From NCBI RefSeq assembly GCF_009687845.1, contig NZ_BLAD01000093.1, positions 1 through 53,060 of the forward strand: a stretch of DNA of 53,060 nucleotides, read 5' to 3'. This DNA is from Acrocarpospora corrugata. Its GTDB lineage: Bacteria > Actinomycetota > Actinomycetes > Streptosporangiales > Streptosporangiaceae. Made by a program: the position numbers and the translations under genes. Under the pieces are notes generated by a model. It was not told where the DNA came from. It ran no database searches and saw only the letters and a program-made list of their open reading frames with translations. Every line of letters begins with the position of its first letter. The stretch's first letter is position 1. Positions 1-53,060 of the stretch are shown here, in pieces.

Positions 1-91
1 GGAACGGTAGAAGACACGAGACAACCCCACCAGCCCCGAACCACCAGCTCAGAAGCTCCCTGGAAAGGATCCGCACCCATCGAGGATGGTT

Positions 92-118
92 GGCAGGTCC
101 GCCCGCGGGTGACCTGCC
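92..118 (-). terminator. Hairpin terminator after the secreted protein gene
   Basis: Perfect inverted repeat with 8-bp arms (GGCAGGTC 92-99, GACCTGCC 111-118) and an 11-nt GC-rich loop. It lies 26 nt past the stop of the minus-strand gene at 144. No T-run is visible, as is usual in high-GC actinomycetes. The rest of 1-91 shows nothing I can support. Confidence 0.6.
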
Positions 119-143
119 GCATCCGCGTCGGAGGCTACGATTC

Positions 144-965
144 CTACTCCACGATTCGGCCCAAAGCCATCGGGCGGCTGGACACCGGGTAGAAGGTGCG
201 CTCGTTCACGCCCCACCAGTAGCCGGTCGGCCGATTGTCCACGGTCTGGACGAAGATCCAGCCACGGCCCGCGCCGTTGTACTCCTCGCCCTCGTCGATC
301 CCGTCGTAGTCGGGGACCGCCCGCGTGTCCGGGTACGCCATGTAGGAGGAGTTGGCGCCGGCGGTCTGCGCGGCTCCGTGCGGGTTGCTGGTGCTGTCGA
401 TCACGCGTACGGCCCACTCGGTGGTGGCCGGGTTGCCGTCGCGGTCGTACAGGTGCTTGTCCTGGACGATCATGACGTGGCCGGTGGTCTCGCCGCTGCC
501 GCCGCTGCCGCCGTCGAGGTACTTGATGGCGATGATGTCGCCCTGGCGGAGGATGCTGAAGCTTCCGATGCGGGCGTAGTGGTCGGAGACGGACGCCCCC
601 TTGATGGTGTCGTAGTAGTCGGCGGCGTATGGGCTGGTGCTGCCGTAGGACGCCTGGAAGTAGCTCGGCGTGGCCCAGGAGTAGGTGTGCTTGAGGACCT
701 CGGTCAGGAACGACGCGCAGCGGCTCCGGTTGTGATAGCTAATGGGGATCCCGTTGGTGCCCCAGGTGAGCAGGGGGGTCGAGTTGGAGTAGGTGTTGAG
801 GGCCGACTGGCTGGGCCAGGCGATCGCGTTGAGGTTGCCGGCGAGTTCGTTCGCCTCGTGGTAGTGGGTGTCGGGGTAGGTGTACGCCGCCGCGCTCGCG
901 GGGGTGGCGGTCAGGGTTGCTGCCGCGACGGTGGCGAGGCCGGCGATGAGTGCTTTGCGGAACAC
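144..965 (-). CDS. Secreted NlpC/P60- or CHAP-like Cys/His protein
   Basis: A 273-residue exported protein. The GTG at 965 is chosen because AAGGA lies about 8 nt upstream and a signal peptide follows at once: basic FRK, a hydrophobic core to about residue 20, and an ASA cleavage site near residue 25. Longer upstream reading lacks a signal at its start. The mature part carries Cys83 (motif RCASF), a GD-I motif near 142 and His163 (GHVMIV), the arrangement of papain-like NlpC/P60 and CHAP hydrolases. The family is an inference from this Cys-GD-His pattern, since overall similarity is weak. It may cut cell-wall peptides or be a catalytically altered relative. A hairpin terminator follows, and the gene appears to stand alone. 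Confidence 0.72.
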   Translation of the reverse strand: MFRKALIAGLATVAAATLTATPASAAAYTYPDTHYHEANELAGNLNAIAWPSQSALNTYSNSTPLLTWGTNGIPISYHNRSRCASFLTEVLKHTYSWATPSYFQASYGSTSPYAADYYDTIKGASVSDHYARIGSFSILRQGDIIAIKYLDGGSGGSGETTGHVMIVQDKHLYDRDGNPATTEWAVRVIDSTSNPHGAAQTAGANSSYMAYPDTRAVPDYDGIDEGEEYNGAGRGWIFVQTVDNRPTGYWWGVNERTFYPVSSRPMALGRIVE

Positions 966-1091
966 GGGTGTCGGTCCTTCAGATCGTGCCTGAGCGGGAT
1001 GTGCCGCAGGCGAGTGGCTGTTCGTATCGCGTTGAGAATCGCAGTTGGCGCCTGCACCGACCGCTCCAAAGAGCACGGGGTGGTTGTGCAT

Positions 1092-1475
1092 TTATCCGCT
1101 GACAGCCTGAGCGGTGCGTTGGAACGGCTAATGATCCACCTGAGCGCGCGCCTGGTCGGCGTGGTCCCCGTCCGTCCAGGCGCGCCGCTCCCACCGTGGC
1201 GGCTCAACCGGCTCAACGAGCGCCACCTGCCCGCGCTCCGGCCGGCCGAGCTGCTGCTGTCGGGATCATCCCTTCAGCAGGAGGGTCCGCAGGCCGTGCG
1301 GATCGACGGGTTCATCCTCAGCATGGCCCAGATCTTCGAACGTTTCCTCACCAGGCAGCTGACCACGGCGCTTCTGCCGTACGGCTTGCGCTGCGCTGCC
1401 CAGCAGAAACACGGGCTCGACAGCCAGGGGCGGGTGCCCACCTCGCGAGTGCTGTGGCCGCGCTGGGTGAGCGGG
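1092..1475 (+). pseudogene. mcrC: Fragment of McrC (5-methylcytosine restriction subunit)
   Basis: This open stretch reads as the middle of an actinobacterial McrC. It contains RLNERHLPALRPAELLL, then GSSLQQ, a G(F)ILSMAQIFERF segment, and GRVPTSRV just where McrC proteins enter their PD-(D/E)XK nuclease core. The nuclease residues that should follow are absent: reading continues into DNA antisense to the SnoaL-like gene. There is no convincing start and no McrB partner. It is a truncated relic of a modification-dependent restriction system, consistent with the integrase fragment 1.6 kb away. Family assignment is from recognised motif order; the exact ends are approximate. Confidence 0.55.
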
Positions 1476-1844
1476 TTATGGCTCGATCACCAGAGTGGTG
1501 ATCTTGTCGTTGTCCAGGTGGAAGCGGAAGTGCAGGTCGACGGTGCCGCCGGGGAAGTCGCCCTCCAGGTGGTGGACGGCGTCGTAGCGCCGGTCGTCGA
1601 TCTTGGCTGCGGCGATGAGGTCGATGGTGTAGGTGTACTCCGAGGACGACTGGGCCAGCCAGTCGCGGATCTCCCGGCGGCCGGTGTACGTGCGGCCGTC
1701 GTCGATCACGGTCGAGGTGTCGGTGTAGTACGCCATCGCGACGTCGAGGTCACGCGCGTGCTGAGCGGCGAGATAGGTGGTGATCGCGGGGGGAAGCTCG
1801 TCCTTGGCGATGTGGGTGGCGTGGTTCCAGTCAGTGGTTTCCAC
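1476..1844 (-). CDS. SnoaL-like / NTF2-fold protein
   Basis: A 122-residue single-domain protein of the SnoaL/nuclear-transport-factor-2 fold. The pattern is an N-terminal helix (YLAAQHARDLDVAMAYY), a short strand block with DDGRTYTGRREIRDWL, then long beta strands ending HFRFHLDNDKITTLVIEP, as in small polyketide-cyclase-like and ring-hydroxylase-beta-like proteins. The substrate cannot be told. The start is the GTG at 1844; the ribosome site is weak (GGAAG about 15 nt upstream), so a short leader is possible. Upstream lies a MerR-type promoter with a long spacer, which suggests induction by a small ligand or stress, although no merR gene lies in the window. Confidence 0.75.
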   Translation of the reverse strand: METTDWNHATHIAKDELPPAITTYLAAQHARDLDVAMAYYTDTSTVIDDGRTYTGRREIRDWLAQSSSEYTYTIDLIAAAKIDDRRYDAVHHLEGDFPGGTVDLHFRFHLDNDKITTLVIEP

Positions 1845-1849
1845 GCGTT

Positions 1850-1881
1850 GACCATGGGTTCTTCCCCGGGGAGAGGGTCAA
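1850..1881 (-). promoter_or_regulatory. MerR-type promoter/operator for the SnoaL-like gene
   Basis: Read on the minus strand, TTGACC (1881-1876) is followed by a 19-nt spacer built around the dyad CTCTCCCCGGGGAAG and then CATGGT. An overlong 19-bp spacer carrying a dyad is the hallmark of promoters twisted open by MerR-family activators. The assignment rests on this geometry only. Confidence 0.5.
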
Positions 1882-1888
1882 GCGCTGG

Positions 1889-1909
1889 ACTCTCCGGCTG
1901 GGGGAGGGT
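1889..1909 (+). promoter_or_regulatory. Second MerR-like dyad, back to back with the first
   Basis: ACTCTCC (1889-1895) and GGAGGGT (1903-1909) form a 7-bp dyad with one mismatch, resembling the MerR-type operator just downstream. On the plus strand the next possible gene is a 30-codon frame from ATG 1924, preceded by GGGAGG, which I could not identify and do not call. Otherwise 1910-2171 holds nothing recognisable. Confidence 0.35.
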
Positions 1910-2171
1910 GCACAGTGGGAGGTATGCGTACGGTGGAAGGCTTTCCCGTCCGGGCAGATGGCAGCAGCGGTCGGGGAGAGCTGGTCATGGGTGCACCGCT
2001 GCCCGTACGAGGGTGAAGTCGAGATCCGGTGGGTAGCGCTCGAGCCCAGCCAAGTACGCCGTGCTGAGTCCGGAACGCGAGGACTACCTGCGGACGCAGA
2101 TCGCGCACCGATTAGGTTACCGCGCCGCGCCCGTCTGTACGTGTGAGATCGACTCACGAGAGGCTGGCACG

Positions 2172-2735
2172 ATGCGGAAACTGATCTTCGGCATGAACCT
2201 GAGCCTGGACGGCTACATCGCCGCGCCCGGCGACGACCTCGGCTGGAGCGTACCGAGCGACGAGCTGTTCCAGTGGTGGTCCGACCGGGTGGGGGCGACC
2301 AGCCTGGCGCTGTACGGGCGCAAACTGTGGGAGGCGATGAGCTCCCACTGGCCGACCGCCGACCAGCAGCCCAGTGCCACACCGGCGCAGATCGAGTACG
2401 CCCGCCGCTGGCGGGACATGCCGAAGGTGGTGTTCTCCTCGACGATCGACAAGGTCGACTGGAACACCCGCCTGGTCACCGGCGACGCGGTCACCGAGAT
2501 CGCCCGGCTCAGGGCCGAAGACGGCGGCCCCATGGACATCTGCGGCGCCACACTTGCCGCAGCGGCCATGCGGGCCGGGCTGATCGACGAGTACGTGCTG
2601 GTCACCGCACCGGCCTTGCTGGGCGGCGGCACGCCGTTCTTCACGGCCCTGGACAGCTGGGTGAACCTGAACCTGGTGGAGACGCGGACGTTTCCCGGCG
2701 GCGTGGTGCTGACCCGATACGAGACGAGGCGATGA
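2172..2735 (+). CDS. RibD C-terminal / dihydrofolate-reductase-like protein
   Basis: A 187-residue protein of the RibD C-terminal/DHFR-like family. It begins MRKLIFGMNLSLDGYIA, the usual opening strand with the S-L-D-G-Y motif. LYGRKLWEAM marks the Y-GR-T/L-W segment, and LTAPALLGGGTPFF-type residues (VLVTAPALLGGGTPFF) mark the C-terminal nucleotide-binding GGG loop. Such proteins are NADPH-dependent reductases of unknown substrate; a role in folate or riboflavin metabolism is not implied. The ATG at 2172 is chosen because homologues begin at this strand and GAGAGG lies 9 nt upstream. The gene stands alone and ends 190 nt before a hairpin. Confidence 0.85.
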   Translation: MRKLIFGMNLSLDGYIAAPGDDLGWSVPSDELFQWWSDRVGATSLALYGRKLWEAMSSHWPTADQQPSATPAQIEYARRWRDMPKVVFSSTIDKVDWNTRLVTGDAVTEIARLRAEDGGPMDICGATLAAAAMRAGLIDEYVLVTAPALLGGGTPFFTALDSWVNLNLVETRTFPGGVVLTRYETRR

Positions 2736-2923
2736 GCACTGGCCAGATGCTCGGCTCGTGAGACCAGGTCCAAATCCTTCCTGGCGTGCTCACCGTGACC
2801 CTCGGCTATGAGGGAACCTTCCCCGGGCCCTTCCTTGCGTTCCGAGTGAGCTGTTGACCGACTTGCTGGAGATGAGGGACGACAGCGTCGTTGATCGTGA
2901 CGATGTTCTTCGGGCATGAAGAT

Positions 2924-2948
2924 GCCCCGCCGGCAACGCCGGCGGGGC
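2924..2948. terminator. Strong GC hairpin, usable in either direction
   Basis: Perfect inverted repeat with 11-bp arms (GCCCCGCCGGC 2924-2934, GCCGGCGGGGC 2938-2948) and a 3-nt AAC loop. It lies about 190 nt past the reductase gene and 45 nt past a possible minus-strand gene end at 2994. The rest of 2736-2923 holds nothing recognisable. Confidence 0.65.
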
Positions 2949-2993
2949 GGTGGGGTTCGCGTTGCCGCGTTGGTGTTCAGCTGGTCGGGGTGC

Positions 2994-3062
2994 TCATTCC
3001 GCGGTGACTCCGGTGACGGCGGCCCGCGCACTGGACTCGTCGACGATGGGGCCTTTGTCTGA
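2994..3062 (-). pseudogene. Possible 3' stub of a truncated gene
   Basis: Between two stops the minus strand reads about 22 codons ending VDESSARAAVTGVTAE, followed 45 nt later by a strong hairpin. The composition and terminator look like the tail of a real gene cut off at about 3062, almost exactly where the integrase fragment begins on the other strand. I do not recognise the protein and chance is not excluded. Confidence 0.2.
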
Positions 3063-3071
3063 TCACAGTGT

Positions 3072-3509
3072 GGCAAAGCCGACGAGCTGCTCTACGACAT
3101 CCGCACCGCCCGGATGCTCGGCCAGCTCCTCGGCCGCCGCGCCCGCGGGCCGATCTTCCTGTCCGCGCGCGTCGCCCCTGACGACGGCACCGCGCCCGTA
3201 CGTGACGTCGACCCGGCCAGCCGCCGCCGACGCATGACCTACCGCACCGCCGAACGCCACCTCGGCGCCGCCACCGACGGCTGGAAACTGCACGACCTGC
3301 GCCACTCCCGACTCACCCACGCCGGCGAGGACGGCGCCACCGAAGCCGACCTGATGAACCTCTCCGGCCACGAAGACCGCCGGACCCTCCAGCGCTACCT
3401 CAAGCCCAGCAAAGAAGGCACCCAGCGCCGACTCGACGGCATCGAGGCCCGGCGCGGTACCTGGACACCCAGCGCCGACGAACTCGCAGACCGCATGACC
3501 ACCCGGTGA
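3072..3509 (+). pseudogene. 3' fragment of a tyrosine recombinase / phage-type integrase
   Basis: About 145 codons of the catalytic domain of a tyrosine site-specific recombinase. Visible are the HxxR box (HDLRHSRLTH), the downstream histidine in SGHEDRRTL and the nucleophile region LQRYLKPS with the active tyrosine. The N-terminal DNA-binding domain and the first catalytic arginine block are missing; reading runs into an unrelated frame with a stop just upstream of 3072. It is therefore a 5'-truncated relic rather than an active integrase. An ATG at 3114 could start a short product, but that would lack the first catalytic Arg. It marks a past mobile-element insertion here. Confidence 0.75.
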
Positions 3510-3541
3510 TCGTGCCGCCTGCCCGGTCGGATCATCGCTGG

Positions 3542-3837
3542 TCAGCGCCATATCCGCCCGATTTCGGCGAGTACTACGGGGACCCCTGGCGGGCCGCCCG
3601 AGGCGATCATTACCGGGATCAGCACCAGGATGGTGTACAGGCCGAGCGTGAGCGGCAGGAACCGGGACGGCCGGGCCCAGACTCCCGCGCGGATGATGGC
3701 CACGCCGACGGTGACCAGGCCGGTCCCAATCAGGATCGGGGAGACGCTGAACAGCGTACGTCGCCGAGGTTGCCCGGCCAGATCACCTCGGCCGCGGCGA
3801 TGATGAGCTGACCGACGATCGCGCTGGCCAAGCTCAC
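3542..3837 (-). pseudogene. Frameshifted small integral membrane protein
   Basis: Two minus-strand frames together encode one hydrophobic protein. The first reads VSLASAIVGQLIIAAAEVIWPGN from a possible GTG at 3837. The reading then shifts near 3757-3780 into a frame with LFSVSPILIGTGLVTVGVAI and SRFLPLTLGLYTILVLIPVM, ending GRIWR. That gives three membrane segments, resembling common actinomycete multi-pass proteins of unknown role. The shift and likely missing N-terminus make it a relic. It lies in the same decayed stretch as the integrase fragment. Confidence 0.45.
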
Positions 3838-4003
3838 CCGGGCGATGCGGCCGTGGCCACCGGCGTCTGAGAGTGCCAGGGTGCTGCGGCGGTCGCGGGG
3901 GGCCGGCACGCTCCAGGCGGTCGAGGATCTCAGCCGCGGCGGACGACGAAAGAGAAGGCAAGAAGGTCTGCCTCCTTGCCACTTCCAACGTATAGCGCGC
4001 AGG

Positions 4004-4034
4004 GGGGCTTGCGGCAAGACCCGGGTCTTGCCGC
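4004..4034 (+). promoter_or_regulatory. Rifampin-associated element (RAE) upstream of rph
   Basis: GGGGCTTGCGGCAAGACCC at 4004-4022 matches, as I remember it, the 19-bp rifampin-associated element (core CTTGCGGCAAG) described upstream of rifamycin-inactivating genes in actinomycetes. Here it is extended into a perfect 24-bp palindrome at 4011-4034 (arm GCGGCAAGACCC). It lies 155 nt before the rph start. The remaining leader 4035-4188 shows no other gene. Confidence 0.75.
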
Positions 4035-4188
4035 AGAATCGGCGGCCGGACACAGCACCAACGAGGAAATGGGGGGCGCGACCAGACATGAGGACGTGCC
4101 CAAAAAGAGGTTCGGCACAGCTCGAGGCGCCGGCGATTCGACCGGCCGGTGCAGGGCAACGGAGCACGGCCGCTTCGGAGGTATCGCA

Positions 4189-6780
4189 ATGATCGAGCAG
4201 TACGTGTTGGATCTTCAAGAGGTTGACGAGAGGCAGGTCGCGGTCGTTGGCGGCAAGGCCGCGCACCTGGGCGGGCTATCGCGGATCGAAGGCATCCGTG
4301 TGCCGGCCGGGTTTTGCGTAACGACGGCCGCCTTCCGGCGGATCATGGCGGAAGCGCCGTCGATCGACGATCGGCTCGATCAGCTGTCGCGCCTGAACCC
4401 GGATGACCGGGAGGCGATCCGCACGCTCAGCGCGGAGATCCGCCGGACCATCGAAGGGATTGCCGTCCCGGGCGATCTGGCGGCGGCGATCACCCGCGCG
4501 CTCGGCGAGCAAGCCGCCTACGCCGTGCGATCCAGCGCGACGGCAGAGGACCTGCCGACGGCATCCTTCGCCGGCCAGCAGGACACGTATCTGAACGTCG
4601 TGGGACCGGCGGCGATCCTCCAACACGTCAGCCGGTGCTGGGCGTCGCTGTTCACCGAGCGGGCCGTGACCTACCGCCTGCGGAACGGCATCGACCACCC
4701 TACGGTCCACATGGCCGTGGTCGTGCAGCAGATGGTCTTCCCGGATGCGGCCGGCATCCTGTTCACGGCCGACCCCGTCACGGGCAACCGGAAGATCGCC
4801 ACCGTGGAAGCCGGCTTCGGCCTCGGAGAGGCCCTGGTTTCCGGCCTGGTGAACCCGGACGTCTTCAAGGTGCGCGACGGCGAGATCGTCGCCGCGGCGG
4901 TCGCCGCCAAACAGCGTGCCGTTCACGCCCTGCCGGCCGGCGGGACGCAGGAAGTGGCGATCGACCCGCAGCGGCAGGAGCAGCCGACTCTGACGGATGC
5001 GCAGGTCGTGCGGCTCGTGCAGCTCGGGCGGCGAATCGAAGCGCATTTCGGCCGCCCGCAGGACATCGAATGGTGCCTGGTCGAGGATGACTTCACGATC
5101 GTGCAGAGCCGGCCGATCACCACGCTGTTTCCCATCCCGGCGGCCCTCGACCGGGAGAACCACGTCTACCTCTCCGTTGGCCATCAGCAGATGATGACCG
5201 ACCCCATGAAGCCACTGGGGCTTTCCATGTGGCAGCTGACGGCCATGGCGCCGATGCACGAGGCCGGCGGGAGGCTGTTCGTCGACGCCACCCGGCGCCT
5301 GGCCTCGCCCGCGAGCCGCGCCGCCCTCCTGGAGATGGTGGGGAGATCCGATCCGCTGACCAGGGACGCGCTGGAGACCGTCCTCGACCGCCACGACTTC
5401 GTCCCGACGCTCCCGGAGGCAGGTCCCGGCGGGCCGCCGGCCAGCGGCGCGTCCGCCCCGATCGAGACCGATCCGGCCACCGTCACCGAGCTGATCGAGC
5501 GCAGCCAGGCCTCCATCGCCGCCCTGCGGCGCGACATCCGGACGAAGACCGGACCGGCGCTGTTCGACTTCCTGCTGGAGGCATTCCAGGAGCACAAGCG
5601 AGCCCTCGGTGATCCATTGAACATGCAGGCGATCATGGCGGGGATGGAGGCCACCTGGTGGCTCAACGACCAGCTGCAGGAATGGCTGGGCGAGAAGAAC
5701 GCGGCCGACACCCTCACGCTGTCCGCCCCCGGCAACATCACGTCGGAGATGGGACTGGCGCTGCTCGACGTCGCCGACGTGATCCGCCCGCATCCGGAGG
5801 TGGTGGCGTTCCTGCAGGGTGTCCAGGACGACGGCTTCCTGGACGCGCTGCCGAAGTTCGCAGGCGGGACCGAAGCGCGCCACGCCATCGAGGCCTACCT
5901 CGACCGGTACGGCATGCGTTGCGTCGGCGAGATCGACATCACGAGGCCGCGTTGGCGCGAACGCCCCACCACGCTCGTGTCCGTGATCCTCGACAACGTC
6001 AGGAACTTCGAGCCGGGCACCGCCAAGCGGCGCTTCGAGCAAGGACGGCAGGAGGCGCAGAAGAAGGCGCAGGAGGTGCTCGAACACCTGCGGGCCCTGC
6101 CGGACGGGGAGCACAGGGCCAACCAGACCAAGCAGATGATCGACCGGGTCCGGACCTTCATCGGCTACCGGGAGTACCCGAAGTACGGCATCGTCAGCCG
6201 CTACTTCGTCTACAAGCAGGCCTTGCTGGCAGAGGCCGAGCGCCTCGTGCAGGCCAACGTGCTCACCGAGAAGGAGGACGTCTTCTACCTCACGTTCCAG
6301 GAGTTCCACGACGTCGTGCGCTCGAACCGGGTGGATGACAAGCTGATTCAGCAGCGCAAGGACGCGTTCCGGTCATACCACGCGCTCACGCCGCCCCGGG
6401 TGCTCACATCTGACGGCGAGGCCATCGCCGGGGCATACCGACGCGACGACGTGCCGGCCGGCGCCCTGATCGGCCTACCGGTCTCCGCTGGGACCGTCGA
6501 AGGGCGCGCCCGCGTCATCCTGGACATGGCCCAGGCTGATCTCGAACCGGGTGACATCCTCGTCACGGCTCACACGGACCCGAGCTGGACGCCTCTCTTC
6601 GTCGCCATCGCAGGCCTGGTGACGGAGGTCGGAGGATTGATGACACACGGCGCGGTGATCGCACGGGAGTACGGCCTGCCGGCTGTCGTCAGTGTGGTAG
6701 ATGCCACCCAGCTGATTCCCGACGGGCAGCGGATCCGCGTGCACGGAAGCGACGGGTACGTTCAGATTCTGCTTGACTGA
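4189..6780 (+). CDS. rph: Rifampin (rifamycin) phosphotransferase
   Basis: An 863-residue dikinase that inactivates rifamycins by moving the beta-phosphate of ATP onto the C21 hydroxyl of the drug, releasing AMP and phosphate. It has the family's three parts. The N-terminal ATP-grasp domain (about 1-315) has VGGKAAHLG, VPAGFCVTT and YAVRSSATAEDLPTASFAGQ. The central rifamycin-binding region runs to about 760. The C-terminal swivelling domain carries GGLMTHGAVIAREYGLPA with catalytic His820. Length matches known Rph (about 865). The ATG at 4189 is chosen because homologues start MIEQYVLDL/MKPYVL and upstream sequence is not conserved-looking. The rifampin-associated element upstream supports both function and induction by rifamycins. 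A general phosphoenolpyruvate synthase is less likely because of domain order and that element. Confidence 0.93.
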   Translation: MIEQYVLDLQEVDERQVAVVGGKAAHLGGLSRIEGIRVPAGFCVTTAAFRRIMAEAPSIDDRLDQLSRLNPDDREAIRTLSAEIRRTIEGIAVPGDLAAAITRALGEQAAYAVRSSATAEDLPTASFAGQQDTYLNVVGPAAILQHVSRCWASLFTERAVTYRLRNGIDHPTVHMAVVVQQMVFPDAAGILFTADPVTGNRKIATVEAGFGLGEALVSGLVNPDVFKVRDGEIVAAAVAAKQRAVHALPAGGTQEVAIDPQRQEQPTLTDAQVVRLVQLGRRIEAHFGRPQDIEWCLVEDDFTIVQSRPITTLFPIPAALDRENHVYLSVGHQQMMTDPMKPLGLSMWQLTAMAPMHEAGGRLFVDATRRLASPASRAALLEMVGRSDPLTRDALETVLDRHDFVPTLPEAGPGGPPASGASAPIETDPATVTELIERSQASIAALRRDIRTKTGPALFDFLLEAFQEHKRALGDPLNMQAIMAGMEATWWLNDQLQEWLGEKNAADTLTLSAPGNITSEMGLALLDVADVIRPHPEVVAFLQGVQDDGFLDALPKFAGGTEARHAIEAYLDRYGMRCVGEIDITRPRWRERPTTLVSVILDNVRNFEPGTAKRRFEQGRQEAQKKAQEVLEHLRALPDGEHRANQTKQMIDRVRTFIGYREYPKYGIVSRYFVYKQALLAEAERLVQANVLTEKEDVFYLTFQEFHDVVRSNRVDDKLIQQRKDAFRSYHALTPPRVLTSDGEAIAGAYRRDDVPAGALIGLPVSAGTVEGRARVILDMAQADLEPGDILVTAHTDPSWTPLFVAIAGLVTEVGGLMTHGAVIAREYGLPAVVSVVDATQLIPDGQRIRVHGSDGYVQILLD

Positions 6781-6892
6781 TCCCGAAGTACTCGACACCC
6801 TCCGCGCCTATCCCAGTTCTTTATAGGTATTATCGTGGCGTTTTATCCTTTGTGGGAGGATTAGTCACTATTTGAATTTCGTTTTGGCGTGT

Positions 6893-6926
6893 CACTTGTT
6901 CGGTACGTGTCGGACACGTACAAGTG
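6893..6926 (+). promoter_or_regulatory. Overlapping palindromes before the RHS toxin gene
   Basis: A perfect 9-1-9 inverted repeat, GTACGTGTC (6903-6911) and GACACGTAC (6913-6921), overlaps a second pair, CACTTGT (6893-6899) and ACAAGTG (6920-6926). The flanking 6781-6892 is clearly more AT-rich than its surroundings. This looks like an operator for a dimeric repressor or activator; no candidate regulator is adjacent. Confidence 0.5.
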
Positions 6927-6959
6927 GATCAGGGGACCGTTGAATCGAGGATGGCCATA

Positions 6960-9900
6960 ATGGGCAACCAGTTCTATGCCGCGAGCGGCACCGGCTCTCG
7001 CGCTCCATCGATTCAGTTGCCCAAAGGCGGCGGGGCGATTCGCGGTATCGGCGAGAAGTTCGCCGCGAACCCGGTCACCGGCACCGGTTCGATGTCGGTG
7101 CCCATCGCCACCAGCCCAGGCCGTTCGGGCTTCGGCCCGCAGCTGGCCCTGTCCTATGACTCCGGCGCCGGTAACGGCCCGTTCGGCTTCGGCTGGAGCC
7201 TGTCCCTTCCCTCGATCACCCGCAAGACCGACCAAGGCCTGCCGCGATACCACGACGCCGTTGAATCGGACGTCTTCATTCTCTCCGGTGCCGAAGATCT
7301 GGTGCCGGTGCTCGTTCAGAACGCACCGGGCGAGTGGGAACGGGAGAACCTGCCGCCGCGAACGGTGAACGGATCCAGCTACCGGATCGACCGATACCGC
7401 CCGCGTATCGAGGGCCTCTTCGCCCGTATCGAGCGCTGGACGAATACCGCCGACATCACCGACGTGTTCTGGCGCTCGATCTCCAGCGACAACATCACCA
7501 CCTGGTACGGCAAGACCGCCGACAGCCGCCTCGCCGACCAGAGCCGCATCTTCAGCTGGCTGATCTGCCAGAGCCACGACGACAAGGGCAACGTGATCGT
7601 CTACGGCTACAAGTCCGAAGACTCCGCGCGAATATTCGAAGACGCATCCGGTAATCCGATTGCCAAGGCCCATGAAGGCAACCGCACGGATGCCTCCCGT
7701 ACCGCCCAGCGTTATCTCAAACGCATCCGCTACGGCAATCGTTCGCCTTACTTCCCTTCGTTGAATGACGCCGGACCCCCAGATGGAAGCGACGCCTGGC
7801 ACTTTGAGGTCGCCTTCGATTACGGAGACCATGACGCCAACACGCCGACCCCCGACGACCCGGGCGCCTGGCCCGCACGCAAGGATCCATTTTCTTCCTA
7901 TCGCGCCGGCTTCGAGGTCCGCACCTACCGGACCTGCCAGCGCGTCCTGATGTTCCACCACTTCCCAGCTGAAGCCGGGGTGGGCCGCGACTGCCTGGTG
8001 CGCTCGATGGACTTCGCCTACTCCGATGAAGTCGACCCCACCGACGTCCGCAATCCCGTCCATACCTTCCTGCGATCCGTCACCCAGACCAGCTACCGCC
8101 GCGACAACGGCGGCTACGACCAGCGCAGCCTGCCACCCATCGAGTACGAGTACACCGAACCCACCGTGCGGGAAACGGTGGAGGAGGTGGATCCGCAGAG
8201 CGTGGAGAACCTCCCCGTTGGTCTGGACGGCACTGCCTACCGCTGGACTGACCTGCACGGCGAGGGCATCCCAGGCATCCTCACCGAGCAGGCCGACGCC
8301 TGGTTCTACAAGCGCAACCTGAGCTCCATCCCGGCGAAGCTGCCCGACGGCAGCGAGGCGGTGAAGGCCCGGCTGGCTCCGCTCGAAACCGTCCTCCTCA
8401 AGCCCAGCATGGCCCTGAGCGACGGGGCGGAGCTCATGGACCTGGCTGGCGACGGCCGGCCCGACGTCGTCGTCACGACAGGCCCGATCCCCGGCCTGTA
8501 CGAACACGACGACGCCAATGGCTGGCAGTCCTTCCGCCCCTTCACCTCCCATCCGAACCGCGACTTCAGCGACCCGAACCTCAAGTTCGTCGACCTGGAC
8601 GGCGACGGCCGCGCCGACGTGCTCATCACCGAAGACGACGCCTTCGTCTGGCACGCCTCGCTGGCCGAGAACGGCTTCGGCCCGGCCAGACGCGTCGCGC
8701 AGGCACTCGATGAGGAGAAGGGCCCGCGGATCGTCTTCGCCGACGGCACGCAATCCATCTACCTGGCCGACCTCTCCAGCGACGGCCTGACCGACATCGT
8801 GCGTATCCGCAACGGCGAAGTCTGCTACTGGCCGAACCTGGGCTACGGCCACTTCGGCGCCAAGGTGACGATGGACAATGCGCCCTGGTTCGACCACCCG
8901 GACCAGTTCGACCACAAGCGCATCCGCCTGGCCGACATCGACGGCAGCGGCACCGCCGACATCATCTACCTGCACCGCGATGGTGTGCGCCTGTACTTCA
9001 ACCAGTCGGGCAACAGCTGGAGCCAGCCGTATCCGCTGAAGGCGTTTCCCCGCGTCGATGACCTGGCCAACATCGTGCCCACCGATCTGCTCGGCAACGG
9101 CACCGCCTGCCTGGTGTGGTCCTCGCCCCTGCCGGGCGAGGCGGGGCGGCCGATGCGCTACGTCAACCTGATGGGCGGCCGTAAGCCGCATCTACTGGTC
9201 AAGGCGATCAACAACCTGGGCGCTGAGACCAGGATCGACTACGCCCCCTCGACCCAGTTCTACCTGCAGGACAAACGCGACGGAAAACCCTGGATCACTC
9301 GACTGCCGTTCCCGGTGCACGTGGTCGAGCGCGTCGAGACCATCGACCAGGTCAGCCACAATCGTTTCGTCACCCGATACGCCTACCACCACGGTTACTT
9401 CGACGGTGTGGAGCGCGAGTTCCGCGGTTTCGGCATGGTCGAGCAGTGGGACACGGAACAGTTCGCGGCCCTGGCCGGCGGTGACAACATCGCGGCCGCA
9501 TCCCACGTGCCTCCAATCCACACCAAGACCTGGTTCCACACCGGCGTTGATCAGGTCTTCGATTACCTCGGCGAATATTTCCGCGAACCGGGTCTGACCG
9601 ACGCCGAAGCTCGCGATCTTCTGCTGCCGGACACCGTGCTCCCGGCTGGACTGACGCGCGAAGCTTGCCGCGCCCTCAAGGGGTCGATGCTGCGCCAGGA
9701 GGTCTATGCCGACGACGCCGGACCGGAACAGCCCCAGCGTTCCCGCACGCCGTACACCGTGACCGAGCAGAACTTCACCGTTCGCGCCCTGCAGCCCCGG
9801 GGCGCCAATCGCCGCGCCGTCTTCTTCACCCATGCGCGCGAGGTGATCAGCTACCACTACGAGCGCGACGCGGCCGATCCGCGGATCCAGCACGCGCTGA

Positions 9901-12900
9901 CGCTGGAGGTCGACGACTACGGCAACGTGCTCAAGCAAGCCGCCATCGGCTACGGACGCCGCACCCAGGTTCGCACCATTGAGGCGCGACTGGTGCCCAA
10001 TCCCGGGCTGACCGGGCTGCCCGCGACCGATCAGGCCAAGCAGACCACCCCGCTGCTCACCTATACCGAAAACCGCGTCAGCAACGCCATCGATTCGCCC
10101 GACACGCATCGCAACCCCCTGCCCTGCGAGGCACTCACCTTCGAGCTGACGGGCTACCCAGCCACCGGGCCGGCCGGCCGTTATCAGGCCTCCGATCTGG
10201 TCGAACCGGATCGCCTGCGGCACAAGTTCACCGCTCCCGAGGTCGCCTACGAGGACACCGCCACCGGCGACCAGCGCCGCCGTCCCATCGAGTGGCTGCG
10301 TATCCTCTATCGCAGCGACGATCTCGCCGGCCTCCTGCCCTTCGGTGAGGTGCAGCCACTCGCCCTGCCCGGCGAGAGCTACCGGCTCGCCCTCACCCCC
10401 GGCCTGCTCGCGCGGGTCTTCCAGCGACAGCCGACCGAGCCCTTGCTGCCCGAGCCCGCGGCGGTGCTCTCCGGCCAGGGCGGCTACCTGCAGAGCCAGA
10501 CCCTCAAGGCGGACGGCCGCTTTCCCGCGAGCGATCCGGACGATCATTGGTGGATCCCCTCGGGACGGTCCTTTCACAGCACCGATCCCGCCAACGAGCT
10601 GGCTCAGGCCCGGCAGCATTTCTTCCGTCCCCGGCGCTACCGCGACCCCTTCGGCCAGGACACGCTCGTCGACTTCGACGTCTACGACCTGTTGACGGTC
10701 GAAACCCGCGACCCACTCGGCAACCGCGTCACCGTGGCGGCCAACGACTACCGCGTGCTGCAGCCACGTCTGGTCAGCGACCCGAACCGCAACCGGACCG
10801 AGATCGTCTTCGACACGCTGGGCCTGGTGGCGGGCACCGCACTGATGGGCAAGCCACTGCCCGCGCTGGTGGAAGGCGACACGGTCAACGGTCTCGGCAC
10901 CGACCTCACCCCCGTCGAGCTCGACCGCTTCTTCGCCGCGGCCGATCCACTCGCGAGTACGGCGCTGCTGCAAGATGCCACCACGCGCGTCATCTACGAC
11001 CTCGACCGATTCCGCCGTACTCGGCAGGCCAACCCCGACGACCCGACGAAATGGCGACCAGCTTGGTCCGCCACGCTCGCCCGCGAAACGCACGTCAGCG
11101 CGCCACTGCCGCCGCAGGGCCTGAAGATCCAGCTCAGCTTCTCCTACTCCGACGGCTTCGGCCGCGAGATCCAGAAGAAGATCCAGGCCGAGCCGGGACC
11201 ACTCGACGCCAGTCCACGCTGGGTCGGCAACGGCTGGACCATCTTCAACAACAAGGGCAAGCCGGTCCGCCAGTACGAGCCCTTCTTCAGCGCCACGCAT
11301 GACTTCGAGTTCGGCGTCACGGTCGGCGTCAGCCCCGTGCTGTTCTACGACCCGGCCGGGCGCGTCATCGCCACGCTGCACCCGAACCACACCTACGAGA
11401 AGGTGCTGTTCGATCCCTGGCAGCAGACCAGCTACGACGTCAACGACACCTGCGTCGTGGGCGACCCGCGCACCGACCCCGACATAGGCGGCTACGTCAC
11501 TGAATACTTCAGGACGCAGCCCTCCACCTGGCAGAGCTGGCACGCCCAGCGCATCGGCGGCGAGCTCGGGCCGGACGAGCGCAATGCCGCCCTGCGCGCC
11601 GAAGCACACGCCGACACGCCCACCACCGGGCATTTCGACGCGCTCGGCCGCCCGTTCCTGACCGTGGCGCGCAACCGCGTCGTCTGCCCCGGCCACGACC
11701 TCGACGGCAGCCAGGACAGCTTCGCCACCCGCGTCGAGCTGGACATCGAAGGCAACCAACGCGAAGTGCGCGACTCCCTCGGCCGCGTCATCATGAGGTA
11801 CGCCTACGACATGCTGGGCAACCCCCTCCACCAGCTCAGCATGGAGGCCGGCGCACGCTGGATGGTGAACGACGTGGCCGGCAAGCCGATCCGCGCCTGG
11901 GACAGCCGCGGCCACAACTTCACGACCACCTACGACGAACTGCGGCGCCCAACCGAGCAGACCGTACGCGGCACCACGGCGGCTTCCGATCCGCGCACCC
12001 TGAACCGCGACGTCCTGGTCGACAAGATCGAGTACGGCGAAGGTCAGGCCAACGCCGAAGCGCTCAACCTGCGTACCCGCATCTACCGGCACTTCGACTC
12101 CGCCGGAGTCGCCACCAACGCGCGGCTGGACACCAACGGCGACCCCACCGAGACCTACGACTTCAAGGGCAACCTGCTGTACGGCACCCGCTGCCTGGTC
12201 AGCGACTACACGGCCATCCCCGACTGGCGGCTGAATCCGGAGCTCGACGACGAGAGCTTCGAGAGCGGCACCCGCTACGACGCGCTCAACCGCCCCATCC
12301 AGTCCATCGCCCCGCACAGTGACACCGCCCCCAAGCGGAACGTCATCCAGCCGGTCTTCAACGAAGCCAACCTGCTGGAACGAGTGGACGTGTGGCTGGA
12401 GCGCGCCGCCGAACCCACCGCGCTCCTCGACCCCGGCTCCGAAGCGCCGTCGCCGGTGGGCGTCGCCGGTATCGGCTACAACGCCAAGGGCCAGCGCCTG
12501 CACATCGCGTACAAGAACGGCGCCGGCACCTCCTACAGCTACGACCCGCTCACATTCCGGCTCACTCAGCTGCTCACGCGCCGCGACGACCCAGGGCTGC
12601 AGAACCTGCGCTACACCTACGACCCCGCCGGCAACATCACCCACATCCAGGACGACGCCCAGCAGACCATCTACTTCAGGAACCAACGCGTCGAACCGAG
12701 CAACGACTACGTCTACGACGCCGTCTACCGGCTCATCCAGGCCACCGGCCGCGAGCATCTGGGCCAACTGGCGAGCGGCGAACGCAAACCGCCGACGGCA
12801 CCGGACGGCTTCAACGCCTTCCCCGCACGACTCGACCACCCCGGCGACGGCAACGCCATGGGCGCCTACACCGAGCGCTATGTGTACGACGCCGTCGGCA

Positions 12901-14762
12901 ACTTCCTGCAAATGCGGCACCGTGGCAGCGACCCGGCACATCCCGGCTGGACGCGTACCTACGACTACCTCGAACCCAGCCTGATCCCCGGCCCTCTGCC
13001 GACGACCAGCAACCGCCTCAGCCGCACCAATCTCAGCCCGCTCCAGATCGAGCCGTACCAACACGACGATCACGGCAACCTGGTCCGGATGCCGCACCTG
13101 GGCGGCGGACAGCCCGGACCCAACATGCACTGGGACTACAAGGACCAGCTACGCCAGACCGACCTGGCCGGCGGCGCGGCCTGCTACGTCTACGACGCCT
13201 CAGGCCAGCGCGTACGCAAAGTATGGGAGAAGGCGCCGGGCCTCACCGAAGAGCGCATCTACCTCGGCGGCTTCGAGATCTTCCGCAAGCACGATGGCGC
13301 CATGGCCGCCCACACACCCACGCTGGAACGCGAGACGCTGCACGTGGCGGATGGCCGGCAGCGCATCGCCTTGGTGGAGACGCGCACACTCGACCCGCGG
13401 GCCAACGACCCAGGACCCCGGCAACTGATCCGGTACCAGTTCGGCAATCACCTCGGCTCGGCCGGCCTGGAACTTGACGATCAGGCGCAGATCATCTCGT
13501 ATGAGGAATACACCCCCTATGGCAGCACCACCTACCAGGCCGTCCGCAGCCAGACCGAGACCCCCAAGCGCTATCGGTACACCGGAAAGGAACGGGACGA
13601 GGAAACCGGACTCGCCTATTACGGAGCCCGCTACTGTTCCCCGTGGCTCGGACGCTGGACGAGCTGCGACCCTGTGCGCGGCGCCAGCCAGCTCTACGCC
13701 TTTGTTCGGAACAATCCAATCCGCCTGGTGGACCCGGATGGAAATGAGGACAAGCCGCCGAGTCAGGACGGCTTCCTCGCCAAGGCCGGACGGTTCGGGG
13801 TAGGCATTGTGAAGGGCGAGTACAAGGCGGCCAAGGAATTCGTCCTGGGCTCGGCCGAGGCCGTGGGGACGATCATGCGGCCGCCTCCGGAAAAGACCGT
13901 CCTCCCCATCGCCGAGGTTCGTCCCGAAGCAGCGCAGGAACACGCCCAGGAGCTGATATCCGACGCCAAAGCCAAGGGTCTGGTCGCTCTCGGAGTGGTC
14001 GCCGGCCCTTTCCAACTCGCGGCGAAAGCAGGGGAGAACCTGGCCGACTCCGTCTCGGCGGCAAAGCGCGGTGACGCCGGGGGAGCCGGGGAGAAACTGG
14101 GGGAGGGCGTGGTCAACGCGGGGCTCGCCATCGGCTCCGCGATCGCGCTGGCGAAGGGCGTCAGGGGGGTCCTACCGGAGGGTCGCGCGCCAACGGGCGG
14201 CGCTCCGAAGGGCGGCGCGAAGCCCGGGGCGATGAGCGGCGGACCGGAGTTTCGCACCCAACCCATGTCCCCCGTCGAACAAAGCAGGGCAGCCGCTCAG
14301 GCCGAATCCGTGGCGCGGAGGCTCGGCATTCCCCAGGAACAGGTGGGCATCAAAGGCCGTGGCCCCTCCGGCACCGTGGGCGGCGAATACCCCGACCTCA
14401 GAGGACGCGGATTCAACCCGCAAGGCAAGACCATGGGCAGCAATGAATTGGGCGAGGGAGTCAATCTCGACGCCGCGCTCTACGAGAATGTCGAGAACTG
14501 GCCGGAGCTGAACCGGACCAAATCCTTCGACGTAAGGGCGCAGGCGATTCTGACCCACGAGTACCTGGAGTTCAGCTTGGGAGATGTTCCGATTGAGCAG
14601 CGCCATGCCCAGGCTGTCCGGATCGGACGCGCCATCGGTGACCCGGCTCAAGCCCATCTCATACCCGAGTCGGTACGACCGATAGTTGAGAAACTGAGCC
14701 CGCAAGCCATCGAACTGTTGCACACGATGCCCGAGGAGCCACTCAGGCAGCAGCACCGATGA
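6960..14762 (+). CDS. Giant SpvB/TcB-TcC-RHS toxin protein
   Basis: A polymorphic toxin of about 2,600 residues. Residues 1-330 are a SpvB/TcaC-type N-terminus (GIGEKFAANPVTGTGSMSVPI, SGFGPQLALSYDSGAGNG). About 500-690 hold FG-GAP/VCBS-like repeats (VDLDGDGRADVL, DIDGSGTADI), followed by the TcdB middle region (VVERVETIDQVS, FRGFGMVEQWD). A long array of RHS/YD repeats ends in the RHS core signature (RYTGKERDEETGLAYYGARY, GRW, NNPIRLVDPDG) near 2207-2260. The last 340 residues are a unique tail with a Gly/Pro/Lys linker and His2533-Glu-x-x-Glu with His2549. Tc toxins normally split this into TcB and TcC. ATG 6960 is preferred (GAGGA 8 nt upstream); ATG 6951 and GTG 6924 are in frame. No signal peptide is seen. 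Target and toxin activity are unknown. Confidence 0.88.
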   Translation: MGNQFYAASGTGSRAPSIQLPKGGGAIRGIGEKFAANPVTGTGSMSVPIATSPGRSGFGPQLALSYDSGAGNGPFGFGWSLSLPSITRKTDQGLPRYHDAVESDVFILSGAEDLVPVLVQNAPGEWERENLPPRTVNGSSYRIDRYRPRIEGLFARIERWTNTADITDVFWRSISSDNITTWYGKTADSRLADQSRIFSWLICQSHDDKGNVIVYGYKSEDSARIFEDASGNPIAKAHEGNRTDASRTAQRYLKRIRYGNRSPYFPSLNDAGPPDGSDAWHFEVAFDYGDHDANTPTPDDPGAWPARKDPFSSYRAGFEVRTYRTCQRVLMFHHFPAEAGVGRDCLVRSMDFAYSDEVDPTDVRNPVHTFLRSVTQTSYRRDNGGYDQRSLPPIEYEYTEPTVRETVEEVDPQSVENLPVGLDGTAYRWTDLHGEGIPGILTEQADAWFYKRNLSSIPAKLPDGSEAVKARLAPLETVLLKPSMALSDGAELMDLAGDGRPDVVVTTGPIPGLYEHDDANGWQSFRPFTSHPNRDFSDPNLKFVDLDGDGRADVLITEDDAFVWHASLAENGFGPARRVAQALDEEKGPRIVFADGTQSIYLADLSSDGLTDIVRIRNGEVCYWPNLGYGHFGAKVTMDNAPWFDHPDQFDHKRIRLADIDGSGTADIIYLHRDGVRLYFNQSGNSWSQPYPLKAFPRVDDLANIVPTDLLGNGTACLVWSSPLPGEAGRPMRYVNLMGGRKPHLLVKAINNLGAETRIDYAPSTQFYLQDKRDGKPWITRLPFPVHVVERVETIDQVSHNRFVTRYAYHHGYFDGVEREFRGFGMVEQWDTEQFAALAGGDNIAAASHVPPIHTKTWFHTGVDQVFDYLGEYFREPGLTDAEARDLLLPDTVLPAGLTREACRALKGSMLRQEVYADDAGPEQPQRSRTPYTVTEQNFTVRALQPRGANRRAVFFTHAREVISYHYERDAADPRIQHALTLEVDDYGNVLKQAAIGYGRRTQVRTIEARLVPNPGLTGLPATDQAKQTTPLLTYTENRVSNAIDSPDTHRNPLPCEALTFELTGYPATGPAGRYQASDLVEPDRLRHKFTAPEVAYEDTATGDQRRRPIEWLRILYRSDDLAGLLPFGEVQPLALPGESYRLALTPGLLARVFQRQPTEPLLPEPAAVLSGQGGYLQSQTLKADGRFPASDPDDHWWIPSGRSFHSTDPANELAQARQHFFRPRRYRDPFGQDTLVDFDVYDLLTVETRDPLGNRVTVAANDYRVLQPRLVSDPNRNRTEIVFDTLGLVAGTALMGKPLPALVEGDTVNGLGTDLTPVELDRFFAAADPLASTALLQDATTRVIYDLDRFRRTRQANPDDPTKWRPAWSATLARETHVSAPLPPQGLKIQLSFSYSDGFGREIQKKIQAEPGPLDASPRWVGNGWTIFNNKGKPVRQYEPFFSATHDFEFGVTVGVSPVLFYDPAGRVIATLHPNHTYEKVLFDPWQQTSYDVNDTCVVGDPRTDPDIGGYVTEYFRTQPSTWQSWHAQRIGGELGPDERNAALRAEAHADTPTTGHFDALGRPFLTVARNRVVCPGHDLDGSQDSFATRVELDIEGNQREVRDSLGRVIMRYAYDMLGNPLHQLSMEAGARWMVNDVAGKPIRAWDSRGHNFTTTYDELRRPTEQTVRGTTAASDPRTLNRDVLVDKIEYGEGQANAEALNLRTRIYRHFDSAGVATNARLDTNGDPTETYDFKGNLLYGTRCLVSDYTAIPDWRLNPELDDESFESGTRYDALNRPIQSIAPHSDTAPKRNVIQPVFNEANLLERVDVWLERAAEPTALLDPGSEAPSPVGVAGIGYNAKGQRLHIAYKNGAGTSYSYDPLTFRLTQLLTRRDDPGLQNLRYTYDPAGNITHIQDDAQQTIYFRNQRVEPSNDYVYDAVYRLIQATGREHLGQLASGERKPPTAPDGFNAFPARLDHPGDGNAMGAYTERYVYDAVGNFLQMRHRGSDPAHPGWTRTYDYLEPSLIPGPLPTTSNRLSRTNLSPLQIEPYQHDDHGNLVRMPHLGGGQPGPNMHWDYKDQLRQTDLAGGAACYVYDASGQRVRKVWEKAPGLTEERIYLGGFEIFRKHDGAMAAHTPTLERETLHVADGRQRIALVETRTLDPRANDPGPRQLIRYQFGNHLGSAGLELDDQAQIISYEEYTPYGSTTYQAVRSQTETPKRYRYTGKERDEETGLAYYGARYCSPWLGRWTSCDPVRGASQLYAFVRNNPIRLVDPDGNEDKPPSQDGFLAKAGRFGVGIVKGEYKAAKEFVLGSAEAVGTIMRPPPEKTVLPIAEVRPEAAQEHAQELISDAKAKGLVALGVVAGPFQLAAKAGENLADSVSAAKRGDAGGAGEKLGEGVVNAGLAIGSAIALAKGVRGVLPEGRAPTGGAPKGGAKPGAMSGGPEFRTQPMSPVEQSRAAAQAESVARRLGIPQEQVGIKGRGPSGTVGGEYPDLRGRGFNPQGKTMGSNELGEGVNLDAALYENVENWPELNRTKSFDVRAQAILTHEYLEFSLGDVPIEQRHAQAVRIGRAIGDPAQAHLIPESVRPIVEKLSPQAIELLHTMPEEPLRQQHR

Positions 14763-14902
14763 CATGTCCAAACGGTACGTTCTCACCGGCAACCGGCTGG
14801 CAATCACCGCCGCGGACCCGACCTCCGGACAACGCTGCTCCGGGAACTGCGGGATGTACCTCCGGAACCGGTAACGGCTCAGGCCCTGCGTCGCTGGCAC
14901 AG

Positions 14903-15161
14903 TCAGACGTCTGGGTCGCGGACTCCGACGGGGTCGTGACGCCAGAACGGCTCGGAGTAGACCAGCGTCCCCGTCAACCACGGCTCGTACGCCGCAAGCC
15001 TGATCACCTGGAAGGCGGCGTCGCGATACGCAGGGACGGCCGTCGCGAGACAGGTCGGACAGAGCCTTCCACTGCGCGCGCCAGCCGCAGTCCTCGATCG
15101 TGATGGTCCAGTCCCCGATTCGCCTCACAGTGATGACCTCTGGGTGGGAGAGGGCGACGCC
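14903..15161 (-). pseudogene. Frameshifted hypothetical gene after the toxin
   Basis: The minus strand reads EVITVRRIGDWTITIEDCGW and QWKALSDLSRDG in one frame, then, after a one-base shift near 15028, YRDAAFQVIRLAAYEPWLTG, TLVYSEPFWRHDP and a stop at 14903. The two parts join smoothly into one beta-rich small protein, so this is a broken gene. I do not recognise the family. Its place next to the toxin tail fits an abandoned immunity or accessory gene, which is inference. 15162-15328 holds nothing firm, although a plus-strand stretch around 15165-15255 has protein-like composition without a start. Confidence 0.45.
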
Positions 15162-15328
15162 AGTAGCACTGCTGCGCGCGTTCCTCCCCGTCATCACCGC
15201 CCTGGCTGAGCTGCGCGCAGCGCTCGCCCGCGGCCGCCGGCGAAGGCCTTCGTGACCCACTCCCCGACGCTGGTCAGGACAGGTCAGGCTCACGCGGACA
15301 ATTCGGCCGATCTGGCGCCAGGTAATTG

Positions 15329-15826
15329 CTATCGCTTCTTAAATTTGGCAATCTCGCGCATTTTCTCTAGCCTGTCAACGTCCGTTTCGATAACTTCGAG
15401 CAGATCGGACGCGGCATCACCGGGTCCGATGAAAAGCTGCCGATAAATAATCCATAAGCCCTTGCGAACCAATGTCCGACACTCGTGACCGAGATTTGGT
15501 TTTCCCTCTACTACCGCCTCTGGGCCGGATTCGCCGGACGCGATTTGATAAAGCAACTCGAGAGCGCCAACCCTGGCCGGAAAAGCAATGTCGTCAGCCA
15601 GGCCAGCGAGTAGAGCACCGATGACGGCCGGGGCGGAGCTGTAGAGCGCTTGCTGGACTACGACGCGGTTCTCCAGCCGCCAGTAGTACCGATCTACCTC
15701 ATCCCCGGAGACACTCTCCAGCATGCCGCGAACGGCCGCGGGAACTTGTTCAGCCGTGCCTCCACATGTGTAAAGTTGTGCCCAGTCGTAACGACTCAAC
15801 TCGGCTTCGACGAGTCTACTCACCAT
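15329..15826 (-). CDS. HEAT-like helical protein, candidate immunity protein
   Basis: A 165-residue, mostly helical, cytosolic protein. ATG 15826 is chosen because a strong GGGAGG lies 8 nt upstream; extension upstream lacks support. The opening (YDWAQLYTCGGTAEQVPAAV) and the phrase YWRLENRVVVQQALYSSAPA resemble a recurrent actinobacterial family (YDW..L....GSAE.VP.AL; YWR(I/L)DN.VV.QG.LYEAAP) that I associate with HEAT-repeat immunity-type proteins near toxin genes. It lies 0.6 kb beyond the RHS toxin tail but on the opposite strand, so co-transcription is not possible. Immunity to the adjacent toxin is inferred from family and position. It may equally be a stand-alone helical-repeat protein. 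Confidence 0.65.
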   Translation of the reverse strand: MVSRLVEAELSRYDWAQLYTCGGTAEQVPAAVRGMLESVSGDEVDRYYWRLENRVVVQQALYSSAPAVIGALLAGLADDIAFPARVGALELLYQIASGESGPEAVVEGKPNLGHECRTLVRKGLWIIYRQLFIGPGDAASDLLEVIETDVDRLEKMREIAKFKKR

Positions 15827-16047
15827 CGAACGCACCTCCCGGATTGCTACGGGGGAGCATATCGGGATACCTGGACTGACACCGTACGCAGGGCGGTATA
15901 TAACGCCATTCCAGCTCCTCGGTTTCCCTGTTATTGCGCCAACCATAGGCATTGGTCAAACTAGTTGCCCCTTGCTCCACTGCATGATCTTCGGCACATG
16001 CTTGCGGACCTTTACGTCACTGTCCAGCCCCGCAGGAGCGGGCTACG

Positions 16048-16290
16048 CTATCAACTACACCCCCCGTACTGTCATTTCACTATCAACTACGGGGGCGCAC
16101 AATCAACTTGAGACGCGCCAGACAAAGAGTGTCTGGCGCCGCGCTATTTGATAGCGGCACCCACCGCTGACCTGCGCACTATCAAATAGACGGATGTCAA
16201 AGCAGCGGCCGAACGGCATTCAACGTGATAGCGCGATCCGAACGCGGTTCGGGTGAGCGAACTACGATGCCCGCCGGGTTGATAGCCCAA
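16048..16290. repeat. Cluster of TTGATAG-type motifs (iteron-like)
   Basis: CTATCAACTAC occurs at 16048-16058 and 16080-16090. CTATTTGATAG at 16144-16154 and CTATCAAATAG at 16179-16189 form an inverted pair, and GTGATAG and TTGATAG follow near 16228 and 16280. Six related sites in about 240 bp, in a 0.86-kb stretch without a supported gene (15827-16687), look like binding sites for one protein. Confidence 0.5.
16115..16139. terminator. Hairpin inside the TTGATAG cluster
   Basis: Perfect 10-5-10 inverted repeat: GCGCCAGACA (16115-16124), loop AAGAG, TGTCTGGCGC (16130-16139). It could be a terminator or a structural element of the repeat cluster. 16291-16650 contains only frames I could not support on either strand. 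Confidence 0.5.
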
Positions 16291-16652
16291 CAACTACCTG
16301 CCTCGCGCTCCCTCCGCCCAGCGGAGACGGGGCGGCCGGGACTTCGCCCAAGCATCTTCGATGCGGGTGTTGGGTTTCTCAGCGACCCGACATACAAGCC
16401 CGCCGACACGGATTCAGGGCGGATACAACCTGCCCGGCCAGCACCGCCATGCGATCGACCCACGACGCGAACGACTCGCCAGGCGCAGGAGAGACCACCA
16501 ACGCCAGCCGCCGAGGCCAGACTCCCATGCCCCTCCTCCACCAGTCCGGGACACCCGTCGTATCGGCGTCACTGCCATATCCACTGCCAGTTCCTGTTCC
16601 GTACTGCCAACTCGAACGTCGCCAGACGTTGAGGAATCCGGGAAGGCAGCTG

Positions 16653-16681
16653 TTGACACATCAAATGAACGCTCTTTTAAT
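16653..16681 (+). promoter_or_regulatory. Promoter of the tetR-fdx-P450 operon, leaderless
   Basis: TTGACA (16653-16658), a 17-nt spacer and TTTAAT (16676-16681) form a near-consensus promoter. The -10 box ends only 6 nt before ATG 16688, so the start of transcription should fall at or beside the start codon, which also explains the missing ribosome site. Confidence 0.6.
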
Positions 16682-16687
16682 TCGTGC

Positions 16688-17305
16688 ATGGGGCGTATCG
16701 CGGGCGTCACCGCCGCAGAAACCCGTGAGCGGCTGCTGACAGCGGCAGCCGAGGCTTTCGCTCAGCGCGGCTACGACGGCACGCGGGTGACCGACATCGC
16801 CGCCGCCGCGGGAGTGAGTAACGGCGCGCTCTACGCGCACTTCGGGTCGAAGGGCGAACTCCTGGTGGCCGCGTTGAGCGCGCACGGGCCGCGGCTGCTG
16901 GCCGACCTGTTCGCCGCCGACCCGGATCAGCCGATCGCGGATCTGCTGCTCGTCGCCGGGCGGCGGCTCCCGCGCCGGCGCGACGACAACGGCTACCTCA
17001 TCGTGGAGGCGCTCGTCGCGGCCCGGCGGGACGAGGACGTGGCCCGGCCGATGGGCGGTTATATCGGGCATCGGGCCGGGTGGCTCGCCGGGCTCGTCCG
17101 CGCCGCCCAGCACGGCGGCGAACTGGACGACGGGCTGTCGGCGGACGCGCTGGCCCATTTCTGCCTGCTGCTCGCGATGGGCAGTGCGCTCATCCCGCCC
17201 AGCCTGCACGAGGTCGACGAGGACGAGTGGGCCGCGCTGCTCACCCGTTTCGTCACCGCCCTCGCCCCTGCCGAGACCACCGCACCGAGGGGAGCCCCGC
17301 AGTGA
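16688..17305 (+). CDS. TetR/AcrR-family transcriptional regulator
   Basis: A 205-residue TetR-type repressor. The N-terminal helix-turn-helix is clear: TRERLLTAAAEAFAQRGYDG, then VTDIAAAAGVSNGALYAHFG and KGELLVAAL (residues about 10-57). The C-terminal ligand domain is helical and unremarkable. The start ATG 16688 has no ribosome site but sits just behind a strong promoter, so translation is probably leaderless. Its stop overlaps the GTG of the ferredoxin gene by 3 nt (GTGA), so the regulator is the first gene of a tetR-ferredoxin-P450 operon and probably controls it together with itself. The ligand is unknown; it may be the P450 substrate. Confidence 0.88.
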   Translation: MGRIAGVTAAETRERLLTAAAEAFAQRGYDGTRVTDIAAAAGVSNGALYAHFGSKGELLVAALSAHGPRLLADLFAADPDQPIADLLLVAGRRLPRRRDDNGYLIVEALVAARRDEDVARPMGGYIGHRAGWLAGLVRAAQHGGELDDGLSADALAHFCLLLAMGSALIPPSLHEVDEDEWAALLTRFVTALAPAETTAPRGAPQ

Positions 17306-17493
17306 AAGTAAAGATCAACGCCGAGCGCTGCCAGGGACACGGCCGCTGCTACGACCTCGCCCCCGGCCTGTTCGGCGACGACGAAGAAGGTTACGGCCAG
17401 GTCCTCGGCGACGGCGTCGTGCCGCCCGGCGAGGAGCAGACGGCGCGACTGATCCTGGCCAACTGTCCGGAAAGAGCGATCGAGATCCTCTAG
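17302..17493 (+). CDS. 3Fe-4S-type ferredoxin with His in the cluster motif
   Basis: A 63-residue electron carrier for the neighbouring cytochrome P450. Cysteines 10, 16 and 55 (CQGHGRC, then NCPERAI) give the C-x2-X-x2-C-xn-C-P motif of actinobacterial P450 ferredoxins; the variable position is His13 rather than Cys, as expected for a [3Fe-4S] or an unusual cluster. The rest is acidic, which suits docking to the basic proximal face of a P450. The GTG start at 17302 overlaps the tetR stop and the P450 ATG follows 11 nt after the stop, so the three genes are one transcript. No ferredoxin reductase lies in the window. Confidence 0.9.
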   Translation: MKVKINAERCQGHGRCYDLAPGLFGDDEEGYGQVLGDGVVPPGEEQTARLILANCPERAIEIL

Positions 17494-17504
17494 GGAGGCA
17501 GCAC

Positions 17505-18776
17505 ATGACCGTCGACGACCGTTTCGAGCAGGACCTCATGGAGACGGTGCGGGACCGGGTGATCGACCCGCGCAGTGCGATCATCACCGGGCCCGTCTCC
17601 GACTGGGCGACCGACTTCTCCCATGCCGAGCCGGAGTGGGCCGCCGATCCGTACCTCATTCAGGATGAGTTGCGGGAGCGGTGCCCGATCGCGCACACCG
17701 AGCGGTTCGGGGGCGGCTGGCTGCCGACGCGCTATGAGGACGTCGCGGCGATCGCGTACGACACCGACCGGTTCTCGTCGCGGGCGATCATCATGAGCAA
17801 TGTCCGGCCGCCGCTCGAACTCGCGCCGGTGGGCGGGGTGCCGCCGATCTCCTCCGACCCGCCCTTCCACCACGACGCGCGCAAGCTCCTGCTCCCGGCG
17901 TTCACCAAGACCGAGGTGGCCAAGCAGGAGCAGGCGACGCGGGCGTTCTGCCACGCGCTCATCGACGAGTTGCAGGGGCAGCCGGTCATCGACGCCGCCC
18001 GCGACTACGCCCAGCACATTCCGATGCGCGTCATCGCCGACATGCTCGGCTTCCCGCCGGAGGACGGCCCGCAGTTCCGCGAGTTCGTCGAGCACGCGCT
18101 CGAAGGCGTCAACGCCCCGCCCGAGGAGCGCGTCCCCCGGATCCAGAAGCTGTTCGACTACCTGCTCACGCAGATCCGCGACCATGTCGACAACCCGCGC
18201 GACGACCTGACCACCTACCTCATCAATATCGAGTTGTACGGCCAGAAGCTCGCGCCGACCCACGTCGCCGGCACGATGTCCCTGCTGCTCATCGCCGGTA
18301 TCGACACGACCTGGAGCGCGATCGGCGCGTCCCTGTGGCACCTGGCGAAGACGCCGGCCGACCGCGAGCGCCTGGTCGCCGAGCCCGGCCTGCTGCCGAC
18401 CGCGATCGAGGAACTGCTTCGCGCGTACGCGCCGGTCACGATGGCCCGCCTGGTCAAGGCGGACATGCACTGGAACGGCGTCGACATGAAGGCCGACGAC
18501 TGGATCCTGCTGTCGTTCCCCGCGGCCAACCGCGATCCGGCCCAGTTCGACCGGGCCGGCGAAGTCGTCATCGACCGCGAGATCAACCGGCATGCCGCGT
18601 TCGGTCTCGGCATCCACCGGTGCGCTGGCTCCCATCTGGCGCGGATGGAGCTGCGGATCGCCCTGGAGGTCTGGCTGGAACGCTTTCCGGACTTCAGCCT
18701 CGCCGACCCCGCCGCGGTGACCTGGGCCACCGGCCAGGTCCGCGGACCACGCACCCTCCCACTCCGAATCGGCTGA
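17505..18776 (+). CDS. Cytochrome P450
   Basis: A 423-residue soluble bacterial P450. The heme-binding loop FGLGIHRCAG puts the thiolate ligand at Cys373. The I-helix oxygen-activation motif AGIDTT lies near 264-269, the K-helix ExxR is EELLR, and the usual SSDPPFHHDARKLLLPAF segment follows the B-C region. GGGAGG lies 8 nt before ATG 17505. It should hydroxylate or otherwise oxidise a hydrophobic substrate with electrons from the ferredoxin encoded just upstream. The sequence resembles the ferredoxin-linked CYP families of terpene and aromatic degradation in actinomycetes, but I cannot assign a substrate. The TetR gene at the head of the operon suggests substrate induction. Confidence 0.93.
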   Translation: MTVDDRFEQDLMETVRDRVIDPRSAIITGPVSDWATDFSHAEPEWAADPYLIQDELRERCPIAHTERFGGGWLPTRYEDVAAIAYDTDRFSSRAIIMSNVRPPLELAPVGGVPPISSDPPFHHDARKLLLPAFTKTEVAKQEQATRAFCHALIDELQGQPVIDAARDYAQHIPMRVIADMLGFPPEDGPQFREFVEHALEGVNAPPEERVPRIQKLFDYLLTQIRDHVDNPRDDLTTYLINIELYGQKLAPTHVAGTMSLLLIAGIDTTWSAIGASLWHLAKTPADRERLVAEPGLLPTAIEELLRAYAPVTMARLVKADMHWNGVDMKADDWILLSFPAANRDPAQFDRAGEVVIDREINRHAAFGLGIHRCAGSHLARMELRIALEVWLERFPDFSLADPAAVTWATGQVRGPRTLPLRIG

Positions 18777-18865
18777 CCGGGGGCTCACTCCGCCCGTAAG
18801 GCACTGTGCGGATGCTCGGCACCTTGGCCGAGGTCCCTTGGATGTTCCCTCCGGCGCGATGGATT

Positions 18866-18894
18866 TTGACTCGCGAGATTCCATCTATTATTGT
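18866..18894 (+). promoter_or_regulatory. Promoter of arsR1-arsM, near-leaderless
   Basis: TTGACT (18866-18871), 17-nt spacer, TATTGT (18889-18894). Transcription would start about 2-4 nt before ATG 18904. The spacer and start region are AT-rich within GC-rich DNA and probably hold the ArsR1 operator, though I see no long perfect dyad. Confidence 0.5.
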
Positions 18895-18903
18895 CGATTA
18901 ACG

Positions 18904-19239
18904 ATGAATGAGTCGATAGGGCCGCTGGGCCGAGCCGAGGCCGTGGAGTACGCGAGCTGGTTCAAGGCGCTGGCCGACGCCACCCGGATCCAGATCGTCT
19001 CCCTGCTGGCCAGGAGGCGGGAGCCGATGACCGTCGGCGAGATCGTCGCCGCGTCGGGGGTCGGGCAGTCGACGGTCTCCCACCATCTGAAGATCCTTGC
19101 CGATGTGCGGTTCGTGCTGGTGGAGCGGCGGGGCACCGCCGGCCTGTACCGGATCAACGGAGAATGCGTGAGCTGCTTCCCCACCGCCGCCGACGTGGTG
19201 ATGGGCAACCCCGTTCCCGTCACACCCACCTGTGAGTGA
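18904..19239 (+). CDS. arsR: ArsR-family arsenic-responsive repressor 1
   Basis: A 111-residue winged-helix repressor. WFKALADATRIQIVSLL and VGQSTVSHHLKILADV (about 55-68) form the helix-turn-helix. The metalloid site is probably the C-terminal pair Cys88-x2-Cys91 in GECVSCFPTAADVVMG, a signature I know from actinobacterial ArsR proteins that precede arsenite methyltransferases. There is no N-terminal Cys-Cys pair as in the other two ArsR proteins here, so it is a different ArsR subtype. ATG 18904 has no ribosome site but lies just after a promoter; ATG 18908 is out of frame. The stop at 19239 lies 10 nt before the arsM ATG, so the two are cotranscribed. Confidence 0.88.
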   Translation: MNESIGPLGRAEAVEYASWFKALADATRIQIVSLLARRREPMTVGEIVAASGVGQSTVSHHLKILADVRFVLVERRGTAGLYRINGECVSCFPTAADVVMGNPVPVTPTCE

Positions 19240-19249
19240 GGAAGACGCC

Positions 19250-20491
19250 ATGGCACAAGAGATGGCACACGAGAAGGTCATCGCCCGCTACTCCGCCCTG
19301 GCCCGTGCCGCACTGGACGGTGCGAGCGTGGTCGACTGCTCGGCCGAGGAGTTCGCGCAGGGCGGGTTCGGGACCGTCGGTTACGAGGACACCTCGCAGC
19401 TGCCCGATGGGGCGTTGCGGGCCAGTCTCGGTTGCGGCAATCCGGTCGCCGTGGCCGAACTGCGCGCCGGGGAGAGCGTGCTGGATCTGGGCTCGGGTGG
19501 TGGCATCGACGTGCTGCTGTCGGCGCGCCGGGTCGGCCCGTACGGCAAGGTATACGGCCTGGACGCCAGCCCCGACATGGTCGAGCTGGCCCGGCGCAAC
19601 GCGCGGGAGGCCGGCGCGGGCAACACCGAGTTCCTGCACGGCAGCATCGAGGCCGTCCCGCTGCCGGAGCGGGCGGTGGACGTCGTCATCTCCAACTGCG
19701 TGATCAACCTGTCCAGCGACAAGGCGGCCGTGCTGGCCGAGGCGTACCGGGTCTTGAAGCCCGGCGGCCGGTTCGGCGTCAGCGACGTGGTCAGCGACAC
19801 CGCCCTGGACGACGAACGCCGGGCGGCGGCCGAGCGACGGATCGGCTGCGTCGCCGGGTCCCTCACCGTTCAGAAGTATCGTGATCTGCTGCTGGCGGCC
19901 GGATTCGTCGGCGCGAGCATCACCAAGACCGCCGACCACGGCGACGGCGTGCATTCGGCGATCATCCAGGCGCGCAAGCCCGCCATCTCGCCCGGTCTGG
20001 AGATCCGCCCGATGCGCGACGCCGACGCCGGGCAGGTGCTGGCCATCTACCAGGCCGGCCTGGACACCGGCCAGGCCAGCTTCGAAACCGTGGCTCCCGG
20101 CTGGGATGCCTTCCTGGCGGGCAAGCTGGCCCGGCCGCGGTATGTGGCCGTCGACACCGAGACGGGCGGCGATGGTGAGGTTGTCGGCTGGGTGGCCGCC
20201 GCGCCGGTCTCGGCTCGCCCGGTGTACGCCGGGGTGGTCGAGCACAGCCTCTACGTCCACCCGGCCTGCCAGGCCCACGGCATCGGCCGGGCCCTGCTGA
20301 CCGCCTTCATCGCCGCCTGCCAGGACGCCGGGATCTGGACGATCCAGACGGGGATCTTCCCGGAGAATCTCGCGAGCCTGTCCCTGCACCAGGCGCTCGG
20401 CTTCCGCGTGGTCGGCACCCGCGAACGCATCGGCCGCCACCACGGCCTTTGGCGCGACGTCCTGCTGCTGGAACGGCGCACCGGTCCCTGA
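19250..20491 (+). CDS. arsM: Fusion of arsenite methyltransferase ArsM and acetyltransferase ArsN
   Basis: A 413-residue two-domain enzyme. Residues 1-245 are ArsM, an S-adenosylmethionine-dependent As(III) methyltransferase: SAM motif DLGSGGGID (79-87), SNCVINLSSDK, RVLKPGGRFGVSDVV, and the conserved cysteines 62 (LGCGNP), 150 and 200, with Cys30 as a fourth. Residues 249-413 are a GNAT domain of the ArsN1/phosphinothricin acetyltransferase type: EIRPMRDADA, ASFETVAPGW, VVGWVAAAPVS, QAHGIGRALL, WTIQTGIFPENLASLSLH, ERIGRHHGLWRDV. ArsN1 acetylates the organoarsenical antibiotic arsinothricin. ATG 19250 is preferred because GAGGAAG lies 5 nt upstream; GTG 19232 would overlap the arsR stop. One polypeptide thus could methylate inorganic arsenite and block a trivalent arsinothricin. 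Substrate of the GNAT half is inferred. Confidence 0.9.
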   Translation: MAQEMAHEKVIARYSALARAALDGASVVDCSAEEFAQGGFGTVGYEDTSQLPDGALRASLGCGNPVAVAELRAGESVLDLGSGGGIDVLLSARRVGPYGKVYGLDASPDMVELARRNAREAGAGNTEFLHGSIEAVPLPERAVDVVISNCVINLSSDKAAVLAEAYRVLKPGGRFGVSDVVSDTALDDERRAAAERRIGCVAGSLTVQKYRDLLLAAGFVGASITKTADHGDGVHSAIIQARKPAISPGLEIRPMRDADAGQVLAIYQAGLDTGQASFETVAPGWDAFLAGKLARPRYVAVDTETGGDGEVVGWVAAAPVSARPVYAGVVEHSLYVHPACQAHGIGRALLTAFIAACQDAGIWTIQTGIFPENLASLSLHQALGFRVVGTRERIGRHHGLWRDVLLLERRTGP

Positions 20492-20537
20492 GGGCACGCC
20501 GCCGCTTCGAGATCGATTGTGTCAAAATAGATGCTCA

Positions 20538-20559
20538 TTGATATCGATTGATCTCGATA
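20538..20559 (+). promoter_or_regulatory. Operator upstream of arsR2
   Basis: TATCGA-TTGATC-TCGATA at 20542-20559 is a perfect 6-6-6 inverted repeat; the same stretch also reads as two tandem 10-mers, TTGATATCGA and TTGATCTCGA (20538-20557). This is the size and symmetry expected for an ArsR dimer and it ends 10 nt before the arsR2 start, so binding should block initiation. Confidence 0.6.
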
Positions 20560-20569
20560 AGGACGTGTC

Positions 20570-20917
20570 GTGAAGGATCTCCCCCCGCTGGCCTGCTGCT
20601 CGCCGCTGGCCCGCGAACCGCTGGACGACCAGCGGTCGGCCGAGCTGTCGCGGGTGTTCAAGGCGCTCGGTGACCCGGTGCGGCTGCGCATTCTGTCGAT
20701 CGTGGCCGCGCATGAAAACGGTGAGGCGTGCGTATGCGATCTGACCGCCGCCTTCACGCTCTCGCAGCCGACCATCAGCCACCACCTGAAGGTGCTCAAG
20801 GAGGTGGGCCTGCTCACCAGCGAGCGCCGCGCCTCCTGGGTGTACTACCGCCTGGTACCCCAGACGCTCATCGACCTCTCGGGCCTACTGGCCGCACCCG
20901 AGCAGGTGAACCGGTGA
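20570..20917 (+). CDS. arsR: ArsR-family arsenic-responsive repressor 2
   Basis: A 115-residue As(III)-sensing repressor. The helix-turn-helix is LSQPTISHHLKVLKEVGLL, with the wing at ERRASWVYYRL. Cys9-Cys10 near the N-terminus and Cys54/Cys56 (ACVCDL) match the Corynebacterium-type ArsR site, in which an N-terminal Cys pair and a Cys before the recognition helix bind arsenite. GTG 20570 is preceded by AAGGA at a good distance. Its stop overlaps the GTG of the channel gene, so it is the first gene of an arsR-aqp unit. It is a close paralogue of ArsR3 at 24287. Confidence 0.92.
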   Translation: MKDLPPLACCSPLAREPLDDQRSAELSRVFKALGDPVRLRILSIVAAHENGEACVCDLTAAFTLSQPTISHHLKVLKEVGLLTSERRASWVYYRLVPQTLIDLSGLLAAPEQVNR

Positions 20918-21639
20918 TCTCTCTGTCCCGCCGGCTGCTGGCCGAATTTCTGGGTACGGGCCTGCTGGTGGCCGTGGTCGTGGGCTCGGGCATCATGGCC
21001 CAGACCCTGTCCCCGGGTCAGATCGGCCTGCAGTTACTGGAGAATTCCACGGCCACGGTGTTCGGTCTGGCCGTGCTGATCGTGGTCCTCGGGCCGGTGT
21101 CGGGCGCGCACTTCAACCCGGTGGTGTCGATGGCCGACTGGTGGCAGGGACGCCAGAGCGGAAACGGCCTGTCGGTTCGCGAGCTGGGCGGCTATGTCCT
21201 GGCCCAGGTGCTGGGGGCGATCGGCGGCGCGATGCTGGCCAACGCCATGTTCGCCGAGCCGGTCGTCACCTGGTCGGTGACCGAGCGGTCCAGCGCGGCT
21301 TTGTGGCTGGGCGAGGTGGTCGCGACGGCGGGCCTGATCCTGGTGATCTTCGCGCTCACCCGTTCCGGCCGTACGGCTGTAGCGCCGATGGCGGTGGCCG
21401 CCTACATCGGCGCGGCCTACTGGTTCACTTCCTCCACCAGCTTCGCCAACCCGGCCGTCACCATCGGCCGCGCCTTCTCCGACACCTTCGCCGGGATCGC
21501 CCCCGCCTCCGTCCCCGGCTTCGTACTCGCCCAGCTGGTCGGCGGGGTCGTCGGCTTCCTGCTGGTCCAGGGGCTGTTCGGCCGTCCGGGCGCTGATGTG
21601 CCGGAGCCGGTGATGGGGGATTCGGCGGCCGGTCGCTGA
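20914..21639 (+). CDS. aqpS: MIP-family channel, AqpS-like arsenite channel
   Basis: A 241-residue aquaglyceroporin-family channel with six membrane segments and both pore motifs: NPV in SGAHFNPVVS (loop B) and NPA in SFANPAVT (loop E). The first motif deviates from the canonical NPA. In ars operons such channels (AqpS of Sinorhizobium) let arsenite formed inside the cell flow out down its gradient. GTG 20914 overlaps the arsR2 stop by 3 nt, so expression is arsenic-controlled and translationally coupled. Because no ArsB or ACR3 gene lies in the window, this is the best candidate for the arsenite exit route of the plus-strand cluster. A residue after NPA differs from water channels, but selectivity cannot be judged by eye. 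Confidence 0.9.
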   Translation: MISLSRRLLAEFLGTGLLVAVVVGSGIMAQTLSPGQIGLQLLENSTATVFGLAVLIVVLGPVSGAHFNPVVSMADWWQGRQSGNGLSVRELGGYVLAQVLGAIGGAMLANAMFAEPVVTWSVTERSSAALWLGEVVATAGLILVIFALTRSGRTAVAPMAVAAYIGAAYWFTSSTSFANPAVTIGRAFSDTFAGIAPASVPGFVLAQLVGGVVGFLLVQGLFGRPGADVPEPVMGDSAAGR

Positions 21640-21669
21640 TCCGTTCACCTGCCCGCCACCAGATCGCCG

Positions 21670-21684
21670 TTTGACGCGTTCAAA
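21670..21684 (+). promoter_or_regulatory. Upstream dyad before the ArsR-phosphatase fusion gene
   Basis: TTTGA-CGCGT-TCAAA is a perfect 5-5-5 inverted repeat 24 nt before the start codon. It is a plausible ArsR site, distinct from the start-codon dyad just downstream. Confidence 0.45.
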
Positions 21685-21685
21685 T

Positions 21686-21722
21686 CCAGTCAGCGAATAT
21701 TGAGTCAATGGACGCTGACTGG
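21686..21722 (+). promoter_or_regulatory. Nested palindrome over the start codon of the ArsR fusion gene
   Basis: Outer arms CCAGTCAGCG (21686-21695) and CGCTGACTGG (21713-21722) are perfect 10-bp inverted repeats. An inner palindrome TTGAGTCAA (21700-21708) shares exactly the same centre at 21704. The ATG at 21708 lies inside. A DNA operator, or an RNA hairpin hiding the start codon, would both give tight autoregulation. Confidence 0.6.
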
Positions 21723-22388
21723 ATTGAGGCGGTGGCGGCGCGGGCCCGGGTGCACGCCGCGCTCGGGGACCCCGCGCGGCTGTCGATCGTGGACCGGCTC
21801 GCTCTGGGCGACGCATCGCCGGGCGAGCTCGGCCAGGAACTGGGCCTGGCCACCAACCTGTTCGCCCATCACATGAAGATCCTGCACGAGGCGGGCGTGG
21901 TCGAGCGGCACCGCTCGGAAGGCGACCGGCGCCGCACCTATCTGCGGCTGATGCCGGGCAGCCTGGACCGGCTGCTGCCCGCCCCGCTGCGGCGGGCTCC
22001 CCGGGTGGTGTTCGTGTGCACCCACAACTCCGCCCGCTCCCAGCTCGCGGCGGCCCTGTGGCGGCGGCGCAGCGCGGTGCCCGCCGCCTCGGCCGGTACG
22101 GTTCCGGCCCAGCGGGTCAATCCGCAGGCGGTCGAGCTCGCCCGCCGCCATGGGCTGAACCTGGACACGGCCCGAACCACCCACCTCCACGACGTGCTGC
22201 GGCCCGATGACCTGGTCGTGGCCGTCTGCGACAGCGCCCACGAACAACTCGGCGACCGCGACCGCCTGCACTGGTCGATCCCCGACCCCGTCCGCGCAGA
22301 CACCGACGCCGCCTTCGAACACGCCTTCACCGACATCACCGGCCGCATCGACCGGCTGGCCCCCGCCATCCAATCCCCGCAGGAGTAA
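21708..22388 (+). CDS. ArsR repressor fused to ArsC-like low-MW phosphatase domain
   Basis: A 226-residue fusion. Residues 1-90 form an ArsR winged helix: ARVHAALGDPARLSIVDRL, then GLATNLFAHHMKILHEAGVV and a wing with GDRRRTYLRL. Residues 98-220 form a low-molecular-weight phosphatase/arsenate-reductase fold with the P-loop VCTHNSARSQ (C104-x5-R110) and the late acid region HWSIPDP (DP loop). The sensor and an enzyme that makes or binds arsenite are thus in one chain. Whether the enzyme half is active cannot be told; the resolving cysteines of the neighbouring ArsC proteins are not obvious, although Cys residues follow near VAVCDS. ATG 21708 lies within a nested palindrome. The next gene begins 3 nt after its stop. 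Confidence 0.88.
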   Translation: MDADWIEAVAARARVHAALGDPARLSIVDRLALGDASPGELGQELGLATNLFAHHMKILHEAGVVERHRSEGDRRRTYLRLMPGSLDRLLPAPLRRAPRVVFVCTHNSARSQLAAALWRRRSAVPAASAGTVPAQRVNPQAVELARRHGLNLDTARTTHLHDVLRPDDLVVAVCDSAHEQLGDRDRLHWSIPDPVRADTDAAFEHAFTDITGRIDRLAPAIQSPQE

Positions 22389-22391
22389 GTC

Positions 22392-23045
22392 ATGCCCGAG
22401 ACCTACCAGCGTGCCGGCCTGAGCGTCGACCAGCAGCACGCCCTGCTCACGGCCGCCCGTAACCTCGGCGACCAGTTCACCGGCACCTTCAGCACCGAGA
22501 CCATCGAACGTTTCCTGCACACCAGCTACGACCAGTTCGCCGAGAAGGCCGTCATCCCCACCTTCCTGCCGCTGCTGGCCGAACGCTTCGCCCGCCAGCG
22601 CCTGACCGCCCTGGCCCGGGTAGAAGGCAGCGCTGACGACGGCCTCCCGATCGTGCTGTTCCTATGCGTGCACAACGCCGGACGCAGCCAGATGGCCATG
22701 GGCTTCTTCGCCCACCTGGCCGCAGACCGCGCGGTGGCCTGGTCGGGCGGGTCGGAGTTCGCCGGCGAGATCAACCCCGCCGCCGTGGCCAGCATGGCCG
22801 AACGCGGCATCGACATCTCGAAAGAGTTCCCGAAGCCGTGGACCGAGGAGATCATCCGTGCCGCCGACGTGGTGGTCACCATGGGCTGCGGCGACGCCTG
22901 CCCCATCTACCCCGGCAAGCGCTACCTGGACTGGGAACTGGACGACCCCGCGGGCAAGAGCGCCGAGGATGTACGGCCGATCCGCGATGAGATCGAACGC
23001 CGCGTCCGCGCCCTCCTGGACGAGCTCCACGTCCCCGCCTCCTGA
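22392..23045 (+). CDS. arsC: Arsenate reductase ArsC with N-terminal helical domain
   Basis: A 217-residue arsenate reductase. Residues 1-80 form a helical domain (QFTGTFSTETIERFLHTSYD) common in actinobacterial ArsC. Residues 86-212 are the low-MW phosphatase fold with LCVHNAGRSQ (nucleophile Cys92, Arg98) and the redox segment MGCGDACPIYPGKRYLDW with two further cysteines. It reduces As(V) to As(III) using mycothiol/mycoredoxin or thioredoxin; the coupling is not decidable here. ATG 22392 follows GGAG at good distance and starts 3 nt after the ArsR-phosphatase fusion gene, so both are on one transcript. It has the same layout as the next gene, suggesting duplication. Confidence 0.92.
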   Translation: MPETYQRAGLSVDQQHALLTAARNLGDQFTGTFSTETIERFLHTSYDQFAEKAVIPTFLPLLAERFARQRLTALARVEGSADDGLPIVLFLCVHNAGRSQMAMGFFAHLAADRAVAWSGGSEFAGEINPAAVASMAERGIDISKEFPKPWTEEIIRAADVVVTMGCGDACPIYPGKRYLDWELDDPAGKSAEDVRPIRDEIERRVRALLDELHVPAS

Positions 23046-23080
23046 CCACGACCTGACCACGACATCTCCGGAACGCACCC

Positions 23081-23734
23081 GTGACTGCCATCCCCGCCGC
23101 TGACGGCCACCTGGCCGGCGACCCGCTGCTGAACCGGATCGTCGATCAGCTCAGCACCCGTTTCGCGGGGCGGTTCTGCACCGAGACGATCAGAGGCTAC
23201 GTGCACGACTCCTACCGCGGTCTGCGACAGGACGCCCGGGTCATGGCGCACCTGCATATCCTGACCCAGCGATTCGCCACCGAGCGGCTCACCGCGCTGG
23301 CCCAGGTGAAGGGGTACATCCCCAAGCTGGAGGTGGAGGTGCTGTACGTGTGCGGCGGCAACGCCGGCCGCTCCCAGATGGCCGCCGCCTTCACCCGCAA
23401 GTACGGCGGGGACTGGCTGCACGTACGGACCGCCGGTTCCCGGCCCGCCGCCACCATCCACCCCCCGGTCGTTCAGGCGCTGGCCGAGGTCGGCCTGTTT
23501 CCGGCGATGGAGTTCCCCAAGCCGCTGACCGACGACGTCGTCCAGGCCGCCGACGTGGTGGTCACCCTGGGCTGCGCGGACGCCTGCCCGGTCCACCCGG
23601 GCAGACGCTACCTGGACTGGGACCTGCCCGACCCCCGCGACCGTCCGATCGATGAGGTCCGGGCGATCAGGGACCGCATCGACACCCAGGTACGCCAGTT
23701 GGTCGCAGAGCTCAAACAGCCTGTTCCGCTGTAG
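23081..23734 (+). CDS. Second ArsC-type reductase with altered P-loop
   Basis: A 217-residue paralogue of the preceding arsC. The N-terminal helical domain is retained (RFAGRFCTETIRGYVHDSYR). The catalytic domain has VCGGNAGRSQ, so Cys91 and Arg97 are kept but the usual Val-His of CVHNAGRS is replaced by Gly-Gly. The redox segment LGCADACPVHPGRRYLDWD is conserved. The start is GTG 23081, 36 nt after the previous stop, with only a weak ribosome site. It is probably still an arsenate reductase; the P-loop change may alter substrate or rate. An alternative is a redox partner or a decaying duplicate, but the frame is intact. Confidence 0.85.
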   Translation: MTAIPAADGHLAGDPLLNRIVDQLSTRFAGRFCTETIRGYVHDSYRGLRQDARVMAHLHILTQRFATERLTALAQVKGYIPKLEVEVLYVCGGNAGRSQMAAAFTRKYGGDWLHVRTAGSRPAATIHPPVVQALAEVGLFPAMEFPKPLTDDVVQAADVVVTLGCADACPVHPGRRYLDWDLPDPRDRPIDEVRAIRDRIDTQVRQLVAELKQPVPL

Positions 23735-23789
23735 CCCACATCCGCTGTGATTCCACAGGAATATCCGCGCGAGGAAAGGATCTGTTCGC

Positions 23790-24188
23790 ATGAGCGACAA
23801 GCCCAGCGTTCTGTTCGTCTGCGTCCACAACGCCGGGCGCTCGCAGATGGCCGCCGGATGGCTCACCCACCTGGCCGGTGACCGCATCCAGGTCCGCTCG
23901 GCGGGTTCGGCCCCGGCCGAGTCCATCAACCCGGCCGCCATCGCGGCCATGCGCGAGGTCGGCATCGACATCACCGCCGAGCAGCCCAAGGTCCTCACCG
24001 TCGAGGCGGTGGAGGCCTCCGACGTGGTCATCACCATGGGCTGCGGAGACGCCTGCCCGATCTTCCCCGGCAAACGTTATGAGGACTGGAAACTGGAAGA
24101 CCCCGCCGGTCAGGGCATCGACGCGGTCCGGCCGATCCGCGATGAGATCCACGCCCGCATCGAAAAGCTCATCAAGGAACTGACCTAG
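23790..24188 (+). CDS. arsC: Third ArsC: single-domain arsenate reductase
   Basis: A 132-residue arsenate reductase without the N-terminal domain. Cys11 and Arg17 lie in FVCVHNAGRSQMAAGWL, and MGCGDACPIFPGKRYEDW holds the further Cys pair. It resembles the single-domain ArsC of many actinobacterial ars operons. GAGGAAAGG lies about 10 nt before ATG 23790. It closes a run of four tandem genes with low-MW phosphatase folds. A weak hairpin near 24264 separates it from the convergent arsR3. Confidence 0.92.
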   Translation: MSDKPSVLFVCVHNAGRSQMAAGWLTHLAGDRIQVRSAGSAPAESINPAAIAAMREVGIDITAEQPKVLTVEAVEASDVVITMGCGDACPIFPGKRYEDWKLEDPAGQGIDAVRPIRDEIHARIEKLIKELT

Positions 24189-24263
24189 AAGGCCCCGCCA
24201 GCAAGCCGCACCACCGTGGCCGAGCCATGGCTCAGGTCTTGCGCCACTGATGGCCCGGGAGGC

Positions 24264-24282
24264 CGATCCGCTGCCGGGATCG
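24264..24282. terminator. Weak hairpin between convergent ars units
   Basis: CGATCC (24264-24269) and GGATCG (24277-24282) can pair around a 7-nt loop, and a 12-bp palindrome GAGCCATGGCTC lies at 24222-24233. Both are modest; either may end the converging transcripts. Confidence 0.3.
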
Positions 24283-24286
24283 ACGA

Positions 24287-24664
24287 TCAGACGGTGACGA
24301 GCCCGACGTCGACCGGCCCGGCGGACGCGGGCTCGGCCAGCGGGGTGAACAGGGCGCCCAGCTTGGCGACCACGGCCGGGACGATCCAGTAGTAGACCCA
24401 GGTGCCCCGGCGTTCGGAGTCGATGAGTCCGGCGGTGCGCAGGACCTTCAGGTGGTGGGAGATCGTGGGGGCGGTCAGGTTGAAGGCGTCGGTCAGGTCG
24501 CAGACGCAGGTCTCGCCGCCCGCGTGGGAGCCGATCATCGACAGCAGGCGGAGCCGTACCGGATCGGCGACCGCCTTGAGCAGGGTGGCCATCTCGGCGG
24601 CGGCCGATTCCGACAGCGGTTCGCGCGCGATCGGCGCGCAGCAGGCGATGGTGACGTCTGCCAT
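24287..24664 (-). CDS. arsR: ArsR-family arsenic-responsive repressor 3
   Basis: A 125-residue repressor closely related to ArsR2. It has Cys8-Cys9 near the start and Cys53/Cys55 in TCVCDL for arsenite, recognition helix LTAPTISHHLKVLRTAGLI and wing ERRGTWVYYWIV. ATG 24664 is chosen because AAGGGG lies about 7 nt upstream; GTG 24673 is in frame but overlaps that site. It is the last gene of a minus-strand unit after the flavoprotein and MFS genes, 33 nt behind the MFS stop. A TATAAT box overlaps that stop codon, so arsR3 may also have its own promoter. Confidence 0.9.
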   Translation of the reverse strand: MADVTIACCAPIAREPLSESAAAEMATLLKAVADPVRLRLLSMIGSHAGGETCVCDLTDAFNLTAPTISHHLKVLRTAGLIDSERRGTWVYYWIVPAVVAKLGALFTPLAEPASAGPVDVGLVTV

Positions 24665-24697
24665 GGCGAACACCCCTTACTTCGATATCTGTCTAAA

Positions 24698-25921
24698 TTA
24701 TAGGCGATGGTAGGCCAACAGGGCCAACGCGGCGATCGCGCAGGCCGTTGCCACCGCGCCCATCACCCAGGTGTAACCCGCCGCCTGGGCCAGCGCGACC
24801 GCGCCGAGTGGAGCCAGCGCCTTGTCGGCGACGGAGAAGACCGCGATCCGGCCGGACAGGGTGGCGTAGGCGGCGGTGCCGTACCGGTCGGTGAGCAGGT
24901 GGGGCAGGGTGATGGAGGCGATGCCGAAGCCGAGCCCGAACAGCAGTACGCAGCCGACAGCTCCCGGCACGCTCCGTCCGAACGGGGGGAGCAGCAGGAC
25001 GGCGACGCCCTGCAGGGCGAAGATCGCGGCGGCGATGAGGGCGGCGGGCAGGCGGCGCTGCAGGCCGGTGGTGATCAGCCGTCCGGTCACCGACAGCACG
25101 CCCAGCAGGCCGGCCAGGGTGGCGGCCAGGACGGGTGAGTGCCCGAGGCGGATGAGGTAGCTGATGAGCAGGACCGACATCACCGACACCGCGCCGCCGT
25201 TGGCGGTGAAGGCGATCACCAGCAGCCAGAACGGCCGTGCCCGGGTGGCGGCTTTGACGATCCCGTCCCGCTCGCCGCGCGGCCGGGGATGGGTACGGCG
25301 GCGCAGTACGAGCGCGTGCAGCGGGATGGCGGTGAGGCCGTAGACCAGGGCCAGGATGATCAGGGCCTGGCGCCAGCCGTACCACTCGACCAGCAGGCCG
25401 GTCAGCGGCAGGAAGATCGCCGAGGCGAAGCCCGCGACGATGGTGACCGCCAGCAGCGCGTTCGCCCGGCCGCGCCCGTTGCCGTCGAACCAGGCGACGA
25501 TGACGGCGAAGGCCGACTCGTACAGCACCATCGCGCAGGCGACGCCGATGACGGCCGACACCGCGTACAGCTGCGGCAGGTTCTCCACCTGCGACCAGGC
25601 CAGCACGGCGGACGTACCGAGGATCGACCCGGCCGTCATCAGCCCGCGGCCGCCGCGGGCGTCCAGCCAGCGGCCGGCCGGCGGCGCGCACAGGGCGGCG
25701 ATCAGGATCGAGATGGTGAGGGCGGCGGCGATCTGCGGGGCGCTGGCGTGCAGGTCGGCTGCCATGGGAGCGAGGAAGACGGAGAAGGCGTAATAGAGGA
25801 CCCCGTACCCGATGGTCTGGGTGACGGCCAGCGCCGCGACCATCGGCCAGCCGTGGCCGGGACGCGGCAGCCCGCCGCCCCTTGCCTCAGGGACGGCGGT
25901 CTCGGCGGTGGAACCCGACAT
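24698..25921 (-). CDS. MFS transporter, candidate arsenical exporter
   Basis: A 407-residue major-facilitator protein with 12 predicted membrane segments. The first begins WPMVAALAVTQTIGYGVLYY, and the loop between helices 2 and 3 has GRWLDARGGRGLM in place of the usual G-x3-D-R-x-GR-R motif. ATG 25921 is chosen for the GGAGAGACGGAG just upstream. It is 17 nt downstream of the flavoprotein gene and 33 nt upstream of arsR3, so it is part of an arsenic-regulated operon. The substrate could be arsenite, a methylated or acetylated arsenical, or a product of the flavoprotein. It is not ArsB or ACR3. No resemblance strong enough to name ArsJ, ArsK or ArsP is claimed. Confidence 0.87.
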   Translation of the reverse strand: MSGSTAETAVPEARGGGLPRPGHGWPMVAALAVTQTIGYGVLYYAFSVFLAPMAADLHASAPQIAAALTISILIAALCAPPAGRWLDARGGRGLMTAGSILGTSAVLAWSQVENLPQLYAVSAVIGVACAMVLYESAFAVIVAWFDGNGRGRANALLAVTIVAGFASAIFLPLTGLLVEWYGWRQALIILALVYGLTAIPLHALVLRRRTHPRPRGERDGIVKAATRARPFWLLVIAFTANGGAVSVMSVLLISYLIRLGHSPVLAATLAGLLGVLSVTGRLITTGLQRRLPAALIAAAIFALQGVAVLLLPPFGRSVPGAVGCVLLFGLGFGIASITLPHLLTDRYGTAAYATLSGRIAVFSVADKALAPLGAVALAQAAGYTWVMGAVATACAIAALALLAYHRL

Positions 25922-25938
25922 CTCCGTCTCTCCTCTTT

Positions 25939-27330
25939 TCAGCCGCAGCAGTTGCCACCGCCGACGGTGACCAGGGGCAGCGGGGCGGCGAGCAGGCCGC
26001 CGCTGATGCCGGTGGCCAGGCCCACCCGCTGCTCCTGTGCCTCGGCCAGGCCGGAGGAGCACACTCCCGTCTCGGGCAGGTCGAGCTGCACGTCGCGGGC
26101 GGCTTCCCAGTCACCGGCCAGCGCGGCCGCCACGGAGCGGACCTGCTCGTACCCGGTGGCCATCAGGAAGGTCGGGGCGCGGCCGTAGCTCTTGACGCCG
26201 ACGGCATAGTAGCCGGGCTCGGGATGGGACAGCTCGTCGACGCCGTGGGCGGGGACGGTGCCGCAGGAATGCTCGTTGGGATCGATCAGCGGGGCCAGCG
26301 CCCGGGTGGAGCCGAGGATCGGATCCAGATCGAGGCGCAGTTCGGAGGCGATGGAGTGGTCGGGCCGGTATCCGGTGGCGGAGATGACCTGGTCGACGGT
26401 GATGGCCTGCTCGGCGCCGGAGGGGTCGCGGCTGACCACCTCGACGCCCCGCCCGGTGGGCGTGAGCCGGTGGGTGAAGAACCCGTTCAGGAGCGTGATG
26501 CGGCCGGACTCGACATGCGCCCGCAGGCGGGTGCCGAGCGCACCACGCGCGGGCAGCGCGTCGGCGGCGCCTCCCCCGTAGGTACGGCCTGCGCTGCCGG
26601 CGCGGATCGCCCAGGTGATCTGGGCTCCTTCGAGCTGGGCCAGGGCCAGCAGCGTGGTGGCGGCGGAATGGCCCGCGCCGACGACCAGGGTGTGTTTGCC
26701 CGCGTAGCGGTCGCGGTCGGCTCCGAGCACGTCGGGCAATGCATCATCGATGGACACCTCACTCTCGCCGTAGGCGGGCAGACCGCTGGCGCCGAGCACG
26801 TTGGGGCTGGTGTAGGTGCCGGAGGCGTCGATGATCGCCCGCGCCCGCAGTTCCTCGCCGGAGCCGGTCCTGATGAGGAAGGGGGCCTGGTCGCGGCCGT
26901 TGGTGCGGACGCGGTCGTAGCCGAGGCGGCTGATCGCGGTGACCTTCACGCCGAACCGGACCGCGGGGCCGAGGAGCTTGCCAAGCGGGGCGAGGTAGCC
27001 GTCGATGAGTTCGGCGCCGGTGGGCAGCCAGTCGGGATCGGGGGCGCTCCAGCCGCCGGCTTCCAGCAGGCGGCGGGCGGCGGCGTCGATGTTGTACTTC
27101 CAGGGGCTGAAGACGCGGACATGCCCCCACTGGGCGACCGACGCGCCGGCCTGGTTTCCCGCTTCCAGAACCAGGAAGTCCAGGCCACGTTCGGCCAGGT
27201 GCGCGGCGGCGGCCAGCCCGACCGGCCCGGCGCCGATCACCACCACCGGCAGCTGCTCCAGGCCGCCATCCGAAGCGGCCGAGGCGGCGGGTTCGAGCTC
27301 GGCGGTGTTGGGGCCGCAGCATCCACTCAT
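25939..27330 (-). CDS. ArsO-like FAD/NAD(P) flavoprotein with terminal cysteine pairs
   Basis: A 463-residue flavin-dependent oxidoreductase of the monooxygenase type. The FAD-binding Rossmann motif is VVVIGAGPVGLAAAAHLAERG (about 32-52); the NAD(P) motif is TLVVGAGHSAATTLLAL (about 215-231); ISATGYRPD marks the C-terminal FAD contact. Both ends carry cysteine pairs, SGCCGPN at residues 2-8 and GGNCCG at the very end, which could bind arsenite. Proteins like this (ArsO) sit in Streptomyces ars clusters. ATG 27330 follows GAGGAGA. It is the first gene of the minus-strand unit with the MFS gene and arsR3, and upstream lie two strong dyads. Oxidation of an arsenical before export is a reasonable guess, not shown. 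Confidence 0.85.
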   Translation of the reverse strand: MSGCCGPNTAELEPAASAASDGGLEQLPVVVIGAGPVGLAAAAHLAERGLDFLVLEAGNQAGASVAQWGHVRVFSPWKYNIDAAARRLLEAGGWSAPDPDWLPTGAELIDGYLAPLGKLLGPAVRFGVKVTAISRLGYDRVRTNGRDQAPFLIRTGSGEELRARAIIDASGTYTSPNVLGASGLPAYGESEVSIDDALPDVLGADRDRYAGKHTLVVGAGHSAATTLLALAQLEGAQITWAIRAGSAGRTYGGGAADALPARGALGTRLRAHVESGRITLLNGFFTHRLTPTGRGVEVVSRDPSGAEQAITVDQVISATGYRPDHSIASELRLDLDPILGSTRALAPLIDPNEHSCGTVPAHGVDELSHPEPGYYAVGVKSYGRAPTFLMATGYEQVRSVAAALAGDWEAARDVQLDLPETGVCSSGLAEAQEQRVGLATGISGGLLAAPLPLVTVGGGNCCG

Positions 27331-27408
27331 GGCTGTTCTCCTCACGATCAACTGACGTCGGGTCGGCCACCGGCCGACTGCGGGGCAGGCCGTCCGGCGC
27401 GCCCCGGC

Positions 27409-27430
27409 TGATTAGAGATTCGTCTAATCA
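27409..27430 (-). promoter_or_regulatory. ArsR-type operator before the flavoprotein operon
   Basis: TGATTAGA (27409-27416), spacer GATTCG, TCTAATCA (27423-27430) is a perfect 8-6-8 inverted repeat in the leader, 79 nt before the flavoprotein start. It fits an ArsR dimer and probably binds ArsR3. Confidence 0.65.
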
Positions 27431-27451
27431 AGCTGAGGGCAGCATGCCTCA

Positions 27452-27491
27452 TTGATTCGAGTCCTGTCAATTTAGATGGATACCGAATCAA
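27452..27491 (-). promoter_or_regulatory. Second dyad and promoter region of the flavoprotein operon
   Basis: TTGATTCG (27452-27459) and CGAATCAA (27484-27491) are perfect 8-bp inverted arms 24 nt apart. Between them the minus strand reads TTGACA, a good -35 box. The arms may bind two dimers or loop the promoter. Confidence 0.5.
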
Positions 27492-27559
27492 GGCGTGTTC
27501 GGAGACCGTAGCGAGTCAGGCGGTGAAGTGGTGGGCGTCCGCCGACGCCGCGTAGGACG

Positions 27560-28096
27560 TCATGATGAGCACCGGCGGCGAGGCCGCCGAAAGCTGGGCA
27601 ACCCACGTGGGCCGCCAGTTCGACGCATGACGGCGCGAAAGATCAGTGGAAGGCCGATCAGGCTGGGCAGCACCCAGTAGCTCCAGGTAGGCAGCCGGTC
27701 CCAGAGCGGCAGGTTCGCGCCGTTGTCCACGTAGAACCCGGTGAGCAGGGCGACGTAGGACAAGCCCATGCCGGTGACATGGAGGTACGGCTGCCGCCGC
27801 CTGTTCAGGTAGCCGATCAGGCCGACAGTGAAGGCGAAGGAGCCGATGGCGAACAGATGGGCGTTCTCCCGCCAGCGGATCACCGACAAAACCGTCATGG
27901 ACGCGAACACCACCCCAAGACTCCACAGGTAGATCCGGCCGAATCGCCGATGCCCCACGGCGCCCTTGCGGGACAAAGCGGCCCCGGGTCCGCACGCCAC
28001 GCACGTCAGACCCGCCACGATGTGGAAGGCCAGGGCGGTGAAAAAGAGCGGACCCGAATCGGGCACGGGGAAGCCGAAGACCTCGATCTCATCCAC
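27560..28096 (-). CDS. DUF2306-like multi-pass membrane protein
   Basis: A 178-residue membrane protein with about five membrane segments. It begins near the membrane (PLFFTALAFHIVAGLTCVAC), then GHRRFGRIYLWSLGVVFASM, a motif shared by DUF2306-type proteins in which H-R-x2-G-R-x-Y separates helices 2 and 3. Helices follow at SFAFTVGLIGYL, HVTGMGLSYVALLTGFYVDN and SYWVLPSLIGLPLIF. The tail is short, basic and Arg-rich. The function is unknown; distant relatives include heme- or ion-handling membrane proteins. It is divergent from the PadR gene at 28185 and shares the intergenic operator, so PadR probably controls it. The ribosome site (AGGGTGG) is moderate. Confidence 0.7.
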   Translation of the reverse strand: MDEIEVFGFPVPDSGPLFFTALAFHIVAGLTCVACGPGAALSRKGAVGHRRFGRIYLWSLGVVFASMTVLSVIRWRENAHLFAIGSFAFTVGLIGYLNRRRQPYLHVTGMGLSYVALLTGFYVDNGANLPLWDRLPTWSYWVLPSLIGLPLIFRAVMRRTGGPRGLPSFRRPRRRCSS

Positions 28097-28110
28097 CCTG
28101 AGCCTTCATA

Positions 28111-28140
28111 AGTAGCATTGCTATATATAGCGACGCTACT
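28111..28140. promoter_or_regulatory. 30-bp symmetric operator for PadR (first)
   Basis: AGTAGC (28111-28116), ATT, the perfect palindrome GCTATATATAGC (28120-28131), GAC, GCTACT (28135-28140): all parts share one centre. It lies 15 nt before the membrane gene on the minus strand. A related half, TATAGCG, recurs at 28170 as the probable -10 box of padR, allowing autoregulation. Confidence 0.65.
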
Positions 28141-28184
28141 CCGATAGTTGTCTCACCGGAAGGCCCGGTATAGCGTTACTACCT

Positions 28185-28523
28185 ATGAGGGCAGAGGCGC
28201 TCAAAGGGCACCTGGACGGCCTGCTGCTGGCGGCGCTGGAAGAGGGACCGCAGCACGGCTACGCGGTCAAGGAGGCCTTGCGCGAATCGACCGAGGGGCG
28301 CATCGACCTGCCCAGCGGCACTATTTACCCCGCGCTGCACCGGCTGGAGCAGGCCGGGCTGATCACCGGAACCTGGTCGGTCGTGGGCGGACGCCGCCGC
28401 CGTACCTACGAACTCACCAGCGATGGACGCGAAGCGCTCAGCGGCGAGCGCGACCGCTGGCAGGAGTTCGCCGGCGCCGTCACCGCCGCACTCCGGACAC
28501 GGCCGTGGCCGACCACGACCTGA
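28185..28523 (+). CDS. PadR-family transcriptional regulator
   Basis: A 112-residue PadR winged-helix protein. ALKGHLDGLLLAALEEGPQHGYAVKEAL and LPSGTIYPALHRLEQAGLI are the classic PadR N-terminal motifs, and GGRRRRTYELTSDGREAL forms the wing. The C-terminal helix is short (subfamily with one dimerisation helix). A TATAGC -10 box ends only 9 nt before ATG 28185 and there is no ribosome site, so translation may be leaderless. Its last 19 nt overlap the next gene, which encodes a HAAS-domain membrane protein, the usual partner of PadR in this arrangement. Confidence 0.9.
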   Translation: MRAEALKGHLDGLLLAALEEGPQHGYAVKEALRESTEGRIDLPSGTIYPALHRLEQAGLITGTWSVVGGRRRRTYELTSDGREALSGERDRWQEFAGAVTAALRTRPWPTTT

Positions 28524-29080
28524 TCGCCGCCCAGCTCGGCATCCTGTCCGCAAGACTCCCGGCGCAGGTGGTCGAGGAGCTGGCCGACGGCCTCCAGGAG
28601 ACCTACCGATCCCAACTCACGAGGTTGGGCGACCCTGAGGCGGCCGCGCGGGCGGCGATCGCCGAGTTCGGTGACGCGGACACGGTCACGGCCGCCTTCT
28701 TCCGCGACTCCCCGTGGCGGCGAATGGCGGTGATCCTGCTGGCCACCGGTCCCATGATGGGAGCGGTCTGGGGCCTGGGCCTGGTCTCCGCCCAGATGTG
28801 GAATTGGCCGATTCCGCTATCCGTCCGGATCGGGTACGGCGTGGTCCTCGTCACGGTCGCCGGCACCCTGCTGGCGGTGGTCAGGGAGAAGCGTGCCTAT
28901 CGGCGGACCCGGACGGCGACGCTGGCCGGGGCGGCCGCTCTCATCGCTTTGGACGCGGTCATGCTCGCCGCCGTCACCACCGTGCCCTCGGCCGCGTCGT
29001 GGCCGGTGGCGGTGGCGATCTCAGCGAGCATGCTGAGGATCACCGCCACCGTGCACGCCCTGCAGAAGTGCTGCTTCTAA
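28505..29080 (+). CDS. HAAS-domain membrane protein, PadR partner
   Basis: A 191-residue protein with a soluble helical N-terminus and four membrane segments. Residues 1-60 (LSARLPAQVVEELADGLQET, GDPEAAARAAIAEFGDADTV) are the HAAS/permease-prefix signalling domain usually encoded beside PadR. Membrane helices follow at about 75-97, 105-125, 135-155 and 160-180. GTG 28505 lies inside the padR gene and gives a 19-nt overlap, indicating translational coupling. Its likely role is to sense the membrane or interact with PadR; no transport motif is present. It ends in Cys-Cys-Phe. Confidence 0.8.
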   Translation: MADHDLIAAQLGILSARLPAQVVEELADGLQETYRSQLTRLGDPEAAARAAIAEFGDADTVTAAFFRDSPWRRMAVILLATGPMMGAVWGLGLVSAQMWNWPIPLSVRIGYGVVLVTVAGTLLAVVREKRAYRRTRTATLAGAAALIALDAVMLAAVTTVPSAASWPVAVAISASMLRITATVHALQKCCF

Positions 29081-29221
29081 GCAGAGATGCGCGATACCTG
29101 CCCGCTTCCTGTCCAGCCCGGTCGGCTTCGTGTAATTTTCGGTACTCATCCTCCCCGGAGGCCGGTAGCCGCGGGAAAACCGTTCGGCCGGTGGGATGAT
29201 CGCGGCCTAGCATGCGGAGCC

Positions 29222-30049
29222 GTGAGCAGAAGATTGCGGGGGATTGCGGCGGTCAACGCGCAGATCGTCGCCGAGGGGGAGTACCGGACCGACGATGGCG
29301 TCCTCGTCGTCGTTGGCTCGGCGGTGGAGGCGGCGGTCGCCGGCACCGTGAGTTATTCACCGGACGGGTTCCTTGATGCGCCCCGCCCGACGGTCGGTCT
29401 GCGGACGTCTTTTCAGGTGACCGGTGAGAATAGCCTTCAGGCCGCGCGACGGCTGCACCTCGTCGGGGGTGGGCGGATCGCCGTTCTGAACTTCGCTTCG
29501 GCTCGTAATCCGGGAGGTGGCTATTTCGGGGGTGCCAAGGCCCAGGAAGAGGACCTCTGCCGCAACGCGCTGCTGTATCCCTGCCTGCTGCGGGCTCCTG
29601 ACTATTACGAAGCGCACCGTGCTTCCGCTGATCTGCTCTACAGTCACCGGGTTATCTGGTCGCCGGATGTTCCGGTGCACCGTGGGGATGACGGGCGGTT
29701 GCTGCGGGAGCCGTACCCCGTCTCGTTCTTGACCTCTCCGGCGCCGAATGCCGGGCAGGCGTTGCGGCGTGATCCGGGTTTGCGGGAGCGGATCCGGGGG
29801 GCGCTCCATCAGCGCGCGGAGCGGGTTCTGGCCGTGGCCGCCCATCATGGCGCGCGGCGGCTGGTTCTCGGCGCGTGGGGGTGCGGGGTGTTCCGTAATG
29901 ATCCGCGTGAGGTTGCCGAGGCCTTCCATGTCCATCTCACGGTGGGTGGCGCGTTCGCGGAGGTGTTTGAACGGGTGGTGTTCGCGGTCTGGGATCGGTC
30001 GGAGGATTCCGTCAACCGGGCCGCGTTCGGTGAACGTTTCAGTGCTTAA
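29222..30049 (+). CDS. Bacterial-type poly(ADP-ribose) glycohydrolase (TIGR02452 family)
   Basis: A 275-residue macrodomain enzyme that removes ADP-ribose polymers. The catalytic signature GGG-x7-QEE is complete: NPGGGYFGGAKAQEEDLCR near residue 100. An N-terminal helix (RGIAAVNAQIVAEG) and the late LGAWGCGVFRNDP segment complete the bacterial PARG pattern. GTG 29222 is chosen because it precedes the family's usual N-terminal helix; GGAG lies very close, so the ribosome site is imperfect and upstream GTG/ATG codons remain possible. The stop shares TTAA with the stop of the convergent rrf2 gene. No ADP-ribosyltransferase is obvious in the window, except that the RHS toxin tail has unknown activity. 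Confidence 0.85.
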   Translation: MSRRLRGIAAVNAQIVAEGEYRTDDGVLVVVGSAVEAAVAGTVSYSPDGFLDAPRPTVGLRTSFQVTGENSLQAARRLHLVGGGRIAVLNFASARNPGGGYFGGAKAQEEDLCRNALLYPCLLRAPDYYEAHRASADLLYSHRVIWSPDVPVHRGDDGRLLREPYPVSFLTSPAPNAGQALRRDPGLRERIRGALHQRAERVLAVAAHHGARRLVLGAWGCGVFRNDPREVAEAFHVHLTVGGAFAEVFERVVFAVWDRSEDSVNRAAFGERFSA

Positions 30050-30525
30050 CGGTCGGCGCCGAGCCAGGTGCCGACGCCGTTCAGGGTGCCTGCGCCGCTG
30101 TTGAGTTCGACCTGTTCGGCGAGGTCGGCGATGCTCACGGAGTTCAGCGCGGCGCGCCGTGCCGACTCGGCGGCGGCCATGGCGCGGGAGATCGGGCAGG
30201 GCGTCAGGCAGGAGTCAGCCGGGGTCGCCAGGGGGCCGCGCTGGCGGATCTCCGTGCAGATGAAGGCCGGGTCGGGGCCGTCGACGGCTTCGACGACGTC
30301 GAGGACTGTGATCGTCGCCGGGGGGCGGGACAGCACGTAGCCGCCCGATTTTCCCTGCACCGAGTGCACGAGGCCGGCCCGGGACAGCGCCTGGAGCTGT
30401 TTGGCCAGGTAGGTGGGTGACACGTCGTGCAGCTCCGCCAGTCGGGCGGCCGGTACGGGCTCTGCCACGGAGGTGAGTACGACGCAGCAGTGCAGCGCCC
30501 ACTCCACCCCTCCAGACATCTTCAT
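30046..30525 (-). CDS. Rrf2-family transcriptional regulator
   Basis: A 159-residue Rrf2 protein. The winged helix is typical: GGVEWALHCCVVL at the start, LAELHDVSPTYLAKQLQALSRAGLV as recognition helix and GKSGGYVLSRPP as wing. Downstream cysteines in FICTEIRQRG, DSCLTPC match the three-cysteine arrangement that binds an Fe-S cluster or senses thiols or nitric oxide in this family (Cys90, then a Cys-x3-Cys pair about 15 residues later). It is divergent from the NAD(P)-binding gene and shares a perfect palindrome with it. Loss of cluster or thiol oxidation would relieve repression of that gene. Confidence 0.88.
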   Translation of the reverse strand: MKMSGGVEWALHCCVVLTSVAEPVPAARLAELHDVSPTYLAKQLQALSRAGLVHSVQGKSGGYVLSRPPATITVLDVVEAVDGPDPAFICTEIRQRGPLATPADSCLTPCPISRAMAAAESARRAALNSVSIADLAEQVELNSGAGTLNGVGTWLGADR

Positions 30526-30550
30526 CCTGCGACTCTATCCGCACCCCCTT

Positions 30551-30575
30551 TACTCGGACACATATTGTCCGAGTA
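30551..30575. promoter_or_regulatory. Rrf2 operator between divergent genes
   Basis: TACTCGGACA (30551-30560), CATAT, TGTCCGAGTA (30566-30575) is a perfect 10-5-10 inverted repeat; a further half TGTCCGAATC follows at about 30590. It sits between rrf2 and the NAD(P)-binding gene and overlaps a TATATT -10-like box. Confidence 0.75.
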
Positions 30576-30616
30576 TATTGAGGGCAGGTTGTCCGAATCC
30601 GAGGGAGAGGCTCATC

Positions 30617-31351
30617 ATGAAGATCGCAGTTATCGGCGGGACCGGTCTGATCGGCTCGCAGGTCGTGAAGAATCTCGTCGCGGCGGGGCACGAGGCCGTG
30701 CCGCACGCCCTGTCCACGGGCGTGGACGTCATCACCGGCGTGGGCGTGGACGACGCGGTGGCGGGCGCCGATGTCGTGGTCAACCTCACCAATTCCCCGA
30801 CCTTCGACGACGCCTCGCCCGCCTTCTTCCAGACCTCGATGGACAACCTGCTCGGCGCGAGCGCGAAGGCCGGTGTCGGGCACTTCGTCATCCTGTCCAT
30901 CGTCGGCGTCGACCAGGTGCCCGAGCTCGTCTACTACCGGGCGAAGGTGCTTCAGGAGGACGTGCTGCGGGCCGGTGGGGTGCCGTTCTCGATCGTGCGC
31001 GCCACCCAGTTCATGGAGTTCATCGGCGCGGTGCTGTCCTGGACCGCCGACGGGGAGAGGGTGCGCCTGCCGCGCACGCCGATTCAGCCGATCGCCGCCG
31101 CGGACGTCGCCGCCGCCGTCTCGGAGGTCGCCGCGGACGCGCCGCTGAACGGCATCCGCAACGTCGCCGGGCCCGAGGTCTTCACCCTCGACGATCTCGG
31201 CAGGATCACCCTGGAGGCCAAGGGTGACAGCCGTTCCGTCGTCGTGGACGACACCGCGGGCATGTTCGCCGAGGTCAAGGGCGACATCACTGCTCCGGCG
31301 GACGCCCACATCGCGCCGACGCGGTACACGGACTGGCTCGCAGCCGGCTGA
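30617..31351 (+). CDS. NmrA/SDR-type NAD(P)-binding protein
   Basis: A 244-residue atypical short-chain dehydrogenase of the NmrA/NAD(P)H-binding group. It opens MKIAVIGGTGLIGSQVVKNL with the GGTGxIG dinucleotide motif. FVILSIVGVDQVP and YYRAKVLQEDVLRAGGVPFSIVRA follow, with the YxxxK pair kept (YYRAK). Such proteins act as NAD(P)H-dependent reductases or redox sensors, often induced by thiol or quinone stress. ATG 30617 follows GGGAGAGG. Divergent from rrf2 with a shared palindrome, it is very probably the main Rrf2 target. Substrate unknown. Confidence 0.88.
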   Translation: MKIAVIGGTGLIGSQVVKNLVAAGHEAVPHALSTGVDVITGVGVDDAVAGADVVVNLTNSPTFDDASPAFFQTSMDNLLGASAKAGVGHFVILSIVGVDQVPELVYYRAKVLQEDVLRAGGVPFSIVRATQFMEFIGAVLSWTADGERVRLPRTPIQPIAAADVAAAVSEVAADAPLNGIRNVAGPEVFTLDDLGRITLEAKGDSRSVVVDDTAGMFAEVKGDITAPADAHIAPTRYTDWLAAG

Positions 31352-31518
31352 ACCGGGGAAATTGCCCAGGCGCGGACCCGAGTTCTACGCCGGCTTTGCC
31401 GATAGAGGGCAGAACTGTCACATACGGCGCGGGAGTCCGGTCATAGCAGCAGGAATCCTGGGGGAGTCGCATCCGTGGTCAGGCAATTCCTCACCGAAAC
31501 GCCGGGGAGGCGATGATC

Positions 31519-31944
31519 ATGACTGCGCGCAGGTGGCTTCGGATCGGGTTGGCCGTCCTGTTTCTCTATCACTTCGTGCTCGGTGTGTGGCCGTTGCTGC
31601 TGGCGCGTTCCTTCTATGACAGCTTTCCGCTGCCGGGGCATTCGTGGGTGGCGCTGTTGCCGCCGTACAACGAGCATCTGCTGCGGGACTTCGGGGGATT
31701 GAATCTGGCCATGGTCGTGGTGGTCGGGGCGGCCGCGGTGTTCATGGAGCGGCGCATCGTGCTCACGGCGCTGGTGGCGGACATCGTGGCCGGGGTGCCG
31801 CACATGATTTTTCATGTCCTGCACCTGCAGCATTTTCCGCCGGTGGACGCGATCAGTCAGTCGATCGCGCTGGCGGTGGTGACGGCGATTCCGATCATCC
31901 TGCTCGTGCCCGCTTGGCAATTGCCGCGGCAGCGACGAAGCTGA
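31519..31944 (+). CDS. Small four-helix membrane protein
   Basis: A 141-residue integral membrane protein with four membrane segments: RIGLAVLFLYHFVLGVWPLL, LNLAMVVVVGAAAVFM, IVLTALVADIVAGVPHMIFH and SIALAVVTAIPIILLVP. A histidine-rich junction (PHMIFHVLHLQHF) lies between helices 3 and 4 and could bind metal or heme. ATG 31519 is preferred because GGAGG is 8 nt upstream; ATG 31513, in frame, would leave only 2 nt. Function unknown. 31352-31512 shows no gene or clear regulatory site. Confidence 0.72.
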   Translation: MTARRWLRIGLAVLFLYHFVLGVWPLLLARSFYDSFPLPGHSWVALLPPYNEHLLRDFGGLNLAMVVVVGAAAVFMERRIVLTALVADIVAGVPHMIFHVLHLQHFPPVDAISQSIALAVVTAIPIILLVPAWQLPRQRRS

Positions 31945-32053
31945 GCGTGATTGTTTCCGGTCGCCGATCCGGCAGAGCCGGAAGATACGCGGCCGTCGAT
32001 TCTCCGGTCCGTGAGGAGAGAATCGGCGGGCCCGAGTTCCCGGGGGGAAGGCC

Positions 32054-32884
32054 ATGACCTCACCGCATCTGCCGCTGCTCATCCTCTCCGCCGGGCAGCG
32101 CTGCGGGAGCACCCTCCTGCAGCGCCTGCTGACCTCCCATCCGGAGGTCCTCATCTGGGGGGAGAACGGCGGGCAGCTGGGCCGGGTCCTCGAAGCCGCC
32201 GACGGCATGATGTCGTGGTCGGAGGAGCTCGGCGTGCAGGGGCGCGCGGAGTTCTCGCAGCATTCGTACCAGGGCTGGATGGCCAACCTCACGCCCGACC
32301 GCGACCTGATCCTGAACGCTGTGCGCCGCTTCGTCGACGCACTGTACGTCGAGCCAGCAGCCCGCCTCGGCCGCCCCATCTGGGGCCTGAAGGAGGTGCG
32401 CTACACCCTGGACGACGCCCGGCGCCTGCAAGTGATCTACCCAGGACTGGCCGTCATCCTGCTGATCCGCGACCCGCACGATGTCCTGCGGAGCCTGGAC
32501 GAATGGGAGCGCATCACCGAGGGCCGCTGGACTCGCGCACTGACCGAGGGGGCGGTGGAGAACTGGCAGCGGGTGGCGGAGGACTTCGTGGCCCAGGCGC
32601 ACGACGGCCTGCCGGTGCTGCGCCTGCGGTACGAGGACCTGGTCGCCGATCCCGACGGGACGTCCGAGCTCATCGCCCGGCATGCCGGCCTGGACGCGGC
32701 GGCCTTCGACCCGGAGGTGTTCGCCAAGCGCCTGCACGTCGGCGAGGATTTCGCGCACCTTCCCCGTGATGTGCACGAATGGGATGCTCTACCCGGCTCT
32801 ATGCGTCAGTTGCTCGATCCGCCCGAGATGCGGTCGCTCATCCGCGCCTGCGGCTACGGGACGCCAGGCTCGCTGCCGGGGTGA
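32054..32884 (+). CDS. Sulfotransferase-family protein
   Basis: A 276-residue enzyme of the PAPS-dependent sulfotransferase fold. The 5'-phosphosulfate loop is ILSAGQRCGSTLLQRLLTSH (about 10-29), and the 3'-phosphate motif is LLIRDPHDVLRSLDEW near 137-152. The C-terminal half has LRLRYEDLVADP and the usual helical end. It would transfer sulfate from PAPS to a hydroxyl group of a small molecule or carbohydrate; the acceptor is unknown. GGGGGGAAGG precedes ATG 32054. Neighbours give no pathway hint. Confidence 0.87.
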   Translation: MTSPHLPLLILSAGQRCGSTLLQRLLTSHPEVLIWGENGGQLGRVLEAADGMMSWSEELGVQGRAEFSQHSYQGWMANLTPDRDLILNAVRRFVDALYVEPAARLGRPIWGLKEVRYTLDDARRLQVIYPGLAVILLIRDPHDVLRSLDEWERITEGRWTRALTEGAVENWQRVAEDFVAQAHDGLPVLRLRYEDLVADPDGTSELIARHAGLDAAAFDPEVFAKRLHVGEDFAHLPRDVHEWDALPGSMRQLLDPPEMRSLIRACGYGTPGSLPG

Positions 32885-32946
32885 ACGTCTGATCACGAAT
32901 CCGGGTGGGTGTGAACTATGCGGGTTCCCGTCCTGTCTCTCCAGGT

Positions 32947-34359
32947 ATGAGGAAATCCGCCCTGAGCTGGATCGGTCACCCGCTGACCATCGCCGCCGTG
33001 GCGGTCCTGCTGCTCAACGACCACGTGCTGAAGGCGGCCTGGCCGGGCGCGGTGACCGGGAAGCTCAGTGACTTCGCCGGGCTGGTCGTCGCTCCGCCGC
33101 TGCTCAACCTGGTCCTCCGTCGTCCGTGGGTGTCCGTGCTCGTCACCGGTGTGGCGTTCACGCTGGTGAAGACCACCGCCGCGGGGGCCGCCTTCGCCTC
33201 TGAGGGGTGGACGCTGGTCTGGGGTCCGTCCCAGGTCCTGGCCGATCCGACCGACCTGCTCGCCTTGCCCGCCCTGTACGGCGCGTGGTGGATCTGGAAC
33301 CATCCCGGCCCGGGAGCGGAACGGCTGGCGAGGGTCGTGGTCGTGATTCCCTGCACCGTGCTGGCCGTGGCCGCGACCTCAGGGCCCGGGGTCTTCCGGC
33401 CGTACAGCGCCTTCGCGGTCGCGGTGGCCGACGAAAGGATCGTGGTCGCGGTCCGCGGCGGCGTCGGATACGGCCATTCGGTACAAGGCTTCGTCTCTGA
33501 GGACGGCGGGAGATCGTGGCGCGACTGGGGCGTTCCGCTGATGCCCGCGAGGACGTCGGCCTGCGTGCCGGACCGCTGCTACCGGATCGTGCCCGGCAGG
33601 CTCAAGGTCGAGGAGTCCAGGAACGGGCGGTGGGTGACGTCGTGGGAGGTCTCGCCCGGCGACCAGGGCCGGCTGGCGGTGGCGTACCCGCCGGAACGTC
33701 CCGAGGATGTGGAGGCCGTCGAATCGCTGGCCGTCGCGGTGCAGCAGGTTTCCGGCGGGCATCTCGTGGTCGTCGCCAATGGGGCGGACGGGATCGCTCT
33801 TCGGGACGTTTCGGGTGTCTGGCGGCGGCTGGGCTGGGCCGGGGTCGGATTCGACGCCGCGAAGGCGGCGCCGCTGTCCGCGCCGGGGAGATATGACGAT
33901 TTCATTCCTGCGGCGGCGCTGCTGGCCGCCTTGGCGGCGGGGCTGGTGACGCTCCTGTTCGGGGTGCGCCGGCTCGACTTCGCCGCGGCCGGGCTGCTGA
34001 CGTGGGTGGGGGTCTGGCTGTTCCGCCGGGGAGCAGAGGCGGAGCGGGTTCCCCTCCTGTACATGTCGGGGCCGGAGAAACTGGTCGACCCGGCCTTGAT
34101 GCTTCTCGGCATGGGTATGGTGCCCGCCGGGCTGGCAGGCGTGATCGTGGTCGGCATGCGGCACGGGACGCCGTATCGGGTGTGGGTGATCGGCGTCGGC
34201 ACCGCTGCCGGCGCCTATCTGGCGATCATGCTGCCCTTCTACCTGTGGAGCGCCGGCTGGCTGGACGGCTTCGCGCTGGCGACCGGCCTGTCGATCTGCC
34301 TGGGGGTCGCGGTGGTGGGCGCAGGGCTGATGGGCTCTCGGCTGGTGAGGCGACTCTGA
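32947..34359 (+). CDS. Large membrane protein with an extracytoplasmic domain
   Basis: A 470-residue protein of unknown function. Four N-terminal membrane segments (to about residue 150) are followed by an outside domain of about 150 residues. That domain contains GFVSEDGGRSWRDWG, a BNR/Asp-box-like S-x-D-x-G-x-x-W repeat as in sialidase-like beta propellers, and two cysteines (TSACVPDRCYRIV) likely joined by a disulfide. Five more membrane helices follow from about 320. ATG 32947 is chosen because the first helix starts soon after; AGG lies 2 nt upstream only. The single Asp-box may be a relic of a propeller blade. It reads towards the PadR/ABC operon but is separated from it by a promoter. 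Confidence 0.7.
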   Translation: MRKSALSWIGHPLTIAAVAVLLLNDHVLKAAWPGAVTGKLSDFAGLVVAPPLLNLVLRRPWVSVLVTGVAFTLVKTTAAGAAFASEGWTLVWGPSQVLADPTDLLALPALYGAWWIWNHPGPGAERLARVVVVIPCTVLAVAATSGPGVFRPYSAFAVAVADERIVVAVRGGVGYGHSVQGFVSEDGGRSWRDWGVPLMPARTSACVPDRCYRIVPGRLKVEESRNGRWVTSWEVSPGDQGRLAVAYPPERPEDVEAVESLAVAVQQVSGGHLVVVANGADGIALRDVSGVWRRLGWAGVGFDAAKAAPLSAPGRYDDFIPAAALLAALAAGLVTLLFGVRRLDFAAAGLLTWVGVWLFRRGAEAERVPLLYMSGPEKLVDPALMLLGMGMVPAGLAGVIVVGMRHGTPYRVWVIGVGTAAGAYLAIMLPFYLWSAGWLDGFALATGLSICLGVAVVGAGLMGSRLVRRL

Positions 34360-34383
34360 CCTGCGTAGATGATCTACACGCCG

Positions 34384-34408
34384 CATGTATACATGGGGTG
34401 TATACATG
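34384..34408 (+). promoter_or_regulatory. Tandem TGTATACA palindromes, PadR operator (second)
   Basis: CATGTATACATG (34384-34395) is a 12-bp palindrome; TGTATACATG repeats at 34399-34408, giving two TGTATACA sites 11 nt apart on the same DNA face. ATGT-ACAT symmetry is typical of PadR/LmrR operators. A TAGTAT box at 34413 puts the transcript start near ATG 34426. Confidence 0.7.
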
Positions 34409-34425
34409 CGTGTAGTATGCCGTGC

Positions 34426-34950
34426 ATGGCTATCGGAGAGACCTTCCTGGGGTTGCTGGAGTCGCGTCCGCGGCACGGCTACGACCTCAAGCGGGCATAT
34501 GACGAACGGTTCGGTCAGGGGAGGGCGCTGGCCTACGGGCAGGTCTACGCGACCCTGTCCCGGCTGCTCAAGAGCGGCCTGATCGAGGTGCACGGCATCG
34601 AGCCGGGCGGTGGCCCGGAGCGCAAGCGGTATGCGATCACCGACGCCGGCGTCACCGACGTGCAACGCTGGCTGACCCAGCCCGAGAAGCCTGATCTGTA
34701 CCTGCAGAACACGCTGTACTCGAAGGTCGTGCTGGCGCTGCTGACCGGACGCCCGGCCGCCGACATCCTGGACACCCAGCGGGCCGAGCACCTGCGCCTG
34801 ATGCGCGAGCTGACCCGGCGCAAGTCCACCGGCGACTTCCCCGACCAGCTGATCTGCGACTACGCGCTGTTCCATCTGGAGGCCGACCTGCGCTGGCTCG
34901 AACTCACCGCCGCCCGCCTGGACCAGCTCGCCAAGGAGGTCTCCGCATGA
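34426..34950 (+). CDS. PadR-family regulator of the ABC exporter
   Basis: A 174-residue PadR of the longer subfamily. IGETFLGLLESRPRHGYDLKRAY and YGQVYATLSRLLKSGLI form the winged helix, and RKRYAITDAGVTDVQRWL forms the wing. A C-terminal helical dimerisation domain follows (LVVALLTGRPAADIL-like, HLEADLRWLELTAARL). ATG 34426 lies about 8 nt past a TAGTAT box, so the transcript is probably leaderless; ATG 34417 is an in-frame alternative. The stop overlaps the ABC ATPase start (ATGA), so repressor, ATPase and permease form one operon. Regulation of multidrug-type exporters by ligand-binding PadR (LmrR) is the known parallel. Confidence 0.9.
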   Translation: MAIGETFLGLLESRPRHGYDLKRAYDERFGQGRALAYGQVYATLSRLLKSGLIEVHGIEPGGGPERKRYAITDAGVTDVQRWLTQPEKPDLYLQNTLYSKVVLALLTGRPAADILDTQRAEHLRLMRELTRRKSTGDFPDQLICDYALFHLEADLRWLELTAARLDQLAKEVSA

Positions 34951-35639
34951 CCGCGCCCAGAGACGCGCTGATCTCGGCCATCGACCTGCACAAGGCGTTC
35001 GGGCCGACGCCGGCGCTCGACGGGGCGTCCCTGGAGATCGCCGCCGGTGAGGTCGTCGCCATCATGGGACCCTCCGGCTCCGGCAAATCAACCCTGTTGC
35101 ACTGCATCGCCGGGATCACCACGCCGGACTCCGGCCGGATCGTCTACCGCGGCCGGGAGCTGTCCGGCATGTCCGACGCCACGCGCAGCGCGCTGCGGCG
35201 CGGCGAATTCGGGTTCGTGTTCCAGTTCGGCCAGCTCGTGCCTGAACTGAGCTGCCTGGAGAACGTCGCGCTGCCGTTGCGGCTGGACGGGCACAAACGG
35301 CGCGAGGCCGAGCGGAGGGCTGCCTCCTGGCTGGACCGGCTGGAGGTCGGCGACGTCGCGCACAAGCGGCCCGGCGAGATCTCCGGCGGGCAGGGGCAGC
35401 GGGTCGCGGTGGCCCGGGCGCTGGTCACCGCCCCCCGGGTGGTGTTCGCCGACGAACCGACCGGCGCGCTCGACTCGCTCAACGGCGAACGCGTCATGAA
35501 GCTGCTCACCGAGGCCGCCCGGGACACCGGCGCCGCCGTGGTCCTGGTGACGCACGAGGCGCGCGTCGCGGCGTACTCCGACCGGGAGGTCGTGGTGCGC
35601 GACGGGCGCACCCGCGAGGTAGAGCTGATGAACCGATGA
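34947..35639 (+). CDS. ABC transporter ATPase, MacB/LolD type
   Basis: A 230-residue ATP-binding subunit. Walker A is GPSGSGKST (41-49), the Q-loop is FVFQFGQL, the signature is EISGGQGQRVAVARAL, Walker B is VVFADEPTGALDS and the switch histidine is in LVTHEARVA. The sequence is of the MacB/LolD/FtsE group that works with FtsX-like permeases, and the next gene encodes such a permease. ATG overlaps the padR stop and its own stop overlaps the permease ATG, so all three are translationally coupled. Probable role: export or membrane extraction of a toxic compound or lipid under PadR control. Confidence 0.95.
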   Translation: MTAPRDALISAIDLHKAFGPTPALDGASLEIAAGEVVAIMGPSGSGKSTLLHCIAGITTPDSGRIVYRGRELSGMSDATRSALRRGEFGFVFQFGQLVPELSCLENVALPLRLDGHKRREAERRAASWLDRLEVGDVAHKRPGEISGGQGQRVAVARALVTAPRVVFADEPTGALDSLNGERVMKLLTEAARDTGAAVVLVTHEARVAAYSDREVVVRDGRTREVELMNR

Positions 35640-38068
35640 CCGGCCCGGAGAGCCTCGGGGACACCGACGAACCGGGCATTGGCCCGAAGAACCTCGGGGG
35701 AGCCGATGAGTTGGGCCGTGGCTTGACGGCCCCGGGACGGGTCGGTGTCCGGCGGTGGTTCGCGGATCTGGCGCTCGGGGGTCGGCTGGCGCTGTCGGGT
35801 GGCCGGGAGAGTTGGACGCGGACCACGCTGACCGCCGTCGGCGTCGGGCTGGGCGTGGCGCTGCTGCTGCTTTCCGCGGCCGTGCCGAACATCCTGGCGT
35901 CCCGGACCGAGCGCATCTCGGCTCGCGACGATCTGCGTCTCAGCCAAAGCGAGATCAAGCCTGGCGACCGTACTCTGCTGGTCTCGGATTTCGACACCAC
36001 CTACCACGACCGCGGCATCCGCGGGCGGGTCCTGCGAGCTGAGGGGCCGGCCGCGCCCCGGCCGCCGGGCGTCGCGAAGCTGCCCGGATCGGGCGAACTG
36101 GTGGTCTCGCCAGAGCTCGGGAAACTGCTGGCCGCCCCGGAAGGAGCGCTGCTGCGCGAGCGGCTGGGCGGCACGATCGTCGGCACGATCGGCGACCAGG
36201 GTCTGGGCGGGCCGCTGGAGTACGCCTTCTACCTCGGCAGCGACACGATCACGGCCGGGGACGGCGGCGCCCGGCGGATCGACGGCTTCGGGTCGCAGTA
36301 CGAGCGTGAGGGATTCGATCCCGTCCTGCTGATACTCATCGTGATCATTTTCGTCGTCCTGCTGCTGCCCGTGGCGGTGTTCATCGGCGCGGCGGTCCGG
36401 TTCGGCGGCGACCGGCGGGACCGGCGGCTGGCCGCACTGCGACTGGTCGGCGCCGACGGGGCCATGACGCGCAGGATCGCCGCCGGCGAGACGCTGCTGG
36501 GCACGCTGCTCGGGCTGGGCGTCGGCGCGGTCGTCTTCCTGGCCGGCCGGCAGCTCGTCGAACTGTTCACCATCTCCGACATGACCGTGTTCGCCGCCGA
36601 CGTCCAGCCGACGCTCGGGCTCGCCCTGCTCATCGCGCTCACCGTGCCGGCCGCCGCGGTGGCCGTCACGCTGCTCGCCCTGCGCCGGGTCGTCATCGAA
36701 CCGCTGGGCGTGGTACGGCACGCCGGCGCCACCCGGCGACGGCTGTGGTGGCGGCTCGCGCCCTCGGCCCTGGGGCTCGCCCTGCTCACGCCACTGATCG
36801 GCGGAGTCAGCCAGACCGGTCCGGCCGCCAACGAATACCAGGTCGCCGGGGGTGTGGTCCTGCTGCTGCTCGGCGTGGCCGCGCTGCTGCCCTGGCTGGT
36901 CGAGGCGGTCGTCGCCCGGCTGCGCGGCGGAGCCGTGCCCTGGCAGCTCGCCACCCGCCGGCTCCAGCTGAGCAGCGGCACCTCGGCCCGGGTGGTCAGC
37001 GGGATCGCGGTGGCCTCGGCCGGCGCGATCGCCCTGCAGATGGTCTTCGCCGGCATCGGCGCCGGATACACCACCAGCACCGGCCAGGACCCGAACCGGG
37101 CCGACCTCCAGTTCTCGCTCCGCAACCCGGCCGGCCACGCCGCCTCCGAGGCGATCGCCGCCCGATTCCGGGACACCGCCGGAGTCCGGTCGGTGACCAG
37201 CTACACCACCGTCTACGCGACCGGCACCACCACACCGGCCGGCCCCGATGTCCCACCGGCCGCCGGCACCGTGCTGATCGCCGGCTGCGCCGCACTGCTG
37301 GAACTGGCCGACCTCGGCCGGTGCGCCGACGGCGACGTCTTCGTCAGGCAGCCGTCCGGGGAGCCGGGCGAGTGGCCCGGTCCCGGCGAGGAGGTCTTGT
37401 TCGGGGACTCCGAGGATCCGGACGCGCGCCGGTGGACTGTGCCGGCGACGGCGCCGACGGTCGCCGTGCGGCCTGACCCGATGGGCAACATGCCGGCGAT
37501 CCTGGCGACCCCGGGGGCGTTGCCCGCCGGTGACCTGCGGGCCGGCCGTACCGAGATCTATGTCGGGCTCGACCCGGCGCGGCCGGACGCCATCGAGTAC
37601 GCGCGCAACACCGCCGCCGGGATCAGCACGAGCATGTCGATCTACCAGTTGACGGACCGGCAGGAATCGACCCGGTTCACGACCATCCGGCGCGGGCTCT
37701 ACCTCGGGGCGATCCTGACCATGCTGCTCATCGGGGCCAGCATTCTGGTGTCCACGCTGGAGCAGTTGCGGGACCGGAAACGGCTGCTCGCCATCCTGGT
37801 CGCGTTCGGCGCCCGGCGGAGCACGTTGAGCTGGTCGGTGCTGTTTCAGACCGCCGTTCCGGTGGGGCTCGGGCTGGCGCTGGCCGTCGGCACCGGGATC
37901 GGGCTCGGCGCGGTGCTGATGGCGATGGTGAACCGGCCGGTCCGGGTGGACTGGGGGAGCATCGGCCTGATCGGCGCGGTGGCGGCCGGGGTGGTGGTGC
38001 TGGTCACGGCGCTGAGCCTGCCCGCGCTGTGGCGGATGATGCGCCCGGACGGGCTGCGCACCGAGTAG
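35636..38068 (+). CDS. ABC transporter permease with two FtsX-like domains
   Basis: An 810-residue permease that pairs with the preceding ATPase. The cytosolic N-terminus (about 45 residues) holds a short internal repeat of the form G-P-x-x-L-G-x-x-D-E. The first membrane helix is at about 65-85 (TAVGVGLGVALLLLSAAVP). An outside domain precedes the first FtsX block (three helices around 232-360), then two central helices, a second outside domain, and the last FtsX block (about 690-800, LDRKRLLAILVAFGARR-like motif before the final helices). This duplicated FtsX layout is usual for actinobacterial MacB-like exporters acting without a separate fusion protein. It ends 3 nt from the stop of the convergent methyltransferase gene. 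Confidence 0.9.
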   Translation: MTGPESLGDTDEPGIGPKNLGGADELGRGLTAPGRVGVRRWFADLALGGRLALSGGRESWTRTTLTAVGVGLGVALLLLSAAVPNILASRTERISARDDLRLSQSEIKPGDRTLLVSDFDTTYHDRGIRGRVLRAEGPAAPRPPGVAKLPGSGELVVSPELGKLLAAPEGALLRERLGGTIVGTIGDQGLGGPLEYAFYLGSDTITAGDGGARRIDGFGSQYEREGFDPVLLILIVIIFVVLLLPVAVFIGAAVRFGGDRRDRRLAALRLVGADGAMTRRIAAGETLLGTLLGLGVGAVVFLAGRQLVELFTISDMTVFAADVQPTLGLALLIALTVPAAAVAVTLLALRRVVIEPLGVVRHAGATRRRLWWRLAPSALGLALLTPLIGGVSQTGPAANEYQVAGGVVLLLLGVAALLPWLVEAVVARLRGGAVPWQLATRRLQLSSGTSARVVSGIAVASAGAIALQMVFAGIGAGYTTSTGQDPNRADLQFSLRNPAGHAASEAIAARFRDTAGVRSVTSYTTVYATGTTTPAGPDVPPAAGTVLIAGCAALLELADLGRCADGDVFVRQPSGEPGEWPGPGEEVLFGDSEDPDARRWTVPATAPTVAVRPDPMGNMPAILATPGALPAGDLRAGRTEIYVGLDPARPDAIEYARNTAAGISTSMSIYQLTDRQESTRFTTIRRGLYLGAILTMLLIGASILVSTLEQLRDRKRLLAILVAFGARRSTLSWSVLFQTAVPVGLGLALAVGTGIGLGAVLMAMVNRPVRVDWGSIGLIGAVAAGVVVLVTALSLPALWRMMRPDGLRTE

Positions 38069-38071
38069 CGG

Positions 38072-38698
38072 TCAGGGCCGGACGGCCAGCACCCGGAAGC
38101 TGATGCCGCGGGTCGTCCTGGCCACCGACTCGATCTGGAAGCCGGCCTGTTCCAGGTATGGCCGGGGATCGCGGGTGAGGTAGTCGGCTTCGAAGCGGAC
38201 GAACGCCGGTTCCGCCAGCCGCATCGCGGCCCGGATGATCGGGTTGCTGGACGGGCCGTGCTCGGCCAGGACGAACCGGCCGCCGGGTTTGAGCACGCGG
38301 TAGGCCTCGCGGGCGGCGGCGGCCGGGTCCGGGATGGTGCACATGGTGAACGTGGACAGGACGGTGTCGGCGCCGGCGTCGGGCAACTCCAGGTGCTGTA
38401 CGTCGCCCTGCCGTAGTTCCACCCGCTCACCGAGGCCGGTCCGCGCGACCCGCCGCCGCGCCAGTTCCAGCATGCGCTCGGACAGCTCGATTCCGACGAC
38501 CGTGACGTCGGGGCCGTACAGGGGCAGGTTGAGTCCGGTGCCGACGGCGATCTCGACGGTGTGGCCGCGCGCCTGGCCGACGGCCCACTCCCGGCTTCCC
38601 GGAAACAGGCGCCGCTCCCAGATCCGCATCTGGTCGTCGTACCGATCGGCGATCCGGTCGAACACCCGGCGGACGTCGGCGTCCGTGGTTGCCCGCAT
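38072..38698 (-). CDS. Class I SAM-dependent methyltransferase
   Basis: A 208-residue UbiE/type-11 methyltransferase. Motif I is TVEIAVGTGLNLPLY, the acidic end of strand 2 is VVGIELSERMLELAR, motif II is ADTVLSTFTMCTIPD and motif III is VLKPGGRFVLAEHGPSS. This pattern (VGTGLN, TMCTIPDP) is close to phosphatidylethanolamine- or thiol-type small-molecule methyltransferases, but I cannot name the substrate. ATG 38698 has AGGAAGG about 5 nt upstream. It lies 18 nt after the broken alcohol-dehydrogenase gene on the same strand, so they may once have been an operon. Confidence 0.88.
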   Translation of the reverse strand: MRATTDADVRRVFDRIADRYDDQMRIWERRLFPGSREWAVGQARGHTVEIAVGTGLNLPLYGPDVTVVGIELSERMLELARRRVARTGLGERVELRQGDVQHLELPDAGADTVLSTFTMCTIPDPAAAAREAYRVLKPGGRFVLAEHGPSSNPIIRAAMRLAEPAFVRFEADYLTRDPRPYLEQAGFQIESVARTTRGISFRVLAVRP

Positions 38699-38716
38699 CG
38701 TGTGACCTTCCTGGGG

Positions 38717-39413
38717 CTAGTTTGAATGTTCGACGGTGATGACGACGTTTCCTGTTTTCTGGCCCGTCTCGACGTAGCGGAAGGCGTCGACGATGTCGTC
38801 CAGGGGGTATCGCCGGTCGATGACCGGCTTGAATTCGCCGGACGCGATCAGTTCCTTGAAATAGCGCGCCGTCGCCGCGTCATTCTTCGGGATCGGGAAC
38901 AGGACCTTCCTGCCGCCCAGGAGCGGGGTGGTGAGGGCCAGGAGGATATTCTGCGACCAGGGGCCCAGGTCCGTCGAGATGTAGATTCCGCGTGGTTTCA
39001 GCAGGTGTTTGCAGCGGCCGAACGTGCTCTTGCCGACCGTGGTAGGTGGAGCCCTCGGGCATGAGCGCGAGTGTGCCGGTCTGCGGGATCGGCATGTATT
39101 CGGCCTGGGCTCCGAATTTGCCGTCGTTGTAGCCGAACACCCGGTCGCCGACTTTGAAGGACGTGACGCCGCCGCCGACCGCCGCGACTTCGCCCGCGAA
39201 CTCATTGCCGAGGATTCGTATTCTCGGTCTGATCAGCCCGGTGAGGAGTCTCCACAGGAAAGGCTTGGCGGCGCGTAACGCGCAGTCGGTGCGATTGACG
39301 GTGGTCGCGTGGACTTTGACGAGCAGTTCGTTCTCTTTGACCGCCGGTTTCGGCACGTCCGCGACACCGACCACTTCCGGCGGGCCATATCTGGTGCGAA
39401 CAGCGGCCTTCAT
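38717..39413 (-). pseudogene. Alcohol dehydrogenase/quinone reductase with central deletion
   Basis: The N-terminal part of a medium-chain (Qor-like) oxidoreductase starts at ATG 39413: MKAAVRTRYGPPEVVGVADV, the substrate domain through LGNEFAGEVAAVG and GTLALMPEGSTYH. Another frame then gives VGKSTFGRCKHLLKPRG and continues to the normal C-terminus (YPLDDIVDAFRYVETGQKTG). The NAD(P)-binding Rossmann stretch of about 90 residues between these parts is missing, and the join near 39043-39050 also shifts the frame. The product cannot bind cofactor, so the gene is dead. The edges are otherwise well kept, which suggests a recent deletion. Confidence 0.85.
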
Positions 39414-39489
39414 GACTGCATTGTAGCGATCTTTCCCCGGCGTGGACGTTGCGGCAGGTGGCCGGGGGTACGAACCGGGGGAGTCGAAA

Positions 39490-40710
39490 GTGAGCGATCC
39501 ACATGCAGACAGCCGCAGGACGATGACCGCCGGATCCGTACGGGTGCTGACCGGCCTCCTGGAAGCCGGCCACCTGGCCTCGATGGACCAGCTGCCGGCC
39601 CTGGTCGCCGAGCAGGCCGCCCACGCCGGGATGACCGAGATCCTGATCTACATCGCCGACCTCCAGCAGACCGTGCTGCGACTCCTGCCCACGCCGGGCG
39701 AAGAACCCGACGAGAAGATCGCCGAATTCGGTGTCGACTCGACCCTGGCCGGCCGCTCCTTCCGCGAGACGCGCACCCTGAGCTGCGCCGACGCCGAACA
39801 GACCCACTGGTGGGTGCCGCTGCTGAACGGAACAGAACGTTTCGGGGTCCTGCGGGCCAGCGCGCCCCTCGCCATCGACGTCGCCCCGGGCGACCTGCGC
39901 GACCTGGCCGCGCTCGTCTCGCTGCTGATCGTCAGCAAGCGTTCGCACAGCGACATCTACGCCCGCCTGATCCGGACCCGCCCGATGAACGTCGCCGCCG
40001 AGATGCAGTGGAACCTGATGCCGCCGCTCAACTTCGCCAACCCCCAGGTGGTGATCGGCGCGGCGCTCGAACCGGCGTACGAGGTGGGTGGCGACGCCTT
40101 CGACTACGCCCTCGCCGGAGGATCCGTACATCTGGGGATATTTGATGCGATGGGTCATGACACGGCGGCCGGGCTGACCGCCAACCTGGCGGTGGCCGCC
40201 TGCCGCAACTTCCGCAGGCAGGGCGCCGACCTGGTGGCGACCAGTGAGGGAGCCGAGCGGGTGCTGATCGAGGAGTTCGGGCCGGGCACCCGGTATGTCA
40301 CCGCGATCCTGGCCGAGCTGCACCTGGAGTCGGGCCTGCTCACCTGGGTCAACCGGGGGCATCACCCGCCGGTGCTGATCCGCGGCGGCCGCTGGATCGG
40401 GATGCTGGCCTGCCCGCCTTCGCATCCGCTCGCCATGGATCTCGGCCTGCCGGTCACGCTGTGCCGCGAGCAACTGGAACCTGGCGACCGCCTGCTCCTC
40501 TACACCGACGGCATCCCCGAGGCGGGCAGCCCCCGTGGCCGCGAGTTCGGTCTGGCCCGCTTCGTCGAGTTCGTCATCCGGCACAACGCGGACGGCCTGC
40601 CCGTCGCGGAGACGCTCCGCCGCCTGATCCACAACGTTCTGGCCTACCACGACGGACAGCTGGAGGACGACGCCACAGTCCTGGTCATCGAGTGGCGGGG
40701 CCGGCCGTGA
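39490..40710 (+). CDS. PP2C-type SpoIIE/RsbU-like serine phosphatase
   Basis: A 406-residue phosphatase. Residues 1-165 form a GAF-like sensor domain (MTEILIYIADLQQTVLRLL, WWVPLLNGTERFGVLRAS). Residues 170-402 are the PPM/SpoIIE domain with metal-binding acids in VGGDAFDYA, FDAMGHD, LLLYTDGIPEA and DDATVLVIEW. Such enzymes dephosphorylate anti-anti-sigma (STAS) proteins in partner-switching stress pathways; no anti-sigma or STAS gene is nearby. GTG 39490 is chosen because GGGGGAG lies 6 nt upstream; an earlier GTG at 39442 has no such site. Its last 26 nt overlap the end of the convergent WYL gene. Confidence 0.9.
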   Translation: MSDPHADSRRTMTAGSVRVLTGLLEAGHLASMDQLPALVAEQAAHAGMTEILIYIADLQQTVLRLLPTPGEEPDEKIAEFGVDSTLAGRSFRETRTLSCADAEQTHWWVPLLNGTERFGVLRASAPLAIDVAPGDLRDLAALVSLLIVSKRSHSDIYARLIRTRPMNVAAEMQWNLMPPLNFANPQVVIGAALEPAYEVGGDAFDYALAGGSVHLGIFDAMGHDTAAGLTANLAVAACRNFRRQGADLVATSEGAERVLIEEFGPGTRYVTAILAELHLESGLLTWVNRGHHPPVLIRGGRWIGMLACPPSHPLAMDLGLPVTLCREQLEPGDRLLLYTDGIPEAGSPRGREFGLARFVEFVIRHNADGLPVAETLRRLIHNVLAYHDGQLEDDATVLVIEWRGRP

Positions 40711-41653
40711 CGGCCGCATAGCGGCCGGCCAGTTCGGCGCCGATCCTGGCCAGCTCGGCCTGTACGGATCGTGGCTCCACCACCTCGACCATCGCCCCCC
40801 AGCCTGCCAGGTTCCTGGCGACGTCCAGCGGAGTCGGCGACGCGAGCCGGACCCGGGCCCGCCCATCGTCGAGCTCACCCTCGACGTGGCAGTGCCGCCC
40901 GAACTGGTTCCGCAGCACCGGCACGAACCGGGCCTCGATGAGCACGATCGCCCACGTCCGCGACCGCTTCTCCTCGACCTCGCCGACGACCCGTTCCCAC
41001 GCGGCCGCGAGGGCGAAGTCGTCCGGCCGCTCGGCAGGCTCATCGGTCAGCTCGGCTTCGGCGATCCGGTCGACCCGGAAGGTCCGCTGCCCGCGTTCGG
41101 TCCCGGCGATCAGATACCAGATGTCGTCCTTGTCGACCAAGCCCCACGGGTCGACCAGGCGTTCGGTCCGCTCCCTGGCGCCGCTGGTGTAGGTCAGGCG
41201 TACCTTTCCGCGGCGGACCACGGCGGCCTGCAGCAGGTCGACGAGCCCGGGCCGGTCACGATCACGCTCACCCCAGCGGGTGGGATCGACCATGGTGGCG
41301 CCGGCCGCGGCCTCGGCGTCGGCCCGGAAGGTCTGCGGCAGCGCCCGGACGAGCTTGCGCAGCGCCGCCCTGGCCTCACCGGAGACGGCCGCGGCCGGGC
41401 CGACGAGCAGGAACAACGCCTGCGCCTCGGTCGCCGACAGACCACTGAGATCGGTACGGGCACCTCCGACCAGCGACCAGCCGCCGCCACGTCCTGGCTG
41501 CGGATACACCGCAATCCCGGCGGCGGACATCGCCTCCAGGTCGCGGCGGGCGGTGGCGACGGACACCTCCAGCTCCTCGGCCAGCTCGGCGGCGGTCACC
41601 CGCCCGCGGTTCTGCATGAGCAGCAGGGCGGCGACAAGACGGTCAGCGCGCAT
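40685..41653 (-). CDS. YafY-type regulator with WYL domain
   Basis: A 322-residue transcription factor. The N-terminal helix-turn-helix is RLVAALLLMQNRGRVTAAEL, VSVATARRDLEAMSAAGI, followed by PGRGGGWSLV, the usual wing of DeoR/YafY proteins. The WYL ligand domain is central (VRLTYTSGA, VDPWGLVDKDDIWYLIAG with W-Y-L, FRVDRIAEAEL), and a C-terminal WCX extension follows. ATG 41653 is chosen as the start of the conserved N-terminus. It is divergent from the glyoxalase-like gene, with a perfect 25-bp palindrome between them, and very probably controls that gene and itself. Its ligand is unknown. Confidence 0.92.
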   Translation of the reverse strand: MRADRLVAALLLMQNRGRVTAAELAEELEVSVATARRDLEAMSAAGIAVYPQPGRGGGWSLVGGARTDLSGLSATEAQALFLLVGPAAAVSGEARAALRKLVRALPQTFRADAEAAAGATMVDPTRWGERDRDRPGLVDLLQAAVVRRGKVRLTYTSGARERTERLVDPWGLVDKDDIWYLIAGTERGQRTFRVDRIAEAELTDEPAERPDDFALAAAWERVVGEVEEKRSRTWAIVLIEARFVPVLRNQFGRHCHVEGELDDGRARVRLASPTPLDVARNLAGWGAMVEVVEPRSVQAELARIGAELAGRYAAVTAGPATR

Positions 41654-41671
41654 GTGCCAAGTCTCCCTGGA

Positions 41672-41696
41672 AAAGTGCTCAGTTGATGAGCACTTT
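41672..41696. promoter_or_regulatory. Operator between the WYL regulator and glyoxalase genes
   Basis: AAAGTGCTCA (41672-41681), GTTGA, TGAGCACTTT (41687-41696) is a perfect 10-5-10 inverted repeat, 19 nt before the WYL start and 47 nt before the glyoxalase start. Confidence 0.75.
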
Positions 41697-41742
41697 AGGT
41701 CAGAGGATGGAACTGTCACTGACCGAAGAAAGGAACAGCGCG

Positions 41743-42144
41743 ATGCTGCGAGGACTCACCACCGTCAACTTCTTCGCCGACGACATCACCGCCGCCCGGC
41801 GCTGGTACACCGAACTGCTCGGCCTGGAGCCGTACTTCGCCCGCCCAGCCGAGGGCACACCCGTCTATATCGAGTTCCGCATCGGCGACTACCAGCACGA
41901 ACTCGGCATCATCGACAGCCGCTTCGCCCCGCCCGGCCGGTCCGGCGCGGGCGGCGCGATGATCTACTGGCACGTCGACGACCTGCAGGCCACCTTCGAC
42001 CACCTGCTGTCCATGGGCGCGGCCGAGCACCAGAAGCCGACCGAGCACGGCCCCGGCTTCGTCACCGCCTCCGTGGTCGACCCCTTCGGCAACATCCTCG
42101 GCGTCATGTACAACAAGCACTACCTGGAGGTCGTCGAATCGTGA
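41743..42144 (+). CDS. VOC/glyoxalase-superfamily protein
   Basis: A 133-residue protein of the vicinal-oxygen-chelate fold. Two beta-alpha-beta-beta-beta modules are visible: GLTTVNFFADDITAARRWYT and YIEFRIGDYQHELGIIDS, then AMIYWHVDDLQATFDHLLSM and VTASVVDPFGNILGVMYN. The D-P-x-G-N signature near the end is typical. Metal ligands of true glyoxalase I are not all evident, so it may be a dioxygenase-like, resistance or binding protein. ATG 41743 follows AAGGA at 8 nt; ATG 41707 is in frame but lacks a site. It shares an operator with the divergent WYL gene. Confidence 0.88.
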   Translation: MLRGLTTVNFFADDITAARRWYTELLGLEPYFARPAEGTPVYIEFRIGDYQHELGIIDSRFAPPGRSGAGGAMIYWHVDDLQATFDHLLSMGAAEHQKPTEHGPGFVTASVVDPFGNILGVMYNKHYLEVVES

Positions 42145-42248
42145 ACACCTTCTTCGCGAGCACCGTCACCGACTGGCGGGCCTGGCTGGCCCAGAACATC
42201 CGGGCCAACCACCCCGGAACCCGGGAGGCACGCGCAGCCGGGCGCTAA
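42141..42248 (+). pseudogene. N-terminal stub of a YdeI-type protein
   Basis: A 35-codon frame whose GTG overlaps the glyoxalase stop (GTGA). It begins VNTFFASTVTDWRAWLAQN, which matches the start of YdeI/OmpD-associated (YjbR-like) proteins (typically FF....EWRAWLA.HH), then runs into an unrelated basic end and stop. A full protein has about 190 residues, so this is a truncated remnant; the deletion joins it to the end of the convergent lysE gene. Confidence 0.55.
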
Positions 42249-42859
42249 CCCTGGTTGGTCAGCAGCAACCAGGCGCCGATGCCGATCATGGCGGCGCCGG
42301 ACAGGCGGCCGATCAGGCGGGCGGCGGCGGGGCGCCCGTGCAGGAGGGTTCGGGTCAGCTGGCCGACGCCGGCGTAGAACAGGCCGCAGGTGGCCATGAA
42401 CGCCAGGCCCAGCACGCCGATCTGGGCGGCGATCGGCCAGGCGGCGCGCGGGTCGGTGAACTGGGGGAGCAGGGCCAGGAAGATCAGCAGCCCTTTGGGG
42501 TTGAGGCCGCTGACGCCGACCCCGCGCAGGAAGATGTTCCAGTCGGTGCCGGCCGGGTCTTCGGCCGTGGCGGCGGGTACGGCGAGGCGGGCGAAGGTCG
42601 TCACGCCGTGCCAGATCAGATAGAGCCCCCCGATCAACGTGAGACCGGTCAGGACGGCCGGATTCGCGGCGACCAGCGCGCCGACGCCGGCCGCGACGAC
42701 GAGGGTGACCGCGGCGTACCCGGCGACCAGCCCGCTCACCGCCGGATACACCGACCGGCCGCGCAGCCCCGCGCTGATGGTGAACGCCCAGTCGGCGCCC
42801 GGCACCACGATGAGCAGGAGGGCGACCACCCAGAAGGCGAGTACGGAACTGACGGCCAT
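42245..42859 (-). CDS. LysE/RhtB-family amino-acid exporter
   Basis: A 204-residue exporter with six membrane segments. It opens VLAFWVVALLLIVVPGADWAFTI, with the LysE/RhtB motif V-P-G-x-(D/N) in helix 1. VSGLVAGYAAVTLVVAAGVG, the G-Y-L-I-W-G-like YLIWHGVTTF and FLRGVGVSGLNPKGLLIFLALLPQF with the N-P-K-x2-L-F signature follow. It should export an amino acid or derivative such as lysine, threonine, homoserine or leucine. ATG 42859 is set by the first helix. It is divergent from an Lrp/AsnC regulator, the usual control partner (compare LysE-LysG and BrnFE-Lrp). Confidence 0.92.
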   Translation of the reverse strand: MAVSSVLAFWVVALLLIVVPGADWAFTISAGLRGRSVYPAVSGLVAGYAAVTLVVAAGVGALVAANPAVLTGLTLIGGLYLIWHGVTTFARLAVPAATAEDPAGTDWNIFLRGVGVSGLNPKGLLIFLALLPQFTDPRAAWPIAAQIGVLGLAFMATCGLFYAGVGQLTRTLLHGRPAAARLIGRLSGAAMIGIGAWLLLTNQG

Positions 42860-42925
42860 GAACGGAACAATAGGGTCGATCAGCCCAAAAGTGCTTCCAA
42901 CTTTCACCCCGCCAGAGCGCCAGGA

Positions 42926-42940
42926 TGGAAGAATCTTCCA
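42926..42940 (+). promoter_or_regulatory. Lrp operator at the start of the lrp gene
   Basis: TGGAAGA-A-TCTTCCA is a perfect 15-bp palindrome ending one nucleotide before the ATG at 42942. A partial copy (GCTTCCA) lies at 42892, towards lysE. It fits an Lrp/AsnC dimer that represses its own gene and controls lysE. Confidence 0.6.
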
Positions 42941-42941
42941 C

Positions 42942-43394
42942 ATGGACTCGATCGACCGGAAGATTCTTGCTGTCCTCCAGGAGGACGGCCGCCTGACCAT
43001 CACCGAACTGGCGGCGCGGGTGGGCCTGAGCGTCTCGCCGTGCCACCGCCGCCTGCGGGAACTGGAGCGCAACGGGACGATCCGCGGCTACCGGGCGATC
43101 GTGGACGCCACGGCGGTCGGCCTGACCTTCCAGGCGCTGGTGTTCGTCACCATGCGCCAGGAGGACCGCGAGACGCTGCTGGGGTTCGAGGAGCAGGTGG
43201 CCCGGGTGCCGGAGGTGGTCCAGGCGCAGCGGCTGTTCGGCGATCCGGACTACCTGCTTCGCATCGTCACCGCCGATCTCACCGCCTACCAGGAACTGGA
43301 GGACGACGTCCTGTCCGCGCTGCCGGGCGTGCAGCGGCTGAACTCCACCCTGGTGATGAAACACGTGGTGCACGACCGGCCGCTGCCCACCTGA
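42942..43394 (+). CDS. Lrp/AsnC-family transcriptional regulator
   Basis: A 150-residue Lrp/AsnC protein. The N-terminal helix-turn-helix is DRKILAVLQEDGRLTITELA, ARVGLSVSPCHRRLRELERNGTI. The C-terminal RAM (ligand) domain has VFVTMRQEDRETL, VQAQRLFGDPDYLLRIVTAD and the final strand. It senses an amino acid and controls the divergent lysE. The ATG follows a palindrome directly, leaving no room for a normal ribosome site, so translation may be leaderless or use an unusual leader. Confidence 0.92.
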   Translation: MDSIDRKILAVLQEDGRLTITELAARVGLSVSPCHRRLRELERNGTIRGYRAIVDATAVGLTFQALVFVTMRQEDRETLLGFEEQVARVPEVVQAQRLFGDPDYLLRIVTADLTAYQELEDDVLSALPGVQRLNSTLVMKHVVHDRPLPT

Positions 43395-43458
43395 ACCATG
43401 TCCGATATGTCCGGTAACGTGAATAGGAACCGGCTCGCTCACCGGAGGGAGTATCCCG

Positions 43459-44001
43459 ATGGCTGTGCAGACCGACCACGTCGCCGACGTCGCGTACGAG
43501 GTCCATCGGCTGATCGTCGACACGGGCGCGTCGTTCGACGAGTTCCGGGAGAGATACGAACGCGCGGTCCCGGCCCTGGACACGGCGCTGTTCGAGCGGC
43601 TGATGCGGGACGAGGCCGACTGGGGGACCGTGCTCGGCGCCACCGCCGCGAATGCCCCGCATGGCTTCATCATCTACTGGAGCTTCGACAACACCGCCCT
43701 GCTCCGCCTGGCCGGCGACCGCTGGCGCAGCGTGCAGTACCTGATGGGCAACCACACGATCGCCGAGCGCATGTTCCGCCACGACCCGGCCGTCATGCTC
43801 TACGCGCCGCTGCGCACCACGATCTGCGAGGACGGGGACGGGGTTACCCGTTTCATCATCGACCAGCCCAGCACCCACTTCGGCGGCTTCGGCCGCGCCG
43901 AGATCTCCGCCGTCGGGGTCGAACTGGACCGGGAGGTCGCCGCGCTGCTGGAATACCTGGGCACGCCCGTGCCCGAACAGCTCACCTCCAGCACCTGCTG
44001 A
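43459..44001 (+). CDS. DUF302-domain protein
   Basis: A 180-residue soluble protein with a DUF302-like core. The recognisable part is VHRLIVDTGASFDEFRERYE at the start, FIIYWSFDNTALLRLAGDRW in the middle, then YLMGNHTIAERMFRHDPAVM and LYAPLRTTICED. These match the DUF302/TT1751 pattern of actinomycete proteins that include YLVGNPLTA..M...... Function is unknown. GGAGGGAGT lies 8 nt before ATG 43459. It stands alone. The C-terminus ends in Cys. Confidence 0.82.
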   Translation: MAVQTDHVADVAYEVHRLIVDTGASFDEFRERYERAVPALDTALFERLMRDEADWGTVLGATAANAPHGFIIYWSFDNTALLRLAGDRWRSVQYLMGNHTIAERMFRHDPAVMLYAPLRTTICEDGDGVTRFIIDQPSTHFGGFGRAEISAVGVELDREVAALLEYLGTPVPEQLTSSTC

Positions 44002-44043
44002 ATGAGTAGCCGGGTACTCATGTGCCGCACCGATGGGAGATAG

Positions 44044-44068
44044 ATCCTCTAGAAGACTTCTGGAGGAT
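44044..44068 (+). promoter_or_regulatory. 25-nt hairpin covering the ribosome site of the collagen-like gene
   Basis: ATCCTC (44044-44049) T AGAAG A CTTCT G GAGGAT (44063-44068): arms of 6 and 5 bp separated by a T-G pair fold on a single central base as DNA, or with a short loop as RNA. The right arm contains the GGAGG ribosome site for ATG 44071, so an RNA hairpin would hide it. Confidence 0.5.
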
Positions 44069-44070
44069 AA

Positions 44071-44634
44071 ATGCCATCAAAGATGACTCTGGGTGTGCTG
44101 GCCGCCACGACCACCCTCATTCTCGGCGGCGGAGCCGCGTACGCGGCAGTGGTGGCCGGCGAGTTCCACGGCTGCGTCGGCAAGCTGACCGGGAGCCTGC
44201 GGATGATCGACCCCGCCAGGAACCAGCGCTGCCTGGCCCTGGAGAACCCGATCACCTGGAATCAGTCCGGCCCGGCGGGCGCCCAGGGTCCGACCGGCCC
44301 GGCGGGTCCCGAGGGGCCGCGGGGCCCGGCCGGTGCGGCGGCGGGCGTGCCCGTCGTACGGAAGGGCGAAACGGTGCGGATCGAACCGAGCGACACCGGC
44401 CACACCGGTGACGCGGTGGCCCGCTGCAAGCCCGGCGAGGTCGCCACCGGTGGCGGTTTCAACGGAGTCGTCGCGACCGAGTGGGTCTTCAACATGTCCT
44501 CCCCGGCCATCTCCCACGACGGCGGCCAGCGCGTCGCGTCCGAGGGAGACCAGGCCGACGCGTGGTGGATCACCGCCAGGCCGCTGTACACCTCATCCGA
44601 AATCCACGCGTACGTCATCTGCGTGAAGGTCTGA
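44071..44634 (+). CDS. Secreted collagen-like (Gly-X-Y) protein
   Basis: A 187-residue exported protein. The signal peptide is MPSKMTLGVLAATTTLILGGG to AYA (cleavage near residue 25). The next part (VVAGEFHGCVGKLTGSLRMI) is an actinomycete motif that often precedes collagen stretches. Residues 67-90 are Gly-X-Y triplets (GPAGAQGPTGPAGPEGPRGP). The C-terminal domain has cysteines near 120 and 185 and resembles small beta-rich secreted domains. The triplet run is short, so a long collagen helix is unlikely; trimerisation through it is possible. The ribosome site GGAGG at 44062-44066 lies in a hairpin. A terminator follows. Confidence 0.85.
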   Translation: MPSKMTLGVLAATTTLILGGGAAYAAVVAGEFHGCVGKLTGSLRMIDPARNQRCLALENPITWNQSGPAGAQGPTGPAGPEGPRGPAGAAAGVPVVRKGETVRIEPSDTGHTGDAVARCKPGEVATGGGFNGVVATEWVFNMSSPAISHDGGQRVASEGDQADAWWITARPLYTSSEIHAYVICVKV

Positions 44635-44641
44635 ACCTGAC

Positions 44642-44665
44642 GGCCCCGGACGGAAGTCCGGGGCC
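44642..44665. terminator. Bidirectional terminator
   Basis: GGCCCCGGAC (44642-44651), GGAA loop, GTCCGGGGCC (44656-44665): a perfect 10-4-10 hairpin between the convergent collagen-like gene and the sigma-operon membrane gene. Confidence 0.8.
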
Positions 44666-44675
44666 GGCCCCTGTT

Positions 44676-45872
44676 TCAGATCGAGCCGGGCGGCCCGGGG
44701 AGGACCAGGTCGAAGGTGCCCTGGGCCGAATAGGTGGCGGGTAGTTTGCGCGCCTTGCCGGTCTGCACATCCACCGCATAGGAGGTGATCGTCTGGTACG
44801 GCGGATCCTCTGAGGGCCCGATGTCGTCGTTGGGAACGTCCGGCCCCGGTTTCGTACACGCCGGGAGGGGCATCGCGACAGCGGTGATCTCAGTCGGGCT
44901 CAGCCAGCCGCGCAGGAAGACTCTGTGGGTATTCATCGGCACGCCCCGCAGGGCGACCTTGCGCAGAACCTTCCCGGTCGTCACGTCGAACTGGACCAGC
45001 GGCGCCGGCACGCAACTGTCGGTCATCGTGAGCCGGTTCTCCAGCGCCGCGATCATCGTCCGGCCGGGCGCCGGCGGACCCAGAAGATAGCTCCCGCGGA
45101 TGTCGACCGTGGAGCTGTTGCCCGCGGTGGCGGTCGTCCACAGCCGGGTCATCGTCCGCAGCCGCGACTTCGGCGAGTAGTCCATCAAGGTGATGGCGCT
45201 GCCGTCCGCGGACAGGCCCACCGGGACCCAGCCGTTGGGCAGCGGGCGTGTCATCTGCTCCCGCAGGTCGATGAGCATGGCCGGGTCGTCCAGGGCGGGC
45301 TTCTTGGTGAAGGCCAGGAATCGGCCGTCGTCGGACAGCAGCAGGCGCGGGACCGAGCCCAGCCAGGCCGGCGGAATCCTGACCGGCGCCACCGTCTCCG
45401 CCCCGGAGGCCAGATCCCTGACCTGGAAGGTCCGCGATTTCGTCAGATAGTAGGCGATCTTGCGCCCGTCCGTGGTGATGGCCACCGTGCCGTTCCCCGC
45501 CGCCGCGCTGAGGTGGTAGGTCTGCCCGTCCTGCGTGACCACCCGCCACCGCCCGTCCCGGCAGTCGTCCGGGGTCTTCCCGCTGACCGGATGGCAGAAG
45601 GTCCGGTACGCGTGACTCAACGGCCCGACCCCCTTCGCGGGTAACTCGGACACCTTCTCCGGCTTGTTCGGCGCGGCGGGCCGCTCGGTCTCGACCGGCA
45701 GCAGCCGGACCGTCGCCGTCGCGCCGACCACCACGACGACGACCGTGGCCGCCGCGATGAGCGCGGCGCTGGTCCGGCGCCGGCGTTCGTGCATTCTGAG
45801 CGCCTCCTCGGCGAGATCCACCCGAGGGGCCTCACCCGCGATGTCATCGAGTACCCCCCGCAGCCAGGTCAT
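44676..45872 (-). CDS. Membrane-anchored protein, sigma-factor partner
   Basis: A 398-residue protein with a short cytosolic N-terminus (1-36: LDDIAGEAPRVDLAEEALRM), one membrane helix (AALIAAATVVVVVVGATATV, about 37-56) and an extracytoplasmic part rich in beta strands with WD40/TolB-like repeats (LSDDGRFLAFTKK, LSADGSAITLMD). Its ATG overlaps the stop of the SigE-family sigma gene (ATGA). In this common actinomycete pair the membrane protein is thought to restrain the sigma factor through its N-terminus and to sense outside conditions. No classical zinc anti-sigma motif (HxxxCxxC) is present, so its anti-sigma action is inferred from position. Confidence 0.82.
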   Translation of the reverse strand: MTWLRGVLDDIAGEAPRVDLAEEALRMHERRRRTSAALIAAATVVVVVVGATATVRLLPVETERPAAPNKPEKVSELPAKGVGPLSHAYRTFCHPVSGKTPDDCRDGRWRVVTQDGQTYHLSAAAGNGTVAITTDGRKIAYYLTKSRTFQVRDLASGAETVAPVRIPPAWLGSVPRLLLSDDGRFLAFTKKPALDDPAMLIDLREQMTRPLPNGWVPVGLSADGSAITLMDYSPKSRLRTMTRLWTTATAGNSSTVDIRGSYLLGPPAPGRTMIAALENRLTMTDSCVPAPLVQFDVTTGKVLRKVALRGVPMNTHRVFLRGWLSPTEITAVAMPLPACTKPGPDVPNDDIGPSEDPPYQTITSYAVDVQTGKARKLPATYSAQGTFDLVLPGPPGSI

Positions 45873-46405
45873 CGGCGTGCCTCCTCAATCTCGGTCCGGC
45901 TCTCCAGCTCGGCGAACTTGGGCGCCAACTCGGGGGCGAGTTCGCGCAGCCGCGCGAGCGCGTCGTGGGTCTGGCTCTTGACCGTTCCCAGGGAGCAGCC
46001 GAGCAGGTCGGCGGTCTCCCGTTCGGTACGGTCCTCGTAGAAGCGCAGGACGATCACCGCGCGTTGCCGGGGCGCGAGCCGCATCAGCGCCTGCCGTACG
46101 ACGATCCGCGCGACGGTGCGATCCTCGACCCAGTACGTGCCGTCCTGAGGCGGGTCCGCGCTCGGTAACTCGCCCGTCCTCAGCCGTCGCCGCCAGGAGA
46201 TGTGCTGGTTGAGCAGCGCCTTCCGCGCGTACGCCTCCGGGTGGTCCAGCCGGACCACCTTCGGCCATCGCCCGACCAGCCTGGCCAGGACGCTCTGCAG
46301 CAGGTCCTCGGCCAGGTGGGCATCGCCCGTGAGCAGGTAGGCCGTACGCATCAGCGACTGCTGATGCTTGTCCACGAACTCACGAAAGCTGTCATTGCGA
46401 TTCAC
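45869..46405 (-). CDS. SigE-family ECF sigma factor
   Basis: A 178-residue extracytoplasmic-function sigma factor of the SigE-like group common in streptomycetes. Region 2 reads FREFVDKHQQSLMRTAYLLT, AEDLLQSVLARL and ...PEAYARKAL. Region 4 has LAPRQRAVIVLRFYEDRTERE and ADLLGCSLGTVKSQTHDALA. GTG 46405 follows GGAGA at 6 nt. The stop overlaps the next gene's start by 4 nt. The 46406-46611 gap holds a GGGACC-N6-GGTCCC dyad at 46469-46486 and otherwise nothing I can support. Confidence 0.92.
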   Translation of the reverse strand: MNRNDSFREFVDKHQQSLMRTAYLLTGDAHLAEDLLQSVLARLVGRWPKVVRLDHPEAYARKALLNQHISWRRRLRTGELPSADPPQDGTYWVEDRTVARIVVRQALMRLAPRQRAVIVLRFYEDRTERETADLLGCSLGTVKSQTHDALARLRELAPELAPKFAELESRTEIEEARR

Positions 46406-46611
46406 CCTGTCTCCTCTCGCCCGTTACAACGCCGCAGGCGAGCAGAAGGGTTGGGTTGGCCCGACAGCGGGACCTTTGCCGGTCCCTGCCCTGCTGCGGG
46501 GTTTGCCTGATCCGCGCTGAAGGGCAGTCACATGATGAGTTGTCGATCGACCTTCCGAAAGGCGCTGGACGACGCCGCATTCCCCCGTATTCACGCCGCG
46601 GGAGGACGCCG

Positions 46612-47038
46612 ATGAGCCAAGTGTGGGTCATTTGGGTCGGGGGCTGCTGGGGGGGACTACTCGTGATGGCCTTCGCCTTGATCGGGGAAACGGTGACGCC
46701 GAAGCGGTTCGCCGGTATTTTCGCCGCCGCTCCCGCTGTGGCCATCGCCGGGATGACCGTCACGGTGCTGCACGACGGCGACCGTGTTCCTGGCCTTTCC
46801 CGCCATCCTGGCCGCCACGCTGACCCTCATCGAGAAGGAGGAGCACCGGCGTGGTCCGGCCGCCCAGGACGCCCGGGGCGCGATGCTGGGCGCGGCGGGG
46901 ATGATCGCCTTCGCCGGGTGCGTCTGGGCGCTGGCCGGCCGACTGCCCGCTCCGCTCGTCCTGGCGATCGCCGGCACGGCGTGGACGATCATCGCCGCCG
47001 CGTTGTATCTGGCAGTCGGCACTCGTGGCCGAGGCTGA
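46612..47038 (+). pseudogene. DUF3147-like membrane protein broken by a frameshift
   Basis: ATG 46612 (after GGGAGGACG) starts a membrane protein, VWVIWVGGCWGGLLVMAFAL, GETVTPKRFAGIFAAAPAVA, GMTVTVLHDGD, as in DUF3147 proteins. Near 46775-46785 the continuing hydrophobic sequence is in another frame: VFLAFPAILAATLTLIEKEE, GAMLGAAGMIAFAGCVWALA, LVLAIAGTAWTIIAAALYLAV. Either a one-base change broke one gene, or parts of two paralogous copies were joined by deletion. A programmed frameshift is not excluded but no slippery run is obvious. Confidence 0.6.
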
Positions 47039-47050
47039 CCCGGTTTCGGG

Positions 47051-47512
47051 TCAGGCCTGCTTGCGGCCGCGAGCCGCGCCGGCCCTCGGCCTGGTGGGTG
47101 CCCGCTTCGGGGCCGGCCTGGCCATCTTGGCGTCGGCCGCCTGGGCCCTGGCCGTCTTGGCGGCGGCGGCTCGGGCCGGCTTCGCGTCGGCGGCCGGGGT
47201 CGGCTTGGTGGTCTTGACGGCGGCTCTGGCGTGGGATGCGACCATCGTTCCAATCCCGATCGCGGCCGCGATGGGCCATTCGATCACGCCGAGGACGGCG
47301 AGCGCGCCCAGTCCGCCGTAGTAGACGATCCGCTCCGACGTGGGCATCATCGACTTCGCCGTACGCATCGCCTGCTGGGCCTCCGCCTTGCCCGGGTGCG
47401 GCAGCTGCATGTGCGGCCGGTGCACCTGAAGGCTCATCATCGGCAGGTTCACCTCGAACAGGTCGTCCTGGGACTGCTTGTCCAAGGTCTTCTTGGTTTC
47501 GGTGACAGTCAT
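47051..47512 (-). CDS. Small protein with a basic, Ala/Lys/Pro-rich tail
   Basis: A 153-residue protein. The N-terminus (1-60) is soluble, then comes one membrane segment or hydrophobic helix pair (YYGGLGALAVLGVIEWPIAAAIGIGTMVAS, about 65-93). The C-terminal 60 residues are Lys/Arg/Ala/Pro-rich with repeated AK-x-AR motifs (KPARAAAAKTARAQAADAK), like histone-H1-type nucleoid tails. It may tether DNA or polyanions to the membrane. ATG 47512 follows AAGGGA. No family is recognised with certainty. Upstream, 47513-47818, holds one hairpin and no other gene. Confidence 0.72.
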   Translation of the reverse strand: MTVTETKKTLDKQSQDDLFEVNLPMMSLQVHRPHMQLPHPGKAEAQQAMRTAKSMMPTSERIVYYGGLGALAVLGVIEWPIAAAIGIGTMVASHARAAVKTTKPTPAADAKPARAAAAKTARAQAADAKMARPAPKRAPTRPRAGAARGRKQA

Positions 47513-47539
47513 AGATCCCTTCCTCCCCCATCTATTCAG

Positions 47540-47571
47540 GGACGGGGACACGTGCGGGGGACTCCCCGTCC
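47540..47571. terminator. Hairpin upstream of the basic-tail gene
   Basis: GGACGGGGA (47540-47548) and TCCCCGTCC (47563-47571) pair perfectly over 9 bp with a 14-nt loop. It lies upstream of the minus-strand gene at 47512, so it is either a leader structure or a terminator for other transcription. Confidence 0.4.
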
Positions 47572-47818
47572 ATGTTCGGGCGTGCCCCCACAGGAACTTC
47601 GATCTTTTCGATCATTCCCCGCCCAACCAGGCAGAAGCATGATCATCATGGTTTTTGATGCCATATATGCCGAAATGTCAGGGTTCAATGACTCTGACGG
47701 CCCGGCCAGGCCATCAACCCAGAGGTCACTGAAAGTTCACCGGATGTACAAAGCGTGAAGTTTGTGCTGGTAAGGGTGGATTATGGTAGAAAATGGTAAA
47801 TCATCTGTGGAGGTACCA

Positions 47819-47956
47819 ATGCCCGCTTTTCTCAGTTCGTTGCTCACCAAGGCGGCCGTCCTCGCCGTCGAGGCGCTCGTCGCCCACCTGATCAGGGTCG
47901 TGATCCAGGTCGCCGTACGGCGGCTCACCCCCCAGGGTGGATTCGCCACCGCCTGA
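47819..47956 (+). CDS. 45-residue amphipathic protein upstream of the P-type ATPase
   Basis: A 45-codon gene with a clear ribosome site (GGAGG 6 nt before ATG 47819) and stop at 47954. The product is one long amphipathic/hydrophobic helix, MPAFLSSLLTKAAVLAVEAL, then AHLIRVVIQVAVRRLTPQGG, with basic residues on one face. The tandem ATGGTA repeats just upstream and AT-rich leader look like a promoter. The next gene, a giant P-type ATPase, starts 157 nt later in the same direction. Small membrane proteins of this kind can act as regulatory subunits of P-type pumps (compare KdpF, MgtR), so a link is plausible. I do not recognise the family. Confidence 0.6.
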   Translation: MPAFLSSLLTKAAVLAVEALVAHLIRVVIQVAVRRLTPQGGFATA

Positions 47957-47977
47957 TGTCCGCTTCAAGGCCATGGG

Positions 47978-47989
47978 TGACAAGTGTCA
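47978..47989 (+). promoter_or_regulatory. Dyad upstream of the P-type ATPase gene
   Basis: TGACA-AG-TGTCA, a perfect 5-2-5 dyad, lies between the small gene and the ATPase start. It may be an operator; no regulator is adjacent. Confidence 0.3.
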
Positions 47990-48112
47990 TCATTGCGTTA
48001 ACTCTGACGGTTTCGTGCCGGGTCGACCGCCCCGCTGATCACCACACGGCTAACATCAGAGCCTGAATCCTCCCCCCGAAACGGCGTCTGGCGTCTATTG
48101 GGGGATCACGGC

Positions 48113-51100
48113 ATGTTCGGGCAGATACTGACTCTGGCCACCGGAATGATTAGATCTTTCCCGGTTCCTGGGCTGGTCCGGGGCGAAACCGGCAAGATCG
48201 CGGAGACTCTCGCGGCGCCAAGCCGACGATCCCGGCGGCGTACCTGGCCGGCCGGGACGAGCGGTCTCTGCGTCGAGGTGCGGGGATTGCACCTGCCCGG
48301 CATGGAGGCCGCGGCCGAGACCCTCGAACGACGTCTCGCGAAGATCCACGGAGTGACGCGGACCGAGGTCAACCGGTCGCTCGGATACGTCTACCTGGCG
48401 GGCGAGGCGCTCGACGAGGACGATCTGATCTCGTTGATCGAGGAGACCGAGAGCGAGCACGATCTTGGCTCCGCGCCGTACGCCAGCGGGGTGACCCTGC
48501 CGGACGTGCCCGCGGCCAAGCTCGGATTCGGGGTACGGCTGGCCGGGCTCGGCGTGTCGGCGGCCGGCCGGGTGACCGGGCTACGGGGGCTGCCGCCGGC
48601 CGTACCCCTGCTGGTCTCGCTGGCCGACTCCTACCCGTGGCTGCGGAACCTGGTGGCCGAGCGGCTCGACGAGCCCTCCGCCGACGCCCTGTTCGGGATC
48701 TCGACCACCCTCGCCAATGTGCTGTCGTTCCGCCCCCTGGGCCAGCTCATCGACACCGCCGGCGCCGGCCTGCTGCTGGCCGAGTCCCGTGCCCACCACC
48801 ACGCCTGGACCAGGGCGGCCGGCACCGGCTCACACCGGTCCCAGCCATGCGTACGGCTCCAGCGCCCGGTCCCGCTCCCGCCCGGCCCGATCGAGCGCTA
48901 CTGCGACCGGGCCGTACCCCTCGGGCTGGGGGCCTACGGACTGACCGCCGCCCTCGGCCGCTTCCGGGGCCGCGAACTGGCCCTGCTGGCGGCTGCCGCG
49001 CCGAAGGCCGCGCGGCTGGGCCGAGACGCCTTCGGCGCCGAACTCGGCCGCGGCCTGGCCGGGCGGGACGTGCTGGTGCTCAACCACCGCGCGCTGCGCC
49101 GCCTGGACCGGATCGACACCGTGGTCGTCGACGCGGACGCGCTGATGTCCGGACGCTGGACGATCCACCACATCGAGGCGGCCGAGAGGCCGGACCTCGA
49201 CGCCGCCGAAGTGCACGCGGTCGCCCACGAACTGGTCGACCCGGCCGATCCATGGCAGCGGCGCGAGCAGGCGGCCTGGACCGTCGAGCCGGACGGCAAG
49301 GCCGACGGCACGCTCACCCTCACCCGGGACGGGCGCCCCGTCGCCCAGGTGACCATGATCGCCGAGCTGCATCCGCTGGCCAGGCCGCTGATCGAGGCGG
49401 CCGAATCGGCGGGCACCGTCCTGCTGGCCGGCGGGCCGCAGGACGTGGGGCGCCGCCTCGGCGTGGCCGGCGCCGTGGCCGGCGGCCGGCGGCTCGCCGC
49501 GGAGGTGCGCGCGCTCCAGGTGGCCGGGCACGGCGTCGCGGTCGTCTCCGCCGCGGGCAAGGCGGCCCTGGCCGCCGCGGACCTGGGCATCGGCATCGAG
49601 TCGGGGCAGCGCCGCCGCTGGACCGCCGATGTGAGCTGCGACCTGGCCGGAGCGGTGCTGCTGGTCGGCGCGGCCGGCGCGGCCAGGACCACCAGCAGGC
49701 GCAGCGCCCAGCTCGCGTTCGCCGGCTCCTGCTGCGCGGTGCTGCTGGCGCTGGCGACGCCCGTCGACGGGCGCTCGGCCTACGCGACGGTCAACCTGGC
49801 GGCCGGAATCGCCCTCGGGGTGGGCCTGTGGACGGCCCGGACCACGCTGCGCCGTCCCGCGCCGATCCCGGAGGACCCCACCGCCTGGCACGCCATGCCC
49901 GTACGGGCCGTGCTCGACCGCCTGCGCACCACCCCGCAGGGGCTCGCCGAGGGCGAGGCCGAACGCCGCCGGGTCGCCGCCCCGGCCACCGAGGCCCGTC
50001 CGGGGCTGTTCCGGGCGTTCTGCGAGGAGCTGGCCAATCCGCTCACGCCGGTCCTGGCGGCCGGGGCGGGCGTGTCTGCCGTGGTGGGCTCGGTGGCGGA
50101 CGCCGCGCTCATCGGGGGCGTGCTCGGCGTGAACGCGCTGATCGGCGGCATGCAGCGGCAGGGCGCCGATCGCGCGCTGGACGACCTGCTGGCCGCCACC
50201 GCCGTACGGACCCGGCTCCGCCGCGAGGACAGGATGCTGGAGACCGAGGCGGAGAACCTGGTCCCCGGGGACGTGATCGAACTGGTGGCGGGCGACGCCG
50301 TACCGGCCGACTGCCGCCTGATTCAGGCCGACAACCTGGAGGTGGACGAATCCTCCCTGACCGGGGAGTCGCTGCCGGTGCTCAAGACCGCCCAGCCGGT
50401 GGCCGCCCAGTCCGTGGCCGACCGGCGGTCCATGGTGTACCAGGGGACGACCGTCGCCGCCGGATCCGCGATCTGCGTGGTCGTGGCCGTCGGGGCGGCG
50501 ACCGAGGCGGGACGCAGCGCCCGGACGGCCGCGGAGGGCCCGCCGACCGGCGGGGTGGAGGCCCGGCTGCGCGAGCTCACCCAGCGCATCCTGCCGTTGT
50601 CGGTCGGCGCGGGGGGCGTGCTGATCCTGCTGAACCTGCTGCGCGGGCAGACACTCGGCCCGGCGCTGGGGCAGGCGGTGAGCCTGGCGGTGGCCGCGGT
50701 GCCGGAGGGGCTGCCGTTCGTCGCCTCGGTGGCCGAGCTGGCGTCGGCGAAACGGCTGTCCAAGCGCGGGGTGCTGGTACGCAATCCCGGCACGATCGAG
50801 ACGCTGGGCCGGGTGGACGTGCTGTGCTTCGACAAGACCGGCACCCTCACCGAGGGGCGCATCCGGTTGCGCAGGGTCAGTGACGGGCGGGTCGAGTGCC
50901 CGGTCAGCCGGCTCTCCCCTGAGCTGCTCCGCGTGCTGGTCACGGCCGTACGGGCCTGCCCGACGCCCGGGGAGGCGCTGCCGCACCCGACCGACCGGGC
51001 CGTGGTGGACGGCGCGGCCCGCGCCGACGTCGGCACCGGCGACTGGCGGCTGGTAGACGAGCTGCCGTTCGAACCCGGACGCGGCTACCACGCCGCGCTC

Positions 51101-52408
51101 GGCCAGGCCCCCGGCGGCCAGCTGCTGAGCGTGAAGGGCGCGCCCGAGATCGTGCTGGAGCGGTGCGCGCGCTGGCTGATCGACGGCGCCGAGCAGCCGC
51201 TGGAGGACAAGACCCGCGAAGAGCTCTACCAGCAGGTGGATCGCCTGGCCCGCCAGGGCTACCGGGTGCTCGCCGTCGCCGAGCGGCCCGCCTCCGACCG
51301 CCGCGACCTGGACGAGGCGCGCATCGACGGCCTGACCATGCTCGGCCTGGTCGCCCTGGCCGATCCGGTCCGGGCCACCGCCGCGCTGGGGGTCGCCCGC
51401 CTGCAGCAGGCCGGGGTACGGCACGTCATCGTCACCGGGGACCACCCCAGCACCGCCGAGGCGATCGCCGCCGAGCTCAACGCGCTCAACGGCGGGCGGA
51501 TCCTGACCGGCGCCGAACTCGACGCGCTCCAGGACCGGGAGCTGGCCGCGGTGCTGCCGCACGTCGCGGTGTTCGCCCGGACCACCCCCGCCCAGAAGGC
51601 ACGCATCGTCAAGGCGTTCCGCGACAGCGGCCGGGTGGTCGCGGTCACCGGCGACGGCGCCAACGACGCCCCGGCCATCCGCCTCGCCGACGTGGGCATC
51701 GCCCTGGGCGCGGACGCGACGCCGGCCGCCCGCGGCGCGGCCGACGTGGTGGTGACCGACGACCGGATCGAGACCATCACCGACGCGATCGCCGAGGGCC
51801 GCGCCATGTGGACCTCGGTGCGCGACGCCCTGGCCATCCTGCTCGGCGGGAACCTCGGCGAGGTCGCCTACACCGTCGGAGCGGGCGCCCTGGGCGGCGC
51901 GGCGGCCCTGAACGCCCGCCAGCTGCTGCTGATCAACCTGCTCACCGACATGCTGCCCGCGCTGGCGGTGGCGGTGCGGCCCCCGGCCGGGACCAGCGCC
52001 GAGCAGCTGCTCGCCGAAGGCCCCGAGTCGTCCCTGGGCGAGCCGCTGGGCCGCGACATCGTGCTCCGCGCGGGCGTCACCGCCGCGGCGGCCACCCTCG
52101 CCGCCCTGCTGGACGGCATGACCGGCCCGCGCTGGAACACCAGCACGATCGCCCTGGTCGCGCTGGTGTCGGCGCAGCTGATGCAGACGATGGCGGTGAG
52201 CCGCGGCGACCGCACCGTCCTGGCCGCGGCCGCCGTCTCGCTGGCCGGTCTCGGGCTGATCGTCTCCATTCCCGGGGTGAGCACCGTGTTCGGCTGCCGG
52301 CCCATCGGGCCGCTGGGCTGGCTGATCGCCCTGGGCAGCGCCACGGCCGCCACCGCGACCGGCCTGGCGCTGGCAGAGCATCAGAAGGCTCTCCCGATCA
52401 AGGCCTAG
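48113..52408 (+). CDS. Very large CtpI-like P-type ATPase
   Basis: A 1,431-residue P-type cation pump with a long N-terminal extension, as in mycobacterial CtpI. An HMA-like fold lies near 50-115 (LCVEVRGLHLPGMEAAAETL, GYVYLAGEAL) but lacks the C-x-x-C metal site. A degenerate second P-type-like region fills about 150-580. The true ATPase core follows: the actuator TGE loop in SSLTGESLPVL, phosphorylation site CFDKTGTLTEG with Asp907, the nucleotide domain with KGAPEIVLE, and the hinge GDGANDAPAIRLADVGIALG, then the C-terminal helices. The transported ion is unknown; the core resembles Ca/Mg-type (PMA-like) pumps. ATG 48113 follows GGGGGA; TTG 48098 is in frame. Its stop shares CTAG with the convergent amidase gene. 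Confidence 0.9.
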   Translation: MFGQILTLATGMIRSFPVPGLVRGETGKIAETLAAPSRRSRRRTWPAGTSGLCVEVRGLHLPGMEAAAETLERRLAKIHGVTRTEVNRSLGYVYLAGEALDEDDLISLIEETESEHDLGSAPYASGVTLPDVPAAKLGFGVRLAGLGVSAAGRVTGLRGLPPAVPLLVSLADSYPWLRNLVAERLDEPSADALFGISTTLANVLSFRPLGQLIDTAGAGLLLAESRAHHHAWTRAAGTGSHRSQPCVRLQRPVPLPPGPIERYCDRAVPLGLGAYGLTAALGRFRGRELALLAAAAPKAARLGRDAFGAELGRGLAGRDVLVLNHRALRRLDRIDTVVVDADALMSGRWTIHHIEAAERPDLDAAEVHAVAHELVDPADPWQRREQAAWTVEPDGKADGTLTLTRDGRPVAQVTMIAELHPLARPLIEAAESAGTVLLAGGPQDVGRRLGVAGAVAGGRRLAAEVRALQVAGHGVAVVSAAGKAALAAADLGIGIESGQRRRWTADVSCDLAGAVLLVGAAGAARTTSRRSAQLAFAGSCCAVLLALATPVDGRSAYATVNLAAGIALGVGLWTARTTLRRPAPIPEDPTAWHAMPVRAVLDRLRTTPQGLAEGEAERRRVAAPATEARPGLFRAFCEELANPLTPVLAAGAGVSAVVGSVADAALIGGVLGVNALIGGMQRQGADRALDDLLAATAVRTRLRREDRMLETEAENLVPGDVIELVAGDAVPADCRLIQADNLEVDESSLTGESLPVLKTAQPVAAQSVADRRSMVYQGTTVAAGSAICVVVAVGAATEAGRSARTAAEGPPTGGVEARLRELTQRILPLSVGAGGVLILLNLLRGQTLGPALGQAVSLAVAAVPEGLPFVASVAELASAKRLSKRGVLVRNPGTIETLGRVDVLCFDKTGTLTEGRIRLRRVSDGRVECPVSRLSPELLRVLVTAVRACPTPGEALPHPTDRAVVDGAARADVGTGDWRLVDELPFEPGRGYHAALGQAPGGQLLSVKGAPEIVLERCARWLIDGAEQPLEDKTREELYQQVDRLARQGYRVLAVAERPASDRRDLDEARIDGLTMLGLVALADPVRATAALGVARLQQAGVRHVIVTGDHPSTAEAIAAELNALNGGRILTGAELDALQDRELAAVLPHVAVFARTTPAQKARIVKAFRDSGRVVAVTGDGANDAPAIRLADVGIALGADATPAARGAADVVVTDDRIETITDAIAEGRAMWTSVRDALAILLGGNLGEVAYTVGAGALGGAAALNARQLLLINLLTDMLPALAVAVRPPAGTSAEQLLAEGPESSLGEPLGRDIVLRAGVTAAAATLAALLDGMTGPRWNTSTIALVALVSAQLMQTMAVSRGDRTVLAAAAVSLAGLGLIVSIPGVSTVFGCRPIGPLGWLIALGSATAATATGLALAEHQKALPIKA

Positions 52409-53060
52409 CCGACGAAGAACCCGGGGGTCCGCTGCTTCCAGGGCGTCGCCTGTTCCAGTTGGGCGGCGACCTGGAAGAGCAGGTCCTCACGGCCGTACCC
52501 GGCGATGAGCTGCACGCCGATCGGGAGTCCGCTCTGGCTGTGGCCCAGCGGCAGGCTGATCGCCGGGTGGCCGGAGACGTTGAACACCATGGTGAACGGG
52601 CCGTACTCGAACAGCGAGTCCAGCCACGAACGCAGGGTGTGGCCGGGGTCGTCGTAGCGCAGCGTGCCGTGCGGCGCGGGCAGCTGCCCGAGGGTCGGGG
52701 TGACCAGCAGGTCGTGTCCGGTGAAGAATCCGGCCACCGAGCGGGTCACCCGGTTCTGGGCGTCGAATCCGGCCATCATGTCGAGCGCGGTGTACTCGCC
52801 CGCCACCCGCAGCAGCTCCCGGGAGACCGCCTCCAGCGCGGCCGGGTCGGGTTGCCGGGGCGCCCTTAACATCAGCGAGCCGATCGCGACTCCCTCCATG
52901 ACCGTGCTCGCCAGCACGTCCTCCCAGTCGAGTTCGGGCCGGGAGGTGGTGACGGTGTGGCCGAGCCGCTCCAGCGTGCCCGCGGCCTGGATGGTCGCGG
53001 CGGCCACTTCGCCGTCCACGCCCACCCCCGACCAGGGCTCGGTGGTCACCGCGATCCGCA
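52405..53060 (-). CDS. Amidase, C-terminal part (runs off the right edge)
   Basis: The last 218 codons of an amidase-signature enzyme. The frame is open to 53060, reading RIAVTTEPWSGVGVDGEVAA near the edge, which is the usual region after the catalytic Ser-cisSer-Lys core. The end has DLLVTPTLGQLPAPHG, TMVFNVSGHPAISLPLG and GLPIGVQLIAGYGREDLLF, all classic for the AS family. The catalytic triad itself lies outside the window, so activity cannot be checked. It would hydrolyse an amide, for example in nylon-oligomer or acyl-amide metabolism. It is convergent with the ATPase gene, sharing the palindromic stop CTAG. Confidence 0.92.
   Translation of the reverse strand, partial: RIAVTTEPWSGVGVDGEVAAATIQAAGTLERLGHTVTTSRPELDWEDVLASTVMEGVAIGSLMLRAPRQPDPAALEAVSRELLRVAGEYTALDMMAGFDAQNRVTRSVAGFFTGHDLLVTPTLGQLPAPHGTLRYDDPGHTLRSWLDSLFEYGPFTMVFNVSGHPAISLPLGHSQSGLPIGVQLIAGYGREDLLFQVAAQLEQATPWKQRTPGFFVG

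Follow-up and report, generated by a model that had tools for sequence, protein, structure and literature searches.

The window, a stretch of 53,060 nucleotides from Acrocarpospora corrugata (contig NZ_BLAD01000093.1), contains an arsenic island at positions 18866..27491, where all 11 open frames match named families in Pfam and NCBIfam profile searches. The matches confirm the gene list of a first-pass annotation: three single ArsRs, an ArsM-ArsN1 fusion, a MIP channel, an ArsR-ArsC fusion (RC), three ArsCs, an MFS protein and a FAD protein. Much of this set is also present, in the same order, in relatives, so its assembly is beyond chance. Taken singly, the parts are similar to known arsenic genes; what looks new is how they are combined, together with the repeated exchange of pump and channel described below. 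Distinct motifs precede the homologues of ArsR1, ArsR2, RC, ArsR3 and the FAD protein, the patterns having been drawn from the same loci in which they were counted. Because these motifs differ, and given the gene order, the cluster appears to be split into four regulatory units, devoted respectively to methylation/acetylation, the channel, arsenate reduction, and methylarsenite oxidation and export, with putative transcript boundaries between them.

The first unit opens with a conserved element directly before the ArsR1 start codon (18883..18903, plus strand), which reads ATCTATTATTGTCGATTAACG in the window. This differs by one mismatch from TATCGTCGAT, found in 58 of the 62 upstream regions of ArsR1 homologues and absent upstream of homologues of ArsR2 (0/33), RC (0/25), ArsR3 (0/43), the FAD protein (0/28) and the MFS protein (0/25). 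ArsR1 (18904-19239, plus; Pfam and NCBIfam) is a stand-alone repressor with Cys88, Cys91 and Cys110 near its C terminus, a pattern shared by about 50 of the 60 homologues listed. The next gene (19250-20491, plus) encodes the fusion, a protein of 413 residues with ArsM at about 1-243 and a GNAT domain at about 252-410. Both halves lie in one frame at 72 loci in 71 genomes, the linker between them being short in the 18 rows inspected, and the fusion also recurs within the host's own family; literature searches found no published description of it. The ArsM half scores 261.5 bits (NF008823, cut-off 263). Its Cys62, Cys150 and Cys200 align with the three arsenic-binding cysteines of solved ArsMs, presumably Cys72, Cys174 and Cys224 of CmArsM, and are kept in 92-97% of the 72 fusions. 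The second half scores 107.9 bits for ArsN1 family A (NF040503), above its scores for ArsN1b (76.8) and PAT (52.9) and under the cut-off of 170, and is therefore called ArsN1-like.

The ArsM half would methylate As(III), and the second half would probably acetylate arsinothricin or a similar amino acid. The first-pass annotation had the island "methylate or acetylate": both genes are indeed present, but these are hardly alternative fates of one arsenical, as the substrates reported for a characterised ArsN1 are arsinothricin and phosphinothricin (PMC6465285). The fusion may simply ensure co-expression without catalytic coupling, ArsN1 conferring resistance to neighbours' arsinothricin, an explanation to which we give even odds. 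The genes arsM and arsN1a are adjoining but separate on a Paenibacillus plasmid, and on a second such plasmid known from a listing; moreover, a search of the genome, run without a positive control, found no ArsL relative, and production of arsinothricin by the host was set aside on the same result. The constancy of the single frame and of the short linker argues for coupling, though it does not prove it. Either way, the ArsM-ArsN1 protein would join arsenite methylation and resistance to an organoarsenical antibiotic in one polypeptide of antibiotic-rich soil actinomycetes. The ArsRM described in Brevundimonas is likewise a fused arsenite methyltransferase, but its partner is ArsR instead of ArsN1 (PMC10190100).

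The second unit comprises ArsR2 and the channel. Its candidate promoter/operator region (20520..20559, plus) contains, with one mismatch, TGTCAATATAGA, which is found upstream of 19 of the 33 ArsR2 homologues. ArsR2 (20570-20917, plus; Pfam and NCBIfam) has an N-terminal Cys-Cys pair and a CVC motif, and its end is overlapped by 4 bases by the start of the MIP gene (20914-21639, plus; PF00230, 82.8 bits). The channel has NPV and NPA motifs; over 17 rows, the first of these varies between NPV, NPL and NPM, and the second is NPA throughout. This family match and the two NPA-type motifs mark it as a putative ars-operon MIP. As(OH)3 would leave the cell through it down its gradient, the channel sitting in the place of ACR3. 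Precedent comes from Sinorhizobium meliloti, whose aqpS channel is reported to release As(III) formed from arsenate, in an ars operon that shares with the present cluster a MIP replacing ArsB and an arsenate reductase (PMC6205960, PMC4435449). Unlike that operon, as it is described there, the cluster is hosted by an actinomycete and includes an MFS gene and two fusions, ArsM-ArsN1 and ArsR-ArsC, the latter followed by an array of ArsCs. The AqpS-ArsC of Salinispora (Wu 2010, per PMC6205960, PMC12838822) likewise couples an actinomycete channel with arsenate reductase, but is reported as one polypeptide, whereas the channel and reductases of Acrocarpospora are encoded by separate genes. In a 2015 survey, as reported, none of the 18 MIPs was accompanied by another transporter, and the 35 MFS proteins occurred with ArsB (2) or ACR3 (33) (PMC6205960, PMC4435449).

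The third unit is headed by a candidate operator (21689..21703, plus), with TTGAC about 13 bases upstream by eye. Counted as a short pattern without TTGAC, the motif occurs in 23 of 30 RC upstream regions, in none of those of ArsR1 (0/62), ArsR2 (0/33) and ArsR3 (0/43), and in 1/28 of those of the FAD protein, against a background of 0.0018 per 170 nt; a longer pattern including TTGAC, its spacing set too long, matched none of the upstream regions. RC (ArsR-LMWPc; 21708-22388, plus; Pfam and NCBIfam) has Cys104 in the P-loop and Cys174, and a P-loop cysteine plus one cysteine at +70 are found in 30/30 rows. The protein of the window lacks the second later cysteine, and thus the arsenate-reductase pattern of a P-loop cysteine with both later ones. 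Its ArsR half has no cysteine at all, while 7 of 30 relatives have one in common there. Three ArsCs follow on the plus strand, all matched in Pfam and NCBIfam. Two of them, Ca (22392-23045) and Cb (23081-23734), have an N-terminal three-helix domain; the third, Cc (23790-24188), is a stand-alone protein whose Cys11, Cys85 and Cys89 are all kept in 39/39 rows. Ca aligns over 20-211 with structure 3T38 (E 4.7e-57), which we take to be Cg_ArsC1'. It combines the three-helix domain, P-loop cysteine and CxxxC of the Cg_ArsC1' type, and its Cys92, Cys166 and Cys170 are kept in 94% of 16 rows.

RC and the three ArsCs would reduce arsenate that enters via phosphate uptake, thereby making the As(III) gradient. 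It is also conceivable, though unlikely, that RC is an arsenate-sensing repressor that releases a dedicated operator before the reductase array. The ArsC half of RC retains the nucleophile with a single partner cysteine, the third being absent, and the ArsR half is devoid of an As(III)-binding cysteine; arsenate might then act as the signal, either through binding or by way of a bond between Cys104 and Cys174. Arsenate would thus induce its own reductases, the channel remaining under an arsenite-type ArsR. The cysteine common to the ArsR halves of the 7 relatives slightly lowers these odds. To our knowledge, known ArsRs sense trivalent arsenic, and such a repressor would depart from them. Several ArsCs and ArsR-ArsC fusions are likewise reported in ars clusters of Rhodococcus and other actinomycetes (PMC6514093); the Rhodococcus cluster has ACR3, and an ArsM-ArsN fusion is not among the features described for it there.

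The fourth unit is on the minus strand, in the order FAD protein, MFS protein, ArsR3. A palindrome, TGATTAGACGAATCTCTAATCA, forms a candidate operator (27408..27430, minus) upstream of the FAD protein, and a related motif is found in 13 of 28 FAD homologues. The gene (25939-27330, minus) encodes, by profile searches, a FAD/NAD(P) oxidoreductase, putatively ArsV-like, with Cys-Cys pairs at both ends, which we note as a difference from ArsV systems. The MFS transporter (24698-25921, minus; PF07690, 126 bits) has ArsK (NF033733) as the best of seven models matched, at 175.7 bits under a cut-off of 400, and is therefore named ArsK-like. The "MFS exporter" of the first-pass annotation thus stands as to family and changes its name. 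A second candidate operator, ATTTAGAC...ATATCGAA (24680..24703, minus), overlaps the end of the MFS gene, and its motif recurs in 28 of 43 ArsR3 upstream regions. ArsR3 (24287-24664, minus; NCBIfam) has an N-terminal Cys-Cys pair and a CVC motif.

The FAD protein had been called ArsO-like, which we reject: the ArsO model NF040505 gives 60.2 bits against a cut-off of 425, about equal to YpdA (59.0). In Streptomyces FR-008 the annotated ArsO and the relative of the FAD protein are two separate genes. The proposed oxidation step is retained and better placed on methylarsenite. Since relatives of the FAD protein adjoin ArsR and ArsK/MFS genes, an ArsV-type methylarsenite oxidase is the likeliest assignment; the usual gene order of such systems is ArsR-arsV-arsK. 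In the 7 plasmid records inspected, of 124, the relative has an ArsR gene as its immediate neighbour in 5 and an MFS gene in 4; one of these MFS genes, on an Ensifer plasmid, is annotated arsK, as in ArsV-ArsK systems. The AlphaFold model (mean pLDDT 65.1, under 50 in the tail 419-463) has matches at superfamily level only, with TM about 0.3 (YpdA, thioredoxin reductase, FNR). ArsV is reported to oxidise methylarsenite and ArsK to export it, and the gene neighbourhood likens the unit to ArsV with ArsW or ArsK, a flavoprotein and an exporter for methyl arsenicals (PMC10080717); ArsH, ArsU and ArsZ are other reported methylarsenite oxidases (PMC11719878). The flavoprotein would oxidise, and the MFS protein export, methylarsenite, the toxic product of ArsM, be it the cell's own or that of competitors.

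ArsB and ACR3 had been noted as missing from the island, and this extends to the draft genome (9.27 Mb, 170 contigs) at the curated NCBIfam cut-offs. ACR3 (TIGR00832) has no match at E<=1e-40; the two SBF proteins of the genome score 44 and 32 bits (cut-off 282.8), and both score best for BASS, yet below its cut-off. Three proteins outside the island pass the low Pfam ArsB cut-off (PF02040, 59-80 bits, cut-off 22.2) and score 92-114 bits for TIGR00935, where no protein of the draft genome exceeds the cut-off of 415. They are nearer MamN, although below the MamN cut-off, and may transport arsenite. Three further proteins outside the island pass the Pfam ArsP_1 cut-off, and the best of them, when scanned, had no ArsP-named model among its matches.

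MIP and ACR3 have complementary distributions. Among the 72 fusion loci, 18 have MIP, 23 ACR3, none both (5.75 expected) and 31 neither, the last meaning no exporter of either type within 10 kb, with some loci ending at a contig edge. The best 80 loci of named genomes give 17, 23 and 0. The frame ArsM-ArsN/(ArsC)/ArsR/exporter is common to nine MIP loci and 19 with ACR3. At the genome level, ACR3 is found in 191 and an ars-type MIP in 72 of 297 genomes, and both in 7, against 46.3 expected; 16 of the 18 genomes with a MIP locus have no ACR3 match. The fusion tree implies at least 7 exporter changes, or 8 with one long row omitted. Given these counts and exchanges, MIP does replace the ACR3 pump at fusion loci, repeatedly. 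Such exclusion could stem mostly from inheritance within old channel and pump lineages, which we regard as improbable. Exporter type is partly inherited, with 8 changes against 12, 12 and 14 in the three label shuffles listed, 25 of the 69 inner branches are drawn open, and the phylogenetically controlled test is borderline (pairs on starred branches, 0.4 same and 5.2 opposite, median p 0.0625). However, apart from the changes on the tree, Streptomyces has 9 MIP and 5 ACR3 loci among the matches listed, and both types occur in one genus (g7) and among the five rows of the starred group to which the window belongs. If repeated exchange is right, channel and pump swap in one gene slot, and the question of when a channel is as good as a pump becomes testable with natural, nearly matched clusters. 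More ArsC copies alongside the channel were considered and dropped, the counts overlapping (1-4 with MIP, 0-3 with ACR3).

RC occurs in 8 of 18 MIP, 0 of 23 ACR3 and 1 of 31 other fusion loci. At 70% identity or more, 14 of 15 RC relatives have a MIP no further than 5 kb away; among more distant relatives the count drops to 4 of 35. Both counts are lower bounds (50 of 53 RC places and part of the MIP places were covered), and RC was rejected as specific to channel clusters. Twenty further RC loci, several picked for a nearby listed ACR3 or MIP, divide into 8 with ACR3, 6 with MIP and 6 with neither; when the association of RC with MIP was tested on the tree, no more than 2 pairs were usable.

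We thus read the island as modular, dealing with both inorganic and organic arsenic through what are probably four regulatory units, with MIP in the place of ACR3, at a probability of about 0.65. The first-pass annotation had proposed instead a single combined path, from reduction through methylation or acetylation and oxidation to export by the channel or the MFS protein, with the MFS protein standing in for a pump. The genes for reduction, methylation and acetylation and the channel are present and adjoin one another, no protein exceeds the curated ACR3 or ArsB cut-offs, and, according to the title of Shi 2018, ArsK confers resistance to both arsenite and methylarsenite. We nevertheless hold a single linear path to be doubtful, as upstream motifs are distinct between units, and relatives carry the four units separately and in differing combinations. 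Nor does the MFS protein replace a pump, because its gene is found with ACR3 (13 of 23 loci) as it is with MIP (8 of 18). The FAD gene, like the MFS gene, is about equally frequent with either exporter among the fusion loci.

The arsenic cluster of Acrocarpospora corrugata (around 18866..27491 of the window, within contig 93 of a 9.27-Mb draft genome) is a new arrangement of parts of known kinds. Each gene listed there by the first-pass annotation is borne out by an open frame and a matching family: three single ArsRs (ArsR1, ArsR2, and ArsR3), one ArsR-ArsC fusion and, beside it, two ArsCs with a three-helix N-domain and a plain one, an ArsM-ArsN1 fusion (19250-20491, plus strand), a MIP channel (20914-21639, plus strand), an MFS protein, and a FAD protein. 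This gene observation was right, and its interpretation as a combined path of reduction, modification, oxidation, and export is partly right.

The annotation also held that the classical pumps are missing, which the genome search bears out. The draft genome has no match to ACR3 (TIGR00832) at E ≤ 1e-40, and its three proteins over Pfam's low ArsB cut-off are far under the NCBIfam ArsB cut-offs. Its two SBF proteins score best as BASS. At the same threshold, ACR3 is found in 0 of 4 Acrocarpospora genomes of the sample (the window's own, G144, G216, and G259). Since the assembly is a draft, the case for absence of the pump is strong without being conclusive. The ArsP_1 cut-off is exceeded by three permeases, all outside the cluster; a scan of the best of them matched no ArsP-named model.

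The 413-residue ArsM-ArsN1 fusion is matched at E ≤ 1e-60 in 149 of the 297 genomes of the order, many of these matches covering one half only. A single open frame covers most of both halves at 72 loci (71 genomes, counting the window's), a set that leaves out one-domain matches and a partial match in G111 (from residue 136), and in which the N-terminus is sometimes short or diverged. The three ArsM cysteines are conserved in 92–97% of the fusions, and the 18 rows displayed have a short linker between the halves. The fusion is recurrent, and no description of an ArsM-ArsN fusion was found in the open-access papers searched. It differs from the pairings in published excerpts, which join ArsN with ArsC or ArsD (PMC6205960) and ArsM with ArsR (PMC10190100). 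Separate arsM and arsN1a genes lie side by side in a Paenibacillus plasmid, a likely forerunner of the fused arrangement. In a cluster annotated for arsinothricin biosynthesis on a Pseudomonas amygdali plasmid (L223), an aquaporin gene accompanies arsQ, arsL, arsM, and ArsN1 family B.

Channel and pump show a complementary distribution around this fusion. Within 10 kb, 18 of the 72 loci have a MIP gene, 23 have ACR3, none has both (5.75 expected), and 31 have neither, several of the latter being cut by contig ends. The order fusion-(ArsC)-ArsR-exporter is common to 9 MIP and 19 ACR3 loci, and 16 of the 18 genomes with a MIP locus lack an ACR3 match. ACR3 is present in 191 of the 297 genomes and an ars-type MIP, defined by E ≤ 1e-45 against the window's protein, in 72; 7 have both, compared with 46.3 expected. 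The best 80 loci retained from named genomes, several on short contigs, give 17 MIP, 23 ACR3, and 0 with both; without the first eight, which overlap the preceding set, the remaining 72 give 12, 22, and 0. On the fusion tree at least 7 changes of exporter are needed (8 after removal of one long row), versus 12, 12, and 14 in the three label shuffles displayed; hence exporter type is partly inherited. Genomes are not independent, and in the independent-pairs test the starred branches give 0.4 concordant and 5.2 opposite pairs, with a median p of 0.0625. The exchange of channel for pump is strong as a matter of counts but becomes borderline when shared ancestry is taken into account. In excerpts of a 2015 survey (PMC4435449), ars-operon MIPs stand without another transporter in 18 of 18 cases and 35 MFS genes accompany ArsB (2) or ACR3 (33); the window cluster, with MIP and MFS genes and neither pump, breaks both rules. 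ArsR2 homologs have an N-terminal CysCys in 6 of 10 MIP loci (window included) versus 1 of 22 ACR3 loci, the latter having mostly a single cysteine at that place.

The MFS protein had been proposed as a substitute for the pump, which its distribution argues against: the gene is present in 13 of 23 ACR3 loci versus 8 of 18 MIP loci, and in 2 of 31 fusion loci with neither exporter. The FAD gene follows the same pattern (15/23, 11/18, and 4/31). Since both accompany either exporter, they probably have some other role. The minus-strand genes run FAD, MFS, ArsR3, and in some relatives the FAD gene adjoins ArsR3 with no MFS gene between. The nearest model for the MFS protein is ArsK. An assignment of the FAD protein to ArsO fails (60 bits for a cut-off of 425). 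Four of its cysteines, C356, C424, and the C461-C462 pair, do not vary across ten aligned proteins with identities as low as 52%; the CysCys near the C terminus is found in 20 of 20 rows of the family (22 minus two of low identity), and an N-terminal CysCys in fewer. Relatives at E ≤ 1e-40 occur in 124 plasmid records from actinomycetes, proteobacteria, and bacilli. In the seven whose neighborhoods were viewed, an ArsR gene is directly beside the relative in five (H17, H21, H23, H33, and H62) and one gene off in H36, and a MarR gene one gene away replaces it in H19; an MFS gene, annotated arsK in one case, is directly beside it in four (H21, H23, H33, and H36), and a GNAT gene directly beside it in H17 and H19 and one gene off in H33. 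The arsV gene usually stands with ArsR and arsK genes. Given this context, those neighbors, and the roles assigned in excerpts of a review, where ArsV oxidizes methylarsenite and ArsK or ArsW exports methyl arsenicals (PMC10080717), ArsV-like is the best name for the FAD protein, if not a proven one. As ArsM makes methylarsenite, the FAD-MFS-ArsR3 unit would defend the cell from methylarsenite of its own making as well as from that of competitors.

In 30 of 30 rows (10 + 20) the ArsR-ArsC fusion keeps the P-loop cysteine together with another at +70; the second later cysteine of ArsCs is missing from the window's protein. The ArsR half is cysteine-free in 22 of the 30 rows. Of the remaining eight, seven have a common cysteine at position −72 from the P-loop, with a second ArsR-half cysteine in one of these seven, and the eighth has a single cysteine elsewhere. 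In contrast, ArsR1, ArsR2, and ArsR3 mostly retain sets of three or four cysteines. From this contrast the fusion might sense arsenate through its ArsC half, an unlikely reading: proximity to ACR3 as well, in 8 of 20 picked loci, counts against it, as does the prior description of ArsR-ArsC fusions as a class (excerpts of PMC6514093 and PMC6205960). A second, different ArsR-LMWPc fusion of the same genome (L039, G000 contig C70:26077-26469) has by eye the full three-cysteine set, unlike the window's.

Putative motifs upstream of ArsR1, ArsR2, ArsR3, the FAD gene, and the ArsR-ArsC fusion differ from one another; the patterns were derived from the same sequences as those counted, so that the contrast between genes, rather than the absolute counts, is the evidence. 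Upstream of ArsR1, TATCGTCGAT occurs in 58 of 62 regions, and upstream of ArsR2, TGTCAATATAGA in 19 of 33, the window copy having one mismatch in each case. ArsR3 has an ATTTAGA...TCGAA type (28/43) and the FAD gene a TTAGA...TCTAA type (13/28), the latter also at ArsR3 in 5 of 43. The TCAA...ATTGA type of the ArsR-ArsC fusion is found in 23 of 30 regions and elsewhere in 0/62, 0/33, 0/43, and 1/28, with a background of 0.0018 per 170 bases.

Elsewhere in the window, two adjacent long open frames (6861-9191 and 9192-13130, minus strand; 776 and 1312 aa) have no Pfam match at 1e-10 and face a 2612-codon open frame, either strand being a candidate coding strand. A cytochrome P450-like gene (17490-18776, plus strand), for which all specific P450 models are below cut-off, lies directly upstream of the cluster, and a microbial-type PARG (PF10021, 152 bits; 29087-30049, plus strand) lies downstream.
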